Assembly: GCA_020630975.1 (NCBI GenBank)
Contig: JAHDID010000008.1
Span: 82,823-146,822 of the forward strand
Source: Verrucomicrobiota bacterium
Lineage (GTDB): Bacteria > Verrucomicrobiota > Verrucomicrobiia > Verrucomicrobiales > DEV007
DNA length: 64,000 bases
Direction: 5' to 3'
In this document: positions 1-64,000 of the stretch, one piece after another
Position numbering within the stretch: position 1 is the first letter of the stretch
How the letters are laid out: each line of letters begins with the position of its first letter
Position numbers and translations under genes: made by a program
Notes under the pieces: model-generated
Told to the model about the DNA's origin: nothing
The model's database searches: none
What the model saw: only the letters and a program-made list of their open reading frames with translations

Positions 1-310
1 AACTGGGACCACTCTTCACCGAGGCAGTATTGCTTTCATCCACGGCGATCTGCACCTCGGTGCCAGCCAGCTCGCGGACGATCATACCCAGCCTACGTGC
101 AGGTAGGGTCGTCTTGCCAGTCTCCTCCACATTGGCAGGCACCCGCACCGACATCGCCACATCGAGATTCGTGGTGGACAGCTCCAGCCCCAGCTCATCG
201 GCTACGATCAATACATTCGACAGGATCGGCAGGGTAGTCTTGGTCCCTACCACGTGCTGGACCTGCGATAGGGCCTCCTGAAACACATCTCTCTCTATCT
301 GAAATTTCAT
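1..310 (-). CDS. dnaN: DNA polymerase III beta subunit (sliding clamp), N-terminal part
   Basis: Reading the minus strand from the ATG at 310 gives an open frame to the window edge (about 103 residues) that begins MKFQIERDVFQEALSQVQHV and continues with TLPILSNVLI and TTLPARRLGMIVREL. This is the first domain of the ring-shaped beta clamp, which tethers the replicative polymerase to DNA. The usual protein is about 370 residues, so roughly the last 70% lies outside the window. It follows dnaA by 90 bp on the same strand, the classic dnaA-dnaN order. The frame is translated here directly from the reverse complement. Identity is firm from the N-terminal sequence and the neighbour. Confidence 0.93.
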   Translation of the reverse strand, partial: MKFQIERDVFQEALSQVQHVVGTKTTLPILSNVLIVADELGLELSTTNLDVAMSVRVPANVEETGKTTLPARRLGMIVRELAGTEVQIAVDESNTASVKSGPS

Positions 311-400
311 CGATTGTTTTCTGACTCTGAATGGTACTATCGCCACTGTCACCCCAAATCTGGGCCCTCATGGCTATTATCGTGAGTTTTTATGTGCGAT

Positions 401-1972
401 TTACAGGCCTGGGTAGCGAAAATCCCCTGATTGATCGGGGCGATCCTCTTCTCTAAACGATTTCGCACTCTGCGATACCGAGCTCTGACTCCCTCTCCCG
501 CCTCGAGTGATGCGGCGGCGCAGGGATTCCACCGTGTTTTTCATCGACTCAGAGTCCTCGCACTTCTTTTTGGTGTTCTTCACCGCATAGACCACAGAGG
601 CGTGGTCCTTGGCAAAAGACATTGCGATCTCCTTGAGCGAACTACTGGTCAGCTCGCGGCACAGATACATCGCCACTTGGCGAGCCTGACTAACCTTTGC
701 CATCCGTCTTTTGCTTTCCAGATCTTTCACCTCGACCCCGTAGTGATCGGCCACCACATCTTTGATATCGTCCAGGCGCAGCTGCTTGCTCGCCTCGGGC
801 GCGACCATATCAGCCAACAGCTCATCTAGCTCCATATCATCTATGGACCCATTGTTCAGCGAGGTCACCATGGCGGCGCGGATCAGAGCTCCCTCCAGCT
901 GGCGGACGTTGTTCGAGACGCGGCCGACGATCTTGCCGATCACCTCGTCGTTCACTTTCAGACTCCAGTCATCGCGCTTCTGGCGCAGGATCGCCTGGCT
1001 AGTCTCATCGTCCGGTGCATGGATCTGCACTGTCATCCCCCACTGCAGCCTGGATACCAGACGCTCCTCCAGTTGGGTGATCTCGGTGGCCAGACAGTCA
1101 CTAGCGATCACGATCTGATTGCGCTGATCCATGATGCTATTGAAAGTGTGGAAAAACTCCCTCTGGAAGCCACTCTTTCCACCGAGGAACTGCACATCGT
1201 CGAGCAGCAGCAGGTCGACATTGCGGTATTTCTTGCGAAACTCAACTTCCTTGGAATTGCGAATCGCCTCGATATACTCGTTGGCGTAGGACTCCGAGGA
1301 GACATACACGATCTTCGAGTGAGGTCGGCGGCGCAGAAATGACCACCCGATAGCATGCAGCAGGTGAGTCTTGCCCAGACCAGACTTGGCATGGAAAAAC
1401 AGAGGCTGATAAGTCGTGCCAGGACTATCGACCACAGAGTGCGAGGCCGCATAGGCGAGGCGAGAGTTCCCCCCCTCGACGAACGTTTCAAAAGTCAGCG
1501 TCTCATTGAGACCGGCAGCCTTACCCTTCTCGATCAGCTCATCCTCGGTCAGAGGACGTTTGGCTCTCTTGCGCTTTTTCGGTCGGCCAAGAGCCTCGGG
1601 CTCAGCCACTTCACCATCTCTGGCAGCATTATCCGAGAGCGGCAACATCACCGGACCGGGCGAGCTATCCGCCTCCTCCTCGGCAGCGTTCAAATCGAAG
1701 GAAAATCCCTTCAGATCGGTTAGATACTTTTGCAGGTTGAGTTTCAGGATTTCGCGGAAATTCTCCTCGATCCAAATGGCGTACATCGCTCCTGGTGAAC
1801 TAAGTACGGCATGAAAATCCTCAACTTTGATAAGCCGACTATGACCAAACCAAAGGTCAAAAGTGGACTCTCCTAGGGCTTCTTTTAGGTCTTCAGAAAC
1901 CCAGGTCCAAGCAGCGGCAAGCTGCTCTTTTCCAAGGGCGACATCTGATGGGAATGGTGAGCGTGGTGACAT
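401..1972 (-). CDS. dnaA: Chromosomal replication initiator DnaA
   Basis: 523 residues. DnaA is the AAA+ ATPase that binds oriC and melts it. Visible parts: domain I (about 15-95, WTWVSEDLKEALGESTFDLW), a charged linker (about 96-145, with a lysine/arginine run GRPKKRKRAKRP), the AAA+ core with Walker A SGLGKTH (about 197-203) and Walker B LLLLDD (254-259), and the C-terminal helix-turn-helix domain with the signature SFAKDHASVVYA (about 452-463; the usual form is GGRDHTTV, so this version is diverged). The ATG at 1972 has no Shine-Dalgarno site, as is common in this window. A C-terminal tail rich in Ser/Arg follows the DNA-binding domain. It is transcribed toward dnaN and away from the candidate origin just upstream. 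Confidence 0.98.
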   Translation of the reverse strand: MSPRSPFPSDVALGKEQLAAAWTWVSEDLKEALGESTFDLWFGHSRLIKVEDFHAVLSSPGAMYAIWIEENFREILKLNLQKYLTDLKGFSFDLNAAEEEADSSPGPVMLPLSDNAARDGEVAEPEALGRPKKRKRAKRPLTEDELIEKGKAAGLNETLTFETFVEGGNSRLAYAASHSVVDSPGTTYQPLFFHAKSGLGKTHLLHAIGWSFLRRRPHSKIVYVSSESYANEYIEAIRNSKEVEFRKKYRNVDLLLLDDVQFLGGKSGFQREFFHTFNSIMDQRNQIVIASDCLATEITQLEERLVSRLQWGMTVQIHAPDDETSQAILRQKRDDWSLKVNDEVIGKIVGRVSNNVRQLEGALIRAAMVTSLNNGSIDDMELDELLADMVAPEASKQLRLDDIKDVVADHYGVEVKDLESKRRMAKVSQARQVAMYLCRELTSSSLKEIAMSFAKDHASVVYAVKNTKKKCEDSESMKNTVESLRRRITRGGRGSQSSVSQSAKSFREEDRPDQSGDFRYPGL

Positions 1973-2345
1973 GGGTGCAAAGCGGCGGTGGACGCAGAAT
2001 TTGGGAGGCTAAAAACTATTTAAACCGCTAAAAATAAGCGATTTATGTAGTCTTTAAATTCCACAGAGAGATTGCTCTCTCCATCTCCTCCTTTGCACGA
2101 TAGGCAGGCGTAAACGGGGGATAGCTCTGGGCTACCTATAGCAAGTGAATGCTGTGTTTGTGTGGTTCGTGTCTGTTGTCTCGTGCTGCTACATGGGTAT
2201 CGATTTGCAGAGAATTTACCACAAAAAAATTTCTCAATTTTAAAATTAAATCCCTTGAAAACTCACATCCCGCTTAACACCGAGCCTCGGGCCCGATACC
2301 CGCGATTTCCCACAACAAACTAATGATCATTAGGTTTTGTTAGGG

Positions 2346-2354
2346 TTATGCACA
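2346..2354 (+). promoter_or_regulatory. DnaA box candidate TTATGCACA
   Basis: TTATGCACA differs at one position from the E. coli consensus TTATCCACA and fits TTWTNCACA fully. It is the only full match found by eye in the dnaA upstream region; near matches such as TTTACCACA and TTTCCCACA also occur there. It lies 20 bp from the 21-bp repeat array. Confidence 0.5.
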
Positions 2355-2373
2355 TCCGAACTAACCCACCCAA

Positions 2374-2436
2374 TTCAATAGGGTACAGAAATTTTTAAAT
2401 AGGGTACAATTTCTGTTCAATAGGGTACAATTTAAT
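2374..2436 (+). repeat. 21-bp-phased repeat array, 3 units (locus 1)
   Basis: Three consecutive 21-bp units start at 2374, 2395 and 2416. Each has the core AATAGGGTACA (at 2377, 2398, 2419) after TTC or TTA, followed by 7 variable, mostly A/T bases. A partial inverted copy (TACCCTA, 2442-2448) follows. The same unit with the same 21-bp period is found at 24930-24971 and 52109-52171, always in this orientation. Spacing of two helical turns suggests a protein-binding array. It is too regular and its spacers too short for CRISPR. Confidence 0.85.
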
Positions 2437-2487
2437 AATTCTACCCTAGCCGGATCACACCCAGTCTCTCCGCTCCGCTGGAGAGAT

Positions 2488-3417
2488 CTAGCGAGTCACT
2501 GGAGCCGGGCTGGTGAATGCTCGCTCGATAGTGATCTCCCCACCATCGAAGATCACACGGTCGATCGGCGATACGGCCACATCCTGCTGACTATCGACGA
2601 GCTCTGTCACACCGCGAGCTGACAGCTCACCAGTAGAAGGGACAAAAGACACGGTCTCAGCACTGCCACGGTAGCCACCATCACGATGCTGCACCTTGGC
2701 ATTCAGCGCCTTCAGCACAGGCGTAGCGGCAGCCTGATCGATCACCAGAGAATCAGCCGTCAGGGTGAACTGAGCATGCGTCAGCACCACATTACCACTG
2801 TAGATCAGCTTATCGTCGGTCGTCTCCACCGTATCATCCGAGGCCAGCATAAAGGTCGTCTCACGATCTGCGACAGCTGGCAAGCTCTCTAGCGACCTCT
2901 CAAATTGGGCAATAGGCATGTCCAGATCGCCATGCTCAGCGATAGCGAGCTGAGAGATAGCAGCCCCCCCTGCCTCGGCATGGATGTCAGTACCAGCGGC
3001 TTCAGCATCGCGATCCGCCACTATCAGCACCTTTCTCTCGATACGAGGCGCCGCAGGCTGGGCATCACCATCTGCCACGACGAGCTGAAAGACGTGCTCC
3101 TGGCGCTGCTCCTGCACCATCGTAGGCTGAGCTGTCTGAAAGCGCTGCAAACCCAGCACGCAAGCCCCGACACACACCGCCACGACAGCTGCCATCTTGG
3201 CAAAGTCTGTCCAGCGCATCGCAGGCTGCGGCAGTGGCTGCATAGGCAGCACCACATCATCCGATGGACTCGCACTACCCGTAGCAGGAGCCTGCACTGT
3301 CTGAGCCAAGATGGCCGAGATCAGTTGCTCATCATCGCCGCGTCCCAGACGTGCGTGCTCTGCTAGCAGGGCATCTGCCAAGCGATCCTGGGCTGGTGAT
3401 AGGTCTTTATCGTTCAT
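2488..3417 (-). CDS. Anti-sigma-factor-like membrane protein with OstA/LptA-like C-terminus
   Basis: 309 residues. The cytoplasmic N-terminus (1-70) is followed by one membrane segment (about 73-91, DFAKMAAVVAVCVGACVLGL) and a periplasmic part. The last 110 residues (about 195-300) resemble an OstA/LptA-type beta repeat: KLIYSGNVVLTHAQFTLTAD, then GSAETVSFVPSTGELSARG. In that family such repeats bind lipopolysaccharide or form a beta-jellyroll. The gene lies 74 bp downstream of an ECF sigma factor on the same strand, the typical place for its anti-sigma regulator, so it probably holds the sigma factor at the membrane and senses an envelope signal. No zinc-finger anti-sigma motif is visible. 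The anti-sigma role is inferred from position and topology; the OstA-like match is by pattern only. Confidence 0.6.
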   Translation of the reverse strand: MNDKDLSPAQDRLADALLAEHARLGRGDDEQLISAILAQTVQAPATGSASPSDDVVLPMQPLPQPAMRWTDFAKMAAVVAVCVGACVLGLQRFQTAQPTMVQEQRQEHVFQLVVADGDAQPAAPRIERKVLIVADRDAEAAGTDIHAEAGGAAISQLAIAEHGDLDMPIAQFERSLESLPAVADRETTFMLASDDTVETTDDKLIYSGNVVLTHAQFTLTADSLVIDQAAATPVLKALNAKVQHRDGGYRGSAETVSFVPSTGELSARGVTELVDSQQDVAVSPIDRVIFDGGEITIERAFTSPAPVTR

Positions 3418-3491
3418 CGGTGGTGTTTTCGGTCGGTTTTTGAGGAAAAGGGATGGGCTAGTTAGTTTGGTTTGGGAATAACAGGTGGGTT

Positions 3492-4079
3492 TTACTGGGG
3501 CTCTTGTGCAGATTGCTGGGCATTCTGCAGCTTATTATCTACGCAGTCCTTCAGTAGAGTCCGCGCTCTTTGCAGCCGCTTTCTCACAGCTGCAGGAGCG
3601 ATGCCTAGGGCATCCGAAGCTTCATCACCGCTTTTCCCGTCGTAGTAAAAGGCATGCACGGTTTCGCGCAAATTATCAGGCAATCTCTCTAAACAAACCT
3701 CTAGCGCATCGAATACCGTAGAACTACCATTGGCAGCTTCGGCCTGCCAGACAGCGATATCGGCATCCATACCGCTCAACTCATTGTCCGTCAGTTCATA
3801 GCGCTGATTTTTTCGCACCCACTCCCGCCACTTGTTGCGGACGATGCCGCGCATCCAAGTCGCGAAATCGCGAGTCACATCGAAGGTATTCACCTTCTGA
3901 TGGGCTACCACAAAGGCATCCTGCACGATATCGCGAGATGTGTTGGCCTCGCGAGTCAGCGACCGAGCATAGACCAACAGCTCGCGATGGTGCAACCTCA
4001 CCAATTCGGCGAAGTCATCAGGATCACGCGGATCCAACGCGGCTGGGACACTCTCGGCTATGGTTTGTCTGAGATGCAT
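3492..4079 (-). CDS. ECF-type RNA polymerase sigma factor
   Basis: 195 residues from the ATG at 4079, chosen because GAGG stands 7-8 nt upstream; an upstream in-frame start at 4127 is less likely. Region 2 (about 25-90) contains YARSLTREANTSRDIVQDAF and ATWMRGIVRNKWREW; region 4 (about 125-180) contains LERLPDNLRETVHAFYYDGK and the helix-turn-helix GIAPAAVRKRLQRAR. No region 3, as usual for ECF sigmas. It resembles the planctomycete/verrucomicrobial sigma-70 subfamily with a short acidic insert (NELSGMDADIAVW) between regions 2 and 4. It directs RNA polymerase to a stress or envelope regulon and is probably controlled by the membrane protein encoded next. It is divergent from the sulfatase at 4215. 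Confidence 0.92.
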   Translation of the reverse strand: MHLRQTIAESVPAALDPRDPDDFAELVRLHHRELLVYARSLTREANTSRDIVQDAFVVAHQKVNTFDVTRDFATWMRGIVRNKWREWVRKNQRYELTDNELSGMDADIAVWQAEAANGSSTVFDALEVCLERLPDNLRETVHAFYYDGKSGDEASDALGIAPAAVRKRLQRARTLLKDCVDNKLQNAQQSAQEPQ

Positions 4080-4214
4080 TGATTGACCTCGACTACTGTT
4101 GCAGTTTCGCAGGGTCGTACGTGACATAAATCTTCATAATTTTCCATAAAACTCGCCCCTTGGTCACGGATTTGTGCCCTAGCCAAAACGCCCCCGTTGC
4201 CTCACGGTTTAGCC

Positions 4215-5726
4215 ATGCGCTCACTTTCACACGCTCTGCTCGCCATCGCCCTGCTGGCCTCAGCCACTCTCCACGCGGCGGAGAAACCCAACATCCTACT
4301 CGTACTCGTCGATGATATGGGCTACTCCGATCTCGGCTGTTTTGGCAGCGAAATCGACACGCCAAATATCGACGCCCTCGCAGCGGGCGGCATCACCTTC
4401 ACCGACTTCACCAACTGCTCGAAATGCGAGACTACCCGCACCACCCTGATGACTGGCCGCTACCACACCGAGGTCAAAGGCAAGAGCCGCAACTCGATCA
4501 CCATCCCGGAGAATCTCGGCCTAGCCGGCTACCACAACATCATGGTCGGCAAATGGCACATCTTCGACGAGCCACTGCAGCGCGGCTTCGACCGCTATTT
4601 TGGCTTCCTCGAAGGCGCGACCAATTTCTTCACCGGCGAAGGCACCTATGGAAAATTCTCCTACCGTCTGGAAAATGAACCCTACGAGATACCGGAGGAC
4701 TTTTATTGTACCGACGACTTCACCGATCACGCCATCCGCTACATCGACGAGCGCGACCGGGAGAAACCTTTCTTTCTCTACCTCGCCTACAATGCCCCCC
4801 ACTACCCCCTCCACGCCCACAAGGACGATGTCATGAAATACCGCGGCCGCTACAAAGACGGCTGGGAAGCACTGCGCCAGAAGCGCTATGCCAAGATGAA
4901 GAAACTAGGCATCATCCCCGACGATATGCCACTCTCCGAGCCCGCCCCAGACGTCCGCGCCTGGGATAGCCTGTCTGCCGATGAGCAAGACGATATGGAT
5001 CTACGCATGGCCGCCTACGCCGCCATGATCGATCGTGTCGACCAGCAGCTGGGTCGCGTCATCCAGAGACTCGAGTCCGAAAATATCCGCGACAACACTC
5101 TGATCATCTTTCTCAGCGACAATGGAGCCTGCCCATTCGACCGCACCCGCGAGCCGACCCTCGAGGACAATCTCATGCCCTGGGACGGCGCCTCCTACTA
5201 CTGCTACCCCAAAGAGTGGGCCAATGCCTGCAACACCCCTCTGCGCCTCTACAAGCAGACCCAAAACGAAGGTGGCATCTCTACTCCGATGATCGCCAAC
5301 TGGCCTGACGGCATCGCCAATCCTGGCCGCATCGATCGCCAGCGCGCTCATCTCATCGATTTTCACGCCACCTTCCGCGAGCTAGCCGGAGTCGACTACC
5401 CCGAGACCTATGGCGAGCACCAGATCGGCCCCGCCAGAGGCATCAGCCTCGCCCCCACCTTCCGCGGCGAAACCCGCCCAGAGCATCCCTACCTCTACCA
5501 AAACTTCAGCAACAAATACACCGCCCTAGTCAAAGGCGAATGGAAACTCGTCGACTACAAACACCTCTACAACATCAAGAAAGACCGAACCGAGATAAAC
5601 GATTTAGCCGAGCAAGAGGCCGAGAAATTTGCCGAAATGCAGGCTGCATTTCTCAAGCTGGATGAGGAGCTAAATGGCGGTGAGTTTTTGAAGAAGCAGA
5701 AAAGGGCTAAGAATAACAAGCAATAG
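4215..5726 (+). CDS. Secreted S1-family sulfatase (atypical active-site motif)
   Basis: 503 residues from the ATG at 4215 (a TTG 18 bp upstream is in frame but would extend the signal peptide). A signal peptide ends near ALLASATLHAA. The sulfatase core starts NILLVLVDDMGYSDLG, with metal-binding Asp33-Asp34. The active-site loop is C71-E-T-T-R, then TTLMTGRY; the canonical formylglycine motif is C/S-x-P/A-x-R, so threonine at the third position is unusual. Later motifs: GKWHIFDEPLQRGFDRYFGF and FLSDNGACPFDR. It would remove sulfate esters from extracellular or periplasmic polysaccharides. It is close in style to planctomycetal arylsulfatases. It ends with a Lys-rich tail. Confidence 0.9.
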   Translation: MRSLSHALLAIALLASATLHAAEKPNILLVLVDDMGYSDLGCFGSEIDTPNIDALAAGGITFTDFTNCSKCETTRTTLMTGRYHTEVKGKSRNSITIPENLGLAGYHNIMVGKWHIFDEPLQRGFDRYFGFLEGATNFFTGEGTYGKFSYRLENEPYEIPEDFYCTDDFTDHAIRYIDERDREKPFFLYLAYNAPHYPLHAHKDDVMKYRGRYKDGWEALRQKRYAKMKKLGIIPDDMPLSEPAPDVRAWDSLSADEQDDMDLRMAAYAAMIDRVDQQLGRVIQRLESENIRDNTLIIFLSDNGACPFDRTREPTLEDNLMPWDGASYYCYPKEWANACNTPLRLYKQTQNEGGISTPMIANWPDGIANPGRIDRQRAHLIDFHATFRELAGVDYPETYGEHQIGPARGISLAPTFRGETRPEHPYLYQNFSNKYTALVKGEWKLVDYKHLYNIKKDRTEINDLAEQEAEKFAEMQAAFLKLDEELNGGEFLKKQKRAKNNKQ

Positions 5727-5839
5727 GCCTGAAAATTGCGAAATAGAGGCACTAACCCGTCTCCACGGCATTGATGAAGACGGATTAGGACCCAGTCAGT
5801 AAAAATATTGACGCTAACGCTACCCTGTTTTAATTATTC

Positions 5840-6628
5840 ATGTTACGAAACGACATGAAACCAATCCTACAGGCGCTGCTCCTCACCGTGCTTTCGGCAT
5901 TGGACAGCTTCGCGCAAACCTTAGATGTAAGTCAGCCTGATTACTCCACAACCAATGACCTTTCCCGCAGCGGCGAATCTGGGCAGACTTTTACGTGTAC
6001 GAAGTCAGCGACCCTCAAAGGCGTTCGTCTGTATGTTGAGGGAGAAGGAAGAAATAGCACCTCTCCATATGGCAGCGAATTTATCGTCTCGCTACACAAA
6101 GTAGTGGATGGCAAAATTCAGAATCCTCCGATCACTTCAGGCTCCGTCACAAAAGAAGCCATTCAGTTTAGAGTTCCCGTTCAGATAGATGTGTATTTTG
6201 ATCAGCCACACATTCAATACTCGGGCGATGTTCTCGCATTTACCATCTTGGGGACAAGCGGAGGCGGCGACAACGGATGGAATGAATACGGTATGATTAG
6301 AGGAGATGTCTACACTCAAGGAAGTCAATTTTATGGATATTCAGACGATGGATCAATAACACCCAGTGACAATGATTTTGCATTTTCAACCATCATAGAA
6401 AATCGACTTATCCTCGCCCCTGAAGAGCTCTCAATTGAGCACACAGGCAACAATCAACTTTCTATCTCGCTACCTAATTCAGCTCCGGGAAGAATCTATG
6501 TATTACAAGGGAGCACAGATCTTAGCACATGGACCGACCAGAGTTCAAAAACAGGAACTGGTGAAGCTTTGACGTGGTCTAGAACAGCTGATAATCCTAA
6601 AGAATTTTTCCGGGTCAGAAACGAGTAG
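5840..6628 (+). CDS. Secreted protein with verrucomicrobial C-terminal domain, unknown function
   Basis: 262 residues from ATG 5840; a second ATG at 5855 would give a more compact signal peptide (MKPILQALLLTVLSALDSFA). The mature part is beta-rich (repeated short strands, many Gly/Ser/Thr). Residues about 195-262 form a domain with RIYVLQGSTDLSTWTDQ and the tail PKEFFRVRNE, a pattern seen at the end of many secreted verrucomicrobial proteins (Y-x-L-x-x-S-x-D-L-x-x-W ... F-[FY]-R-V-R). Function is not recognised; a carbohydrate-binding or surface role is a guess. The gene opens a visibly AT-richer stretch (5840-8090) compared with the flanking sulfatases. Confidence 0.75.
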   Translation: MLRNDMKPILQALLLTVLSALDSFAQTLDVSQPDYSTTNDLSRSGESGQTFTCTKSATLKGVRLYVEGEGRNSTSPYGSEFIVSLHKVVDGKIQNPPITSGSVTKEAIQFRVPVQIDVYFDQPHIQYSGDVLAFTILGTSGGGDNGWNEYGMIRGDVYTQGSQFYGYSDDGSITPSDNDFAFSTIIENRLILAPEELSIEHTGNNQLSISLPNSAPGRIYVLQGSTDLSTWTDQSSKTGTGEALTWSRTADNPKEFFRVRNE

Positions 6629-6672
6629 CCCCCCCTTACTTCCTCACAGTCTTACTCTCTCATCCAAAAACA

Positions 6673-7206
6673 ATGCTCACTCGCGAAGAGATCCTCGACG
6701 TCGAACGTATTGAAAACGCCCATCATAAGTCAATACAGTCTACCTTTACATCAAGACACAAAGGCCCTAAGGCTAGGAAAGCTTGGCAGGACGCAACATC
6801 AGCATGGCATGCGCAAGTTCACCCCACAGAGCGGCTTTGGAAACCTGAGTTCTATCAAAACCTGCGCCAATCCTGTCGCCAATCCATTGATGAAGCAATT
6901 CTTTATCTTGAGGTGGATCCTTGGTATTTTCGATCAGGATACCTTAAGGAGCGACTTATCAGAGGGCTAAAGGCTGCTGAACTGACCGATCGTGATTGCC
7001 AACACCTGCGCAATATCATCTGGAATGTTGCAGATGGAAAAAACCGAAGAGAATTTCGGGACTATTGCTCACTGGCATGCGTTGTAGGAGACAGCACGCT
7101 AGTGCGTCTGCTTGAAGAAGTTTCACCTGAGAAAAACAAAGCAGCGAGAGGCAAATTCGGATACCTTCTACACTACCTAGGCAGAAACACGAACCTGCTT
7201 CGCTAA
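6673..7206 (+). CDS. Hypothetical protein, helical, charged
   Basis: 177 residues starting MLTREEILDVERIENAHHKS. No signal peptide, membrane segment or familiar motif. It is rich in Arg/Lys/Glu and predicted helical; the C-terminal half (AELTDRDCQHLRNIIWNVAD, then DYCSLACVVGDSTLVRLLEE) looks like a short run of HEAT/ARM-type helices. It lies 18 bp ahead of a single-domain receiver and may be co-transcribed with it and the P-loop kinase, so it could be a partner of that receiver. I do not recognise a family. Confidence 0.6.
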   Translation: MLTREEILDVERIENAHHKSIQSTFTSRHKGPKARKAWQDATSAWHAQVHPTERLWKPEFYQNLRQSCRQSIDEAILYLEVDPWYFRSGYLKERLIRGLKAAELTDRDCQHLRNIIWNVADGKNRREFRDYCSLACVVGDSTLVRLLEEVSPEKNKAARGKFGYLLHYLGRNTNLLR

Positions 7207-7224
7207 CAATCTCCGAAATGAACG

Positions 7225-7581
7225 ATGAGAATCTTGTTCATCGAAAATCACAAATACTTTTCTACAACTGTCACAGAACAGTTTCTAAACGATCACAAGG
7301 TGACGGTCACGCCAACAATGGCAAGAGCACGCAACTTAATGCGCGACCAAAGGTTTGACCTAGTCCTTGTCGATTTTGATCTAGACGATGGCAAAGGCGC
7401 AGAAATTGTTTCCGAGATTACCTCTAGCGACCCTCGACCTAAGATCATCGCCACATCTTCTCACGAGTATGGCAATACGATGATCCTTGAAGCGGGAGCC
7501 GACGCAGTGTGCAGCAAAATGAATTTCGATCAGATAAGAGAAATTATCGAAGGAGTTTTCAGAGAAGCAGACACAAAATGA
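7225..7581 (+). CDS. Stand-alone response-regulator receiver domain (degenerate)
   Basis: 118 residues that fill one receiver (CheY-like) domain and nothing else. The phospho-acceptor region is DLVLVDFDLDDGKGAEIV, with conserved Thr/Ser in IIATSS and Lys in CSKMNF at the C-terminal end. The N-terminal strand reads MRILFIENH, so the usual acidic pair (DD or ED) that binds Mg2+ is reduced to a single Glu, followed by Asn. It may therefore be phosphorylated weakly or work as a pseudo-receiver. Its TGA overlaps the ATG of the next gene (ATGA at 7578-7581), which suggests translational coupling. No histidine kinase is next to it. Confidence 0.85.
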   Translation: MRILFIENHKYFSTTVTEQFLNDHKVTVTPTMARARNLMRDQRFDLVLVDFDLDDGKGAEIVSEITSSDPRPKIIATSSHEYGNTMILEAGADAVCSKMNFDQIREIIEGVFREADTK

Positions 7582-8090
7582 ACCGCATACTCATCACAGG
7601 GAATGCCGGATCGGGAAAAACCACCACAGCGAACCTCGTTGCCAGTGAATTAGATATACCTTACCATTGCTTAGACCGCATCGTCTGGCAAACAGGATGG
7701 CAGAAAACTCCTCGAACAGAGGTCGAACAAGCCATATCAGAACTCACCAACCAACCCCGATGGGTGATTGATGGCGTATCCCTCCAAGCACAAGCTCAAT
7801 CCGATACCGTCGTATTCCTCGATATCCCACGACGAGTTTCATTTCTCCGCGTCTTTCGGCGCAACTGGCGCTACCTATTCCGATCGCGCCCTGACCTTCC
7901 AGACGGCTGCCCTGAGATACTGATTATTCCAAGACTACTGAAAATCATTTGGAACTTTCCAACCAAAATTCGCCCACGAATCCTCACTCAAGCCAAGAGG
8001 CAGGCAGATAAGCATAATTTCTACCACATTAAGAACGAAGATGATTTGACGAAATTTCTCACTACTCTTGATGATCGAAAAAGTAGATAG
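7578..8090 (+). CDS. FlaR-like / adenylate-kinase-like P-loop nucleotide kinase
   Basis: 170 residues from ATG 7578, which overlaps the stop codon of the receiver gene by 4 bp. The start RILITGNAGSGKTTTANLVA carries a Walker A motif (GNAGSGKTT, about residues 8-16), and the next segment LDIPYHCLDRIVWQTGWQ fits the DNA topology modulation (FlaR-like) branch of adenylate-kinase-like P-loop proteins, as does RVFRRNWRYLFRSRPDLPDG. The true substrate of this family is not established. The coupling to a receiver domain is unusual and could mean signal-dependent activity, though that is inference. Confidence 0.85.
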   Translation: MNRILITGNAGSGKTTTANLVASELDIPYHCLDRIVWQTGWQKTPRTEVEQAISELTNQPRWVIDGVSLQAQAQSDTVVFLDIPRRVSFLRVFRRNWRYLFRSRPDLPDGCPEILIIPRLLKIIWNFPTKIRPRILTQAKRQADKHNFYHIKNEDDLTKFLTTLDDRKSR

Positions 8091-8300
8091 CAAAGAGGTT
8101 GAAAACATATCTATCACCAGCGACATGAGGCAAGCTGAATCTATGCGAATTGCAGCCAGTCAATTACGACCCACGCCCCCTGTGAAGGTGATTAAGTCGT
8201 CACACAAAGATAAAATATTTTTGTATTGGGTAACTGGTGATAGACGTGCCTAGATTTCAAGCATTGCCTCTACGATTATACCTCGCTGGATAGCGGCGAA

Positions 8301-9365
8301 CTAGGAGCCATGCTGCTCGAAATCTTCCAATATCTGAATCACTTTCTCGGTCTGCTCTTTGGTCCCAATGGTGATCCGCAGCCCTACTGCACCATTAGCA
8401 TCTTTCTTAGGGCGGACCAATACGCCCGCTTGCTGCAGCGCCTGCTCGACGTCATCTGGATTCTCAGGAAAGGTCCAAAGGTAATTGGCGGAACTCGGCC
8501 AAAACACAATTCCTTTATCCTCTAGATACTTCTCGAACAAAGGCTTGGACTCTTCCATCACCTCGCGAGTGTAGGTCTGCATATCCTCGGGAGACTCTAG
8601 TGCTGCCTGACAGGCTACGATAGCCAACTGGTTGATATCATACGGTCCACGTACCTTTAGCAGAGATTCTATATTCTCCGCCGCAGACATGAGGTACCCC
8701 ATACGCAAAGAGGGAATACCCCAGGTCTTAGAAAAAGTGCGAGTGATTAAAAGATTCGGATAAGAAGAGATCAAGTCGACTACCGTTTCCCTCATATACT
8801 CGTAGTAGCACTCATCCACTAGCACCGCCGCATCAGGAGCGGCCCGCAGTATGCGGACGATATCATCTTTGGACACAGGAGTACCACAGGGGTTGTTCGG
8901 ATTTGCCACACAGATGATTCGCGTCCTTTCGTTGATCGCACTCAATACGCCCTCGATAGGGAACCCAGTCTCACGATCATACTGCGGAGAGATTACCTTT
9001 AGATCCTCGATCGCAGCGCACTGGGTGTACATCGCAAAACTAGGCTCAGGAATGATCGCCTCGTGCCCCAGCTGAGCGGCCGCTCTAAACACTAGGTCGA
9101 TCCCCTGGTCCGAGCCGTTTGTGATCATCAGCTGCTGCTCCTCTACCCCACTGTAGGCGGCTATCTGCGCCACGACGTCCCCATAAGAGGGATACATCTG
9201 CAAGCGGCCCGACTGAATGTAATCGATCAGCGCCTGCTCGATGCACTGGGATATGGGCAAAGTCCGCTCATTGAAATCCAGTAGTAAAAAACGATCCGGA
9301 TCTCGACCCTCCAGGGGCGGCTTATAGGCCCCCATCGACATAATGTGGTTGTTAAAAATAGGCAT
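8301..9365 (-). CDS. hisC: Histidinol-phosphate aminotransferase-like class I/II aminotransferase
   Basis: 354 residues. Fold-type I PLP enzyme: the N-terminal HIMSMGAYKPPLEGR is the usual HisC opening, with LLDFNERTLP (substrate loop), GSDQGIDLVFRA, ANPNNPCGTP (Asn that contacts PLP), VDECYYEY (Asp184), and the PLP lysine K213 in TRTFSKTWGIPSLRMGYL. HisC converts imidazole-acetol phosphate plus glutamate to histidinol phosphate. Related members handle aromatic or threonine-phosphate substrates, and no other his gene is nearby, so substrate is uncertain. Monocistronic: flanked by a convergent gene and, 95 bp upstream, by the end of a sulfatase gene. Confidence 0.85.
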   Translation of the reverse strand: MPIFNNHIMSMGAYKPPLEGRDPDRFLLLDFNERTLPISQCIEQALIDYIQSGRLQMYPSYGDVVAQIAAYSGVEEQQLMITNGSDQGIDLVFRAAAQLGHEAIIPEPSFAMYTQCAAIEDLKVISPQYDRETGFPIEGVLSAINERTRIICVANPNNPCGTPVSKDDIVRILRAAPDAAVLVDECYYEYMRETVVDLISSYPNLLITRTFSKTWGIPSLRMGYLMSAAENIESLLKVRGPYDINQLAIVACQAALESPEDMQTYTREVMEESKPLFEKYLEDKGIVFWPSSANYLWTFPENPDDVEQALQQAGVLVRPKKDANGAVGLRITIGTKEQTEKVIQILEDFEQHGS

Positions 9366-9460
9366 GGCTAAGAGACCTCGCTCAAGGCCGGCAACCTACG
9401 ATCATTTTCCACCCTCGCAGCTGTTGTTTTTTGCGATCAGACTTTATCCAAGCGGGGTGC

Positions 9461-10918
9461 CTAGCGATCCCAGAAGCTGCCCTCAGCCTGGATCTGCTGA
9501 ACCAGCTTTTCGCGCAAAGCCCTCAGCTCCATGACTCGCTCCGGCTGCTCTGCCGCTCGGTCGATCCTCTCGCTCAGATCCTCCTCGACATTGAATAAAA
9601 TAGGTTTCTCCAAAGTCGCCTCGAAACCGTGTTTGGTCCCCAATTGGGAAATCAGCCGTGTGTGCAGCTTCCAGCTACCGGAACGGATCGCATTCACCTC
9701 ATTCCGCGGCCCGCTATAAAGCAAAGTGAAGGGCAGCTCCTCTGGCTGATCCTCCAGCAGATACCGGCTCACATCCCGCCCATCTAGGGTGCAGCTAGGC
9801 AGGGAGGCACCTGTGAGACTGCAGATGGTCGGTAGGATATCTAGAGTCGAAACTGGCTGCAGCTTATTGCCCGACTTGATCATCCCTGGCCAGTAAAAGA
9901 TGCCAGGCACCCGGTGACCACCTTCCCAGTTGGAGCCTTTGCCATCGCGAAAAGGCATAGCGTAGCCGACATGCATCCTAGCCTCGCCATATTTGGTCTC
10001 CGCCATGTCCCTAAACCGCACCCAAGGCCCATTATCAGAAGAAAAGATGATGATAGTATTCTCGATGATCCCCGCCCTCTCCAATGCTTTTTGAATCTGT
10101 CCCACCGAGTCATCCACCTCCGCCATCGCATCGCCTAGGATACCGCGGCGCGACTTCCCTTTAAACGCATCACTGGCGAACACGCCCAGATGTGGCTGAT
10201 TGTGAGCCACATAGGCAAAAAAAGGTTCATCCTTGTGATCCTCGATGAATTTCACAACCTCGCGAGTGTATAGCCCGACCAACGACTCCGATGCCTCTAT
10301 ATCCGATGGTAGATCTTTTGCCATAGTCGTGTAGCCAGGTATCGGATCGTCCCCCTTCCCATCATAGGCGATCAGTTTGGCGTTGCCATAGTCATGCGAC
10401 ACATTGGTCCCCACCCAGCGATCGAACCCATGGGCAGGCGGAAAGGCACTAGCAGCCATTTGATTGCCCGCATGCGCATTACCGAGATGCCATTTGCCAA
10501 ACATGCCTGTGGCATAGCCGTGGCCTTTCAGGATCTCGGCCAAAGTCTGCTCATCAGGGTGGATATGTTTCTTTGCACCAGGCCCGATCACCCACGAGCC
10601 CAGGCCACTCCGAGCTGGGTAGCGCCCTGTGAGCAATGAATAGCGAGATACCGAACAAGCTGGCGACGTCACGTAGAATTGAGTGAAATTAGCACCTTCA
10701 TACGCCAACCTCGCAATCTCAGGCGTCTCGATCACTGGATTGCCATTGTGAGAAAAGTCACCATAACCAGCATCGTCCAGATACACCACGATCACATTCG
10801 GTCTATCAGCAGCCTCACGAGCTACTGTGAACTCAAGCAAAACACTCGCCAGTAGTACACACCCCCAAATATATACCAACCTATGCGACGACTGACCAAC
10901 CAGAAATGAACCACTCAT
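9461..10918 (-). CDS. S1-family sulfatase, membrane-targeted or secreted
   Basis: 485 residues from ATG 10918; an in-frame GTG at 10954 would add 12 residues. A hydrophobic segment (about 15-30, LVYIWGCVLLASVLLEF) acts as signal peptide or anchor. The core begins NVIVVYLDDAGYGDFSHNGN with the metal pair Asp48-Asp49. The active-site loop is C88-S-V-S-R followed by YSLLTGRYPARSGL; the third position is Val, where P or A is expected. Further family motifs: GMFGKWHLGNAH, AYVAHNQPHLGVF, FSSDNGPWVRF, DGKGSNWEGGHRVPG. Typical of arylsulfatase-A-like enzymes acting on sulfated glycans. Start codon not certain. Confidence 0.88.
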   Translation of the reverse strand: MSGSFLVGQSSHRLVYIWGCVLLASVLLEFTVAREAADRPNVIVVYLDDAGYGDFSHNGNPVIETPEIARLAYEGANFTQFYVTSPACSVSRYSLLTGRYPARSGLGSWVIGPGAKKHIHPDEQTLAEILKGHGYATGMFGKWHLGNAHAGNQMAASAFPPAHGFDRWVGTNVSHDYGNAKLIAYDGKGDDPIPGYTTMAKDLPSDIEASESLVGLYTREVVKFIEDHKDEPFFAYVAHNQPHLGVFASDAFKGKSRRGILGDAMAEVDDSVGQIQKALERAGIIENTIIIFSSDNGPWVRFRDMAETKYGEARMHVGYAMPFRDGKGSNWEGGHRVPGIFYWPGMIKSGNKLQPVSTLDILPTICSLTGASLPSCTLDGRDVSRYLLEDQPEELPFTLLYSGPRNEVNAIRSGSWKLHTRLISQLGTKHGFEATLEKPILFNVEEDLSERIDRAAEQPERVMELRALREKLVQQIQAEGSFWDR

Positions 10919-11021
10919 TGGGCATAAACCAAGCAGATACGCTTTGTTTGTCACAACCTAATTTAGGCGCGATAAGTCATACCTTACCAATCGCCGACGC
11001 CACCGCTAACACTCTGACAAT

Positions 11022-11501
11022 ATGCCCGAGATCAAGCTCACCACCCACATAAAAGCTCCGCCCGAGCGTGTATTCGACTTAGCGAGAAGCATCGATGCAC
11101 ACACCTCGAGCACCGAACAAACTGGCGAACGTGCCGTAGCTGGTCGCACATCGGGAATGATCGAACTCGGAGAAAGTGTCACCTGGGAGGCCAGACACCT
11201 AGGCGTAAAACAGCAGCTAACCGTGGAAATCACCGGCTTTGATCGCCCTCACAGATTTGAAGATCAAATGACCAAAGGTGCCTTTGCATCTATGCGGCAT
11301 GTCCATCAGTTCCAGCCAACCGACGAAGGCACACTCATGACAGACGAATTTCATTTCTCAGCGCCCCTAGGCATTCTGGGGCGCATCGCCGAACAGCTAT
11401 TTCTAACCCGGTATATGACCAGTTTCCTAACGACTCGAAATCAGGCTCTCAAAGAAATGGCGGAATCGGAACAGTGGCGTCACTACAGCAATACCGACTA
11501 A
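11022..11501 (+). CDS. SRPBCC (START-like) ligand-binding family protein
   Basis: 159 residues. The start MPEIKLTTHIKAPPERVFDL is the first beta strand and helix of the SRPBCC helix-grip fold (aromatase/cyclase and related). It continues with GESVTWEARHLGVKQQLTV, FDRPHRFEDQMTKGAF and the C-terminal long helix that closes the cavity (FLTRYMTSFLTTRNQALKEM). Such proteins bind hydrophobic ligands; in bacteria this subgroup is often annotated as cell division inhibitor-like or coenzyme-Q-binding-like, with no proven role. It stands alone between sulfatases and converges with the two-domain sulfatase. Confidence 0.82.
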   Translation: MPEIKLTTHIKAPPERVFDLARSIDAHTSSTEQTGERAVAGRTSGMIELGESVTWEARHLGVKQQLTVEITGFDRPHRFEDQMTKGAFASMRHVHQFQPTDEGTLMTDEFHFSAPLGILGRIAEQLFLTRYMTSFLTTRNQALKEMAESEQWRHYSNTD

Positions 11502-11531
11502 AGAAGATCGCCTTCTCGCCGTCCGACTACG

Positions 11532-14432
11532 CTATCTCACCTTACCCGGATAGACCTTGTTAGGGTTCTGATTGTGCTCGACGACTCCCCTGCGGCTCCC
11601 CTTTGCGTAGTCATAGTTACGATTCCCTGGGCCACCCCAGGCTTTACTATTGGGCAGGGTGCTATCCCAGGCATCGAACTTATCCTGCAATCGCTGGGCC
11701 AGCTTGGGACGCTTCGCGGCGAGGTCCTGATACTCGCCGGGATCTTCGGATAGATCGAAAAGCTTGATCGACATATCACCACTAGCGTCATTCCAGGTCA
11801 GCTTCCAGTCTCCCTCACGGATAGCGTAGTCATTGTCCCTACGCCAGTATAGTGTCTCGTGCGGTCTATCCTGACCGCGCCTGCCTTGTAGAAACGGCAG
11901 TAGATCGACACCATCGAAAGGCAGCCCTTTTTCCGGCGCATCAACGCCGACAGTAGCCGCCACAGTCGGGACGATATCTAGCGCACTGACTGGCAAACTA
12001 TAGGTCGAGCCCGCAGCGATCTGTGCAGGCCAGCGCATGGTAAACGGCACTTTGATCCCACCCTCGTAGGTGTCGCCTTTAAACCCTCGGTGAGGCCCAG
12101 GATTCGACATGACGGTATCGCCACGCGGCTGCGCATTATCCTTTGGCTTAGGCTTCAGCCCCTGCCCTCGCGGTGAGCCATTGTCGGACAGAAAAATCAC
12201 AATGGTGTCGTCTGCCACTCCTGCCTGGTCGAGACTATCCAGGACTCTGCCGATACCATCGTCCATCGCCAAAATCATCGCTGCGAAAAATCTCCGATCC
12301 TCGCCTCCAGCTAGATGCTTGGTTCGCTCCAGATACTTATCAGGTACCTGCCAGGGATGATGGACCGCATTGTAGGACAAAAATAGGAAAAACGGACTGT
12401 CGGGCTTGTGATTGATGAAACTAACTGCGCGATCGCTAAACTCATCCGTCAGATAGATATCCTTGGTCGCAGGTAGCATTTTGTTATTCCGAAAAACCGG
12501 CCATTTATCTTTTCGCTCTGCGAACACAGGCTGCCACTCGGTATAGGTATGCGAACCATTCAGAAATCCCCAAAAGAAATGAAACCCGCGAGCATTGGGC
12601 CGCAGTGGCTCGTCGACACCGAGGTGCCATTTGCCGACCATACCACAGCGATAACCATGAGGCCGCAGGATCTCTGCCAGAGTTGGCTGGCTGGTCGGCA
12701 GCCCCGACATACGGAACTGAGGCTGAACCTTGTCTGGATAGCCAGTGGCATTAGCGTTCTCCCCTGCCCCGAGTCGCTGCTGGTAGACACCCGTCACCAG
12801 TCCCGCTCGCGAGGGGCCACAGACAGATGCCGACACATAGCCCTGACTGAACTGCACACCTCCCTTGGCGATCCGGTCGATGTTTGGCGTCAGCACATCA
12901 TCGAATCCATGATAACCGACATCTCCCCACCCGAGGTCATCGGCGAATATCAAAACAACATTGGGCTTTGTCTCAGACGTCGCCGCTGTCCCCGCTGCCA
13001 TAGACGCATCATCCGAGGCCAGTATCGTATCCATCCGATTCTGTAGCTGGTCGATCGTATCTCGATCTGCCGATGACAAATCATCGCGACTCAAAGGCTT
13101 TTTCTCATCCAGATCATTGGCCAGATCATAACAAGTACCATCATCGTACAGCTTCCAGCGCGCCTCATGTATCGACGTCTTAGCGGCCTCCTGCTTTCTA
13201 CCAAACTCCCAGTAATGACAAAACACCACATCTCGATCCGTCACATCACTCTCTCCCTTCAGCGCTGAGGCGAGAGACTTACCATCCTGAATCCGATCAC
13301 TAGGCAACTCGCCTCCACCTAGCTCGACAAAGGTGGTAAAAAAATCGGTAAAGTCGACCAACCCTGTATTGGTGTGGCCGATCTGTTGGAAATTTTTTCG
13401 ATACCTAGGCCAGTCTACGATCAGCGGCACATGGACCCCACGCTCACTCATCAGATCCTTTCCACCCGGTATCATCCCCCGGTCGGTACGTGTGAGTGGG
13501 CCCTCAAAGTCATCCTTAGGTTTGCGAGCTTTACCCTCCTCTAGGTGCTCGATATGGCGCACACCATGGATTCCGTCGACCTTGGGGAAACCTTCAGGAG
13601 CCGGTTTGGTCACCTTCACGGGATAGGTCGTGCCATTATCTCCGGTAAAGAGAACTAGAGTATTGTCCCGAATCCCTTCATCCTCCAAAGTCGATAAAAC
13701 TCGGCCGACCAAGTGATCTGTGTACTCAATCATATCGCCGAAGTACTTTAGCTCAGATATCTTCTTACCGCTCTTGTCACCATCCGTGGACAATGGAGTC
13801 GGCACAAACGGCGAGTGAGGCAAGATCATCGGATAGTAGAGAAAGAACGGCTCCTCTTTATTCCGACGAATAAAGTCGCACGCGTACTCATTGAGCATAT
13901 CTGGCCCATAGCTGTTCTTACTCTCATACAGCTCACCATTGGCCACGATCACCGGATACCCCCAAAACCTCTCCCACCCACGAGTCTTGCGGTCGAACGG
14001 CTTCTCCGGCATGATACTGTTTTGCAGGCAATACTCATCGAAGCCGATCTGATGAGGCGTCTCATGGTCACCGCCCAACTGCCACTTTCCTACCATACAA
14101 GTGGTGTAACCCGCATCCTGGAGCTGATGCCCAAAAGTCCTCTCACCGACAGGGAACTGCCCAAAGCCAATGTAGTTGCGATGTGTGTAGCGCCCCGTCA
14201 TCAACTGAACTCGAGTCGGCGTGCAGAGCGGTGTGGAATACGCCCGCTCAAACTTAACACCAGACGACGCCATACCATCTAATACAGGTGTCTGATAATC
14301 CTGAGTCCCATAGGCACCGATGGTCTCTGCACCGAGATCATCCGCCATGATCATGATGATATTGGGACGATCGTCGGCGTGGACACTCAAGACCAATGCC
14401 CATGAAATAAAGAAAAAACAACAAATGGTCAT
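11532..14432 (-). CDS. Two-domain sulfatase fusion
   Basis: 966 residues, about twice the family length, because two complete S1 sulfatases are fused in one frame. Signal peptide 1-19 (FFFISWALVLSVHA). Domain 1 (about 20-470): metal pair Asp31-Asp32, active site C70-T-P-T-R, GKWQLGGDHE, FTGDNGTTYP. Domain 2 (about 489-966): NVVLIFADDLGWGDVG with Asp498-Asp499, active site C538-G-P-S-R, GKWHLGVDEPLRP, FLSDNGSPRG. Both sites match the formylglycine motif C-x-P-x-R. The linker (about 465-488, MDTILASDDASMAAGTAATS) has no second signal peptide, so both halves should be exported together. The two domains differ in sequence, so this is not a recent tandem duplication; they may remove two sulfates from one glycan in series. 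Confidence 0.92.
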   Translation of the reverse strand: MTICCFFFISWALVLSVHADDRPNIIMIMADDLGAETIGAYGTQDYQTPVLDGMASSGVKFERAYSTPLCTPTRVQLMTGRYTHRNYIGFGQFPVGERTFGHQLQDAGYTTCMVGKWQLGGDHETPHQIGFDEYCLQNSIMPEKPFDRKTRGWERFWGYPVIVANGELYESKNSYGPDMLNEYACDFIRRNKEEPFFLYYPMILPHSPFVPTPLSTDGDKSGKKISELKYFGDMIEYTDHLVGRVLSTLEDEGIRDNTLVLFTGDNGTTYPVKVTKPAPEGFPKVDGIHGVRHIEHLEEGKARKPKDDFEGPLTRTDRGMIPGGKDLMSERGVHVPLIVDWPRYRKNFQQIGHTNTGLVDFTDFFTTFVELGGGELPSDRIQDGKSLASALKGESDVTDRDVVFCHYWEFGRKQEAAKTSIHEARWKLYDDGTCYDLANDLDEKKPLSRDDLSSADRDTIDQLQNRMDTILASDDASMAAGTAATSETKPNVVLIFADDLGWGDVGYHGFDDVLTPNIDRIAKGGVQFSQGYVSASVCGPSRAGLVTGVYQQRLGAGENANATGYPDKVQPQFRMSGLPTSQPTLAEILRPHGYRCGMVGKWHLGVDEPLRPNARGFHFFWGFLNGSHTYTEWQPVFAERKDKWPVFRNNKMLPATKDIYLTDEFSDRAVSFINHKPDSPFFLFLSYNAVHHPWQVPDKYLERTKHLAGGEDRRFFAAMILAMDDGIGRVLDSLDQAGVADDTIVIFLSDNGSPRGQGLKPKPKDNAQPRGDTVMSNPGPHRGFKGDTYEGGIKVPFTMRWPAQIAAGSTYSLPVSALDIVPTVAATVGVDAPEKGLPFDGVDLLPFLQGRRGQDRPHETLYWRRDNDYAIREGDWKLTWNDASGDMSIKLFDLSEDPGEYQDLAAKRPKLAQRLQDKFDAWDSTLPNSKAWGGPGNRNYDYAKGSRRGVVEHNQNPNKVYPGKVR

Positions 14433-14453
14433 AAAATATATAATTACTATCGA

Positions 14454-14975
14454 CTAAATAACTGTGCTTTGATTGGCTTTAGAGTTCACTCGCTCAAACC
14501 TCATTTTTATCATTGCCAACAGATCTTCAAACTTTTCAGGATATAGCTCACCATCAATATGACTATATACATCTCGTAGTTCACTTGGAGAGCAATCTTG
14601 ATAAGTCGATTCACTCACTGGTTCATAATCAATCAGGGCCAATCCCTCAGCCTCATAAATTTTGCGCAAATGCCTCTCTTCCATTGAGACCATATCGTAG
14701 CGTTCATGCATCAAGTAGCGTTCACCCAGCTGATACAAACCAAATGAAACTAAAGCAAGAATTGTAAGCTTGATCATCAAAGGAACCAACCGAACCAAAA
14801 CATCCACGGCCTCGAGTCCTGAAAGTAACAACACTTCCGCAATAAGCCCCAACACGGTAAAGGTGATAGCAATCGCACCTATGACCATCAAAATGATACC
14901 GCAGATTACCTTGAAAGGTTGTATAGATTGCCCCTCCCCCTCGCTGCCAGCTGGCGCTCGATAAACTTCGTCCAT
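14454..14975 (-). CDS. Small integral membrane protein, unknown
   Basis: 173 residues from the ATG at 14975, which overlaps the stop of the PQQ gene as TGATG. Two hydrophobic segments (about 24-52 ICGIILMVIGAIAITFTVLG and following, and about 64-82 LVPLMIKLTILALVSFGLYQ) are followed by an acidic cytoplasmic tail (EERHLRKIYEAEGLALIDYE). No recognised domain. The overlap implies translational coupling with the PQQ-repeat protein, so the two probably work together at the envelope. Confidence 0.75.
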   Translation of the reverse strand: MDEVYRAPAGSEGEGQSIQPFKVICGIILMVIGAIAITFTVLGLIAEVLLLSGLEAVDVLVRLVPLMIKLTILALVSFGLYQLGERYLMHERYDMVSMEERHLRKIYEAEGLALIDYEPVSESTYQDCSPSELRDVYSHIDGELYPEKFEDLLAMIKMRFERVNSKANQSTVI

Positions 14976-16204
14976 CACTCAGTAGGCTTAGAAAATTTCC
15001 AAAGGTGTTTATCGCTACGAATGTATAAAGAATCGTCTGACAATGCCGGTGTCGATAAAATCGTATCATCTAGCTCAACCTCGCTCACCACCCGAGCCTC
15101 TGCCTCGCCAGTGATATCGATGCACTGGCCAACTCCCATCTCATTGAAGATATACAGATGCGAGCCATTCGATACCGGGCTGCAGCCAAATGGGCCTTTC
15201 AACCGAATGCGCCAGAGGCGTTCGCCAGTCTGCGGATCGCCACATGACAGCACACCGGCACCATTGATGGTATAGACTTTTCCATCTACTACGATAGGGC
15301 TAGCAGTCCCTGGACGCTGCGCTCCTTCGTTCCATAGCTTTTCGATACCAGATCCGTCAGCACTAGCTCGCAGTGCCGTGAGGCCATGCGACGGGACATA
15401 CAGGGTATCCCCCACCGCCACGCTCGACGGTATCGTAGACGCCCCTCCGTCGAAATCGAACAACGCCGACCCCGTCTTGGGCAATACGCCTAGCACCCCG
15501 GCACTCGACTGCAGCGCCACGACAGCCTGCTGATCCACCTGCATGACCACTGGCGAGGTCCAGTTAGCCTTCTTTGGACGATCGATCTTCCAGCGATTCA
15601 ATCCCGTCGCTGTATCGATACCCGCAGCGAAGGACTCGGAATCATTCTCGACCTGCACGACCACTGTATCGTCGGCGACAACTAGGGATGACGACATACC
15701 CAGACTATTCGATGCATTGGGGTAATCGAGCGTCAGTCCCCGCATCCAGCGCACGTCGCCATCTAGACTGACTGCTATCAGATCATTCGATGAGTAAAAG
15801 GCATAGATCGACTGGCCATCGCTAGCCGGGCTAGGTGCGGCCACGCAGGTCTTTTTGTGACACATAGTCCGACCTGTCGCCCAGAAGCGCCGCTCCCAGA
15901 TCGGCGCTCCATCGGCTGCTGAGAAACACAGTATATGCAGCTGGCGCTGCTCTGGCCCACTAGCCGCCGTCAGGTAGATGCGATCGCCTACTACCAGAGG
16001 ACTACCGAGCCCACGTCCCGGCAAGTCGATCTGCCAGGCGATCGCCCCTTCTGCTGCGAGATCGGTAGGTAGATCGGCACAATCGGAGACCACTCCATTG
16101 GCCCCCGGGCCTCGGAAATTCAGCCAATCGGCATGAGAGTCCATAGGTAGGTAAATGAGACATAGCCAAAACAGGTAGCGGATAAAAAACGAGACAGATC
16201 TCAT
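14975..16204 (-). CDS. PQQ-like beta-propeller repeat exoprotein
   Basis: 409 residues from ATG 16204 (an in-frame TTG lies at 16228). Signal peptide SFFIRYLFWLCLIYLPMDSHA. The mature part begins DWLNFRGPGANGVVSD, the usual start of verrucomicrobial/planctomycetal PQQ-binding-like propellers, and shows repeated blades ending in W-x-[FRL] units: GAPIWERRFW, GDVRWMRGL, GLNRWKIDR, SALFDFDGG, GERLWRIRL, KHLWKFSKP. No cofactor-binding dehydrogenase residues are evident; such proteins usually act as scaffolds (BamB-like) or sensors. It is the middle gene of a three-gene minus operon: 29 bp after the HEAT-like gene, and overlapping the next membrane protein gene. Confidence 0.85.
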   Translation of the reverse strand: MRSVSFFIRYLFWLCLIYLPMDSHADWLNFRGPGANGVVSDCADLPTDLAAEGAIAWQIDLPGRGLGSPLVVGDRIYLTAASGPEQRQLHILCFSAADGAPIWERRFWATGRTMCHKKTCVAAPSPASDGQSIYAFYSSNDLIAVSLDGDVRWMRGLTLDYPNASNSLGMSSSLVVADDTVVVQVENDSESFAAGIDTATGLNRWKIDRPKKANWTSPVVMQVDQQAVVALQSSAGVLGVLPKTGSALFDFDGGASTIPSSVAVGDTLYVPSHGLTALRASADGSGIEKLWNEGAQRPGTASPIVVDGKVYTINGAGVLSCGDPQTGERLWRIRLKGPFGCSPVSNGSHLYIFNEMGVGQCIDITGEAEARVVSEVELDDTILSTPALSDDSLYIRSDKHLWKFSKPTE

Positions 16205-16233
16205 GGGTAACGAATAGGGTGAATCCAATAAAA

Positions 16234-17418
16234 CTAAGCACTAGGGCGGCGTGTGGCGGCTGCCTTCTGCGGAGTCGGCTGCCGATCGGTCGACAGGATC
16301 GCAGTGCCAGTCTGGTCACAGACACGCAGCTGAAATTGCCACTGCTTGGTCCAGTCTTTTTCCTGCTCGCACTGGCACGCCTTGATCAAAATAGTGTTTC
16401 GCCCCGGCTTGATCGTGACCGGTAGCTGATACTGATCGATGCGGATACCTCGGTGATACTCGTCGCGGCCAAAAAGCAGCTCGCCATTGAACCAAACCTT
16501 CCAAGCATTCTTACAGCCCAGCCTCAACTGAGCTACCTGCTCACCATCGCTTTGGAATTCGGTATAGGCATAGGCGACCGCTTCCTTCAGAGGTGAAAAG
16601 GGCGAATTAAAATCCACCATCCCATAGTCATCAGACGTCGCATACTCGGTCCAGGAGACAGTCTTGCCATCGGCTAGCTTCCCCGGGTAGCTAGCCTCGA
16701 GATCGATCTGCTCCTCGGGTGGAAACACCGAGTCGAAACCCTCGCGCCCGGTATTGTCGAATGGGCCGATGATGTGCCAACACATGAGAAAACCAAACTG
16801 CGTCGGCAGATCCACAGTATCACCGATATCGCTACGCAGGTGTTTGGCTATGGTGGTGATCTGCTCGGCATCGCGCGCCGAGTCGAGAGCCCGGCGGAAG
16901 GTCTGACCCGCTGCCTCTTTATCCTCCGCGAGCGACGCCTTCGCCTGATCGATGAGCTGCTGCACAGCGATTCGACGCAGCGTAGGCGATGGATCGCTCA
17001 AAAAGCTAGGAATCAGCTTAAAGGCCAGATCCGCTTGGGAGCGCTGGAGTAGATCAAATGCCAATTCACGAGGTGCGGCGGGATTCGCGGTGTCTGATAT
17101 GAAATTCTGCATTTCCGCCAGCGGCAAGGCAGCGGCAGAGGTATCTGCGATACGACTATAGACCGTCTCCAGTGCCGAGCGCAGCCAGTTGCGCTGGAGT
17201 GGATCGTCGTGCTCCCCGATCGCTGCGAGCATTGGCAGGATAGTCTCGGCATCGCCACTGGACAACACCTGCCACGCCGCTGCCGCCTCCGCATGCCCTG
17301 CTCCCTCTGGACCGACAGCCGACAAGGCTGCGATGGAGTCCTCTAAGCTTGCGGACTGCCCGGATGAAAATGCTATCAAGCTAGCTAAAGCCAAAGCTAT
17401 CGACAAAAGACGGTGCAT
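16234..17418 (-). CDS. Secreted HEAT-like repeat protein with C-terminal beta-sandwich domain
   Basis: 394 residues from ATG 17418. Signal peptide MHRLLSIALALASLIAFSSG. Residues about 30-200 are paired helices (PMLAAIGEHDDPLQRNWLRS, AFDLLQRSQADLAFKLIPSF, PSPTLRRIAVQQLIDQAKAS) resembling HEAT repeats. From about 215 comes a domain starting GFLMCWHIIGPFDNTGREGF with VFPPEEQ, a motif that in planctomycetal and verrucomicrobial exoproteins precedes a sugar-binding-like beta sandwich (AWKVWFNGELLFGRDEYHRG, LPVTIKPGRNTILIKACQCE). First gene of the operon with the PQQ propeller protein. Function unknown; extracellular glycan or protein binding is inferred. Confidence 0.8.
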   Translation of the reverse strand: MHRLLSIALALASLIAFSSGQSASLEDSIAALSAVGPEGAGHAEAAAAWQVLSSGDAETILPMLAAIGEHDDPLQRNWLRSALETVYSRIADTSAAALPLAEMQNFISDTANPAAPRELAFDLLQRSQADLAFKLIPSFLSDPSPTLRRIAVQQLIDQAKASLAEDKEAAGQTFRRALDSARDAEQITTIAKHLRSDIGDTVDLPTQFGFLMCWHIIGPFDNTGREGFDSVFPPEEQIDLEASYPGKLADGKTVSWTEYATSDDYGMVDFNSPFSPLKEAVAYAYTEFQSDGEQVAQLRLGCKNAWKVWFNGELLFGRDEYHRGIRIDQYQLPVTIKPGRNTILIKACQCEQEKDWTKQWQFQLRVCDQTGTAILSTDRQPTPQKAAATRRPSA

Positions 17419-17445
17419 GCCGAAAGCATGGCTGAAAGATAGCAC

Positions 17446-17607
17446 CTAGGCAACTGCGCCATTCCGGCGCGGAGCGTCCAAGGAGGGGCACACGTCTCGT
17501 CGCCCGGCAGGCTGAGCCTACTTCCCGCTGGCAGCGGCTCGGTGCTTATGCAGCCCGGCGGTTGAAAACGCGCCGCTCCCAGCCGGGAGGCTCTGCGATC
17601 TTCCTAG
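17446..17607. other. GC-rich intergenic segment with several hairpins
   Basis: A 160-bp gap far richer in G+C than other gaps in this window. It contains several short perfect inverted repeats: GCGCC/GGCGC (17456-17470), GGCT/AGCC (17510-17518), CCGCTG/CAGCGG (17525-17537) and CTCCC/GGGAG (17576-17589). It lies between the GT4 gene (stop at 17608) and the HEAT-like gene (start at 17418), both on the minus strand. It could be a structured RNA leader, a terminator region for the GT4 gene or an interspersed repeat. No known RNA family is recognised. Confidence 0.4.
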
Positions 17608-18822
17608 CTACTTCGCGTCTACCAGACTCTGATAGAGCTCAGTGGTCTCTTTGGCGATGGCGGTCCAGCTGAAATGCTCGATCACCCGCTCGCGCCCAGC
17701 CTTGCCCATCGCGGCACAGCGCTCAGGATCGGCGATCAGGCTATTGATGGCGGTGGCTAGATCTTTGGCAAAGGTCTCGGGCTCTGTCGCCTCGAATGGT
17801 GACTCATCCTGCTGCTCGAGGGGCACATGCAAACCATGCTCGCCGTCGACGATGATCTCTTTCATCCCGCCCACATAGGAGGCGACGACTGGCGTCTCGC
17901 AGGCGAGTGCCTCGAGATTGATGATGCCGAAAGGCTCATAGATCGATGGGCAGCAGAAAACCGAAGCGTGCGAGTAGAGCACGACCTTCTCGTAGGTGGG
18001 GATCATCTCCTCGATCCACACCACATCGCCGTCGAAATTGGCCCGAGCCGCATCCACTGCAGCGCTCATCTCAGCCGCGATCTCTGGCGTATCCGGCGCT
18101 CCGGCACAGAGCACCACCTGACAGTCTGGATCGAGGTGCTGGATGGCATTCACCAGGTGCACGATGCCTTTCTGTCGAGTGATCCGACCTACAAACAAGA
18201 CAAATGGCTTCTCGGTATCGATGCCATACTTCTGCAGGATCGCATCGTCACGAGTCGGCTGGTACTCGTCGGGATCGATACCATTGTAGACGATGTGTAC
18301 TTTCTCCTCGTCCACATCGAAAAGGCGCATGATGTCTGCCTTAGTCTCCTTGGACACGGCGATCACCGCATCGGCCCGCTCGATAGCTGTCTTTTCCAGC
18401 CACAGGGTAAAGTCGTAGCCACCACCGAGCTGCTCACGCTTCCACGGGCGCAGGGGCTCTAGGGAGTGCACGGTCAGCACCAGGGGGATGCCGTAGTTCA
18501 GCTGGGCTAGGATACCGCCAAAGTGGGCATACCACGTGTGCACGTGCACCACATCAGCATCGATTCCGGCGGTATTGAACTGCAGGCACTTATCCAAGGC
18601 TGAAAACACCGAATGCAGCGGCTGAGGAGCCTCGTAGTCGGACTTGTCCGTATCGAATCCGCGGGCACTCAGTGTCGGGCTTATCTCATCATTCTGCCCC
18701 CCAAAACAACGCACCTCCACATCGCACAGTTTGGCCAGCTCGCGGGACAGGTATTCGACGTGGATACCAGCCCCACCGTAGATATTCGGAGGGTATTCGT
18801 TGGAAAGTAGCAAAGATTTCAT
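17608..18822 (-). CDS. glgA: GT4 glycogen synthase-like glycosyltransferase
   Basis: 404 residues. Opening KSLLLSNEYPPNIYGGAGIH, then VVHVHTWYAHFGG, AVIAVSKETKAD, VYNGIDPDEY, LFVGRITRQKG and the C-terminal nucleotide-sugar motif SIYEPFGIINLEALACETPV (E-x7-E). This matches the GT4 glycogen synthase branch known from Actinobacteria and others (ADP-glucose-dependent, also able to make maltose-1-phosphate), not the GT5 GlgA of E. coli. It would extend an alpha-1,4-glucan or make its building unit in the cytoplasm. A GH57 branching enzyme (49604-51214) and a GH63-like glucosidase (54887-57538) in the same window support an alpha-glucan storage pathway. Exact substrate is not decided by sequence. 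Confidence 0.85.
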   Translation of the reverse strand: MKSLLLSNEYPPNIYGGAGIHVEYLSRELAKLCDVEVRCFGGQNDEISPTLSARGFDTDKSDYEAPQPLHSVFSALDKCLQFNTAGIDADVVHVHTWYAHFGGILAQLNYGIPLVLTVHSLEPLRPWKREQLGGGYDFTLWLEKTAIERADAVIAVSKETKADIMRLFDVDEEKVHIVYNGIDPDEYQPTRDDAILQKYGIDTEKPFVLFVGRITRQKGIVHLVNAIQHLDPDCQVVLCAGAPDTPEIAAEMSAAVDAARANFDGDVVWIEEMIPTYEKVVLYSHASVFCCPSIYEPFGIINLEALACETPVVASYVGGMKEIIVDGEHGLHVPLEQQDESPFEATEPETFAKDLATAINSLIADPERCAAMGKAGRERVIEHFSWTAIAKETTELYQSLVDAK

Positions 18823-18901
18823 GGCGCGGTTTTTTTACGGTTAGGGACGGTGTAGCCACAGAGCTTTCTGTCAAGCTTCCGCCATTCCTGAAACACCCTA
18901 A

Positions 18902-18939
18902 ATTTCCCACTTTGATTATTTCCCACCGAGAGCTATAGT
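18902..18939 (+). promoter_or_regulatory. Promoter of the toxin-antitoxin operon with two direct repeats
   Basis: TTGATT (18912-18917), 16-bp spacer, TATAGT (18934-18939) fits a sigma-70 promoter. The -10 box ends 5 bp before the antitoxin ATG (18945), so transcription would begin at or within the start codon: a leaderless mRNA. Two exact copies of ATTTCCCAC (18902-18910 and 18918-18926, 16 bp apart) flank and overlap the -35 element and could be the antitoxin's own operator. Confidence 0.55.
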
Positions 18940-18944
18940 AAAAA

Positions 18945-19214
18945 ATGGGAAAGCCAATTCAGCTTCGGCCAGACTCCAAAGGTAGAATCACTCTGGGCAA
19001 ATTGGCCGATGGTGTCAGTAGTTTCCGAGCTCATCTCACCGATAATGGAAACATCGTCTTAGAGCCGTATGCCGAGATACCTGCACGGGAGAAATGGCTC
19101 TTTGATAATCCTGCTGCCCTAGAGTCCGTTCAAAAAGGCATCGAAGAAGCAGGAAAAGACGAAGCGATCTCTAGAGGTAGCTTTGCTGAATATGCCGAGG
19201 CAGAAATAGACTGA
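18945..19214 (+). CDS. AbrB-like antitoxin of a type II toxin-antitoxin pair
   Basis: 89 residues. The N-terminal half (GKPIQLRPDSKGRITLGKLA) looks like an AbrB/SpoVT swapped-hairpin DNA-binding domain; the C-terminal half is acidic (ESVQKGIEEAGKDEAISRGS, FAEYAEAEID) and would wrap the toxin. It ends 5 bp before the RelE-like gene. As antitoxin it would neutralise the toxin and repress the operon at the direct repeats upstream. Leaderless start inferred from the promoter position. Family by pattern, pairing by context. Confidence 0.82.
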   Translation: MGKPIQLRPDSKGRITLGKLADGVSSFRAHLTDNGNIVLEPYAEIPAREKWLFDNPAALESVQKGIEEAGKDEAISRGSFAEYAEAEID

Positions 19215-19219
19215 TAGCC

Positions 19220-19516
19220 ATGGCATTTCGTCTAAAATTCACACACGAGGCGGACCGCAATCTCAAAAAACTCGAAACCGACAAAGGCCTCACCAAACGC
19301 CTGAAGGCAGTCAGGAAGGCGCTCGCCTATCTGGAGAACAATCCTAGGCATCCAGGACTCAACACCCACAAATTCAGCTCTCTAACGGGACCGAACGGTG
19401 AAGAAATTTTCGAAGCCTATGCCGAAAATAAAACACCTGCAGCCTACCGGATCTTTTGGTTCTACGGCCCTGATCAACAAGAGATCACTATCATCGCGAT
19501 CACTCCGCATCCGTAG
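19220..19516 (+). CDS. RelE/ParE-family toxin
   Basis: 98 residues, the usual RelE size. Opening AFRLKFTHEADRNLKKLETD, then LKAVRKALAYLENNPRHPGL and the C-terminal strands YAENKTPAAYRIFWFYGPDQ and ITIIAITPHP. These are the alpha-alpha-beta4 pattern of RelE-fold mRNA interferases and gyrase poisons; the conserved Arg of AYRIFWFY is kept. It follows the antitoxin by 5 bp. The last 17 bp overlap, tail to tail, with the end of avtA on the other strand. Whether it cleaves mRNA or targets gyrase cannot be told. Confidence 0.85.
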   Translation: MAFRLKFTHEADRNLKKLETDKGLTKRLKAVRKALAYLENNPRHPGLNTHKFSSLTGPNGEEIFEAYAENKTPAAYRIFWFYGPDQQEITIIAITPHP

Positions 19517-20780
19517 GCAGCACTGCCTCGGCATACGCTCTAGCCACCTCTTCGGCGATGATCTGGATGCCTGTCTGGACCGCATCCGACTCCATCGTGT
19601 AGGTCACTCGTATACACTCTTGTGTGTGCTGCCAGTCCTCATCCAAGCCGAAGAAGAAGTAACTGCCGGAGATGATCAGCACGCCGCGCGCCTTGAGCCG
19701 TTCATACAGTTCACTGGATGGGATCGGCAGCCCCTCGAAGTGCATCCAGAGGAATAGCGCCCCCTCGCTGAGATGGACGCGGTAGGGCAGACGATCATCG
19801 AAATACTGCGCCACCCAGGCCTGCGCCTGTCGGCTTTTCTCGATGTAAAATGGCCGCACCACTTCATCCGAGAGCCGCAGTATCTCGCCACTCTCGACTA
19901 GCGGCAGCATCATCGTCTGGCCGACATTACCATTGGCCAGCCCGGCTATCGCCGTCATCCGTCCGATGGCCGTAGCCAGCTCCTCGCTGCAGATCACCAT
20001 GCCTGTACGAACACCAGGCAGACCGATCTTGGATAGACTCAGCGTCAGGATGATGTGCTCTGCCCATATCGGATTGGCATCGGCGAAGAAAATATTCGGG
20101 AAAGGCGCCCCGTAGGCATTGTCGATCAGCAGCGGGATATCGTGCTCGGCAGCGATATCGGCTAGGCGCTGCACCTCCGCATCGGTCAGCACATTGCCAC
20201 TGGGATTGGTCGGACGCGACACACAGATGGCAGCGATATCATCGGTGACCTCCAGCGCATCAAAGTCGACGCGGTATTTGAACTGGTGATCCCCGATAGG
20301 CTCGACGATCGGCTTCACCGCGCGAAAGATATCCGCACCGACACTTTGGTTGGCATAGCCGATGTACTCAGGCACCAGCGGTAGCAGGATCTTTTTGCGG
20401 GTGCCATCGGCGAACTCCCCTGCCAGCGCATTGAAGAGATAGAAAAAAGCCGTCTGCCCACCATTGGTGATGGCGATATTCCGCTCAGTGATATCCCAGC
20501 CAAAGGTCTCGCGTAGCAGACCTGCGAGCGCTTTGAGGAAATGCGGATTCCCCTGCGGCGGATCATAGTTCTGCAGCAGCCGATCGACACCACCACTCTC
20601 CTCGAGCAGATCTGCCAGACGCGCCTCCCAGATAGCCGTCAGCTCAGGGATCTTGGCCGGCTGGCCGCCACCGAGCATCTTGATATCGCCCCCGCCAGCC
20701 AGAGCATGGCCGAGGTCGTCCATGAGCTCACCGATGCCAGATGGCCCCGCCAGACGCTCGCCGAAGATAGAGAACTGCAT
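19500..20780 (-). CDS. avtA: Valine-pyruvate aminotransferase
   Basis: 426 residues from ATG 20780. The N-terminus QFSIFGERLAGPSGIGELMD followed by GGGDIKMLGGGQPAKIPEL is the hallmark of AvtA (transaminase C), which moves the amino group between valine and pyruvate/alanine. PLP-fold motifs: NYDPPQGNPHFLKALAGLLR, TNGGQTAFFYLFNAL, SRPTNPSGNVL (Asn contacting PLP), IDNAYGAPFP (Asp220), and the PLP lysine K251 in LTLSLSKIGLPGVRTG. An in-frame upstream extension to 20870 lacks family similarity and was not used. It converges with the toxin gene. Cytoplasmic, branched-chain/alanine metabolism. Confidence 0.92.
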   Translation of the reverse strand: MQFSIFGERLAGPSGIGELMDDLGHALAGGGDIKMLGGGQPAKIPELTAIWEARLADLLEESGGVDRLLQNYDPPQGNPHFLKALAGLLRETFGWDITERNIAITNGGQTAFFYLFNALAGEFADGTRKKILLPLVPEYIGYANQSVGADIFRAVKPIVEPIGDHQFKYRVDFDALEVTDDIAAICVSRPTNPSGNVLTDAEVQRLADIAAEHDIPLLIDNAYGAPFPNIFFADANPIWAEHIILTLSLSKIGLPGVRTGMVICSEELATAIGRMTAIAGLANGNVGQTMMLPLVESGEILRLSDEVVRPFYIEKSRQAQAWVAQYFDDRLPYRVHLSEGALFLWMHFEGLPIPSSELYERLKARGVLIISGSYFFFGLDEDWQHTQECIRVTYTMESDAVQTGIQIIAEEVARAYAEAVLPTDAE

Positions 20781-20898
20781 GGCGGGAGTGTAGCATGGAT
20801 CTGCATTCCGAATAGGGAAGGTGTGGGGTACTATGGGATAGGTCCTATGAGATATACCGCCGACTTGCATACCGGCATGTTCTATAACAAGCTATTTA

Positions 20899-21141
20899 AT
20901 GAGAACGGTCATAGAATTGCCAGACTCGTTGATGCGGCGAGTCAAAGAACGATTGAATCAAGAGAATATAACATTCAGAGCAATGGTGATTTCAGCTTTG
21001 GAAAACGCTCTAAATGAAGAACAAAAACCTTTCACTCTTCGAGATGCCGCTGCAGGTGAGCCAAACAAGCAGAAAATTTCTGAGGGAGAGATCAATGCCG
21101 AAATTCAACAGTTCAATGATTTCAAATTACAGTCCTTGTAG
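20899..21141 (+). CDS. VapB-like antitoxin (ribbon-helix-helix), no toxin partner seen
   Basis: 80 residues: MRTVIELPDSLMRRVKERLN then ENITFRAMVISALENALNEE is a ribbon-helix-helix DNA-binding domain of the VapB/CopG kind. The second half is polar and acidic (TLRDAAAGEPNKQKISEGEI). In VapBC loci a PIN-domain toxin normally follows directly; here the next 15 bp lead to an opposite-strand gene, so the partner is missing. It may be a decayed locus, a solitary regulator or an anti-toxin against an external toxin. Region is AT-richer than avtA. Confidence 0.7.
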   Translation: MRTVIELPDSLMRRVKERLNQENITFRAMVISALENALNEEQKPFTLRDAAAGEPNKQKISEGEINAEIQQFNDFKLQSL

Positions 21142-21156
21142 TATTAACAGGATACC

Positions 21157-21366
21157 TCAGAGAACTTCTCGAACTACGATTACTGAACAATGATAGCAGG
21201 CCAAACTTTCCTCATCTTGCTTGTAGAAATCATGATCCCCTCCTTTTAGCTCGCAGTCTTTTCCTTTCCTCGCCACACCTAAATTGAGCAGCCAGAAAGG
21301 TAGACACTGCCGAATTCTGGTTCGATATCGATACGGATACTTCATTTTCTGAAGTTCAGGCCACAC
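21157..21366 (-). CDS. Possible small zinc-ribbon-like protein
   Basis: Up to 69 residues from a GTG at 21366 (2 bp after the sulfatase stop) or 61 from ATG 21342. The second half reads GKDCELKGGDHDFYKQDEES followed by LACYHCSVIV: Cys/His spacing suggests a small metal-binding ribbon (C...H...CYHC). The composition is not that of a random frame, no gene overlaps it, and it is on the strand of, and directly behind, the sulfatase. No family is recognised and the start is uncertain, so it may not be translated. Confidence 0.4.
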   Translation of the reverse strand: MWPELQKMKYPYRYRTRIRQCLPFWLLNLGVARKGKDCELKGGDHDFYKQDEESLACYHCSVIVVREVL

Positions 21367-21367
21367 C

Positions 21368-22873
21368 CTAAATCTCCGGCACCGGATCGTTCGGGCCGAC
21401 GTCTTTGCCTTCCCAGTTCACCGTATCTGTCCCATCGTAGAGCAGGATGCGGCTAGCACTGCCTGGCACGGGCTTTTTGTTCACTTTCGGGATGTATTTC
21501 CGATGCTCGGCGATGATGTCGGCGTATTTTTCGTCACCAGCTAGATTAGTCCACTCGTTGGGATCGTTAACCATGTCGTAGAGTTCCTGAGAGCCATCAG
21601 CGTAGGTGATGTAGCGCCACTTCTCAGAGCGGATGCCGTGGTTATCATGATTGTGAGTGGTGATGGCTGGCTGCTCACGAGTGGTCGCGGCATCCTGCAG
21701 CTGTGGGCGCAGAGACAGGCCCTCTAGCCCCTCTCTCTCGCCACCCTGACCACAGAGATCGACCAGAGTCGGGTAGATATCGAGCAGCTCGGCCGGCTGA
21801 CCACAGATCTGACCACTCTGCACTCCTGGCCCGGCGAAGATCAGCGGCACACGGGTGCCATCATCCCAGAGCGTGTTCTTACCCGTTATGGCTTTCTCGC
21901 CGATGTGCCAGCCATGGTCCGACCACAGCACGATCACCGTATTGTCGCCGTAGCCATTGCGATCGAGCGCGGCCATCACCTTGCCCACCTGATCGTCGAC
22001 AAAGGTGGTGCAGGCCAGATAGGAGCGAGTCAGATTTTTCCACTCGTTGGCATCTTCGAGAAATTTCAGACGCGGCTCGGGCAGCGTCCAGTGCAGATAC
22101 CAGGAGAAACGCGGAGTGTCATCGCGATCATTGCGCTGGATCAGCGGTAGGATCACCTCCTCCTCGGGAAACATATCCATCCACTTCTGGGTGGCGTAGC
22201 AGGGCACGTGCGGCAGGAAGAAGCCACAGGCCATGAAGAATGGTCCCTCCGGCTTGGCATCGAGCTGCTCGACAGCCCACTCGGCGATCTGATAATCGCC
22301 CTTGTCCTCATCTTTGTGATCGAAGATCCCCCAATCGACCAGCTTGTGTGGCTGCGGTGTATCGACCAGCTTCTTGGGTGGGAAAGGCTTGCCCGATGCC
22401 CCTGGGCCATAGATGTCGAATTCCTTATGCGGCTTGAACTTTAGAGCGGCCAGCTGCTTCGGACCCATCTTCTGCCCATAGCGCCCGTGGGATATTTTAC
22501 CTGTCGAGTAGGTCGTGTAGCCCTGGCGCATGAAGTACTGCGGCATGGTCTCCAGATCATTTAGCTCCGGCACCGCGCGGAAGTAGGGCGCTAGCCCATA
22601 CACCCCAGTCGTGCTAGGTCGGCGCCCCGTCAGCACACTAGTCCGCGAGGGATTGCACAGCGGCGACTGGCAGTGCGCATTGGTAAATGCCGTGCCCCGA
22701 GCCGCCAGCGCATCGATATGCGGCGTCTTCGCCTGTGGGTGGCCGCCCATGTAGCCAATCCAGTCATTCTGATCATCGATCGCGATCATCAGTACATTGG
22801 GTTTGTCAGCGGCGTGCAGGGCGGTCACCGCACCACACACGAGCAGGAAAGAGAGAAATCGACGAATGAACAT
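21368..22873 (-). CDS. Iduronate-2-sulfatase-like / choline-sulfatase-like S1 sulfatase
   Basis: 501 residues. Signal peptide FIRRFLSFLLVCGAVTALHA. The opening NVLMIAIDDQNDWIGYMGGH (Asp33-Asp34) and the active site C73-N-P-S-R in SPLCNPSRTSVLTGRRPST are those of the iduronate-2-sulfatase branch (DDQNDW instead of DDxGxxD). Other motifs: GKISHGRYGQKMGPK, GFFLPHVPCYATQKW, LWSDHGWHIGEKAITGKNTL, WDDGTRVPLIF. It probably cleaves 2-O-sulfate from uronic-acid containing glycans (heparin/ulvan/dermatan type), inferred from family. Single gene, start well supported by the signal peptide. Confidence 0.92.
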   Translation of the reverse strand: MFIRRFLSFLLVCGAVTALHAADKPNVLMIAIDDQNDWIGYMGGHPQAKTPHIDALAARGTAFTNAHCQSPLCNPSRTSVLTGRRPSTTGVYGLAPYFRAVPELNDLETMPQYFMRQGYTTYSTGKISHGRYGQKMGPKQLAALKFKPHKEFDIYGPGASGKPFPPKKLVDTPQPHKLVDWGIFDHKDEDKGDYQIAEWAVEQLDAKPEGPFFMACGFFLPHVPCYATQKWMDMFPEEEVILPLIQRNDRDDTPRFSWYLHWTLPEPRLKFLEDANEWKNLTRSYLACTTFVDDQVGKVMAALDRNGYGDNTVIVLWSDHGWHIGEKAITGKNTLWDDGTRVPLIFAGPGVQSGQICGQPAELLDIYPTLVDLCGQGGEREGLEGLSLRPQLQDAATTREQPAITTHNHDNHGIRSEKWRYITYADGSQELYDMVNDPNEWTNLAGDEKYADIIAEHRKYIPKVNKKPVPGSASRILLYDGTDTVNWEGKDVGPNDPVPEI

Positions 22874-22946
22874 GGTAAGAGAGTATGAGAAAAAGCTCTC
22901 CCACCCAAGTGACTGATCGCGCTAGGCAGATGTTAGCAGAAGCCGA

Positions 22947-23225
22947 CTATCCCAGCATCTCCGCATTCTTCCGCTCGTAGAAAGAACGCTCCTCTGGCGT
23001 GCAGTCGCGGCAGGCTAGCACACGGTACTGCTTGCCATCGGTCCAGAAAACCGAGAAGAGGCAGCGATTTTCCACTGTCCTACCGATGGAGAAGTAGCGA
23101 TTCTCGACATCGTCGTCGAACTCCGGCAGCAGCCGGATCGAAAAAGGATCCTCGAATGACTCAGCTACCTCATGGGGAGGTGTCTGCTTCAGGTCGAAAG
23201 GGCAGTCGATCCAGTCAAATTCCAT
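22947..23225 (-). CDS. BrnT-like toxin family protein, partner not seen
   Basis: 92 residues: MEFDWIDCPFDLKQTPPHEV, AESFEDPFSIRLLPEF, RYFSIGRTVENRCLFSVFW, YRVLACRDCTPEERSFYERK. The order EFDW - (H)x-V-x-F-E-x-x-x-x-x-x-F-x-D-P - R-x-x-x-I-G-R-T - R-V-x-x-x-R-x-x-T-x-x-E-R-x-x-Y-E is that of BrnT ribonuclease toxins. The usual BrnA antitoxin gene downstream is absent: only about 70 bp separate it from the sulfatase start region. The classical K-H-G core is altered (PHE), so activity may be lost. Family call by pattern. Confidence 0.65.
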   Translation of the reverse strand: MEFDWIDCPFDLKQTPPHEVAESFEDPFSIRLLPEFDDDVENRYFSIGRTVENRCLFSVFWTDGKQYRVLACRDCTPEERSFYERKNAEMLG

Positions 23226-23328
23226 CGTGCAGGGATGGTACCGGAGACGAGCCCCGAAATCAATGCTTGGTTTATTTTTAAAATTATTTAAGAAAAATTA
23301 ATATTTTAGATTACTTTAGGAATCGAAC

Positions 23329-23853
23329 ATGAGAATTCATTCGATTGCCTCCCTTTCTCTCGGACTTTTGCTTTTGGCGCTACTGCCTGCCTGCAAGACG
23401 ACCACCACCAAAACCTCGGCGACGAGCTTTCGCTCAGGCGGACAGCCGGCGCAGATCGAGTCGGTGGAGATCGAGACGACCTACTTCTATGGAAAGCCAG
23501 ATGTGACCGCCATCGTCAAAGGGCGCCTCACCTCCAATGCCGCCCAACTCGCCGAGGTCGAGCAATACCGGCCCGACCCAGCCACCATCGAGGTGCGCAT
23601 CCCAGAGGTGACGCCAGTCGGTGCTGTCGCTAGCAATCGCATCGCCCTGCCACCCTTTCAGACCCGCGTCGTCCTCGAGACCACTGGTCTCATACCGGGC
23701 CAAAACTACCGCGTGCTGATCAATGGCTACGTCTCCATCTTTGAGATGCCTGAGGAGAAGGTCATCCAGCCCAAGCCAGCCATCCAAGCCACGCTGGCAC
23801 CGCCAGAGCCCGTCATCGAGATGAACGATGCGCGCAGCCTCTATCCCCAGTAG
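23329..23853 (+). CDS. Lipoprotein, unknown function
   Basis: 174 residues. Lipoprotein signal: hydrophobic stretch LSLGLLLLALLPAC with the lipidated Cys at about 22, followed by a Thr/Lys-rich linker. The mature part has a beta-sandwich look (IESVEIETTYFYGKPDVTAI, RIALPPFQTRVVLETTGLIP, NYRVLINGYVSIFEMP). Sorted to the inner leaflet of the outer membrane by default rules. No known family seen. Followed by a strong hairpin terminator. Confidence 0.75.
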   Translation: MRIHSIASLSLGLLLLALLPACKTTTTKTSATSFRSGGQPAQIESVEIETTYFYGKPDVTAIVKGRLTSNAAQLAEVEQYRPDPATIEVRIPEVTPVGAVASNRIALPPFQTRVVLETTGLIPGQNYRVLINGYVSIFEMPEEKVIQPKPAIQATLAPPEPVIEMNDARSLYPQ

Positions 23854-23885
23854 TCCGGCCCAAAATCGAGCCGGCTCACATGCCA

Positions 23886-23916
23886 CGCCTGCCATCTCGC
23901 AGGCGGAATTCTTTTT
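23886..23916 (+). terminator. Rho-independent terminator after the lipoprotein gene
   Basis: CGCCTGC (23886-23892), loop of 6, GCAGGCG (23899-23905), then GAATTCTTTTT. A perfect 7-bp GC-rich stem followed by a T run 33 bp after the stop codon. Confidence 0.75.
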
Positions 23917-23984
23917 AGAAATGGGCTAGACTATCTGGCCCACAGTCTAAATACTACCATCTACCTCACACGTCGATACAGCAC

Positions 23985-24848
23985 ATGATCAGAAAGAAAC
24001 TAGCCATCGCCCTAGCCATAGGTCTACCCATAGCAGCCTACACTCAAACTGCAGTCGAGATCGCGACTGACTACGAGAACCAAAAAATCGCTGCCATCGA
24101 GAAATACATCACTGACAACAAGGATGCCGCCGATCTCGACCAGGCATTCTCCATCCTAGTAGGCGCACACATGACCATGGGCGCCATGGATAAAGTCCTA
24201 GACGTGCTCGACCAGCGCTACGAGCTAGCACCCAAGGGAGAAAAAGCTCTGCTCGGTACTCTGATCGGCGACATCAGCCGTCCTTACATCGAAATCAGCT
24301 CGCAGAATGGTGAGAAAGAGCGTGGTAAAAACTTTGTCAAAAGGCTGAAAGCCGACCTCGAGCCACACCCTGAGTCAGAGCAGATCAATGGATTCATCGA
24401 CCAGATCGCTGCCGACCTCTACGTGCCAGGCATCGGCGATACCATGGACCTCAAATTCACCGCCACCAATGGCAATGAGATCGACATCTCTGCCCTGCGC
24501 GGCAAAGTGATCCTCGTCGACTTTTGGGCCACCTGGTGTGGACCCTGCATCCAGGAGATGCCCAATGTCATCGAGGCCTACGAAAACTACCACGACAAGG
24601 GCTTCGAAGTCGTCGGCATCTCTCTCGATGATGATATCGCTGTGCTAGAAGAATTCATGTCCGACAACGGCATGCTCTGGCCGCAATATTTCGACGGCAA
24701 AAGCTGGGGCAACGAGATCGCAGGTGCCTACGGCATCAAAGGTATCCCTGCTACCTTCCTGATCGGCAAAGAAGGCAAAATCATCGCTACCAACCTACGC
24801 GGCCAAGAGCTCGAGGTAGCTGTGAAAGAAGCCCTCGGCATCGAGTAA
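23985..24848 (+). CDS. TlpA/ResA-like thioredoxin-fold protein
   Basis: 287 residues. Signal peptide RKKLAIALAIGLPIAAYTQT. An N-terminal helical part (about 25-145, TPR-like: AFSILVGAHMTMGAMDKVLD) precedes a thioredoxin domain (about 148-287) with the redox motif W-C-G-P-C at 184-188 (ILVDFWATWCGPCIQEMP), the cis-proline in GIKGIPATFLI and the insertion strand typical of AhpC/TSA-type TlpA proteins. It would act in the periplasm as a thiol-disulfide oxidoreductase, for cytochrome c maturation or protein repair. Single gene. Confidence 0.9.
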   Translation: MIRKKLAIALAIGLPIAAYTQTAVEIATDYENQKIAAIEKYITDNKDAADLDQAFSILVGAHMTMGAMDKVLDVLDQRYELAPKGEKALLGTLIGDISRPYIEISSQNGEKERGKNFVKRLKADLEPHPESEQINGFIDQIAADLYVPGIGDTMDLKFTATNGNEIDISALRGKVILVDFWATWCGPCIQEMPNVIEAYENYHDKGFEVVGISLDDDIAVLEEFMSDNGMLWPQYFDGKSWGNEIAGAYGIKGIPATFLIGKEGKIIATNLRGQELEVAVKEALGIE

Positions 24849-24929
24849 GGCAGCCAGCTTCCCAAAAAAGTGGCGGCGAGCGCCAGCGAGTGGATCGCAG
24901 AGCTCAGCCGCCGCCCCAAAACCCTGAAA

Positions 24930-24971
24930 TTCAATAGGGTACAGTCCCGACTGAATAGGGTACAATCCGCC
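24930..24971 (+). repeat. 21-bp-phased repeat array, 2 units (locus 2)
   Basis: Two consecutive 21-bp units start at 24930 and 24951; cores AATAGGGTACA at 24933 and 24954. Preceded by ...AAAT, so the 15-mer ATTCAATAGGGTACA is identical to loci 1 and 3. The array ends about 4 bp beyond the stop codon of the minus-strand gene at 24975. Spacer bases are GC-richer here than at the other loci, while the core is exact. Confidence 0.85.
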
Positions 24972-24974
24972 CCA

Positions 24975-25604
24975 CTACTCCCGCGGTGCCCGCTCGATCT
25001 CGCCGATCACGCGATATCCGCTGGCCGTTACCTCAAACACCTCCAAGCTCACTGGCAGAGGTGTCTTTTCGTAGATCCCGACCAATGCTGGACCAAAGTC
25101 GGTCAGATTCCCTCCGCTCGCGGGAAAAACGTATAACACCTGCCGATCGATCACCACCACGTGCAGTCTATCGCCCAGCGTCTCGCCGAACTGTCCGACG
25201 AAGTGAGGCGATGTGATCGCACTCGTGTGAAAAGGGCTCTCCCCCGCTACGATCGCGTAGGCGATGACACCCCGGTGATCGCGGATATACTTCGGCTCGA
25301 TGCTCTTGGCCAGCTCGTCTGCCGTCGCCCCAGCCCGAGCCGCAAATGCCTCCCACTGCATACCCGACTCCTGCCAGCTCTGATCCGTAAAAAGCCGCAC
25401 CCCATAGCGCCAAGTGTAAGCGGCTGCGAGCTTAGTCTTTTTCGCCCCCTCCACTTTGGTCTCGATATCGGCCTTCTCAAAAGCCCCCTCAAACAGCAGG
25501 CCGATCTGCCGATCGTGCTCATCCGCCGAGGCGATCGAGACAGTCATCCCGAGCATCGCCAGCACCACTGCGGCACAGATAGAAAAGAAATGAGAGGTTG
25601 CCAT
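24975..25604 (-). CDS. Secreted protein, unknown; possibly a chalcone-isomerase-like fold
   Basis: 209 residues from ATG 25604. Signal peptide FFSICAAVVLAMLGMTVSIA. Mature part: LLFEGAFEKADIETKVEGAK, AAAYTWRYGVRLFTDQSWQE, KSIEPKYIRDHRGVIAYAIV, FHTSAITSPHFVGQFGETLG, LHVVVIDRQVLYVFPASGG. An alpha/beta protein without a motif I can name; the length and strand pattern are loosely like chalcone-isomerase-like periplasmic proteins, which is only a suggestion. An in-frame extension to 25730 lacks similarity to a signal peptide. The stop is right next to a 21-bp repeat array. Confidence 0.7.
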   Translation of the reverse strand: MATSHFFSICAAVVLAMLGMTVSIASADEHDRQIGLLFEGAFEKADIETKVEGAKKTKLAAAYTWRYGVRLFTDQSWQESGMQWEAFAARAGATADELAKSIEPKYIRDHRGVIAYAIVAGESPFHTSAITSPHFVGQFGETLGDRLHVVVIDRQVLYVFPASGGNLTDFGPALVGIYEKTPLPVSLEVFEVTASGYRVIGEIERAPRE

Positions 25605-25671
25605 CGTATGTTTGTTGAGTTGGATTGAGGCCTGCTGAGAGGCATCGATGCCTCCCACCCCTTTTTCGCTC

Positions 25672-26268
25672 ATGATTGCATTTTTACAAGGCACCCTAGA
25701 GGAGAGCTGGCCAGGCCGAGTCATCATCAATGTAAACGGCCTAGGCTACGAAGTGATAGTGCCGACCATCGGCGATGGCGACTTTGGCCAGGTCGGATCC
25801 ACCGTGAAAGTACTCACCCACTTTCACGTGCGTGAGCAGGAGCAGACCCTCTACGGCTTTCCCGATGAAGAGGCTCGCGACCTGTTTCGCCTGCTGCTGC
25901 AGCGAGTCTCCGGCGTCGGCCCAAAGGTAGCCATGTCTATCCTCAGCGGCGTATCGGCCAATGACTTCAAGCAAGCCGTGGTGGCCGGCGACATCACCGC
26001 GATTTCCAGCATCAAAGGTCTCGGCAAAAAGACCGCCGAACGAGTCGTGCTAGAGCTACGCGACAAAGTCGGCGTGAAAGACGCCTGGGAAACACAGACC
26101 AGCCCCAACGCCACTCCGACTCAGCGCGCACGGGGCGATGCGATGCTCGGCCTGATCGCTCTAGGCTACAAGCAAGCTGAAGCCAAGAAGGCAACCGATA
26201 AGGTACCAGACACTGTCACCGATGCCGATGCCATCCTGAGGGCGGCGCTCCGGCTGCTACAGAGCTGA
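25672..26268 (+). CDS. ruvA: Holliday junction DNA helicase subunit RuvA
   Basis: 198 residues from ATG 25672. OB-fold domain I (MIAFLQGTLEESWPGRVIIN, VNGLGYEVIVPT), domain II with two helix-hairpin-helix motifs (VSGVGPKVAMSILSG and IKGLGKKTAERVVLELRDKV), and a C-terminal domain III (ARGDAMLGLIALGYKQAEAK, then LRAALRLLQS) that contacts RuvB. RuvA binds Holliday junctions and loads the RuvB motor for branch migration in recombination repair. No ruvB or ruvC is adjacent. Length and all three domains match the family. Confidence 0.96.
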   Translation: MIAFLQGTLEESWPGRVIINVNGLGYEVIVPTIGDGDFGQVGSTVKVLTHFHVREQEQTLYGFPDEEARDLFRLLLQRVSGVGPKVAMSILSGVSANDFKQAVVAGDITAISSIKGLGKKTAERVVLELRDKVGVKDAWETQTSPNATPTQRARGDAMLGLIALGYKQAEAKKATDKVPDTVTDADAILRAALRLLQS

Positions 26269-26326
26269 TTAGCGAAGACTCCGCCAATAACTAATCTAAA
26301 TTTCTCCTCTTCGGCCAATCCGACTT

Positions 26327-26746
26327 ATGCCTCAAACTGAAGATCACATCCGAATCAAATCCAACCTATTTCAAGTGATCGAAGGTGAAGATGATGAGAC
26401 AAATCCAGGGATCTACGGCAAGGAGCTGGCAAAATGGCTAGCCTCTCAACTCCAAGAGGCAGGCCAGCCAAAAGCCGATGCTTTTGCAGAAGACTTTGGT
26501 TGGATCGTTCTCTGCCACCATCCTCATATGGCGATCTGTAGCTCCGATTTCAATGATCCACATTCGGAAGACGAAGAACGTAAATGGTTAATTTATACCA
26601 CGACAGACTCTCTAGCACCTATCGCACGCATCAAAGATTGGCTAGGCGTACGAAATCTACAAAAAGAACGAACAGCTCTTCATTCTGAAATCCTCCAAAT
26701 TCTCCAAAGAGAAGAACGAATCCAAATCTTACCCAATGAATCTTAA
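26327..26746 (+). CDS. Hypothetical protein, immunity-protein-like
   Basis: 139 residues, cytoplasmic. Features: NPGIYGKELAKWLASQLQEA, then AFAEDFGWIVLCHHPHMAIC, WLIYTTTDSLAPIARIKDWL, and a C-terminal helix. The pattern E-T-N-P-G-x-x-G-x-x-L-A-x-W-L followed by E-D-x-G-W recurs in small bacterial proteins of unknown role, some next to polymorphic toxin genes. No toxin is adjacent here. Function unknown. Confidence 0.6.
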   Translation: MPQTEDHIRIKSNLFQVIEGEDDETNPGIYGKELAKWLASQLQEAGQPKADAFAEDFGWIVLCHHPHMAICSSDFNDPHSEDEERKWLIYTTTDSLAPIARIKDWLGVRNLQKERTALHSEILQILQREERIQILPNES

Positions 26747-26824
26747 ACTGCGCAAGTAAGGCTATTGATGAGAATTACGACATAGTAACAACGCCCATCA
26801 ATTAAGCATTCTTGTCCGCATCCC

Positions 26825-28117
26825 ATGCAATCCACCGATCTCGAATCCCAAGCCCAGCGTATCCGCGATTCCCTGCCCGAGAGTGGGCTGTTCGCCGACA
26901 AAGCTTGGCGGGTATCGCCGCAGCCTTTCCCTCTCGATAAAATGACACTCAAGCGGCTGACTCAGCTCGGCCCTGTCTTTTACAAATTTCAGCGCACGCT
27001 GGATCTATTCTACCGGCGCAGTGTCAAAGGCACTCTACCCAGCTGGATCTCTGACTACCTCGACCAGGGCAAACCCACAGCGCTACTCGATACAGCTCGC
27101 TCCAGCGCCCTCACTCAGCAGCTACCGCGCGTCATCCGTCCGGACCTGATCCTGACCGAGACCGGCTTCGCCGCCTCGGAGCTCGACTCGGTGCCTGGCG
27201 GCATCGGACTGACGGGCTGGCTAGCCGAGGTCTACGCAGACTCTGGCCACGATATCGTCGGCGGCACCTATGGCATGCAGCGGGGCTTTCAATCGATGTT
27301 TCGCGATGGAGGTGCCGACATCGTCGTATCGGAGGAAGCAGCCGACTACCTACCCGAGATGCAGTGGCTGGCTCCACGTCTAGAGGGTGACTATAGAGTC
27401 GAGCGAGCAGAGAGCTACCAGCCCACCGACGATCGCGAGATCTACCGATTTTACGAGCTATTCGACCTACCCAACATTCCCCGCGCACAGGACTGGGGTG
27501 CCAGAGGTCTAGTCACCAGCCCGCACAAACCGTGGCTGGAAGAAAAGATGGGCTCGGCCCTATTTTGGTCGCTACCGCTGCGCGAGCACTGGCGGCAGGA
27601 GCTGGGCAGCGGCTACTGCCAAAAGCTGCGCGACACCTTTCCCCGCAGCTGGGTAGTCGATCCCGCCGAGCTCCCGCATCAGGCAGGGATACCGGGTCTG
27701 GATATCCAGCATTTCTCCGAGCTACGCGACTTTAGCCAAAAGCAGCGCGAGCTAGTGCTCAAGCTCTCTGGCTTCAATGAAAAAGCCTGGGGTAGCCGCA
27801 GTGTCACCATCGGCCACGACGCCTCGCAGGCCGAGTGGTCCGCCGCAGTCGACGAGGCACTGGCCAGCTACGGCACCAGCCCCTACGTGCTACAGACCTA
27901 CCACCACGGCCGCCTAGTCGAGCACCCCTGGTGGAATGAAGAGACCGGCCAGATCGAGATCATGACTGGCCGAGTCCGCCTATGCCCCTACTACTTCGTA
28001 GATGCCAAAACCGACCGCGTGAATCTGGGCGGTGTGCTGGCTACCATCTGCCCTGCCGATAAAAAGATAATTCACGGTATGAGTGAGGCGATCCTAGTGC
28101 CGTGCTGCGTAGTCTAA
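26825..28117 (+). CDS. Conserved hypothetical protein, possibly permuted ATP-grasp
   Basis: 430 residues, no signal peptide or membrane segment. Notable segments: LILTETGFAASELDSVPGGI, HDIVGGTYGMQRGFQSMFRD, DIVVSEEAADYLPEMQWLAP, LVTSPHKPWLEEKMGSALFW, and near the end GRVRLCPYYFVDAKTDRVNL, GGVLATICPADKKIIHGMSE. The last part resembles the C-terminal R...GG-x-x-x-x-x-x-P ... H-G motif of circularly permuted ATP-grasp (glutathionylspermidine-synthetase-like) enzymes, but the ATP site is not certain. The next gene, an FAD oxidoreductase, starts 4 bp after its stop, so the two form an operon. Confidence 0.65.
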   Translation: MQSTDLESQAQRIRDSLPESGLFADKAWRVSPQPFPLDKMTLKRLTQLGPVFYKFQRTLDLFYRRSVKGTLPSWISDYLDQGKPTALLDTARSSALTQQLPRVIRPDLILTETGFAASELDSVPGGIGLTGWLAEVYADSGHDIVGGTYGMQRGFQSMFRDGGADIVVSEEAADYLPEMQWLAPRLEGDYRVERAESYQPTDDREIYRFYELFDLPNIPRAQDWGARGLVTSPHKPWLEEKMGSALFWSLPLREHWRQELGSGYCQKLRDTFPRSWVVDPAELPHQAGIPGLDIQHFSELRDFSQKQRELVLKLSGFNEKAWGSRSVTIGHDASQAEWSAAVDEALASYGTSPYVLQTYHHGRLVEHPWWNEETGQIEIMTGRVRLCPYYFVDAKTDRVNLGGVLATICPADKKIIHGMSEAILVPCCVV

Positions 28118-28121
28118 ACGA

Positions 28122-29330
28122 ATGAACGAAAAGAAGATAGCCATCGTAGGGGCTGGCCTCTCTGGTCTCTGCGCCGCTCGAGAACTGCTCCGCACAGGCC
28201 ACAGCGACTTCACTATCTACGAAGCTAGCGATCGCCCCGGCGGTCGGGTGAAGACGATCGAGCACCAGGGCTATCGTCTCGACCTCGGCTTTCAGGTGTG
28301 CCTATCAGCCTACCCAGCGTTTCGCCATATCATTCCACGCGACACACTCGCGCCAAAGCATTTCGGATGCGGTGCCCTAGTCGAAGAGGCAGATGGCTAC
28401 CTAAACTGCCTGGCACACCCGCTGAAGCACCCCAAACTCATCGGCAATGCCCTAGACTCCAGTCTCACCTGGGAGGACCGCTTTCACCTCGTTGAGTTGA
28501 CCGCAGATTGCCTGGTCAAGACCGACGCTCAACTACTCACCGAGATAGGCTACTCCAGTTACGAGTACCTAACCGGGTTCGGATTTAGCGAGGATATCAT
28601 CGACCGCTTTTTTCGACCCTTCTTCGGCGGGGTCTTTCTCGATAGCGATCTCGATACCGATGCATCTCTACTACGCTACTACCTAAAGATGTTCGCCAAA
28701 GGCGGCGCTTTCGTCCCTGCTGGCGGTATCGAAAACCTGCCACGCCAACTAGCGAAAGATATACCAAAAGAAAAGTTTCATTTTGGGCATACTGTCGAAA
28801 GCCTAGACACCCTCGATGCCGATCACATCATACTAGCCACCGATCCCACCACCACAGCACAGCTACTAGGCGGCACCCCACCCGCGATGCGCCACACTCG
28901 TGTGCTCTACTTCACCTCCGACCAGCCGGTGTACGATGGGAAATGGATCGTCCTACCCTCAGCGGGGCGAAGCCAAGTCATACAGCACTTTGTGCAAAGC
29001 ACGAATGTCGACCCATCGCTGGCCCCTGATGGCAAACACCTACTCAGCGCGACCGTGCTAAACGCTGGAGATCACGACGAAGAGGCCCTATTCACCGCCG
29101 CCAGAGCGGACATCTCTCGCCTCTACCCAGAGGCAGAGAAACAGCTGACGGCGCTCAAGCAGATCACTATCCCACAGGCACTACCCAAACAAATCGCAGG
29201 CTGGCGCGATAGCCTACCGCCTCCGCCGGAGCACATCACTATCGTGGGAGATCTGACCGGCAACGCCAGCCTCCAGCATGCCATGGCATCTGGGACTAGC
29301 GCTGCTCGATCAATATCTAGTAAAAACTAA
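28122..29330 (+). CDS. FAD-dependent amine oxidase / phytoene-desaturase-like oxidoreductase
   Basis: 402 residues. The N-terminal Rossmann dinucleotide motif G-x-G-x-x-G is in KIAIVGAGLSGLCAARELL, followed by the acidic residue of FTIYEASDRPGGRVKTIEHQ, the signature of the flavin amine oxidase/protoporphyrinogen oxidase/phytoene desaturase superfamily. The substrate domain has FFGGVFLDSDLDTDASLLRY and AFVPAGGIENLPRQLAKDIP; the C-terminus has ITIVGDLTGNASLQHAMASG, the FAD-contacting end motif. Substrate cannot be assigned. Operon with the ATP-grasp-like gene, 4 bp gap. Confidence 0.88.
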   Translation: MNEKKIAIVGAGLSGLCAARELLRTGHSDFTIYEASDRPGGRVKTIEHQGYRLDLGFQVCLSAYPAFRHIIPRDTLAPKHFGCGALVEEADGYLNCLAHPLKHPKLIGNALDSSLTWEDRFHLVELTADCLVKTDAQLLTEIGYSSYEYLTGFGFSEDIIDRFFRPFFGGVFLDSDLDTDASLLRYYLKMFAKGGAFVPAGGIENLPRQLAKDIPKEKFHFGHTVESLDTLDADHIILATDPTTTAQLLGGTPPAMRHTRVLYFTSDQPVYDGKWIVLPSAGRSQVIQHFVQSTNVDPSLAPDGKHLLSATVLNAGDHDEEALFTAARADISRLYPEAEKQLTALKQITIPQALPKQIAGWRDSLPPPPEHITIVGDLTGNASLQHAMASGTSAARSISSKN

Positions 29331-29338
29331 TCTAGCAT

Positions 29339-32300
29339 CTACTGCTGCACACCACCGATACCCGACTGCGCATAGAGCTCGAAGTTACTCAAGCGCCAGT
29401 CGTGATTCATATTACCGCGCGGACCCTCGCCTTCATCCTGCATCTCTTCCAGCGGATGTAGTCGGCGCCCCATGACGGCATCGACAGTCATTTCCTCGGT
29501 CTGAGTGTGACTTGGATTGATAGCCGGTGCGAAATAAGTCCGCAGGTTGTAGCCATGGCGATCATTTGCGATATCCCAAACCGGACGCGTCTGCTCGATC
29601 ACGATCTGATGCGGCTGATCGGTCAAAACCAGTCCTGGGAACTTCGCTAGCCAGTTACCACCAGCATCGCCTACGACTGTCATCTCACCATTTGGCAGAG
29701 GGGCACCTGCTGCACCTAGGATCTTGATCTTAAGCACCGTCCCCGGATCCACCAACCCTGAATAGAAAGGCATCGGAGTGAGGAGCTGAAAGTCTTCGCC
29801 ATCACCCTCACCTATACCGTCCTCGCCATCCTCGATGCCACCGATCAGACGGAACCCTTCTAGGATACTAGATCCTCCAAAGAACTCGGCGCCCAGCGCC
29901 TCGATCACCATCACATCCAGATCCTGATCGGCATTGTCAGAGAGAATCGGCTCGAAGAAATCGCTACCGATCTCCACCTGATTGATAATCTCATACTCCG
30001 CAGGTGGCAGATCATCCTTCACCACCACATCCACTTCGATCGCTCCAGTATCACCAGGATTGAGCAGCTCAATGTTCCAAACCAGAGAGGTCGTTCCATC
30101 AGCATTCACCACCACCTGATCAGGTGTGACTGAAGCGCCTGTATAAGTCAGCTCCTCGGGTAGCGTATCGGTGATCACCACATTCCTAGCTGGACCTGCC
30201 TGCTCCGAAAACGGAGCATCGTGGGACTCTTTATTTCCGTAGTCCAGCGTATAGGTATAGGTCTCTCCCGGCTCGCGGGTCTGCTCACCATCATTTTTAG
30301 TGATGTAGAGATCTGGCGCCACGATCATGACCTCTGCGGCATCCGTATCAGTCGCAGAACTACCCTCAGTAGGTGCTGTGTCATAGCGAAGCTCCGCGAC
30401 ATTGAGAATATCGACGCTATCGACACCACCACGCTCAAGTAGCAATGATGCCTCCTCGCTCAACTCGACGATAAATTCCACCGCATAACGCTGAGCGACA
30501 TCGGCACCATCTGTGAGCAGGAACGGCTGAGATAGCTGAACATCCAAAACTGTGGTCGTGCTGGAGTCGGTATAATCCACACCTTCAGTCAAAACCGCAC
30601 CAGTATTCAAATCGATCACCCGAATCGAGCCCTCCACGATTTCACCAAAATTGGTCTGCCCCATCTGAGCGATATCATCGTAGAAATTCACATTATAAGC
30701 AGCCGAAGTCGACTCTGCTGTGTGCTGAGCTTCCAGACGATAGACCAGCGTCTCCCCTAGAGTCGCGACAGTCGTGTCATTATTGACATCATCACCGTCA
30801 TGGTCGGCAGCCCCTGCATCGAGAGTCAGAGGGTTGCCATCGTCATTCAGTCCATAGTAGCCAGGGATGAAGTTATCTTGATTCGATACAAACTTCTCAA
30901 GATCCAAAACCGGAGCCACCACATCGACCACGGCTATATCTGTGATCGGAGCAAAGTCCTCCCCAGATGAAAGCGTAGCCGTATTGGTAGCGGTATCGCC
31001 ATCCGCCAGCTGCCCATCGTTCGCCACTCTCATCGTGATCTGTATAGCAAACTGATCTACCTGCTGTCCCGCATCCCCCGGATTGACCAGAGAAAGGAAA
31101 TCGAAGTCGAGTGTCTGAGCACCAACAGTGAGAACTGGACCTCCAGCCGACAGATCGAGCTGCTCTAGCAAGACGCCGCCCTCAGTCATAGCAGCCGTAT
31201 TCCCCGAAGCGAGGATCTGAGCACTGACGAACTCAAAACCCACAGGGAAAGTATCGGCAATCCTTAGATTCTCATAGGTCCCGTCACCGATGATAGTGCG
31301 TAGCTCATAGGTCACCGTCTCACCTGCTGCCACATCGACATGGTCATCACCAGCCCCGGATATGTCATTATCGCCAGTGGCATCGCCTTGATCCGTGTGT
31401 TGGCTAGCCCCAGTCTCATCTAGACTCGTGCTCACGATCACTTTCTCAAACTGGATCGAGCCGATGGTATCGACGTGAGCATCGTCAGACTGCGTCTCAC
31501 CAGCACGACCAGTATTCTCATCTGGATGACTACTCCAATCAACAGACGCTGTATTCGGCACCGTCTCGTTGGGACCTACTGTGCCTGTCAGACGCGCATC
31601 GTAGGTGACCACCAGCGCTTGGTTCAGCGCCAGACTGTCCATCGAGATCACAAATCCACTACCATCAGCATCCGCTGCGATGGTGTAGTCCACACCTGCC
31701 GTCAGCGCAGTAGTGGCAGGCACGCCGTCGGTATGCAGCACCACCGAAATCGCCGACAATGCACTATGCAGCGTGATCCTAGAGTCAGATAGTGTGTCTG
31801 TGATGACCACATCGAAGGCATCGGCAGACGAAGAATTTCGTGCGGTGTCATACATCGAGACATCACCACTACCATCGGTCTGGAATGTACCTGAATCCCT
31901 ATCAAAGGAGGACTGCAGATCATTACTCGCATCAGCATCGCCGAGATCATCGAACATACTGTGATCCACCACTAATGTATAGGTAAACACATCGCCAGCA
32001 TCACCGACAGGCTCTTCAGCCGTGGTATCGCCCTCATCATCGCTGAGATCCCCATCTGCATTCTCGACAAATTTCTTCAACTCCAACTGAGGCTCTACAA
32101 TATCGACAGAAGCGATATCAGTATGGCTCTCGCCCTCGGTCTCCAGAGTAGCCGTATTTGTCGCGACACTTGCGTCGGCGACCGCAGCCACATCGGTAGC
32201 GCGAGTGACGACACGGATCGCTACGGTATCAATATCTAGGCCTTCCTCGCCAGGATTGATAACCGTACCAAAATCCATGGTGACGGTCTGTCCTGAGACA

Positions 32301-35300
32301 CTGACGATACCTGCACCCACAGATAGGTCCAGAGCATCAAGCTCTGTGGTACCCACACGCATGTTGGCAGTGTTCCCAGACTCTAAGATATCCACTCCCA
32401 CTAGCTCGAAGCCGGCAGGAAGCACATCCGTGACGACGAAATCGTCGTAACTGCCCTCACCTATCGTAGCACGCAGTTCGTAGGTGACGGTCTCTCCTAC
32501 CACGACATCTTCGAAATCGTCGGCAGGCACTGCTCCTAGATACAGGCCACTAATCGTGACCGCATTGTCCGTAGTGGCATCGACTCCAAAGGCCAAGGCC
32601 AACCAATCGTAATCCGCTAAATCCGATACATCGTAACCGCTGATGTCTATCACCTCATCAAACGTCCCAGAACCAGTGAGAGCCCGTGCATTTGCCCCCG
32701 CTCCTGACAAAGGAGTCTCTGTAGACACATCGTCTCCGGAAAACAGATTATACCGTGTGCCTGTGCCGCCGAACGACGCATCCTGAACATCGCCATTTGA
32801 GGTCAGAAGGTTCAAATCCCACTGCAAGTCCTGGTTATCATCATCTGCACCCCGTAGGTGGGTATACAAGGTATTACCCGCACCGACATCGTAATCGAAA
32901 CGCAAGCGAATCTGCGAACCCTCGATATCCGCCAGCTGAGTCAGATCGATCATAGTAGCTACGCCACCCTCGTCTTCTGCCGAATAAGGAGCGCTAGGGC
33001 TCAAAGCCAATGTCCCCCCTGCTATGCTCCACTCGGAATCCGGAGCCGCATACCAATTGGGAGTCGCTGTGCCAGCGATACTATCAAAGTCGCTATTCAG
33101 CCTGCCAGAGTCACCATGGTTGGTCGACAAAGTCCCGAAGTCGAGACTCTGAATCATAGGCACACCTAGATCGATATCACCTGTACCATAGCCCAACTCA
33201 TTGTGCTGATCAGACCCTGTCTCAGTCAGACTCGTACCGACTATGACCTTCTCAAATAGGACCTCTCCAACTGTCTCCACATGAGCGCTATCACTATCGC
33301 CATCTCCAGTCCGCTCATCATTAAAGCCTTCGTCACCTGGCTCAAGCGGATTATTATCCCATGCGACCGATGCCGTATTGGGAGCTGAATTATCCTGAGT
33401 AGGATCGACATTGTATTGCTCATTCGGATCGGCGGCATCTCCCAACTGACCATCAAAAGTCACTCGCACACTCCAATCGGGCTGAAGCTCGGCCAGAGTG
33501 ATATTGAAACCAGTCCCACTATTCACAGGAGTCACCGTAGCTGGATTGGGAGCCACAGGCGCTCCTGCCGCATCGTAAACTGTCGCCACAACTGTCCCGG
33601 GCACCAGTGTCACACGCGGATCGACGAACAGATCAGATATCTCGACATCGAAAACTGCGACATCCATATCCCCGTGATGAGCCACATCTAGTGTGTAGTG
33701 GAACGTATCGCCAGCGTCTCCGGAAGGAATACCAACCAGAGAATAGTAATTATTTTGTACCTCTGCCGCTGTGAGCACATCTGTGTAGAAACGAGAATCC
33801 GTAATCGCTCCAGTGAAATCAGCCATCTGACTGGTCAACTCTAGCGGATCAGCTCCACCGTGCCCCGTCACGACACTACCCAAAGAAAGTGCTGACCCAT
33901 CGGACCATGCCGAGAAATTCGCTAACGTAGCGGTATCGACATGACTACCATTGATGAACAACTGAATCGTATCGGTAGCAGGATCTGCAGTGACCACAAA
34001 CTGAGCGAACCCCTCGCTCAATGCAGCCGGAAGCTCCGCCTCTATGGTCTGGAGAATAGCTGTGCCATCACCAAGTACCTCGCGGACCGAAAGTTGCACT
34101 CGATTACCATCGACAAGATTTAGCGACATCCCAGTGTTACCACCGACTTCCCAAATCACTTGATCGGCCGTCGACGATGTCGGGAATAGATCTGGCAGCT
34201 CCACACCTACCTCGATAGAGACAGGCCCCGTGCCTGTGGTCGAAGTGGTGAATGTGGTGCTAAGAGCATCAGAAATCGCTGTCGGGAAACGCATATTATC
34301 TCCCTCGACATTCTTCACAATGTATAGGTCCTGCTCCACCAGCACTACTTCGGCCGTGTCGGTCGCTTCCTGCTCGGTGAGCACGTCCCCGACCAGCGCA
34401 TCGTAGTTCATCGTAGCCGTATTCACGAAGGCATCGTCCTCGACATGATTGGCTAGATCTGGCACATAAGCCTGCACCGCTAGTGTGATCGTATTATTGG
34501 AAACGTCATTATCTCCAGGCGCAACGACTGTTCCTAGATTAAAAGTCGTCACCCCATCAGTCTCACTGATCGCCACCTCGCTGGCCAACAGACTGGAACC
34601 ATCTGCCTGTTGGAAATTGCCAATCGCACCCGTAAGTGGGTTACCCGTAGACGGGTCGACCACGAAGGCATTCACAAAGGTCAATTCGTCACCATTGAGG
34701 TTTGCCAGATTCAAGTCATCGGTGATCACAAGATTCTCGGTGGTACCCTCTGGCACCTCGACAGTGATGTGGTAAGTCACCAACTCGCCTACCACAACCT
34801 CGGGCACGACAGCCTCTGGAGTGATATTGGTGAAGCTAAAATTATCAACTAGGATAACCCCAGCACCAGGAGCACGGAAACGTGAATCATCAGGCACCTC
34901 GAAACCCTCGCCATCCGCAGTGGCTGGCAGATCAGCGGTATCGCCTGAAGTCGGATCGGCTAAGCCGAAGCCAAACACACTCGACCAGTCATTGGCACCA
35001 CCACCGGTCTCGCCAGCAGCTCCTGCACCGCCACTACCATTACCCAGGCGTAGCTCAAAGGTATGCCAACCATCATTATTAGCCCCCATACCGAAGTCTA
35101 GGATGCCACGATCTGAACCACGGTTCGCGTTATTGATCGACTCACCAACAGTTCCACTATGGACCCTGTGACCATCGTCTGTCGTAGATGTGGATGCCAC
35201 ATTCCACTGCCAATTATAAATCACCTGCTGGCCGTCGATGTATAGCTGCACGACATCATCGATATTCTCCGCAAAAGCGAAGATCCCATCGGCATCAAAA

Positions 35301-38300
35301 AACTCGCCGGTGTAAACGATTGTCTCATTAGTTCCAATAATAGCCCAAGGCCCTGTTCCATTCTGAATATTACCCGCTACTGGACCATCCACCACACTTT
35401 GGCTCACCACATTCCCAGAAGTGGGATTGGTCACACTATTCACATCGTAAATAGTTTCGACGAGACCTGAAGCCAAGGTATTCAGCGAGCGAACCGTCAC
35501 GTGATACCCCTCGTCTTTGGCCTCGAAGGATACAGCGCCTGAGAAGTCAGCGGCATTTACCTCGCCTAAATTGAACGTCTGTGTGTCATTACCATCGACA
35601 GACTCAAACACGACCTCGAGCTCACCATTATCAATTCCATTACGAGTCACCGCATCGAAACTCATCATGTAGGTATCACCCACCTGAAAGCCCTCGACCG
35701 TCTGAGACATCTCAGCATTATCACCACTGAAAATACCTACCTGACCAGAGCCAACAGCTGTCGACCCATAACTGGACGCCGTGCTATCGATCACACCAGC
35801 ATTCTCACTAAAAATCCAGTCAGTCGATATCAATCCAAGACCATCATTCTCTGAACCTAAGCTTTCTTCATCCGCGCCATTTCGCGCAATGAAACCATCC
35901 TGAACCGAATCCTCGAAACCGGCATCAGCCAAATCCGGACCGGGTGCACTCTGCTCCTCAATCAGGCATGCCACCTGACTCCCTGTAAGCGCGGTGCTAT
36001 AGACTCTAAAGTCGTCTAACGACCCATCATAGAGGGGATCACCATTCAAACGGGAACCGAGCAAAATATCAGCTAGTGAACCACCGGTGGCACCAGACAT
36101 ATCCAGGGTAACGGTATCAGCCAACACTCCATCGGTGTAGATACGAATATTCTCCGTATCACCAACCAGATCTACCGTCATGGCGACATGGTGCCAGCTA
36201 TTATCGAAGACCACCCCTGTATTGCCCACGCTGGCAAAACCTGAGCCATCATCGACAAAAAAGGTCAGCTCATCGCCACTGCCGCTACTGGATGCCTCAA
36301 ACACTCCCCCCAGACCAAGAGGACGAACATTATTTCCCTGAGCAGCATCCCCATTCACCCAGAATGAAACCGTCCATCCATCCTGAACAGCAGGATTATT
36401 GATGTCCTGAATCGTGGCATTATTTGCGATTCTCACTAGAGCCTCGCCATCGCGATCTGGAGTCTGATCACCAACGACATCGCCTTGAAAACTAAGCCCC
36501 AAAGCGCCAGTCGCGCCATCGACGCTAGTCGGATTCGTGCTATCGACACCGTCCACGATCTGATCGATCAATTGAATCGAAGCGGTGGTGTTCCCGGTCG
36601 AATCAACTGGATCCTGCCCATTACCATCTTCAAACTGATAATGAATCACCAGATTATCATCCTTGGAGTCTGTCGATCCAGTCTGTGTGAACTGTGTCGT
36701 GACGACCTCTTTCGTGATAGTCGGAGTCAATCCTGCAACTAGAGCCACATCCGCATCAGTGATGACTCTCTGCTCAGGATTATCTCCTGAAATATTATCA
36801 TACTGCAGAGTAACCGTATTTACCACTTTCTCCTGAGAACCAGCTTCGAGAGCATCCGCCTGGATCGCATCAGTCATCCGAGCATCTAGTTCTATCCTGA
36901 TCGGAGGTCCATCCAGAGCGAATTCATTGAAAGACACCGTTGCTCCATTGCTCTCGTCTATAGTGAAATTAGATGAAGTTGCCGTCGCCCCAAATACTTG
37001 GACTTCGGCTAAGGATAGTGTGCCATTGCCTTCATTATTCAATCCATTCAGCTGCACGCGAACGAACCGACCGCTGACATCGCCAAGGGCAACCCCATTG
37101 TCCCCAAGTTCTTCAGCAGACAAAGCGAAAGATCCTCCTTGATCAACAGATCCCGAACTAAAGTAATCCTGCCCCCAGACTTCTGTACCTCCAGATGCCG
37201 GATCACCATCCCAAACCGAAACTCGGAAATTCGATAGGCGAAGCCCACAGCAGTCGGCACGGTTGAATAAGACAACTTCATCCATTTCAGCGGATGCACC
37301 TAGATCGACCTGCCACCAATTATTAGCATTACCATTAGTGTGGGTCGTTGAGCCTAGACCCCAGTTTCCATCAGTATTTCCATCTATTGCACGGTCAGCT
37401 GTACCTCCAGCACCAGTACTGGATTGCGATGCTGTACCATTTAGAGCGAGGTTCTCAATCACTCGAACAGACCCCGGAACTAACTCCAGCCGAGGGTCGC
37501 TAAGAAGATCCTGAATCACCAAGTCATAGGCATTAGCTGTCGAGTCGGGAGTGTGATCGACATTGATCGTATAAGTGAACACGTCACCAGCGTCGCCAAC
37601 TGGAGCCGCATCAAAATCAACCAACTCACCGGTCACAGGATCGGTCACATATTTGCGAATCTCGAGTTCAGGCTCGACCACCTCCACATCGACCGAGTCG
37701 CTGACCACTCCAGCAGTCGAAACCATTGTCGCAGTGTTAGTCAATATATCACCACTCATCGCCGACTGATGGAATAGACGATCGCCAAGCGAATTACCGG
37801 ACAATGTGCCACCTGCCGTATCCATCGACAAGGTCAGCTCCTCTCCACCAGCGCCTTCGAAATAATACAGATCCAACTCATGGAAACCCTCGTGGAAAAA
37901 GGTATGGACTTCCGGACCTGCCCCTGGCCCTGGTGCCCCGTGGCTGCCATCATTATTCACCACCAGGTCGTTATCCACATAAAGAACAGAACCATCGTCT
38001 GACGAAGTCGTAAATGCGACCTGTATTCCATTACTTAAATCGCCATCTAGGTCATCCGCCTCCAGCACCTGAATCACACCATCCAGATGGATCTGAGCTC
38101 GATCCATTCCGATACCCAGTAATGACTCATCAGCCATCCCAGTACTGATATTGAGACTGATATCTTTATCCTGAGGCTGGTGGAACGCCGTGTAATCCGT
38201 ACCCTCGACACCCAGAAAGCCACCCAACGTCCCACTACCCGTATGACTACCTGTCAGAGAGACAAACTCAGCGTGATGATCATACGTATCGAACCGGTCT

Positions 38301-41300
38301 TCAACAAACCTAACCTCGTCTGTGTGCCCGTGCAGATCATAAAATTCTCCATTAAGATGTGGCTGAAGAGTACCCGAGTCCGACTGGTGAAATAGCAGAT
38401 CACCATAATCAGTCGAGCCGTTGACCTGAAGCTCCAATCGAGCATCGCCACCATCATTGAATCCTACCAACTGAATCCGGTGCAGGCCTGGAGTATTAAA
38501 GGTATAAGTGGTGGTGGCGGAATCCGTACCCGAAGTAGACGGAAATCCATCGCGGCTCAACACCTCTGCCCCATCGATCCATAGTTTGGAACCCCGGTCC
38601 GAAAACAGCTCCAAATCAACCTGAATACCACTGGTCGTAGGATCCTGATCGAGATTCGGCTCGATTTCGATATACCCTTCCAAATTTACAATGAAGTTAT
38701 CATCAGTCTGGCCACTGGTCGTACTAGCAGGACGATCCTCACCGAAAAAGCCTCCTAGGTTTCCTCCACCATAGGAGCCACCGGAACGATAGTCGATCCC
38801 GCCATAAACTAAGAAGTCGCCGTCTGGCTCCTGACTATTCACAATACGCAGAGCATTGCTCACTGAACTCGTCTCACCAGATGAGCCCCCGGCCACCTGT
38901 GAGTAAATATAGCGCCCTCTCAGTCCAGAGGTGAGATCACCATTGGTCGGCACTGTGCCACTGTTATCCGTATCCTGCTTCACCAACGCCTGTAGGGCGA
39001 TTTGGATCTGGTTTTCATGTGCGTCCGTCTCAGTAGAAGTGAGTGCCGTCACTGAGCCAAGATTCCAAGATATTTCATCGTTGATACCATCTCCATTCGA
39101 ATCCGTTTCGGTGAAGAAGCCATTAGCCAATAAATGAGCAATACCTGCGGCATTGACCAACCTCGTAGTCGGATCCACGTGTAGCGACTCATCTAGATTA
39201 GTCACATCCAGATTCGAACCGACTCGAATCTGATACGAATCGGCCACATACTCCATCGTACCATCCAGGAGTGGCAAGCGATCGGTGATAACGACACCAC
39301 CCAGATCGCCATTCTCAAATGAAGCGGTTAATACATAATCAATCGTTTCACCAATCGTCAGGTCCGTTCCAGTCGTGTGAGCCAAGGAAGTCGGGTCCGC
39401 AATAAAACGCGAAATTTGGACATCATTCAACTGTCCCCAGCCCCAACTACCGTCATCAGTGTCGTAGAAATGAATTTCATAGACACCATCAAAGTCGAAA
39501 CCAGCAGGCAAATCGGCAGCCGTCACATTGATAGTCTCGGTACCACCATTACCACTCTTAAAGAAGTGCGCATCGTAGACACCAGTCGCCACATTGTAGA
39601 TAGCGAAGCCTTTCTGCCCTGTGCCGGTGCTAGTACCTCCATTAGCTGAAATGACATCGTTTGGCGTATTATACTGAGCCCCGAGCCCATCTTGGTCACC
39701 CTGCCCCCCAGCAAGCTCTACCGCTAGAAGGGTAGCACCATCGAGAGTGCTACCATCGAACTGAAATGAAGGACTGGTGAACAACAAATTATCGTGAGTC
39801 GCATCACCAGTCGCACGCACTCCGCCGCCATCATTGCTACGCCACTCAGTGGAGCCGTTCTCAAGCGTCCACCCATCCGGCTGCCCATTTGTGAAATCCC
39901 ACTGCAGATTCTCGGCTAGCGTCTTCTCTCCATCGGTATTGAGACTTCCGATCTCCTTAGTAAAAGACTGACCTGGAATCAACACACTCGCTGAGTCCTG
40001 CCAGCGATGATCATTGTTGAAGGACCCTGGGTCACTCGTATCGCCAGTTCGCTCAGTCGAGTCCCCGTAGAATGTAGAAGCCTGACCTGGGTCACCATTG
40101 ATACTGGTCCAGTCTATCGATGCGGTATTGACGATCACGTCGCCAGGCTGCACCAGAAGCGGATCTATGCTCACCGAGTAGCGAATGGTGATAAATTCAT
40201 CTTGAGCACCATCAGGTAAACTTGCGTCAGAACTATGCAGCAAGTCCACATCTGAAGTATCAAAAAACTGTAGCGCAGGCTCTTGGACAGCCACACTACT
40301 GATCCCCGTCAAAGTGGAGCTCGTGATCTCGATCAACGGCTGATCAGCCGTCGACATGGAATCGATAAACTCGATCAGCACAGGATTAAATCCCATATCT
40401 CCTCCCGTCACGCGTACATTGCCTTCCCCGATGGCAGTCAACTCTTCTAGAGCAGCCTGAATCTGAGCAATCGTCGCATCATGAGCCAGCTCGACAGTCT
40501 CTTCTCCATTGAAGGTCAGTTTAAAGTTTCCATCGAGCATATTGGAAGAAAGTGTCTGCACCTCGCCACCAAAGTTTGTCAGGACCGTCTCCTGAAGTGG
40601 AATACCATCCAGAGAACCAGTAGCGGCGAACTCAATGTTTGGAACATCCTGACCAGCCAACACTCCGGCAAATTCCACAAACACATCACCGCTACCAAGC
40701 GGGCCACCGGTCACGATAAAGTCAGAAGCACCATAACTCGGAAGCGAGCCCAAAGCCGCCTGAATATCATCAGCCGAAGCATTAAAAGGCAAATTGATAC
40801 GCCCACCAGAGCCATTGTTCGTCACTTCCCCATCAAATTCGATCTGGAAAGTACCAGTCGTCGCACTCAAAGAAAGTGCCTGAATCTCGTTTCGTGTACC
40901 TGCAGGAGCGGTTTCAGCTATTGTCGCATCAGCACCACCTGTCAAAGAGTTCACAATGTTTAGCGCTTCGACATTGGTATCCGCTAAACCACCAACAAAC
41001 TCCACCGAAATCGAACCGGTATCTAGCGGTCCACCAGTCACAATCACATCACCAGAGTCGATCGTCGCTAGACTCTCGAGAGCCGCTTGTATTTGCGCAG
41101 CTGTTGCATTGTGTGGCAACGCAGCGGATGTCGTCAGTCCATCAAACTCGATCTCAAACGTACCACCGCTATAATTCGAAGTGATTGTCTGAATCTCATT
41201 TTGAATGACAGTACCAATCTCTCCCGTACCACCTGACGATAGATCTGTGGTGGTTCCATCAAAATTAGTCTTTACCGCGCTGAGCACATTGACCGTAGTC

Positions 41301-44300
41301 GGATCCATACCAGGCGGAATCGGGTCATAAAGACTGATATCATAGGCACTAGAACTGAAATCTTCACCACGGTGGCGAACTACCAATTCATACACAAAAC
41401 CTCCCGGCGCATTGGGATCGTCTGCCACCGTCTTCTCGATCAAAAGCTGTGGTTCTCGCACTCGCACATCTTCTGCGCGGATATCATCGCGGAAGGTATT
41501 CACACGATCGCCGCCTGCGACATTGTTATTCGAATTATCATCGTCTTGATCGTTATCGTAGAAAATCGTCGCCCAGTTATTCTTCAGATCACCCGCATTG
41601 GTATCCTGCGAATCCAACGCCACCACCTTATAAGTGAGGCGAATCGTCTCTGACACAAAATTCAAGCGATTGGTATTCTCGATATCACCCAAACGAAACT
41701 CGACGATCTGCTCACTCCAGATCTGATTGGCCGCATCTTCGACCTCCTCGAGAAATGTCACCACGCCATCATCATTGGAGTCCGCAGTCACGTGGCTCAC
41801 AGCCCCTCCCAGATAGCTCAAGGTCCCTGCAGCTACACCAGCCGCTGTCTCTAGGGCTGCAATAGTCGTCACAGCACCACTGGCGTCGAGAATTTCGACC
41901 AAATTGCCCGACTCATCATGAGTCACACTACCGACAAATACTCCATCGCTGTCGGATACTTTGGAAACCAGCTCTGCCTCAGCTATCTTACCAGTGCCAT
42001 CGGCATTCACAAAACCCAGGCCATCGTCCAACCAGTCACGTACCGTCGCATTACTAATCCGACCTTCGATCAGCTCCAGATCGACTTCGTAGTCAAAAGT
42101 CTCACCCACGACCACTTCCAAACCATCGGTATCATTGAGCGCTGTGTTTGCCTGAGAATCACTATCAGGCACCAGGCGCTTAGCGATAGTCGGCGTCGCC
42201 GTGACGTTCGCGATATCAGCGGGCTCCTGCCCTTCGATCACAAAGTTGTCGCCATCGTCGCGGCTAGTGTAGTTCTCCAAAATCGCTAGGTTAGTCGTAG
42301 GCGCGGCAGCGACCGCTTCATTGATCAACAGCTGATAAGTGACGATCACTACATTTGAGCCGTCTGAAGTGTCATCCGTCTCGAGACCTCCGATAATACC
42401 TAGCTGTTGAGTTTGATCCAGAACACCCTCAGTCGGATCCAACAAACGAATACCATCGCCAAACAAAGCGGAACCATCCGTAGTCAAATCGGTACCATCG
42501 ACATTCTCAAACCAAGTCCCAGTAGAGATCAGAGTACCGTCACCGGCACGAGCTTGTAGATTGATCCCGCCTGCTGGAATCGAAAACTTCGAGCCTATCG
42601 AATCACGAATGGTCAAATCAAAGCCGTCTGCATGACCTGTATTCACCAACGTCAGCGCAAAGGTCACTAGGTCACCCTCGTCTGCGCCCACCACATCTGC
42701 ATCGATCGGGCTATTGATTCCGGTAAAGGTCTCACCATCATACCCGACAAGATCAGAAGAAATCACCGAAGTCGTCGCTCCACCCAAAGTAGGATCAGTC
42801 ATCCAAGCGGCTACATCCAATGGCCCAATAGCATCAGGTAAAGTATCACCATTGGCATCCACCTCACTACCTGCACCGACAAAGGTGGGAGAGGCGTTAT
42901 TGTTATTAGGAATCTCAGGTATAAACTGAATCTCATCTCCATCCTCTGTCGTCACTGCACGGGTCGCTCGGTCGACGTCGATGATACCCTTTAGGATATT
43001 GACCTCAGGGCTCTCCACCTGTACCATCACGATGTCGCCCACTTCCTGAGGCTCGAGGAATGTATTGCCCTGATAGGACTGCACTTTATTCGTGAGGAAC
43101 AACTCGTCTGCCATCGGATTACCCGAAGCCGTCAGAGTAAAAAGCAAATCCACGGTAACACCGTTATTATCAGGGTCATCGTAAGTGCCAAAATTAAAGG
43201 CCACTTGGTTATTCGCGGCATCCACCTCACCGTCGACGTAGGTCACCGAGCCGTCGCCATTCTGCTGGATATACCCCACTGTCGGAGTGATGGTAAATAG
43301 AGACGCATCTCGACTGCCATCGATGCTTAGACCATGGTTTGGACCGAATGCAAAGCTGCCAACCCCTGGGATAATGAGACCCGCATTATTGGGGTCGTTG
43401 ATACCAGCTTCAGGCTCCCACAGATTATCAGTGGTACTGGAGGTATCATTGAAATAATCTGGGCGAGTCACATCGTATAGCGGCTGAGGAAGAAAGTCCG
43501 CCAAGACCAAGTCCTCAAAGTCGCCCAATGGGAAAGTCTGCGTGAGTCGATAAGTCACCGTATCGCCAGGCTGGATACGAGGCAGAATCCCGTTATTTCC
43601 ATCTGGTCCATCAGGAAACTCAATACCCCATGTCGACTGATCCGTAGTCTCACGGATCGCGAAAATCGATTTATCGATCGTGCCGACACCGATAGGTACA
43701 TCTTCAGTCCCACCACCACCGGAGGTGATGGTATTATAAATATCGAAATGCGGCTTACCATCAGGTCCGAGTATAGGATCGACGAAACCACCCTCCTCAC
43801 CAGGTCCAGCACCAGTGTCAGGCTCTTCATCACCTAGGACAGACGAATCCACCCCAGAGTTTCCATTACCGTCGGTCACAGGATCCTCGTCACCAGTTCC
43901 GTTTGACAGTTGATCATCCGCATCGTCATCGTCATATCGACTCTCGACCACATCAAAAGTCAGATCATACTCGTTAGACAATCTTTCAGCCTCGTTCAGA
44001 GACGGGTTACCACTGGGAAAACTCTCAGTGTATTGATCCTCTACCACTGCCCAGTACCGGACGATCACCTGTACTTCACCATTATTTAGGTGCTGGTCAT
44101 TATCATAGACGACCACGTCGTCGTTCTCAAAATATAGACCTCCGATCAACGCACCACCCACACCAGCATCTTCCGTGAGGTCTTGATCCATCAGTTCTTT
44201 CGATATATCGAACTGAATGAAAGTCTGCCCAGTGTAGCTATCGTCAGACTGAGCCGTGCCATCACTACCAGTCTGGCCCTGATTCACACTGTCAAAGTCC

Positions 44301-47300
44301 TGAAAGCCATCGGCATTTCTAGAATCCGTGTTACGAACGAAGGACCAATTATCATCAGAGAACTTAATGATCCGATCCGTACTCCCTGCCGTAGCTGGAT
44401 CATCCGAGAAATGATTGTACCCAGACAACTGAATCTCAGGTGTGAAGTCCACATTCGCCCCATTTACTAGGCCAGTCGTTGCTTCACCACCATTCTCACT
44501 CAGGCGATCTGCATCCACACCGAGGACATTAGTCCTAGCCGCCTCGACCAGTGCCGCATACTCCGTGTCGTTTGGATCGTAGTCCTCAAACAACAATCGC
44601 TGACCGTCTGACATACGATCACCCGATACTCCGCCCGCTTGGCCTAAGACATATGCCCAGTCAAAAGACGCATTTGTCGGGTCCAAACGAGGATCATAGC
44701 CCTCCTGAGTGATAGCAGCCTTCGGCGGGAAGAGACCGCCCGTTAATCCTGCAGGATCGACCTCGATCGTGTCGAATGCCCCTGGATTATCAAAATTAAA
44801 ATCAATACCTGTGGTCGAGTCTCCTGAGATAGTTACCACTCCTGCACCCCACGCCGCATCCACGGCAGCCTGAATATCGGCAGTGCTGGCATTGTAGGCA
44901 ATGGGACCGGTGAATGTTCCATTCAGGTCGAGACGATACGTGCCGCCAGGAGTGGTTCCCGCCACCCCATCATCGCGAAACTCCAGCCTCTGAATCTGGG
45001 TCGCACTGGGGTCATATTGCTCGTGATCCGGATTCGACACATCGGTAGCCGAGGCACCGATCCGCACATTAGCGATCGCGACAAAATCTGAAATACCGAA
45101 TACGATTTCATACTGAATAACCGATCCGACGCTGACCTGACCATTGCGATGGTTCTGCAATCGGTCTGGATCATCAAAATCACCGAAGTCAGGTTGATTC
45201 AGAACCTTTAGGGATTTATCTGTCCCAATAGGAACATCCGTGGAGTCGGCATTACCGCCAAAGTTTGGCACATCGTCCGATGTCTGACGATTGTCATCAT
45301 CTAACGGATCTGATGTGTCATCATCTAACCCTGCATTGAGACGAACAGGGTCCTGTGAATCGCGAGGGTCTAATCCCTCATGTATCGGCGATACTTGCAC
45401 TGTATTTGGCTCACGATCACCGTCAGCTATGTTATCCCCCTCGTGGTCAGGATCAAAATCATCATCTGGATTTTCTGCATCCTCATCCAAACCTGTGATG
45501 GAGTGATTTCGTGGATTCTCTTCGGTACCTACCTGATTTTCATCATCGATACCATCCTCGTGACCATCCCCATCCGCGTCCTCTGAATCAATGAGAGTCG
45601 TGGGGCCGCCCGTGACACCAGCATCGAACTCTGAGTAGTAAAAGTCATAACTCACCACCAGATCACCCTGTTGACGACCGAGACCATCTAGTGAACTGAC
45701 TTTCTGCCCGACAATCGTGGAATCACCGGTACCATCACCATCCAGATCCTCGTTGTGAAAAGTCAGCTTAAAATTATTACCGGGGTGCTGCAGCTCCAGC
45801 GGTATGATAAAGGTATTCGGCACACCACCTCCAGGACCTGTGTGGATAGTGGGATTATTCTGATTTGTATCATAATCACCGACCAGAACCTCTTGCTCCA
45901 GCGAACCTGTAAAAAATGTCGATGTCGAGTAATCGAATGGAATATACTCCACCCCCACTGGTAGATCCGGCGTATTGACCGAACCTGTATAAGCCGCATT
46001 CACAGTCGGAGCTGTATTACTAGGTGCTCCAGTCCCATCATATAGCGCCTGATTATAAAACACATGGGTCTGGCCGTGCTCATCAAAATACTCAACAAAA
46101 GCAACGGAATTAAAGTCCATGTCGACCATCTGGCCACTGGAATTCGCCTGCTGCAGCTGGATCTGCTTTACGATCGCATCCGTGGGCCCTTTATCATCGA
46201 TGATGAAGCTGTGAAAGACCTGGTCCTGCGCCATGGTCATATTCACGTAAAATGTCTGCTCATTATTCGGCCCGACTCCGAGTGCATGATGCTGTGAGAA
46301 TGCCTCAATATGCTTGTGGACATCCATCAATGATGGCAAAAAGCCAAACTCAGCCACATGATCACCGAAGTCTGTCGGTGTATTCGACGGGGCAGTCACC
46401 ACCTCGGTGACTGGCGTCTCTCCAGGCGTCAGAGCATAGATGGGCTCATCGCCGACACTTAGATTCACGTAGTCAGTGACACCATCGTTATTGGCATCGA
46501 CAGGCGTCTCAATGATGTGATTATCAAACTCATCGCAACCCAAGAGGTAACCTCCAGCTGCATAATAAGTCAGCTCATGGTCTGCATCTGCCATATTGGA
46601 GACATCCGCTGTGAATGTAATAGTCTCCGGTGGCTGACCATCGGTAAAACTACCGAATGGCAATTGAATCGCATACAGTATATCGCCTGGATTGCCATAG
46701 ACCACGATCCTCTCAGGATCGGATGGATCAGTGGGGTCGCCGAAGAGCGGGTGTACCGCTTCGCCGATACCATCGCCATCGGTATCCACAAAGTGAACCA
46801 CCTGCACCAAGTCTTGGCTAGCGAGATCGAGCCCAGAGTTGGTGATGTTTGACACATTACCAATCCCATCAGGAAACGGATTGATCGGATCACCACCAGC
46901 ATCGAGTAGACCGTTAGCCGCGTTGATGTAGGTACTGCTCACGGCTGCATCATTAGGGTCAAGATCCAGCCAGTCAAAAGCTCCGTCACCATCAGTATCG
47001 GTAAAACTGCCCCCTAATGTATCACCAAAATCCAAACTACCAGTGCCGCCACTGGTCGGATCCGCATCATCTATGGTAATGATGTCGTATACCGGTGCGC
47101 TTGGATTGATCACATAGTCCCCCGCTGCATCGAGCACGCGGTAAGTGGTATTCCCGATCCGCGTGGTCAAGATATTTCCCGTCTCGGGTGCCGGAGGTGA
47201 GGCGCTCAAGTCGAGATACACAGACGGGTGGTAGATCACCTCACCAGGATTGGGTGCCGCATAGTCAGCCAGGACTCCGCCCGCATCGAACAACGCCGTC

Positions 47301-48559
47301 AAATCCCCTGTCAGCCCCAGTCCGCCGAAAACAATCTCCATTTGGGCATCAAATTCTGCAGGATCTGCTGACCACCGAGCTGGTATACCCACATCATTAC
47401 CATCGATATCGGTGTAATTACCGACAGGATAGCCTATCAATCGCCCATTCCTCAACTGCTGCAGAGGATCTCCTGGATTGGCGCCCTGGGATGCCGGTGT
47501 CACCACTGCCCCCGAGTTAGGATTCTCCAACTGCATGCCAGCCGTGTACTCGAGTCGCCCGAGATTGAGCAGGCCATCCGGAAAGCGAGTCGTAGACTCC
47601 TGCGTGCCATCAGATAAAACGCGAAACCTCTCAGCAGGTTGTGTCAAATCGACCATACCCGCCAGACCACTGGTGTCCTCCCACTGAGTCGCAGTGAACA
47701 ACTCGGAACTCCCGTCTGCCCCCTGAGAAGGCACCACCAAATCAACGTAAGGAGAGTAGCCCGTCTGCCCAGAGTTGTTATCGAATGTGATTTGGAACTC
47801 GACATTATTATCCCCGATATAAGTCGGCCCCTGCCCCGGAGAAAGGCCAACACTCACATCAGGATGTGGATTGGCAGCAGTGATATAGGCTACCCCATCT
47901 AGACTGCCCGCAGTCGCACCAGTCGCCTCGCCAGCCTCTGGTAGCAGACGCTCACCCACCGAGAGCACCCCTTCCATCAGCGTATTGATCTGCCCCGGCT
48001 GATCCAGCAGCCCCAGCACATGGCCCTGCTCATGCATCACCACCGTCAAAAGATCGAATCCCTCTGCTGCAACGGCACCTAATGCTCCATCTAAATCCGC
48101 AAACTCCTCGTCCAGCATCGGTGTGCCATCGACAAACCAGCCCTCCCCAGCTGCATCGACATCGATCGTCACCGTCATACCCTCTGCACTACCGAGACGA
48201 CCTGCAGCCAGATCTTCGATGGAATAATCGATCGCCTGCAAAGCTGCTAACTGCTCATCGGTGATCCCAGCCTCCAGCCAGCGTGCGATACCAGCATCTG
48301 CAGCCGCATCGACTTGCTCTTTCGTCACATCCTGCTCAACATCAGACTGCTGCGCCTGCACAGGCTCCGGCGCCTCGGCTGGCGGTTCTACTGGAGCTGG
48401 ACTGGCAGAGAAAAGAACTCGAGGCTCCAACACCTCCATCTGCAGTCGTCGCATCTCCTGCACTTTCTGCCTTCTTCGCTGCCACCAGCGACGATTGGCA
48501 CGCATGCGACTACGAGAGAAATACCAGCTTTTTAGCCTATCGGAGGAGGTCGTTTTCAT
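29339..48559 (-). CDS. Giant LEPR-type multidomain secreted protein (6406 aa)
   Basis: One uninterrupted frame. The N-terminus is very basic and carries LEPRVLFSA at residues 44-52, the LEPR-x-L-L motif of planctomycetal/verrucomicrobial giant exoproteins. Residues 176-186 read HEQGHVLGLLD, with Met195 nearby: a metzincin-type zinc site (HExxHxxGxxD plus Met-turn). Then follow, approximately: Asp-rich, Ca-binding type-3 thrombospondin-like runs (about 510-600, 990-1080), an 85-90-residue repeat (degenerate copy 1190-1285; three tandem copies 2450-2750), two PA14-like domains (3250-3390, 3490-3600), a discoidin-like domain (3700-3850), LamG-like domains (3970-4200, 4780-4940), and DUF11-type repeats throughout (V-x-D-x-L-P, GDAGDVFTYT units), the last near 6080-6190. 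No PEP-CTERM, autotransporter or T9SS tail is seen. Likely a cell-surface or matrix adhesin; protease activity is possible but unproven. Convergent with the FAD gene, 8 bp away. Confidence 0.93.
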   Translation of the reverse strand: MKTTSSDRLKSWYFSRSRMRANRRWWQRRRQKVQEMRRLQMEVLEPRVLFSASPAPVEPPAEAPEPVQAQQSDVEQDVTKEQVDAAADAGIARWLEAGITDEQLAALQAIDYSIEDLAAGRLGSAEGMTVTIDVDAAGEGWFVDGTPMLDEEFADLDGALGAVAAEGFDLLTVVMHEQGHVLGLLDQPGQINTLMEGVLSVGERLLPEAGEATGATAGSLDGVAYITAANPHPDVSVGLSPGQGPTYIGDNNVEFQITFDNNSGQTGYSPYVDLVVPSQGADGSSELFTATQWEDTSGLAGMVDLTQPAERFRVLSDGTQESTTRFPDGLLNLGRLEYTAGMQLENPNSGAVVTPASQGANPGDPLQQLRNGRLIGYPVGNYTDIDGNDVGIPARWSADPAEFDAQMEIVFGGLGLTGDLTALFDAGGVLADYAAPNPGEVIYHPSVYLDLSASPPAPETGNILTTRIGNTTYRVLDAAGDYVINPSAPVYDIITIDDADPTSGGTGSLDFGDTLGGSFTDTDGDGAFDWLDLDPNDAAVSSTYINAANGLLDAGGDPINPFPDGIGNVSNITNSGLDLASQDLVQVVHFVDTDGDGIGEAVHPLFGDPTDPSDPERIVVYGNPGDILYAIQLPFGSFTDGQPPETITFTADVSNMADADHELTYYAAGGYLLGCDEFDNHIIETPVDANNDGVTDYVNLSVGDEPIYALTPGETPVTEVVTAPSNTPTDFGDHVAEFGFLPSLMDVHKHIEAFSQHHALGVGPNNEQTFYVNMTMAQDQVFHSFIIDDKGPTDAIVKQIQLQQANSSGQMVDMDFNSVAFVEYFDEHGQTHVFYNQALYDGTGAPSNTAPTVNAAYTGSVNTPDLPVGVEYIPFDYSTSTFFTGSLEQEVLVGDYDTNQNNPTIHTGPGGGVPNTFIIPLELQHPGNNFKLTFHNEDLDGDGTGDSTIVGQKVSSLDGLGRQQGDLVVSYDFYYSEFDAGVTGGPTTLIDSEDADGDGHEDGIDDENQVGTEENPRNHSITGLDEDAENPDDDFDPDHEGDNIADGDREPNTVQVSPIHEGLDPRDSQDPVRLNAGLDDDTSDPLDDDNRQTSDDVPNFGGNADSTDVPIGTDKSLKVLNQPDFGDFDDPDRLQNHRNGQVSVGSVIQYEIVFGISDFVAIANVRIGASATDVSNPDHEQYDPSATQIQRLEFRDDGVAGTTPGGTYRLDLNGTFTGPIAYNASTADIQAAVDAAWGAGVVTISGDSTTGIDFNFDNPGAFDTIEVDPAGLTGGLFPPKAAITQEGYDPRLDPTNASFDWAYVLGQAGGVSGDRMSDGQRLLFEDYDPNDTEYAALVEAARTNVLGVDADRLSENGGEATTGLVNGANVDFTPEIQLSGYNHFSDDPATAGSTDRIIKFSDDNWSFVRNTDSRNADGFQDFDSVNQGQTGSDGTAQSDDSYTGQTFIQFDISKELMDQDLTEDAGVGGALIGGLYFENDDVVVYDNDQHLNNGEVQVIVRYWAVVEDQYTESFPSGNPSLNEAERLSNEYDLTFDVVESRYDDDDADDQLSNGTGDEDPVTDGNGNSGVDSSVLGDEEPDTGAGPGEEGGFVDPILGPDGKPHFDIYNTITSGGGGTEDVPIGVGTIDKSIFAIRETTDQSTWGIEFPDGPDGNNGILPRIQPGDTVTYRLTQTFPLGDFEDLVLADFLPQPLYDVTRPDYFNDTSSTTDNLWEPEAGINDPNNAGLIIPGVGSFAFGPNHGLSIDGSRDASLFTITPTVGYIQQNGDGSVTYVDGEVDAANNQVAFNFGTYDDPDNNGVTVDLLFTLTASGNPMADELFLTNKVQSYQGNTFLEPQEVGDIVMVQVESPEVNILKGIIDVDRATRAVTTEDGDEIQFIPEIPNNNNASPTFVGAGSEVDANGDTLPDAIGPLDVAAWMTDPTLGGATTSVISSDLVGYDGETFTGINSPIDADVVGADEGDLVTFALTLVNTGHADGFDLTIRDSIGSKFSIPAGGINLQARAGDGTLISTGTWFENVDGTDLTTDGSALFGDGIRLLDPTEGVLDQTQQLGIIGGLETDDTSDGSNVVIVTYQLLINEAVAAAPTTNLAILENYTSRDDGDNFVIEGQEPADIANVTATPTIAKRLVPDSDSQANTALNDTDGLEVVVGETFDYEVDLELIEGRISNATVRDWLDDGLGFVNADGTGKIAEAELVSKVSDSDGVFVGSVTHDESGNLVEILDASGAVTTIAALETAAGVAAGTLSYLGGAVSHVTADSNDDGVVTFLEEVEDAANQIWSEQIVEFRLGDIENTNRLNFVSETIRLTYKVVALDSQDTNAGDLKNNWATIFYDNDQDDDNSNNNVAGGDRVNTFRDDIRAEDVRVREPQLLIEKTVADDPNAPGGFVYELVVRHRGEDFSSSAYDISLYDPIPPGMDPTTVNVLSAVKTNFDGTTTDLSSGGTGEIGTVIQNEIQTITSNYSGGTFEIEFDGLTTSAALPHNATAAQIQAALESLATIDSGDVIVTGGPLDTGSISVEFVGGLADTNVEALNIVNSLTGGADATIAETAPAGTRNEIQALSLSATTGTFQIEFDGEVTNNGSGGRINLPFNASADDIQAALGSLPSYGASDFIVTGGPLGSGDVFVEFAGVLAGQDVPNIEFAATGSLDGIPLQETVLTNFGGEVQTLSSNMLDGNFKLTFNGEETVELAHDATIAQIQAALEELTAIGEGNVRVTGGDMGFNPVLIEFIDSMSTADQPLIEITSSTLTGISSVAVQEPALQFFDTSDVDLLHSSDASLPDGAQDEFITIRYSVSIDPLLVQPGDVIVNTASIDWTSINGDPGQASTFYGDSTERTGDTSDPGSFNNDHRWQDSASVLIPGQSFTKEIGSLNTDGEKTLAENLQWDFTNGQPDGWTLENGSTEWRSNDGGGVRATGDATHDNLLFTSPSFQFDGSTLDGATLLAVELAGGQGDQDGLGAQYNTPNDVISANGGTSTGTGQKGFAIYNVATGVYDAHFFKSGNGGTETINVTAADLPAGFDFDGVYEIHFYDTDDGSWGWGQLNDVQISRFIADPTSLAHTTGTDLTIGETIDYVLTASFENGDLGGVVITDRLPLLDGTMEYVADSYQIRVGSNLDVTNLDESLHVDPTTRLVNAAGIAHLLANGFFTETDSNGDGINDEISWNLGSVTALTSTETDAHENQIQIALQALVKQDTDNSGTVPTNGDLTSGLRGRYIYSQVAGGSSGETSSVSNALRIVNSQEPDGDFLVYGGIDYRSGGSYGGGNLGGFFGEDRPASTTSGQTDDNFIVNLEGYIEIEPNLDQDPTTSGIQVDLELFSDRGSKLWIDGAEVLSRDGFPSTSGTDSATTTYTFNTPGLHRIQLVGFNDGGDARLELQVNGSTDYGDLLFHQSDSGTLQPHLNGEFYDLHGHTDEVRFVEDRFDTYDHHAEFVSLTGSHTGSGTLGGFLGVEGTDYTAFHQPQDKDISLNISTGMADESLLGIGMDRAQIHLDGVIQVLEADDLDGDLSNGIQVAFTTSSDDGSVLYVDNDLVVNNDGSHGAPGPGAGPEVHTFFHEGFHELDLYYFEGAGGEELTLSMDTAGGTLSGNSLGDRLFHQSAMSGDILTNTATMVSTAGVVSDSVDVEVVEPELEIRKYVTDPVTGELVDFDAAPVGDAGDVFTYTINVDHTPDSTANAYDLVIQDLLSDPRLELVPGSVRVIENLALNGTASQSSTGAGGTADRAIDGNTDGNWGLGSTTHTNGNANNWWQVDLGASAEMDEVVLFNRADCCGLRLSNFRVSVWDGDPASGGTEVWGQDYFSSGSVDQGGSFALSAEELGDNGVALGDVSGRFVRVQLNGLNNEGNGTLSLAEVQVFGATATSSNFTIDESNGATVSFNEFALDGPPIRIELDARMTDAIQADALEAGSQEKVVNTVTLQYDNISGDNPEQRVITDADVALVAGLTPTITKEVVTTQFTQTGSTDSKDDNLVIHYQFEDGNGQDPVDSTGNTTASIQLIDQIVDGVDSTNPTSVDGATGALGLSFQGDVVGDQTPDRDGEALVRIANNATIQDINNPAVQDGWTVSFWVNGDAAQGNNVRPLGLGGVFEASSSGSGDELTFFVDDGSGFASVGNTGVVFDNSWHHVAMTVDLVGDTENIRIYTDGVLADTVTLDMSGATGGSLADILLGSRLNGDPLYDGSLDDFRVYSTALTGSQVACLIEEQSAPGPDLADAGFEDSVQDGFIARNGADEESLGSENDGLGLISTDWIFSENAGVIDSTASSYGSTAVGSGQVGIFSGDNAEMSQTVEGFQVGDTYMMSFDAVTRNGIDNGELEVVFESVDGNDTQTFNLGEVNAADFSGAVSFEAKDEGYHVTVRSLNTLASGLVETIYDVNSVTNPTSGNVVSQSVVDGPVAGNIQNGTGPWAIIGTNETIVYTGEFFDADGIFAFAENIDDVVQLYIDGQQVIYNWQWNVASTSTTDDGHRVHSGTVGESINNANRGSDRGILDFGMGANNDGWHTFELRLGNGSGGAGAAGETGGGANDWSSVFGFGLADPTSGDTADLPATADGEGFEVPDDSRFRAPGAGVILVDNFSFTNITPEAVVPEVVVGELVTYHITVEVPEGTTENLVITDDLNLANLNGDELTFVNAFVVDPSTGNPLTGAIGNFQQADGSSLLASEVAISETDGVTTFNLGTVVAPGDNDVSNNTITLAVQAYVPDLANHVEDDAFVNTATMNYDALVGDVLTEQEATDTAEVVLVEQDLYIVKNVEGDNMRFPTAISDALSTTFTTSTTGTGPVSIEVGVELPDLFPTSSTADQVIWEVGGNTGMSLNLVDGNRVQLSVREVLGDGTAILQTIEAELPAALSEGFAQFVVTADPATDTIQLFINGSHVDTATLANFSAWSDGSALSLGSVVTGHGGADPLELTSQMADFTGAITDSRFYTDVLTAAEVQNNYYSLVGIPSGDAGDTFHYTLDVAHHGDMDVAVFDVEISDLFVDPRVTLVPGTVVATVYDAAGAPVAPNPATVTPVNSGTGFNITLAELQPDWSVRVTFDGQLGDAADPNEQYNVDPTQDNSAPNTASVAWDNNPLEPGDEGFNDERTGDGDSDSAHVETVGEVLFEKVIVGTSLTETGSDQHNELGYGTGDIDLGVPMIQSLDFGTLSTNHGDSGRLNSDFDSIAGTATPNWYAAPDSEWSIAGGTLALSPSAPYSAEDEGGVATMIDLTQLADIEGSQIRLRFDYDVGAGNTLYTHLRGADDDNQDLQWDLNLLTSNGDVQDASFGGTGTRYNLFSGDDVSTETPLSGAGANARALTGSGTFDEVIDISGYDVSDLADYDWLALAFGVDATTDNAVTISGLYLGAVPADDFEDVVVGETVTYELRATIGEGSYDDFVVTDVLPAGFELVGVDILESGNTANMRVGTTELDALDLSVGAGIVSVSGQTVTMDFGTVINPGEEGLDIDTVAIRVVTRATDVAAVADASVATNTATLETEGESHTDIASVDIVEPQLELKKFVENADGDLSDDEGDTTAEEPVGDAGDVFTYTLVVDHSMFDDLGDADASNDLQSSFDRDSGTFQTDGSGDVSMYDTARNSSSADAFDVVITDTLSDSRITLHSALSAISVVLHTDGVPATTALTAGVDYTIAADADGSGFVISMDSLALNQALVVTYDARLTGTVGPNETVPNTASVDWSSHPDENTGRAGETQSDDAHVDTIGSIQFEKVIVSTSLDETGASQHTDQGDATGDNDISGAGDDHVDVAAGETVTYELRTIIGDGTYENLRIADTFPVGFEFVSAQILASGNTAAMTEGGVLLEQLDLSAGGPVLTVGAQTLDFDFLSLVNPGDAGQQVDQFAIQITMRVANDGQLADGDTATNTATLSSGEDFAPITDIAVVDVVAPVLDLEKFVSNQDNFIPGYYGLNDDGNPLTLDAGAADHDGDDVNNDTTVATLGETLVYRLEAQHTAESTSAAYNVNFYDDIAQMGQTNFGEIVEGSIRVIDLNTGAVLTEGVDYTDSSTTTVLDVQLSQPFLLTDGADVAQRYAVEFIVELSEEASLLLERGGVDSVDILNVAELRYDTAPTEGSSATDTDAAEVMIVAPDLYITKNDGEQTREPGETYTYTLDYGNKESHDAPFSEQAGPARNVVITDTLPEELTYTGASVTPDQVVVNADGTTSLVWNIELLNPGDTGAIEVDVVVKDDLPPAEYEIINQVEIGSDFFEPILSDNADQDLDVMVIEALGAEFFGGSSILEGFRLIGGIEDGEDGIGEGDGEDFQLLTPMPFYSGLVDPGTVLKIKILGAAGAPLPNGEMTVVGDAGGNWLAKFPGLVLTDQPHQIVIEQTRPVWDIANDRHGYNLRTYFAPAINPSHTQTEEMTVDAVMGRRLHPLEEMQDEGEGPRGNMNHDWRLSNFELYAQSGIGGVQQ
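40300..41210 (-). repeat. Three tandem copies of an 85-100-residue domain inside the giant gene
   Basis: At the protein level three consecutive copies read: IQTITSNYSGGTFEIEFDGL ... ATAAQIQAALESLATI ... VIVTGGPLDTGSISVEF; IQALSLSATTGTFQIEFDGE ... ASADDIQAALGSLPSY ... FIVTGGPLGSGDVFVEF; VQTLSSNMLDGNFKLTFNGE ... ATIAQIQAALEELTAI ... VRVTGGDMGFNPVLIEF. A fourth, diverged copy is near 44700-45000 (GTYRLDLNGTFTGPIAYNAS, ADIQAAVDAAW). The nucleotide copies are diverged, so the duplication is old. Similar units occur in other planctomycetal/verrucomicrobial giant proteins. Confidence 0.8.
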
Positions 48560-48976
48560 ATTTGTCTTAATCGGGTTGACCGACCTCCTTCAGACAAATA
48601 TCCACGTACCTTCCGCTACTTAGGAAGGGCTAAGCGTTAATAAAAATTATTTGGGTATGGGAAATTTGAACCGGGGAAATCGGTTATATGTGAGAAAGGA
48701 TTGGAGTCTCAATTTTGAGCCCAAACAGAGCGAATATTCACTTTGTCATTACAGGTTGTCTCAAATCCCGCTCACTGTGACAAGAATATAACGTAATTTC
48801 GCTAAAATAATATCAATAAATTACATTATTATCATAACTCAACTAGAGTTAGGTATCGATTTATCAGGTTTCCAAGATTTTATCAAAAACGAAAGCCAAA
48901 CGATTTCATAAGGATTCCACTCCCTTCCCGAAACAAACGGAATGTGAGAAAATTCCCAACGCGCTTCTCTCAAATG
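48560..48976. other. Promoter region of the giant gene, AT-rich, no gene
   Basis: A 417-bp gap between the start of the giant gene (minus strand) and the stop of the exonuclease gene (minus strand). It is AT-rich, especially 48780-48850 and 48860-48910, and must hold the promoter and leader of the 19-kb gene. No open frame, RNA family or Shine-Dalgarno site is seen; the ATG at 48559 is preceded by AAGACAAAT. Confidence 0.6.
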
Positions 48977-49516
48977 CTAAACACTCCAATCCACCGCCAC
49001 CTCGTCGCGCTGGTTGAAGCGATTCACATAGGCCACGCGACCGTGGCGTGCGCCAAATTCATGAACCTCTTTGGTCACCTTTACGTCGTAGCAGCAGTAC
49101 TCGGCGACTTCCTTGTACTTGCCTTGGCGCCACCATTTGATCGCATCGATGCCGATAGCGGTCTTGCCCTCGCCTAGGCAGGCACTAGCTACCGCATCCA
49201 GCTTGGGGCGGTGATCTAGGATTTTCTCCAGATCTAGCATCAGATCGAGATTTGTCGTCTGCTCGGCTAGGTCGAGGATAGTGTAGCCCATCAGTACCGC
49301 GTAGTCGAAGTAGATGTGATTGTACCCGACGACACAGTCCGCGTCGAGTAGCTCTTGGATCAGCTCTTCGACATCGTCCTCAGTGTAGATGCGGTAGTTG
49401 CCACGCTCGGTGCTGTAGGTCACCCCTACAGACATGAGCATATCGCTCTTTTTATCCCAGCCACCGACATCGTTAGCCGAGCGCTGGGTCTCTAGATCGA
49501 AGTAGACGTAATTCAC
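48977..49516 (-). CDS. RNase-H-like 3'-5' exonuclease family protein
   Basis: 179 residues starting at a GTG (49516). DEDD-type exonuclease motifs: Exo I YFDLET (Asp7, Glu9), Exo II CVVGYNHIYFDYAVL (Asp in HIYFD), Exo III EYCCYDVKVTKEV (Asp near 150). This resembles the RNase_H_2/YprB-like exonuclease and the exonuclease domain of family-B polymerases, here stand-alone. It would trim single-stranded DNA or RNA ends. No partner helicase nearby. The start is inferred, as there is no ATG near the conserved N-terminal strand. Confidence 0.78.
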   Translation of the reverse strand: MNYVYFDLETQRSANDVGGWDKKSDMLMSVGVTYSTERGNYRIYTEDDVEELIQELLDADCVVGYNHIYFDYAVLMGYTILDLAEQTTNLDLMLDLEKILDHRPKLDAVASACLGEGKTAIGIDAIKWWRQGKYKEVAEYCCYDVKVTKEVHEFGARHGRVAYVNRFNQRDEVAVDWSV

Positions 49517-49603
49517 GAGACAGTGGTGTGTGTGCTTTTCTCCCGAGTGTAGTAGCGGTAGTGGTGTGTGGTGGCAAGGTTTGGAGAAAGGGGTGCAGCC
49601 GAT

Positions 49604-51214
49604 CTAGACGACTACATTGGGCTGGAAGGTATCCCAGGCCAGATCCGCAAAAATCGGGTAGCGATGCTCAAGATCATCCAGCGGGCTGATATCGCCAAAC
49701 GTCGTGCAGATCTCCCAGACTTGATCAAAAGAGTCGATGTAATCACTGAGACTGTCTTTGGCGAAGCCGGCAGACCCTTCATTATTTAGCAGAAAGGACC
49801 AATCACTCGCCTGCGCCATGACTAGATCTCGAGTCAGCTGTGCCAGGCAGCGCTCGCGGTGCTGCTGGCGATCCTCGGACATACCCTCGCGGCTCTCCTG
49901 ATGAGTCTGCACCATGCGAGTAAGCTTGTTACCACGCTCACTCAGCTCATGGTTGAGCCAGGTGTTGGAGTCACTGAGCCACGTCTCGAAGTAGCCACCC
50001 TCGCCCCACGAGGAAGAGATCGGCATACCCTGCCTCAGATCAGGGGCAGCCTTGTCATACTGCTCGAGAGTGACAAAGCTGAAATCCGTGCGGTCCTGAG
50101 CCCGACGATAGACGCGATTCAAAAACTCGATCCCTTCGAACCACCAGTGGCCAAACAAGGTCGCATCGAATGCGCAGACCACGATAGGATCGTTCACCCC
50201 ACCCGATACCAGCGAAGCGAGCTGGGCTCCCCGGCTATTCACAAAGTGCACCGAGTGCTCCTCCATGGCCTGATGAGCCAGCTTCAGATCGTAGAGCTCT
50301 TTCTTGTCGGCAGAATCGCCGGTGCGGCGGAAAAACTTGAGCCCTGTGAACCGGCGCACATCCGAGCCCTCGAGATACTCATCGAGCAGCTCGATAGGTG
50401 CCTCGATACCGACATCGCGGAAGTAGTCACGATAGCGGGCATCCGATGGGTAGCCATGCTGCGAGTCCCACACCTGGCGACTGGACTCGATATCGCGGCT
50501 AAAGACGCGCAGATCATCAGTGGTCTTGACCGGCTGATGCGGAAAGATCTTCACCCCATTATTCAGATGAGTGACCCCATGCTGCTCGACCACAGTGTAC
50601 TCGACACCCTCTTCCTTGAGGATCTTGCTCAGCGCCGGAGCGAAGGCACACTCTGGCAGCCAGAATCCCTTGGGACGATAGCCAAAGGTCTTTTCAAATT
50701 CTGCAATCCCGAGACGCACCTGAGAGGTGACCGACTCAGGCACCTTCATCAGGATAGGCAGCACGCCATGAGTCGCCGCAGAGGCGAGTAGCTCCACATG
50801 ACCAGAGGCATGTAGACTGGCAAAAGCACCGACCAGATCGCAGTTAAATTTATCCAAATAGACCTGACGCATGTGCTGCAGGCGATCTAGGTAGCTGCGC
50901 GCCAGACTGCCGAAACCTGTGGAATCCCCACGATCGATCTCGTCTTCGCACAGCTTGATGGTGCGGTCGAAATAAGCCAGCGTGCGCCGCGTCATCGTGC
51001 GGTCGCGCAGCATCGTCAGCAGTGGTGGCGATATGTTGAAGGTCAGGCTGAACTTGACCTCATCGTCGCGCAGATCGTGCAGCATCTCCAGCAGCGGCAC
51101 GTAGCACTCGACCACTGCTCCGAATAGCCAATCCTCCTCTAGAGTTCTATCCACGTTGGCATCTCGCACCCAGGGTATGTGTGCGTGTAGGACGATGGAA
51201 CAGAATCGGCTCAT
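49604..51214 (-). CDS. GH57 1,4-alpha-glucan branching enzyme
   Basis: 536 residues. N-terminal IVLHAHIPWVRD (GH57 conserved region 1), KFSLTFNISPPLLTML, GFWLPECAFAP with the nucleophile Glu188, VVCAFDATLFGHWWFEG with the acid/base Asp350, and SSSWGEGGYFETWL plus the C-terminal helical domain ASDWSFLLNNEGSAGFAKDS. This is the AmyC/GH57 branching enzyme pattern, which moves alpha-1,4 chains to alpha-1,6 positions in glycogen. The start of the gene is 10 bp after the stop of the GYF/RDD gene, so they are co-transcribed. Works with the GT4 synthase at 17608 and perhaps the GH63-like enzyme at 54887. Confidence 0.92.
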   Translation of the reverse strand: MSRFCSIVLHAHIPWVRDANVDRTLEEDWLFGAVVECYVPLLEMLHDLRDDEVKFSLTFNISPPLLTMLRDRTMTRRTLAYFDRTIKLCEDEIDRGDSTGFGSLARSYLDRLQHMRQVYLDKFNCDLVGAFASLHASGHVELLASAATHGVLPILMKVPESVTSQVRLGIAEFEKTFGYRPKGFWLPECAFAPALSKILKEEGVEYTVVEQHGVTHLNNGVKIFPHQPVKTTDDLRVFSRDIESSRQVWDSQHGYPSDARYRDYFRDVGIEAPIELLDEYLEGSDVRRFTGLKFFRRTGDSADKKELYDLKLAHQAMEEHSVHFVNSRGAQLASLVSGGVNDPIVVCAFDATLFGHWWFEGIEFLNRVYRRAQDRTDFSFVTLEQYDKAAPDLRQGMPISSSWGEGGYFETWLSDSNTWLNHELSERGNKLTRMVQTHQESREGMSEDRQQHRERCLAQLTRDLVMAQASDWSFLLNNEGSAGFAKDSLSDYIDSFDQVWEICTTFGDISPLDDLEHRYPIFADLAWDTFQPNVVV

Positions 51215-51224
51215 GGGTGTCTCT

Positions 51225-52082
51225 TCAAATTAAGCTTTGCAGAGTCATCAACGCTAGGAACGCCCCGACCACTAGTAAAATTCTACCAAAAGTCATAGGG
51301 GAGTGCCTGACCTCCATCCCCAGCCACTTGTCCCACTGCGTGGAACCTTTGGACATGAGAATAAAGAAAGCGAGAATCATCGTCGCGACAGCTATCAAAG
51401 GATAGAATAACCCGACACCTAAAATGTAAACTAAAAAAGATCGATAAATGCTCTTAAACATCGGGATGACTGAACCATCTCGAGAAGCCACACGGATACC
51501 CATCAGCGCCTTTCCCGGAGTGGGAATGCCCAGTGCAATCAGAGCGCCCTCCAGCGCATGCCAGGCAAAAAGGCAGATGTAGAGGGTGATGGCGAACTTC
51601 TGGTAACTCGGATCCTCGGCCATCTCAATGTACATCTCGCGCATCTGAGCGGTCGTCATACCCTGCTCCGGTTCCGGTATCTCGACTCCACTGAAAAAGA
51701 CCACCGCGGTCATCACCAACATGTAATCGTACCAGCGCGCGAGAAATCGTGAAAACGGCCGCGCGCGGACACTATCGGTGTGCGCTGCCGAGTCTGAGCG
51801 AGGCGGTGCGTAGGGATCTCTAGGCGCGTCACTACGCTCAGCAGAGTCGGGGGCTGCACCATCCTCATCCGGCAAGCCCTCGCGCCGCTCGCGCTCGCGC
51901 TCCAGTCCTGCTAAGGCAGATGCCAGCGAAGGCTCTTCGGAGATCTGCTGCCAGCCATCGGCCGCAGCGGCGTGCCAGACCTTGTCCTCAGCCGTCACCT
52001 CGCCATCGCGCAACATTCCGACGAGTTGATACTGGGTGAGAGGTCCGACTTTTTCACCAGATAGGGCGACGTAGTATTCCAT
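51225..52082 (-). CDS. GYF-domain and RDD-family membrane protein
   Basis: 285 residues. An N-terminal GYF_2-like domain (about 3-52: YYVALSGEKVGPLTQYQLVG, then VWHAAAADGWQQISEEP) is followed by an acidic, Pro-rich linker (about 60-105) and an RDD membrane domain (from about 106: RPFSRFLARWYDYMLVMTAV, then LFAWHALEGALIALGIPTPG with KALMGIRVASRDG, and YILGVGLFYPLIAVATMILA). The RDD family is named for its conserved Arg and two Asp; some members are Na+/H+ antiporters. The GYF-like module may bind proline-rich partners. Encoded 10 bp upstream of the GH57 gene; a functional link is not obvious. Confidence 0.85.
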   Translation of the reverse strand: MEYYVALSGEKVGPLTQYQLVGMLRDGEVTAEDKVWHAAAADGWQQISEEPSLASALAGLERERERREGLPDEDGAAPDSAERSDAPRDPYAPPRSDSAAHTDSVRARPFSRFLARWYDYMLVMTAVVFFSGVEIPEPEQGMTTAQMREMYIEMAEDPSYQKFAITLYICLFAWHALEGALIALGIPTPGKALMGIRVASRDGSVIPMFKSIYRSFLVYILGVGLFYPLIAVATMILAFFILMSKGSTQWDKWLGMEVRHSPMTFGRILLVVGAFLALMTLQSLI

Positions 52083-52108
52083 CCATTTTCTTTTGAGTAC
52101 GGCTCAGA

Positions 52109-52171
52109 CTAGATAGGGTACAGAAGAAATTCAATAGGGTACAATTTTTCTTAAATAGGGTACAATCGCCC
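52109..52171 (+). repeat. 21-bp-phased repeat array, 3 units (locus 3)
   Basis: Three 21-bp units start at 52109, 52130 and 52151; cores (A/G)ATAGGGTACA at 52112, 52133 and 52154. The middle unit has the 15-mer ATTCAATAGGGTACA also present at loci 1 and 2; the third shares TTAAATAGGGTACAAT with locus 1. It lies in the gap between two minus-strand genes, about 40 bp beyond the stop of the sulfatase gene at 52210. Confidence 0.85.
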
Positions 52172-52209
52172 CAACCCACCCATGTGAGCAGTCCCCACAG
52201 GATGGGGAT

Positions 52210-53580
52210 CTACTCCCAAGTCAGCTGTACCCCGCGCTCGCTAGGGTACCAACCCTGAATCTTTTTGGCCAAATCCGCTACGACTTCGGGATTTTCCGCG
52301 GCCAGATTTTTCTCCTCGTGCGGATCGGCCAGCAGATCGAATAGCTGCGGACGGCGCTCCTCGCGCGGGTGAGACCAGGCGTAGCGACCTACCACCCCAT
52401 CGTAGGTGAGGATGAGCTTCCACTTGCCCTCTACGATCCAGCGATAGAGCAGCGAGGCATCGGGATTGTCGACATCGGCTATGTCATGGGCAAACCCCTC
52501 GCCAAACACTTCCTGGCGCGGAGTGGCATCGCCGCTCTGCAGACAGGGTAGGAGATCCAGTCCAGGCATCGCCTCAGTAGCGTCTAGCCCTGCCGCTGCC
52601 AGCATAGTGGGGACGATGTCGATACTGGAGCACAGCTGCTCGCCACGATCGCCAGCCGGGATCTGCCCAGGCCAGCAAAACATGGTCGGCTGGCGCGTAC
52701 CGCCCTCATTGCAGCTCTGCTTTGAGCGAGGCGCATATTTCTTGGAGTCGGAGCTCTGGATCCAGCCATTGTCACAGACATAGACGATCAGCGTGTTTTC
52801 TGTCTGGCCTTTCTCATCGAGATAATCGACTAGCTGACCACAAGTCTGGTCAAACCACTCACACATCGCGTAGTAGCGAGCGATGTGATCGCTCTCCACA
52901 CCCTTGTCCTTGTACTTCTGGAACAGCTCCTGAGGAGGATTGTGCGGTGTGTGAGGTAGAAATGGCGCATACCACAGGTAAAAGGGCTTTTCCTCAGCCA
53001 CCGACTCATCAATGAAAGAAAAGATCGGCTCCATACCCTCGCGACCGATTTTCAGACCATCATCGCCATGGCGACCACCTTTCTGCGGAAAGCCACGCGT
53101 CATCCCATGGGTGAAGCCACCCCTCTTGAAGTTGCCCTCCCACCACTTGCCCGACTGGTGGCTCAGGTAGCCAGCCTCGCCGAGCATGCGCATGATGGTT
53201 GGGTTCTTATCGATATTCGAGATCAGCTCCTCGCGCAGGCCATTGTAGGCCTCGCTGTCTTTAGGCGCTAGAGTGATGCTAGGGTCATTGCCAGAGATCT
53301 TGTGCTGGTGAGTGTACAGGCCAGTCGCCAGAGTCATCAGCGATGGTCGACACAGAGCTGTCGGCACATAGCCACGGGTGAAAACCGCACTGCGAGACGC
53401 GAGTTTATCCAGATGCGGGGTCTCGATATGCTCATGCCCCATGAAGCTGTAGTCCGTCCACGACTGGTCGTCGGATAGGATCAGCACGATGTTTGGTAGC
53501 TGCTTTTTATCCGCTGCTGTGGAGAAGCCGCTCACGAGCACACAGGCGGCCAATACTGAAGAAAAAATCCTAGTCACCAT
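52210..53580 (-). CDS. S1-family sulfatase with C-R-P-S-L active-site loop
   Basis: 456 residues from ATG 53580, chosen because GAGAGGGAT stands directly upstream (one of the few clear Shine-Dalgarno sites here). Signal peptide TRIFSSVLAACVLVSGFSTA. Core: NIVLILSDDQSWTDYSFMGH (Asp37-Asp38), active site C77-R-P-S-L in TALCRPSLMTLATGLYTHQH. The Arg at the fifth position of the formylglycine motif is Leu, a variant that recurs in one sulfatase branch of marine bacteria. Others: SGKWWEGNFKRGGFTHGMTR, YAPFLPHTPHNPPQELF, YVCDNGWIQSSDS. Substrate unknown. Divergent from the ZnuA-like gene, sharing a 118-bp control region. Confidence 0.88.
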   Translation of the reverse strand: MVTRIFSSVLAACVLVSGFSTAADKKQLPNIVLILSDDQSWTDYSFMGHEHIETPHLDKLASRSAVFTRGYVPTALCRPSLMTLATGLYTHQHKISGNDPSITLAPKDSEAYNGLREELISNIDKNPTIMRMLGEAGYLSHQSGKWWEGNFKRGGFTHGMTRGFPQKGGRHGDDGLKIGREGMEPIFSFIDESVAEEKPFYLWYAPFLPHTPHNPPQELFQKYKDKGVESDHIARYYAMCEWFDQTCGQLVDYLDEKGQTENTLIVYVCDNGWIQSSDSKKYAPRSKQSCNEGGTRQPTMFCWPGQIPAGDRGEQLCSSIDIVPTMLAAAGLDATEAMPGLDLLPCLQSGDATPRQEVFGEGFAHDIADVDNPDASLLYRWIVEGKWKLILTYDGVVGRYAWSHPREERRPQLFDLLADPHEEKNLAAENPEVVADLAKKIQGWYPSERGVQLTWE

Positions 53581-53654
53581 ATCCCTCTCACTATGAGTGA
53601 GCAGCATCTCGGGTCAAAACCGGATAAACGTGTGGCAGAAAATCGTAAGCCAAA

Positions 53655-53669
53655 TGCAAAAAGTTTGCA
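53655..53669. promoter_or_regulatory. Palindrome, candidate metal-regulator (Zur/Fur-family) operator
   Basis: TGCAAAAAGTTTGCA: TGCAAA and TTTGCA around AAG. In the 7-1-7 layout known for Fur-family operators, 6 of 7 positions pair. It lies 30 bp ahead of the ZnuA-like start (53699), inside the only plausible control region. The link to Zur is inferred from the gene it precedes; the sequence does not match the E. coli Zur box. Confidence 0.35.
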
Positions 53670-53698
53670 CCAAAGACAACTTGGATCGACTGATACCC

Positions 53699-54763
53699 AT
53701 GGTCAGACGGACTTTTTCTCTTCTCTGCTGTGGGCTCATCGCCTGCCTAGCCATCAGCTGTAGCGACTCGGGCAGCGATAGTGCTACCACGCCTCAGGGT
53801 AAACCTGTCGCCTACGTGCCAGTGCCTCCCTATAAGCAGCTAGCCTCCCGCATCGCTGGCGATACATTCGAGGTGCGCACACTGGTATCTGAGTCCGACG
53901 ACCCGCACGACTATCAGCCCACTCCCAAGCAGATCGCCAGCCTATCGCGGGCCGATGTCCTTTTCACTGGTGTCATGCCTTTTGAGGCTGGGCTGACCGA
54001 GACACTCGGAGAGAGCCGCTCCAAGATCAAAATCTACAGCCTCACTGAGCATATCGATCTACTCGAGGGCTCCTGCGACCAGTGCGGCCATGGCGACGAT
54101 GATGAACCATTCGTCTACGTGGTCGGCGAGGACGACGCGGAGGCAGACCACGAGCATCACCATCATGATGAAGACGAGGAGCACCACCATGAGCATGAGG
54201 ACGATCACGAGCATGCTCACCATGATCATGATCACGACCATCACCACGATCATGACCACGACCACGATCATTCACACGAGCTCGATCCACATGTCTGGCT
54301 CTCGCCTCAGATCCTGAAAAAACAGGCTGAGATCATCGCTCAAGTGCTGAAAAACACCGCTTCGGCACCCGATGCTGCCGCTACTATCGAAGAGAACCTC
54401 GCTACTGTGCTCGCCGATCTCGACGCCCTCGATCAGAAGCTAGCGACTCAGCTAGCGCCCATCAAAGGAGAGTCTTTCTATGTCTACCACGGTGCCTTTG
54501 CCTACTTTGCCCAGGCTTACGGGCTCGAGCAGATCGCCATCGAGCTAGCCGGCCGACGCCCCGAGCCCAAGCGCCTCACCGAGCTAGTCAAACAAGCCAA
54601 GGAAGAGGGAGTCAAAATCGTCTTTGTGCAGCCCCAATTCGATCAATCTAGCGCCAAGTCTCTAGCCGATGCCATCGGCGGAAAAGTCCTGCCACTCGAT
54701 CCTCTGAAGCAGGATATATTCGCCAATCTCGAAACGATCGCGGATACGATCGGAGGGATGTGA
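53699..54763 (+). CDS. znuA: ZnuA-like metal ABC-transporter substrate-binding lipoprotein
   Basis: 354 residues from ATG 53699; an in-frame ATG at 53654 is possible. Lipoprotein signal LLCCGLIACLAISC (lipidated Cys). Cluster A-I (ZnuA/TroA) domains: VAYVPVPPYKQLASRIAGDT, SDDPHDYQPTPKQIASLSRA with the metal-binding His, a long His/Asp/Glu loop (nt 54157-54290), DPHVWLSPQILKKQAEIIAQ with the second metal His, FYVYHGAFAYFAQAYGL with the third, and VFVQPQFDQSSAKSLADAIG. His-rich loops of this type are typical of zinc rather than manganese transporters. The permease and ATPase genes (znuB, znuC) are not next to it. Start 35 residues downstream of the longest frame fits the lipoprotein signal. Confidence 0.88.
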   Translation: MVRRTFSLLCCGLIACLAISCSDSGSDSATTPQGKPVAYVPVPPYKQLASRIAGDTFEVRTLVSESDDPHDYQPTPKQIASLSRADVLFTGVMPFEAGLTETLGESRSKIKIYSLTEHIDLLEGSCDQCGHGDDDEPFVYVVGEDDAEADHEHHHHDEDEEHHHEHEDDHEHAHHDHDHDHHHDHDHDHDHSHELDPHVWLSPQILKKQAEIIAQVLKNTASAPDAAATIEENLATVLADLDALDQKLATQLAPIKGESFYVYHGAFAYFAQAYGLEQIAIELAGRRPEPKRLTELVKQAKEEGVKIVFVQPQFDQSSAKSLADAIGGKVLPLDPLKQDIFANLETIADTIGGM

Positions 54764-54790
54764 ATGCGCAGGCCGTCCTGGGAAGAATGA

Positions 54791-54871
54791 GAGTAATGGG
54801 AAGAATGCGCTTCCCGACGCTTTTCAGTAGTTGCCTTACTCCCATTACTCCCATTACTCCCATTACTCCCA
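54791..54871. repeat. Nonameric tandem repeat with an inverted partner
   Basis: Four exact copies of TTACTCCCA run from 54836 to 54871. An inverted copy, GAGTAATGGG (54791-54800), stands 40 bp upstream and can pair with CCCATTACTC (54841-54850), so a hairpin is possible. It lies in the gap between the ZnuA-like gene and the GH63-like gene, ending 15 bp before the latter's ATG. Such short repeats are prone to slippage and might vary between strains. Confidence 0.75.
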
Positions 54872-54886
54872 CCACCGCCACACTCT

Positions 54887-57538
54887 ATGCCCAATTCACC
54901 CGATCTCGAAAGAATCCGCCTGGCCCAGAGCGATAGCCGTGAGGAAAACTGGCAGCGCTGGGGACCCTACCTTTCCGAACGCCAATGGGGCACGGTGCGC
55001 GAGGACTACTCGAGCGATGGCGATGCGTGGAATTACTTGCCACACGACCATGCCCGTAGTCGAGCTTACCGCTGGGGAGAGGATGGCTTGCTCGGCTTCA
55101 CCGATCGACAGTGCCGACTGTGCTTTGGCTTGGCTCTATGGAATGGTAACGATGCAATCCTGAAAGAGCGGCTGTACGGCCTATCTGGCCACGGCGGCAA
55201 CCATGGCGAGGATGTGAAGGAGCTCTACTACTACCTGGATGCCACACCCACCTCATCGTATGTGAAGAGCCTCTACAAGTACCCTCAGGCAGCATTCCCC
55301 TACTCTGAGCTGAATCAGGAGAATAACTTTCGCGATAAGAAATCGCCCGAGTATGAGCTGCTCGATACCGGTGTCTTTGGTGAAGATCGCTACTGGGACA
55401 TCACTGCTGAATACTCCAAAACGAGTGCCAACGACATCCACATCAAAGTATCGGCTACCAACTGCGGGCCAGATAGCGCGACGCTACACTTCCTACCCCA
55501 CCTCTGGTATCGAAACACCTGGAGCTGGCACTGCGAGTGGGACCAGCCAGTAGCCAAACCAGTCCTACGCCAGACCAATGCCGCCCAGCTGAGCGCCGAG
55601 CACGAAGTACTGGGCGACTACGTATTCCAGGCTGCAGAGGAACCGACAGAATGGTTATTCACCGAGAACGAAACCAACACACAGCGCCTATTCAACAACG
55701 CCAGTGACACGCCCTATGTGAAAGACGCCTTTCACCGCTACATCGTGAATGGCGATGAAGAGGCGGTAAACCCTGAGAAAACCGGCACCAAAGCCAGCGC
55801 CCACTACATCGCCGAGATCGCTCCAGGCGAGACGCGCACCTGGTATTTCCGCCTAGCCGACACAGCCGAGGCTGGCGATCTCGATGCGTCCTTTGATGAT
55901 ATCGATCAGTTGTGGCAAACGGCCGTCGAGCATGCCGACTCTTTCTACAGCAGCGTGATCAATCCCGACCTCAGCACCGACGATCAGTCGATACAGCGCC
56001 AGGCCTACGCTGGTCTGCTACATACCAAACAATTTTACCACTACTCGGTGCGCGACTGGATCGCAGGCGACAGCGCCCAGCCAGACGCTCCAGCCCACCG
56101 CAATCGCAACACCGAGTGGACCCACCTCTACAATCGCGCCATCGTCTCGATGCCAGATAAATGGGAGTACCCTTGGTATGCCGCGTGGGATACGGCATTT
56201 CACATGCTGCCCTTCACCGAGATCGACCCCCAGTTTGCCAAAGATCAGCTGGTGCTATTTCTACGCGAGTGGTACATGCACCCCAATGGGCAGATACCGG
56301 CCTATGAGTGGGACTTCTCAGATGTGAACCCTCCCGTACACGCCTGGGCGGTGTGGCGCGTCTACCAGCTGACTGGGGCCAAAGACCGCACCTTTCTAGC
56401 CGAGTGCTTTCACAAGCTGATGCTCAACTTCACCTGGTGGGTAAATCGCAAAGACCCCGAGGGGAAAAATGTCTTCGCCGGTGGATTCCTAGGTCTGGAT
56501 AATATCGGTGCCTTTGACCGATCCAAGCCGCTACCCGATGGCACCGAGCTCGTGCAGGCCGATGGCACGGCGTGGATGGCATTCTACGCAGGGACGATGC
56601 TGAGCATCGCTCTGGAGCTAGCCTCTGAGGATATCGCCTACGAGGGCGTCGCTTCGAAGTTTCTCGAACACTTCGTCCACATCTCCGAGGCAGCACACGA
56701 TATGGGCCAGGGCGGTCTGTGGCACGAGGAGGATGGCTTTTACTACGATCTACTGCGCGTGAATGGCAAAGAAATGCCGATGGCGATCCGCTCTCTAGTA
56801 GGCCTGCTGCCGATCTGCTCGGTGGAGCTATTGTCCAAAGACGTGATCGATAAGCTGCCGCTATTCAAACGACGCATGGAGTGGTTTGCCGAGCACAATC
56901 AGATATTCGAGCGCGGCGACAGTAGCATGATCCATGGCTCCGCAGCCGAGGGCACAGCTGACGATACCCTACTGCTATCGATGGCATCGCGAGATCGACT
57001 GGAGCGCGTGCTGCAGCTGCTACTGGATAGCGATAATTTTCTCTCACCGTATGGCATCCGTAGTCTGTCGAAATACCATGAGGAGCACCCTTTTCAGATC
57101 GAGATGGATGGCGCTGTGCACTCCGTCGCTTACACCCCGGCCGAGTCCGACAATTACTTATTTGGCGGCAACAGCAACTGGCGCGGGCCTGTGTGGTTTC
57201 CGATGAACTTCCTGATCATCGAAGCTCTGGAGAAGTATCACCGATTTTACGGTGACAGCCTCCAGGTGGAATACCCCAAAGGCTCTGGCACACAGGTGAC
57301 TCTGGATGTGGTGGCTAGTGATCTGAGTCAGAGGCTGGTCGCGCTTTTCCAGCAAGACGACCAGGGCGATCGACCGATCCATGGCGATCATGCCGAGATC
57401 TATCGCCGACCTGAGTTTCGCGATCTCGCACTCTTCTACGAGTACTTCCACGGCGACAATGGCCGCGGTGTCGGTGCCTCGCATCAGACCGGCTGGACCG
57501 GACTCGTGGCAAACTTGATGGGGCAAAAACGCAAATAG
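54887..57538 (+). CDS. GH63-family glucosidase (mannosyl-oligosaccharide-glucosidase-like)
   Basis: 883 residues, no signal peptide, so cytoplasmic. Opening ERIRLAQSDSREENWQRWGP, YLSERQWGTVREDYS, DHARSRAYRWGEDGLLGF, then KERLYGLSGHGGNHGEDVKE: the usual start of bacterial GH63 proteins. The (alpha/alpha)6 barrel has YAAWDTAFHMLPFTEIDPQF (Asp near residue 434, candidate general acid), QIPAYEWDFSDVNPPVHAWA, GTAWMAFYAGTMLSIALELA and NSNWRGPVWFPMNFLIIEAL. The family hydrolyses alpha-glucosidic links; the bacterial members act on short alpha-glucans or glucosylglycerate. Together with GT4 synthase and GH57 branching enzyme it fits alpha-glucan turnover, though the substrate is not provable here. 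The 9-bp repeats lie just before the ATG. Confidence 0.88.
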   Translation: MPNSPDLERIRLAQSDSREENWQRWGPYLSERQWGTVREDYSSDGDAWNYLPHDHARSRAYRWGEDGLLGFTDRQCRLCFGLALWNGNDAILKERLYGLSGHGGNHGEDVKELYYYLDATPTSSYVKSLYKYPQAAFPYSELNQENNFRDKKSPEYELLDTGVFGEDRYWDITAEYSKTSANDIHIKVSATNCGPDSATLHFLPHLWYRNTWSWHCEWDQPVAKPVLRQTNAAQLSAEHEVLGDYVFQAAEEPTEWLFTENETNTQRLFNNASDTPYVKDAFHRYIVNGDEEAVNPEKTGTKASAHYIAEIAPGETRTWYFRLADTAEAGDLDASFDDIDQLWQTAVEHADSFYSSVINPDLSTDDQSIQRQAYAGLLHTKQFYHYSVRDWIAGDSAQPDAPAHRNRNTEWTHLYNRAIVSMPDKWEYPWYAAWDTAFHMLPFTEIDPQFAKDQLVLFLREWYMHPNGQIPAYEWDFSDVNPPVHAWAVWRVYQLTGAKDRTFLAECFHKLMLNFTWWVNRKDPEGKNVFAGGFLGLDNIGAFDRSKPLPDGTELVQADGTAWMAFYAGTMLSIALELASEDIAYEGVASKFLEHFVHISEAAHDMGQGGLWHEEDGFYYDLLRVNGKEMPMAIRSLVGLLPICSVELLSKDVIDKLPLFKRRMEWFAEHNQIFERGDSSMIHGSAAEGTADDTLLLSMASRDRLERVLQLLLDSDNFLSPYGIRSLSKYHEEHPFQIEMDGAVHSVAYTPAESDNYLFGGNSNWRGPVWFPMNFLIIEALEKYHRFYGDSLQVEYPKGSGTQVTLDVVASDLSQRLVALFQQDDQGDRPIHGDHAEIYRRPEFRDLALFYEYFHGDNGRGVGASHQTGWTGLVANLMGQKRK

Positions 57539-57561
57539 CCACTACACTAGCGGCTCGTCTC

Positions 57562-58761
57562 TTGAATCTCTCTCTACCACAGCGCGGCAGCCGCTTCTGG
57601 ATAGGCCCTGCTTTCTTCTTACTCGCAGCGGCCCCGGGATGCTGGGTACCGGTGCTATCCGGCGTACTGGACGAGCAGGGCTGGAGTCAGCACATCACCA
57701 CGGCCTTTCTACTACTGCCGATCACGGCCATGCTATCGCCCCTATTCGTGGCGGCCCGAGCCGACCAGGTGATCGCTGCGGAGAAGCTGCTGGCCATCCT
57801 AGTCGGCGGCGGCACGATCTTTCTGTGGGCAGCTTTCGAGACTCTGGCTCGCGCAGAGAGTGCCACCCTATTCCTCTGGCTCCTGGGTCTGAATTCGCTG
57901 TGCACCGCACCTGCCTGGTCGCTGCTGAATACCGTGACTCTGAGAGCTCTGGATGATCCAGCCCGCGACTTTGGTAAATATCGCGTGTGGGGAACGCTAG
58001 GCTGGATGGCTGCCGGCTGGACCGTGAGCCTGCTGGCTATGGATCAATCCCCCGAAGTGGGTAAACTATCCATCGTAGCTCGCCTGCTCGGTGCAGCCTG
58101 CTGTTTCATGCTACCACACACCCCACCCAGCGGGCAGGCCAAAAACTGGAAAGACGTGCTGGGCCTCGGTGCGCTGCGACTTTTCCGCCAGAGAAACATG
58201 CTGGTTTTCTTTGGCACCTCATTCCTGTTTTCGATCCCTCTGGCGGCCTTTTACCCGCATACCAATCTGCACCTCAAAGAGCTAGGATTTAAATCGATAG
58301 CCGCCGGTATGACCGTAGGCCAGATGACCGAGGCCGTAGCCATGCTAGCGATGGGCTGGCTACTGCGGAAGTGGCGGATCAAGTGGCTACTAGCCACAGC
58401 GATCGGCTGCGGGCTCATCCGCTACACCTGCTACATCTTTGGCGGCATGATGGACTCGCCTATCATGATCCTCATCGGCGTGGCTTTCCACGGCGTGTGC
58501 TGGGCCTATTACTTCGAGGCTGGCCGAGTCTTTCTCGATCGCCGAGTCGGCGCCGATATCAAAGCCCAGAGCCAAGCACTACTAGGTCTGCTCACCAGCG
58601 GACTAGGCACTGTGGTAGGTATGTCCGTCGTCGGTGCCATCCACAGCCATACGGTGGCCGAAAACGGCGAGGGATGGCCCACCTATTGGGCGATCCTCAC
58701 TGGTATGTGCGCCGTGTGCCTAGTCGGCTTTATCCTCGGCTATCGAAAGCACGAAGACTAG
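57562..58761 (+). CDS. MFS permease, nucleoside:H+ symporter-like
   Basis: 399 residues from a TTG start (57562); no ATG fits near the first membrane helix. About 12 membrane segments, for example WIGPAFFLLAAAPGCWVPVL, ITTAFLLLPITAMLSPLFVA, RVWGTLGWMAAGWTVSLLAM, LVFFGTSFLFSIPLAAFYPH and WAILTGMCAVCLVGFILGYR. The loop FGKYRVWGTLGWMAAGW is that of the nucleoside-H+ symporter (NupG) branch of MFS; the exact substrate is open, and a sugar or oligosaccharide is also possible next to a glucosidase. It follows the GH63-like gene by 23 bp, so they are likely one operon. Its stop overlaps tail to tail with the first small secreted protein gene. Confidence 0.85.
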   Translation: MNLSLPQRGSRFWIGPAFFLLAAAPGCWVPVLSGVLDEQGWSQHITTAFLLLPITAMLSPLFVAARADQVIAAEKLLAILVGGGTIFLWAAFETLARAESATLFLWLLGLNSLCTAPAWSLLNTVTLRALDDPARDFGKYRVWGTLGWMAAGWTVSLLAMDQSPEVGKLSIVARLLGAACCFMLPHTPPSGQAKNWKDVLGLGALRLFRQRNMLVFFGTSFLFSIPLAAFYPHTNLHLKELGFKSIAAGMTVGQMTEAVAMLAMGWLLRKWRIKWLLATAIGCGLIRYTCYIFGGMMDSPIMILIGVAFHGVCWAYYFEAGRVFLDRRVGADIKAQSQALLGLLTSGLGTVVGMSVVGAIHSHTVAENGEGWPTYWAILTGMCAVCLVGFILGYRKHED

Positions 58762-59045
58762 GCGCGAAATGTCTTCTTCCAGACCACCTCTTTGCCGCAC
58801 TTATCAGTCGTCTTGTAAGTGACCTCGACTAGCTGCACGTGCTGCACGACGCCGTGCACACAGACCGCCTGTGAGTAGTAGCGACGACACACTTCCTCGG
58901 TGTGAAAGCTGTTCACCTCCAGACACTTGACGTGCTGAAATGGATTACAGAAATTAAATAGAGGACGCTTGAACGACTCACCTGCATCGACAGACGAAGC
59001 AGCTAAAAGAGTGATGGCAGCAAGGGCGGGCAAAAGCTTTCTCAT
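58758..59045 (-). CDS. Small secreted Cys-containing protein A (tandem family)
   Basis: 95 residues from ATG 59045. Signal peptide RKLLPALAAITLLAASSVDA. Mature part has CRRYYSQAVCVHGVVQHVQL and the family tail VEVTYKTTDKCGKEVVWKKT. That tail, (V/T)-T-Y-[KR]-x-x-D-x-C-G-x-x-x-x-W-x-[KR], recurs in its neighbours B, C and D. Five Cys in the mature part (FCNPF, VKCLE, VCRRYYSQAVC, DKCGK) could pair. It is most like protein C. Start codon sits in an 8-bp hairpin. Function unknown; periplasmic or extracellular. Confidence 0.75.
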   Translation of the reverse strand: MRKLLPALAAITLLAASSVDAGESFKRPLFNFCNPFQHVKCLEVNSFHTEEVCRRYYSQAVCVHGVVQHVQLVEVTYKTTDKCGKEVVWKKTFRA

Positions 59046-59068
59046 AGGTGTGTGTGGTTTCACCTATG
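59043..59068 (-). promoter_or_regulatory. Hairpin that includes the start codon of protein A
   Basis: On the coding strand CATAGGTG, a 10-nt loop AAACCACACA, then CACCTATG: a perfect 8-bp stem whose last three bases are the ATG of the gene (59045-59043). The structure would hide the start codon in the mRNA, and there is no Shine-Dalgarno site. The loop ACCACACA also appears before the starts of proteins C and D in variant form, unpaired. Confidence 0.55.
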
Positions 59069-59117
59069 AGGTAGAGCTAGAACGATTGCCCGGCAATCAA
59101 AAAATCAGGCGGATTTG

Positions 59118-59441
59118 CTAGAGCCAACCGAAGTTCTTCTTCAGCTTCCGATTCCCCTGAGAGCTCTGATCCAGCTCTTTCACTTCTCGCCAGATCTTGA
59201 CCCGACCGCAGTCGTCGACGCTCTTGTAAGTGGTCTGCACATAGTGCATCACCAGTGTGTCGCCATACTTGGTGACTGTCCGAGTGAACTCGCGGGTCTC
59301 GATGACCTGAGCGCTGGATTTGGATTTGAAATCGAACAGCTTCCGCTTGTTGCACTTATTATGAGGCGAAGCAGAGGCAGCAGTGACAGAAAGCACGAGA
59401 CCGAAGGCCACTAGGAGAATTGAGAGAGATCTGTTTTTCAT
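59118..59441 (-). CDS. Small secreted protein B (tandem family)
   Basis: 107 residues from ATG 59441 (an in-frame start at 59459 lacks a leader). Signal peptide KNRSLSILLVAFGLVLSVTA. Mature: SPHNKCNKRKLFDFKSKSSA, TREFTRTVTKYGDTLVMHYV and the family tail QTTYKSVDDCGRVKIWREVK. Lys/Arg-rich C-terminus (RKLKKNFGWL). Two Cys only. Preceded by an AT-rich leader different from those of A, C and D. Confidence 0.72.
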   Translation of the reverse strand: MKNRSLSILLVAFGLVLSVTAASASPHNKCNKRKLFDFKSKSSAQVIETREFTRTVTKYGDTLVMHYVQTTYKSVDDCGRVKIWREVKELDQSSQGNRKLKKNFGWL

Positions 59442-59520
59442 GTTAATTAAAATTACCATAATTTGATAATTTTGGAAACCTAAGAGTTAAGAAAAATTAA
59501 CTATCTTCCGTCGCCCCATC

Positions 59521-59550
59521 AAAAAAGGCGACCCAAATGGGCCGCCTTTT
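59521..59550 (-). terminator. Terminator after protein C, likely bidirectional
   Basis: AAAAGGCG, A, CCC, AAAT, GGG, C, CGCCTTTT between 59523 and 59550. On the minus strand it ends in a run of six T. It lies 34 bp beyond the stop of the gene at 59584, so protein B (start at 59441) has its own promoter in the following AT-rich gap (59442-59510). Confidence 0.7.
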
Positions 59551-59583
59551 CTACTTAAACAAATCTAGAATCAAGACCCGATC

Positions 59584-59829
59584 TTACAGACGGTAAGTCT
59601 TAGTCCAAGTCGTGCAATTGCCGTGGCAATCAACAGTGCGGTAAGTCACTTCGACGTAGCGAACGACTTTAGTCTTTCCGCAGCACTTTTTAGTCTCGCA
59701 GAAATAGCGGCGGCAAAGCTCAGTAGTGGTTTTGTGACACTTAGGCTTGCAGAGGCCTGCTTGGACGGGTTGTGCAGTTGACACGAGGCCAGCGATCGCG
59801 ATTGCAGCGCAGAGTATTAGGTTTCTCAT
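59584..59829 (-). CDS. Small secreted Cys-rich protein C (tandem family)
   Basis: 81 residues. Signal peptide RNLILCAAIAIAGLVSTAQP ending near VQA-G. The mature part is only about 57 residues with nine Cys: LCKPKCHKTTTELCRRYFCE, TKKCCGKTKVVRYV, then the family tail EVTYRTVDCHGNCTTWTKTY. The LCRRYF segment matches VCRRYY of protein A. High Cys content and small size suggest a disulfide-knotted, stable extracellular peptide. Terminator directly downstream. Confidence 0.78.
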   Translation of the reverse strand: MRNLILCAAIAIAGLVSTAQPVQAGLCKPKCHKTTTELCRRYFCETKKCCGKTKVVRYVEVTYRTVDCHGNCTTWTKTYRL

Positions 59830-59897
59830 AGTTTTTTGTGTGGTTTGTTATGTTTAATGGTTCAGAGGAAAGCCACAAAGGAGGTGGTTCGGAAATT

Positions 59898-60188
59898 TTA
59901 GATGGTGCGCTGCCAGGTGCGAGTCGAGCCATCTGAGTAGACATCTCGGTAAGTCACGACTGTGCGCTGGTAAGAATAAGTGCGCCCGCATGTGCCCTTG
60001 GCATGATGGGTGCGAGTGCAACGATTGACGACACAGGTCCGTACCTTCTTTTTGATAGGACGCGCGAAGGTCCGTGGAATCGAATTTTTGCAAACGGCTC
60101 CAGGGCAGGAACTCGCAAAAGCTGTCGTGGAAGTGAGGCCACTGGCCGAGATGGCTGTGACTGCTAGGATGAGGAGGAGATTTCTCAT
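59898..60188 (-). CDS. Small secreted Cys-rich protein D (tandem family)
   Basis: 96 residues from ATG 60188; a longer frame to 60224 has no similarity to a leader. Signal peptide RNLLLILAVTAISASGLTST. Mature: CPGAVCKNSIPRTFA, KKKVRTCVVNRCTRTHHAKG, TCGRTYSYQRT, and the tail VVTYRDVYSDGSTRTWQRT, where the Cys of the family tail is replaced by Asp. Basic (many Arg/Lys). Leader ...CACACACAAACTT before the ATG, similar to A and C. Confidence 0.75.
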   Translation of the reverse strand: MRNLLLILAVTAISASGLTSTTAFASSCPGAVCKNSIPRTFARPIKKKVRTCVVNRCTRTHHAKGTCGRTYSYQRTVVTYRDVYSDGSTRTWQRTI

Positions 60189-60343
60189 AAGTTTGTGTGT
60201 GCGTGTGTGTGATAAGTCACGCACGTTGCGCGACTTCGGAAGGATACCGTAAATCTCAAAAATCTTACAAGAGAAAAATTGAATTTATGCTTATTATTAT
60301 TAATAAAATAAACATAATTTAAGAACTTGAGATGCGTGGGCAT

Positions 60344-60370
60344 CAAAAAGCCCTCGAGATTTCGAGGGCT
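60344..60370 (-). terminator. Terminator after protein E
   Basis: AGCCCTCGA (60349-60357), loop GATT, TCGAGGGCT (60362-60370); read on the minus strand the stem is followed by TTTTTGATG. It is a perfect 9-bp stem 36 bp beyond the stop at 60407. Confidence 0.8.
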
Positions 60371-60406
60371 CCATGAGGGTTAGAAACTTGTGTGAATTTT
60401 TAGTGC

Positions 60407-60733
60407 TTACCGAGTGATCGTGATCGAAACACCAGGACGACGGTAGGAATAGCTCGGACGGTAGTGGTAGTTCGACGGTGCGTATGGGCCATAATAGTTC
60501 GAATGGCTCTGGTATCTGGCTCTCTGAGCACAGGTATTGTGATAAGCTGGCACCCAGGTGTAGCGCACACAGCCGTTGTAGTTGACCGGGCGGTAGTAGG
60601 CGTAGACGTGTTTTTTGCAGTAGCCACAGGTACTGATGACCCGAGATTTGTAGGAGTGAGCTTCTGCTTTAGGAGCTGCAATACTGCCAAACAGCAGCAC
60701 CGCAATCGCGATGAGAGTTAATCTAATTTTCAT
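60407..60733 (-). CDS. Small secreted Tyr-rich protein E (distant member of the tandem family)
   Basis: 108 residues. Signal peptide KIRLTLIAIAVLLFGSIAAP ending near KAEA. Mature: STCGYCKKHVYAYYRPVNYN, GCVRYTWVPAYHNTCAQRAR, then a Tyr/Ser/Asn/Pro-rich tail (HSNYYGPYAPSNYHYRPSYS). The central YYRPVNYNGCVRYTW resembles the family tail V-x-Y-x-x-x-x-x-x-G-x-x-x-x-W, but is internal here and followed by a low-complexity tail of its own. Four Cys. Own promoter region (AT-rich 60734-60831) and own terminator. Confidence 0.72.
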   Translation of the reverse strand: MKIRLTLIAIAVLLFGSIAAPKAEAHSYKSRVISTCGYCKKHVYAYYRPVNYNGCVRYTWVPAYHNTCAQRARYQSHSNYYGPYAPSNYHYRPSYSYRRPGVSITITR

Positions 60734-60831
60734 AATATCAAGTAGCTAACAGCGATGTGTATTCGCTGAGCGTTCGGCCGATAGACGAAGCGATTTTTCG
60801 CCTATGCAGGAAAATCAGAAAAAATCTCGAT

Positions 60832-61149
60832 CTACAGAACTTCTTGCAGGAGAGCTTCGATCTTGTTTTTCTCTGGGCTACGCAGTGCCAAGTAGACCGT
60901 CTTGGGCTCTTCCTCGAGAAAACAGCGAATCTGGGCAGACTCGAGGGTACGCTTTTCGACACGAAAAGTACGATTCTTGAAGCCGGCCTGAAAAAGCTCA
61001 ATCAGACGCTCGACCACATCTGCGGCTAGTTCCACAGATCGGGGCTCGGCAGATCCTGAGTCGATCGTCTCGACTGGCTGGATAGACATGGTAGATCCAG
61101 TCAGATCAAAAATAGTCCCGACACTGTCGACGTATTGGTATTCGGCCAT
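60832..61149 (-). CDS. Hypothetical protein downstream of the hybrid kinase
   Basis: 105 residues: AEYQYVDSVGTIFDLTGSTM, SIQPVETIDSGSAEP, VERLIELFQAGFKNRTFRVE, IRCFLEEEPKTVYLALRSPE. Cytoplasmic, mixed alpha/beta; no family known to me. It starts 19 bp after the kinase stop codon on the same strand, so it is likely co-transcribed and may be part of the signalling system. Confidence 0.65.
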   Translation of the reverse strand: MAEYQYVDSVGTIFDLTGSTMSIQPVETIDSGSAEPRSVELAADVVERLIELFQAGFKNRTFRVEKRTLESAQIRCFLEEEPKTVYLALRSPEKNKIEALLQEVL

Positions 61150-61168
61150 ACTACAGAGCTACATTCCT

Positions 61169-64000
61169 CTAGGAATCTGAGAAAGTATACTCCAACTCCA
61201 GATGACGCGAAATGCACGAGAAGATTTCGTGAGCTTTGAATGGCTTGGCCAAGAAGTCAGCGCAGCCTGCCTCTAGAGCAGCCTGCTTGGCCTGCTCCAG
61301 CGCATATGCCGTGAGCGAAACGATGATCGGACCATCGTCTGGATGAGCTCCTTTGATCTCACGAGTCGCCTCAGTCCCCGTCATCACCGGCATATTCTCA
61401 TCCATCAGGATCAGATCTGGCTGCCACTCGGCACATTTCTCGACAGCTTCCTTACCATTGTGCGCCTCGCACATCTCGAAGCCGGCTTTTCCCAAAATCT
61501 TCTTCAATAGCAGGCGGTTGTTGGGCATGTCCTCGGCGATGAGGATCTTCACAGGATCGTGATGGGCAGCCAGACCATTGACCTTTTGCGCCTGATCCTC
61601 GCTCAGACTGCTGGAGCCATTGTCATCGACTGTATCTGGTGCCACCTCATCGCACTCGATGTAGAAGTAAAAAGTCGTGCCTTTGCCATACTCGGACTGC
61701 ACATCGATATCACCACCCATCAGCTGGATGAAGCTACGAGCGATCGGCAGTCCGAGACCGGTTCCCTCGGATGAGCGTAGCCCCGACTCGGTCTGACCGT
61801 ATTTCTCAAACAACTTGGGTAAGTCCTCCTTTGAGATACCTTTACCCGTATCTTGGATCTGGAAGGACAAGCGAAGCTTGCGTCGCGAGCCGTCTTCGGC
61901 CTCGAATGGCTCGCCTATCACCACTGCACTGACCGATAGAGTGACCGCCCCTTTATCGGTGAACTTGATCGCATTACCCATCAGGTTGAGCAGAGTCTGG
62001 CGCACCTTACTCCGATCGGTGAACACTCGATCCGGTAGTGGCGACAGCGCGCTAAACTCAAAACCAATGTTCTTGGCATCGGCTTTCATGCTCAGCATGT
62101 CGTAGACCGACTTCAGCAGCGGTGTCAGCTCGAAGGTTTCATCCACTTTCTCGATCTTGCCGGCTTCGATCTTCGATAGGTCTAGGATATCATTGATCAC
62201 ATCGAGCAAGTGATCACCACTGCTGTTTACGATCTCGATCAGCTCGCGCTGGCGCGGAGTGAGCGACTCATCCTCTTGGACGATCTCGGTGAAACCGATG
62301 ATTGAGTTGAGCGGCGTCCTCAGCTCATGGGTCATCTTAGCCAAGAAGTCACTCTTGGCTCGATTTGCCACCTCGGCCTGGTGTTTTGCCTCCTCGAGGT
62401 GCTCCATGTAGTGCTGCTCTTTCTCCGCCAAGCTCAGCTGAGAAATCGAGATACCAAATTGAGGCGAGAGTGCATTGATCAGCTTGATCTCATCGTCATG
62501 CCATTCGGCCTCTGGGCGCTGCGACAAGAGCAGGATCACCCCATTTGGCCGATCCAAAAATCGAGTCGACGAAAAGATCACTGAAGAAAATTCATCTATA
62601 CCTTCGAGCTCCGCCAATACCTCTCGGAGCTCGTCCGATATCGATGCGATAAACGCTGTCTCCGACCCTAGAGCACGGGTCACCACAGCATCGTCATACT
62701 GCAGCGGCACGCTCACATCACAGTCTGAACCATCTGAATGATAACTGGTGATTTGCTTGAGAGTAGTCTCGGCCTCTTCTTCCTCCGCCTCGATAGCTCG
62801 GTAGATGATGCCCTGCTCCACCCCGAAGTGATCGACTAGGTTTTTCAGCGGGGCCGTAAAAATTTCATCCTCGCGACTGCTCTGGTGCAGGCCGTGCGAA
62901 GTCCTCTCGATCAGCACCGCATGCTGCAGCTGCCTAGCTAGAGCGACCTCGGCACGATCTCGCTCGGCACTGATCGTGGCCTCCCGCCTTTCGATGGCTT
63001 TGATATGGTTTGCAAAAATCGTCCTGACGATACAGAAAACCAAGATCAACAAAGCCAGTATCGAAATGATCCGAAACCACCAGGTCTGGTAAAACGGCGG
63101 GATAATTTTCACCCTGAGCTGAGCGATAGTTTTATTCCACTTCTCTCCATCGGTCGAGTTCTCCACCATGAAGTTATAGTTACCCACTGGGATACTCTGA
63201 TAAGAAGCACGCAAACTAGCATCAGCTTGTTTCCACTCCTTATCGAGACCTTCCATCTTATAGCGGAAGTAACCTTGTCGTGGAAAACGATAGTCGAGAT
63301 TGCCCATCTTGAAGGCGAACTGGTTGCGATCATCGAATGGGATTCGCAGCTCAGACGTAGAAGCAATAGGCTTTTCGAGTATCTGATCAGGTCCGGGTTT
63401 CACTAGGACACCAAAATGCTCAAAACCAGTGATGAGCGGCCTCGGCGTCTGAATCCGCTGAGGAAACTTCTGCGGATTAATCGGATTAAATCCATCATTC
63501 CCCCCGAACAACAGCAACTCTACCCCATTGCTATCACGAGCCGTAGCCACTGCGTTTCTACTGAAATCACCTGGCTGTAGACCATCTTTCTCGAAGAAAT
63601 TCCGAAACTTGATCTCCTTGCGTATATTCTCCAAACGAGAGAGGTGCCTACTAGTCGCTACCCACAGGTAGCCATCGCTATCCTGAGACAAGTTCACAAT
63701 ATGATCCTCTGGCAAATCTGAAGCAGCCTTGCGCAGATGGGTCATAAAATCGCTCTCTAGATCAATACGGCATAGGCCCTTGTCATCCGTTCCTACCCAC
63801 AAAAAACGCCCGATGCGAATGATGGAAGTGATGTCATTGAGCATCGTGGCTATCTCATTTGGGATAAAGTTCCTAGCCGACTCGATCTCACCATTCTCCT
63901 CAGACCACACATAGATACCCTCATCCGAGGCTATCCACAGTTTCTTGCCCTCCTCATCAAAGTGAAAGTCATTAATAAATTCCACTTCCACATTGTTTTT
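61169..64000 (-). CDS. Hybrid sensor histidine kinase (propeller, Y_Y_Y, kinase, receiver), N-terminus outside window
   Basis: Open to the window edge, at least 943 residues; the true start lies beyond 64000. Order: two-component propeller repeats (KLWIASDEGIYVWSEENG, FLWVGTDDKGLCRID, YLWVATSRHLSRL), a Y_Y_Y domain (YFRYKMEGLDKEWKQADASL), one membrane segment (WWFRIISILALLILVFCIVR), a GAF-like region, HisKA with the phospho-His in FLAKMTHELRTPLNSIIGF (near 62325), HATPase with NLMGNAIKFTDKG and QIQDTGKGI, and a C-terminal receiver with the acceptor Asp in DLILMDENMPVMTG (near 61405). This is the one-protein hybrid two-component type known for sensing oligosaccharides outside the cell in Bacteroidetes. 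The output regulator is not seen. The small protein gene follows it. Confidence 0.92.
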   Translation of the reverse strand, partial: KNNVEVEFINDFHFDEEGKKLWIASDEGIYVWSEENGEIESARNFIPNEIATMLNDITSIIRIGRFLWVGTDDKGLCRIDLESDFMTHLRKAASDLPEDHIVNLSQDSDGYLWVATSRHLSRLENIRKEIKFRNFFEKDGLQPGDFSRNAVATARDSNGVELLLFGGNDGFNPINPQKFPQRIQTPRPLITGFEHFGVLVKPGPDQILEKPIASTSELRIPFDDRNQFAFKMGNLDYRFPRQGYFRYKMEGLDKEWKQADASLRASYQSIPVGNYNFMVENSTDGEKWNKTIAQLRVKIIPPFYQTWWFRIISILALLILVFCIVRTIFANHIKAIERREATISAERDRAEVALARQLQHAVLIERTSHGLHQSSREDEIFTAPLKNLVDHFGVEQGIIYRAIEAEEEEAETTLKQITSYHSDGSDCDVSVPLQYDDAVVTRALGSETAFIASISDELREVLAELEGIDEFSSVIFSSTRFLDRPNGVILLLSQRPEAEWHDDEIKLINALSPQFGISISQLSLAEKEQHYMEHLEEAKHQAEVANRAKSDFLAKMTHELRTPLNSIIGFTEIVQEDESLTPRQRELIEIVNSSGDHLLDVINDILDLSKIEAGKIEKVDETFELTPLLKSVYDMLSMKADAKNIGFEFSALSPLPDRVFTDRSKVRQTLLNLMGNAIKFTDKGAVTLSVSAVVIGEPFEAEDGSRRKLRLSFQIQDTGKGISKEDLPKLFEKYGQTESGLRSSEGTGLGLPIARSFIQLMGGDIDVQSEYGKGTTFYFYIECDEVAPDTVDDNGSSSLSEDQAQKVNGLAAHHDPVKILIAEDMPNNRLLLKKILGKAGFEMCEAHNGKEAVEKCAEWQPDLILMDENMPVMTGTEATREIKGAHPDDGPIIVSLTAYALEQAKQAALEAGCADFLAKPFKAHEIFSCISRHLELEYTFSDS

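Follow-up and report, generated by a model that had tools for sequence, protein, structure and literature searches.

Phased direct-repeat arrays in a Verrucomicrobiota genome as candidate sites of a chromosome-wide DNA-binding protein

Plasmid iterons such as those of R6K and pSC101 are asymmetric direct repeats of about 20-22 bp, i.e., two helical turns, that share one orientation. The chromosomal matS, SlmA and Noc sites are palindromes that occur singly and only in certain regions of the chromosome. The bacterial chromosome is commonly described as folded into domains of about 10-20 kb, and we know of no sequence-fixed, regularly spaced anchors established for them. Uptake sequences (USS/DUS) are evenly spaced, unbiased in orientation and in excess in non-coding DNA (PMC1939737). 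They occur in species dialects (PMC3630211) and at low density in genomic islands, with one DUS per 400-1100 bp (PMC7371117). STAR elements of Staphylococcus are interspersed intergenic direct repeats with variable spacers, and their loci and numbers are species-specific (PMC3532100).

The window analyzed here is a stretch of 64,000 nucleotides (G000:C40:82823-146822) of the source genome, G000, a draft of 7.14 Mb in 158 contigs. It contains three arrays of a short repeat:

2377..2429, +: array 1, three units with cores at 2377, 2398 and 2419 and a period of 21 bp, between dnaA (401-1972, -) and a gene with an LptA-like domain (2488-3417, -)
2368..2376, +: left border of array 1, positions -9 to -1, consensus CnCAAATTC by information content
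2430..2435, +: right border of array 1, positions +1 to +6, consensus ATCGnC, of which only AT agrees here
24933..24964, +: array 2, two units with cores at 24933 and 24954, between the convergent redoxin-like gene (23985-24848, +) and an ORF without Pfam match (24975-25730, -)
52112..52164, +: array 3, three units with cores at 52112 (GATAGGGTACA), 52133 and 52154, between an RDD-family gene (51225-52082, -) and a sulfatase gene (52210-53607, -)

The eight cores lie where the preliminary description had placed them, all on the plus strand, seven reading AATAGGGTACA and one GATAGGGTACA. Only 0.94 matches are expected in the window, and none of 100 shuffles reaches eight. The leading TTC, described as constant, is variable, as units also read TTA, CTG and CTA. 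Other arrays are preceded by borders similar to the one at 2368..2376.

The array family of the source genome

Across the whole of G000, 342 exact pairs of ATAGGGTACA with spacers of 8-12 bp were found (186 forward, 156 reverse), whereas the reversed-pattern control gave 0. The remaining statistics for G000 refer to 1.19 Mb that were read (seventeen percent of the genome) together with the listed places of the genome-wide pair search. These 1.19 Mb, on nine contigs, hold 54 arrays, comprising 42 with two units, 11 with three and one with four; up to five units per array occur elsewhere. Scaling from the sample gives an estimate of ~270-325 arrays of 2-5 units for the genome. The interval between units is exactly 21 bp in 65 of 67 cases, and single units are rare, so the phased array is the functional entity.

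All 115 units compared agree at the core positions T-A-G-G-G-T, at the final A and at one more T ahead of the core, and the other core positions almost never differ. The extended unit reads A-Y-T-S-AATAGGGTACA-R-T, carries ~29 bits and has about four unconstrained bases behind it. Since a near-invariant core stands beside 3-4 variable spacer bases, each unit can be regarded as a recognition site of ~17 bp. Selection on the core, fixed spacing and two-turn phasing, as originally claimed from the window, are thus borne out by the units and the period of the genome-wide family. The outer borders of the arrays are conserved to -9 and +6 and random beyond, and no target duplication is detectable at them. 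Inspection of the array flanks by eye for a hairpin showed no covariation, and a literature search for the unit returned only incidental matches.

Decayed arrays are few (~5 versus 54 intact ones in the 1.19 Mb), and each lies roughly 1-11 kb from an intact array. A repeat of ~190 bp, 86% identical, occurs at C31:168432-168650 with an intact array and at C33:120088-120310 with a decayed one. A non-coding palindrome repeat of ~300 bp adjoins an array in both of its copies (G000:C40:62460-62760 and C15:179389-179692), and the genome contains several further families of short palindromic repeats at scattered places.

Spacing and gene context

The 45 gaps between arrays on the nine contigs have a mean of 21.6 kb, a minimum of 7.4 kb and a coefficient of variation (CV) of 0.54. 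Random placement gives a CV of 0.89-1.05, and none of 3000 trials with three null models produced spacing as even. With solitary cores counted, the CV is 0.59 and still below random. When the places listed genome-wide are included, only one of 65 gaps is shorter than 7 kb, versus ~18 expected. Loss of close copies by direct-repeat recombination was rejected as the cause, because the two relative orientations are similarly common below 12 kb (same 8, opposite 5). On its own, even spacing could also result from DNA uptake, from self-marking or from insertion immunity.

Gap length correlates negatively with GC content (rho -0.50, p 0.0005) and with a host-like codon score (rho -0.47, p 0.001), and three of the five longest gaps combine clearly low GC with low host-like coding. 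This is as expected of acquired islands, which we infer the long array-free gaps to be; the same correlations would also be expected of any old, non-mobile feature. A 75-kb array-free stretch in G000:C33 (~8.3-83.9 kb, loci L093-L097) has a GC content of 0.495 and atypical codon usage and is probably such an island; ARAGORN found no tRNA genes in the loci covering it. A long gene lengthens a gap as well (rho 0.45), as exemplified by a 19-kb gene in the window. This gene is a single ORF of 6406 codons (29339-48559, -), giant for a bacterial gene.

Array direction is not tied to neighboring genes. The 54 arrays comprise 31 on the plus and 23 on the minus strand, and orientation is independent both of transcription and of the orientation of the adjacent array. 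Hence, the initial rule that arrays share a strand and lie behind the stop of a minus-strand gene was an accident of a small sample. Random strand and spacing genome-wide would, by the preliminary description, have spoken against a role; strand is random, whereas spacing is far from it.

According to a simple codon-based gene caller, whose calls are approximate, only four of 55 elements lie inside genes, though coding sequence makes up 77% of the sample. Convergent intergenic regions hold 16 of 51 arrays versus a background of 15% (p 0.001), an approximately two-fold enrichment. Other arrays lie at 5' ends, between divergent genes or within coding sequence: a four-unit array overlaps or precedes every possible start of xerC, the selA start codon lies directly 3' of an array, and one array falls within the linker of dnaE2. 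This distribution, together with the lack of target duplication, contradicts the earlier idea of mobile 3' elements. No gene class is shared among the neighbors of arrays, and the neighborhoods of arrays of at least four units (xerC, trpB/leuC, proS, fabF/trpS) revealed nothing coherent as a cognate protein. The gene at G000 C15:67003 had no matching ortholog in 20 relatives, and no convincing empty site was found among paralogous stretches.

The closest relative and other genomes

The closest relative according to DnaA, G025 (64% identity), carries a corresponding system. It has 738 pairs with a core reading AACAGGGTACA and a period of 22 bp, with none in the control. The 22-bp period was revealed by the alignment of DnaE2. 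In 680 kb, about nine percent of this genome, there are 52 arrays, and 74 of 77 intervals are 22 bp. Gaps have a CV of 0.43 versus 0.74 for random placement (P 0.0008), and three gaps are shorter than 4 kb versus 8.8 expected; smaller, earlier subsets gave stronger values, and the 680-kb sample is the fair one. Arrays occur at intervals of about 9-13 kb. All 38 spacers of a 280-kb subset are distinct next to near-invariant cores, which argues that the arrays of G025 are old and individually constrained. Selection on the core and fixed spacing are therefore replicated in a second genome with its own core and period.

Three arrays appear to be orthologous between the two genomes. One lies in the same DnaE2 linker, in an insert of ~55 residues that is absent in 11 other relatives. 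The second (C31:7640 in G000, C25:5975 in G025) lies ~500 bp upstream of the same gene with side and orientation kept. The third (C33:133814 in G000, C41:620 in G025) also keeps side and orientation relative to orthologous genes, though at C41:620 the upstream gene differs and an apparent tRNA gene lies between. Thus, some arrays probably predate the split of G000 and G025. Roughly a dozen array loci could be paired between the genomes through a matched gene, and the array is retained at only about three of them, indicating high turnover. Despite the shared positions, all arrays of each genome have the core letter and period of that genome.

Most genomes of the same genus, which like G000 and G025 are draft assemblies, lack arrays. 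Searches for exact patterns with the 21-bp period found none in the relatives, including a class-wide scan, and a 21-bp search allowing three mismatches found only G018 and three places in G025. Samples of 60-100 kb from G027, G008, G022 and G033 and of about 64-80 kb from G005 and G035, searched de novo, showed no recurrent tandem words. In G018, the only array (L061, G018:C118) has three units whose cores end in TACG; the contig could be mis-binned or the segment transferred. An array at G000:C115:5624 resembles it. As arrays are missing from the other genomes of the genus except for the single one in G018, they are not essential to verrucomicrobial chromosome biology. Absence from close relatives, which the preliminary description had held to speak against a conserved role, is hence the case for most relatives, but the nearest one has arrays.

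Beyond the group, a Nostoc match was a low-complexity run, phage matches to the array were unrelated or due to chance, and no viral copies were recognizable as members of the array family. Four related IMG/VR contigs (L275, L277, L278, L281) contain a 21-bp-spaced pair of GGTAATCTAGGGTACAAAGTGGAGAATCTAGGGTAC that does not fit the extended unit and looks unrelated to the arrays. In L280 (3220-3262) and L279, the end of a phage lysozyme-like gene is a duplicated segment that codes for TLFR-ADC-TLFR; on the other strand this segment reads as two 21-bp-spaced TAGGGTAC words, probably a chance pair.

Chromosome organization and the alternatives

Together, the systems of G000 and G025 point to an undescribed chromosome-wide protein-binding system. 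Cores that barely vary next to unconstrained spacers argue for recognition by a protein, and the fixed two-turn period suggests that several protomers line up along one side of the helix. That arrays are evenly spaced, scarce in atypical stretches and indifferent to their orientation and to gene direction suggests that one site is needed per inherited stretch. We infer from these features a binding protein, its cooperative binding and an organizing role. In our preferred reading, to which we assign a probability of roughly 0.4, the arrays are multi-unit sites of a putative lineage-specific DNA-binding protein, most likely used in chromosome organization. One predicted protomer would read each asymmetric unit of ~17 bp, and the period of 21 bp (22 bp in G025) would set 2-5 protomers on one face, where they might bind cooperatively. 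Arrays would be maintained every ~20 kb in G000 and ~9-13 kb in G025, in either orientation and without disturbing genes, such that no inherited stretch of the chromosome is without an array. Most likely, they would serve to bridge, anchor or segregate the nucleoid at regular distances, by analogy with iteron-bound proteins, which pair DNA. Among the three ideas initially put forward, chromosome folding fits best. Behind it, two alternatives rank about equal, a self-DNA mark and a mobile repeat with target immunity.

Arrays might mark self-DNA, either as USS/DUS-like uptake sequences or as another self/non-self tag, and spread through uptake bias and recombination. A second mark near a first would add nothing, which would explain the even spacing, and the absence of orientation bias, the non-coding excess, the dialects and the scarcity in islands are likewise all present here. 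ComEC, necessary but not sufficient for uptake, is encoded in G000 and G025, yet equally in relatives without arrays. Cores with one or two mismatches outside arrays number 9/93 versus 15/218 for permuted cores, and this lack of a near-miss halo is contrary to a drive acting on single words. Moreover, the density is ~20-fold below that of DUS, and the functional entity is the phased array rather than the rare single unit. We therefore consider a self-DNA mark unlikely.

Arrays of 30-70 bp at ~300 places are very unlikely to result from point mutation and must have been copied, which every hypothesis needs to accommodate and a small transposed repeat would explain. Its units would be transposase-binding sites and its spacing a result of target immunity as in Tn7 and Mu; TnsB-type ends carry similar tandem sites of about 20-22 bp. 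The sharp borders common to arrays, their positions at gene ends and within the xerC start, and the DnaE2 insert, which of 13 genomes only G000 and G025 carry, are consistent with such an element. It nevertheless appears doubtful, because G000 (assembly 95.8% complete) has only one rve transposase domain, of IS3 type, and there is neither a target duplication nor an inverted partner end or full-length element. In addition, highly diverged spacers next to intact cores (as in G025) mark the copies as old, low-GC and codon-atypical stretches are array-poor, and recognizable viral copies are lacking.

Iteron-like replication control would have an initiator bind arrays at dnaA or at many dispersed sites. 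The unit length and the direct-repeat period of 21-22 bp resemble plasmid iterons, and array 1 lies ~400 bp from dnaA, adjoining the only DnaA-box-like site there (TTATGCACA at 2346). However, this array, singled out in the preliminary description for its place at the probable origin, is one of ~300 in G000, and they are spread genome-wide with no cluster at an origin beside an initiator gene. In 28 other genomes of the genus, the DNA up to ~1.5 kb from dnaA is free of arrays, the nearest one in G025 is ~2 kb upstream of dnaA among other genes, and GC skew keeps its sign at dnaA. The origin hypothesis fails, and replication control by arrays is very improbable. Least probable is a transcriptional element at gene ends (terminator, operator or mRNA element), since the enrichment in convergent regions is outweighed by an orientation unrelated to transcription, arrays in divergent regions and inside genes, neighbors without a common gene class and the lack of an Rfam match in the window.

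Within the preferred reading of chromosome organization, we tentatively propose a more specific version, a chromosome-wide ruler. A lineage-specific protein and phased arrays, with co-evolving core letter and period, might set domains of ~10-20 kb, akin to boundary or anchor elements of eukaryotes. Hundreds of identical, precisely mapped candidate sites are available, and the second species serves as a replicate. Whatever the function, two related genomes, each with hundreds of arrays and its own core letter and helical period, represent a clear-cut case of a recognition system changing genome-wide.

Compared to the USS/DUS of Pasteurellaceae and Neisseriaceae, the arrays share a short, asymmetric, over-represented word (AATAGGGTACA in G000, AACAGGGTACA in G025) with hundreds of copies, even spacing without strand bias in both genomes, non-coding excess, species dialects and scarcity in islands. 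Unlike these single words, they are phased tandem arrays, about 20-fold rarer and without a halo of near matches. As in STAR elements, the arrays of G000 are interspersed intergenic direct repeats with a conserved unit and variable spacers, but the unit is another one, the two-turn period is rigid, genomic spacing is even, and core letter and period are specific to each species (G000, G025). Like plasmid iterons, the arrays of G000 and G025 consist of tandem asymmetric units in one orientation with a period of ~two turns; unlike them, arrays of 2-5 units are dispersed chromosome-wide instead of forming one origin cluster. With matS, SlmA and Noc sites they share the character of short chromosome-wide sites and might share a role in the nucleoid, yet they are asymmetric phased arrays and occur in all long contigs examined.
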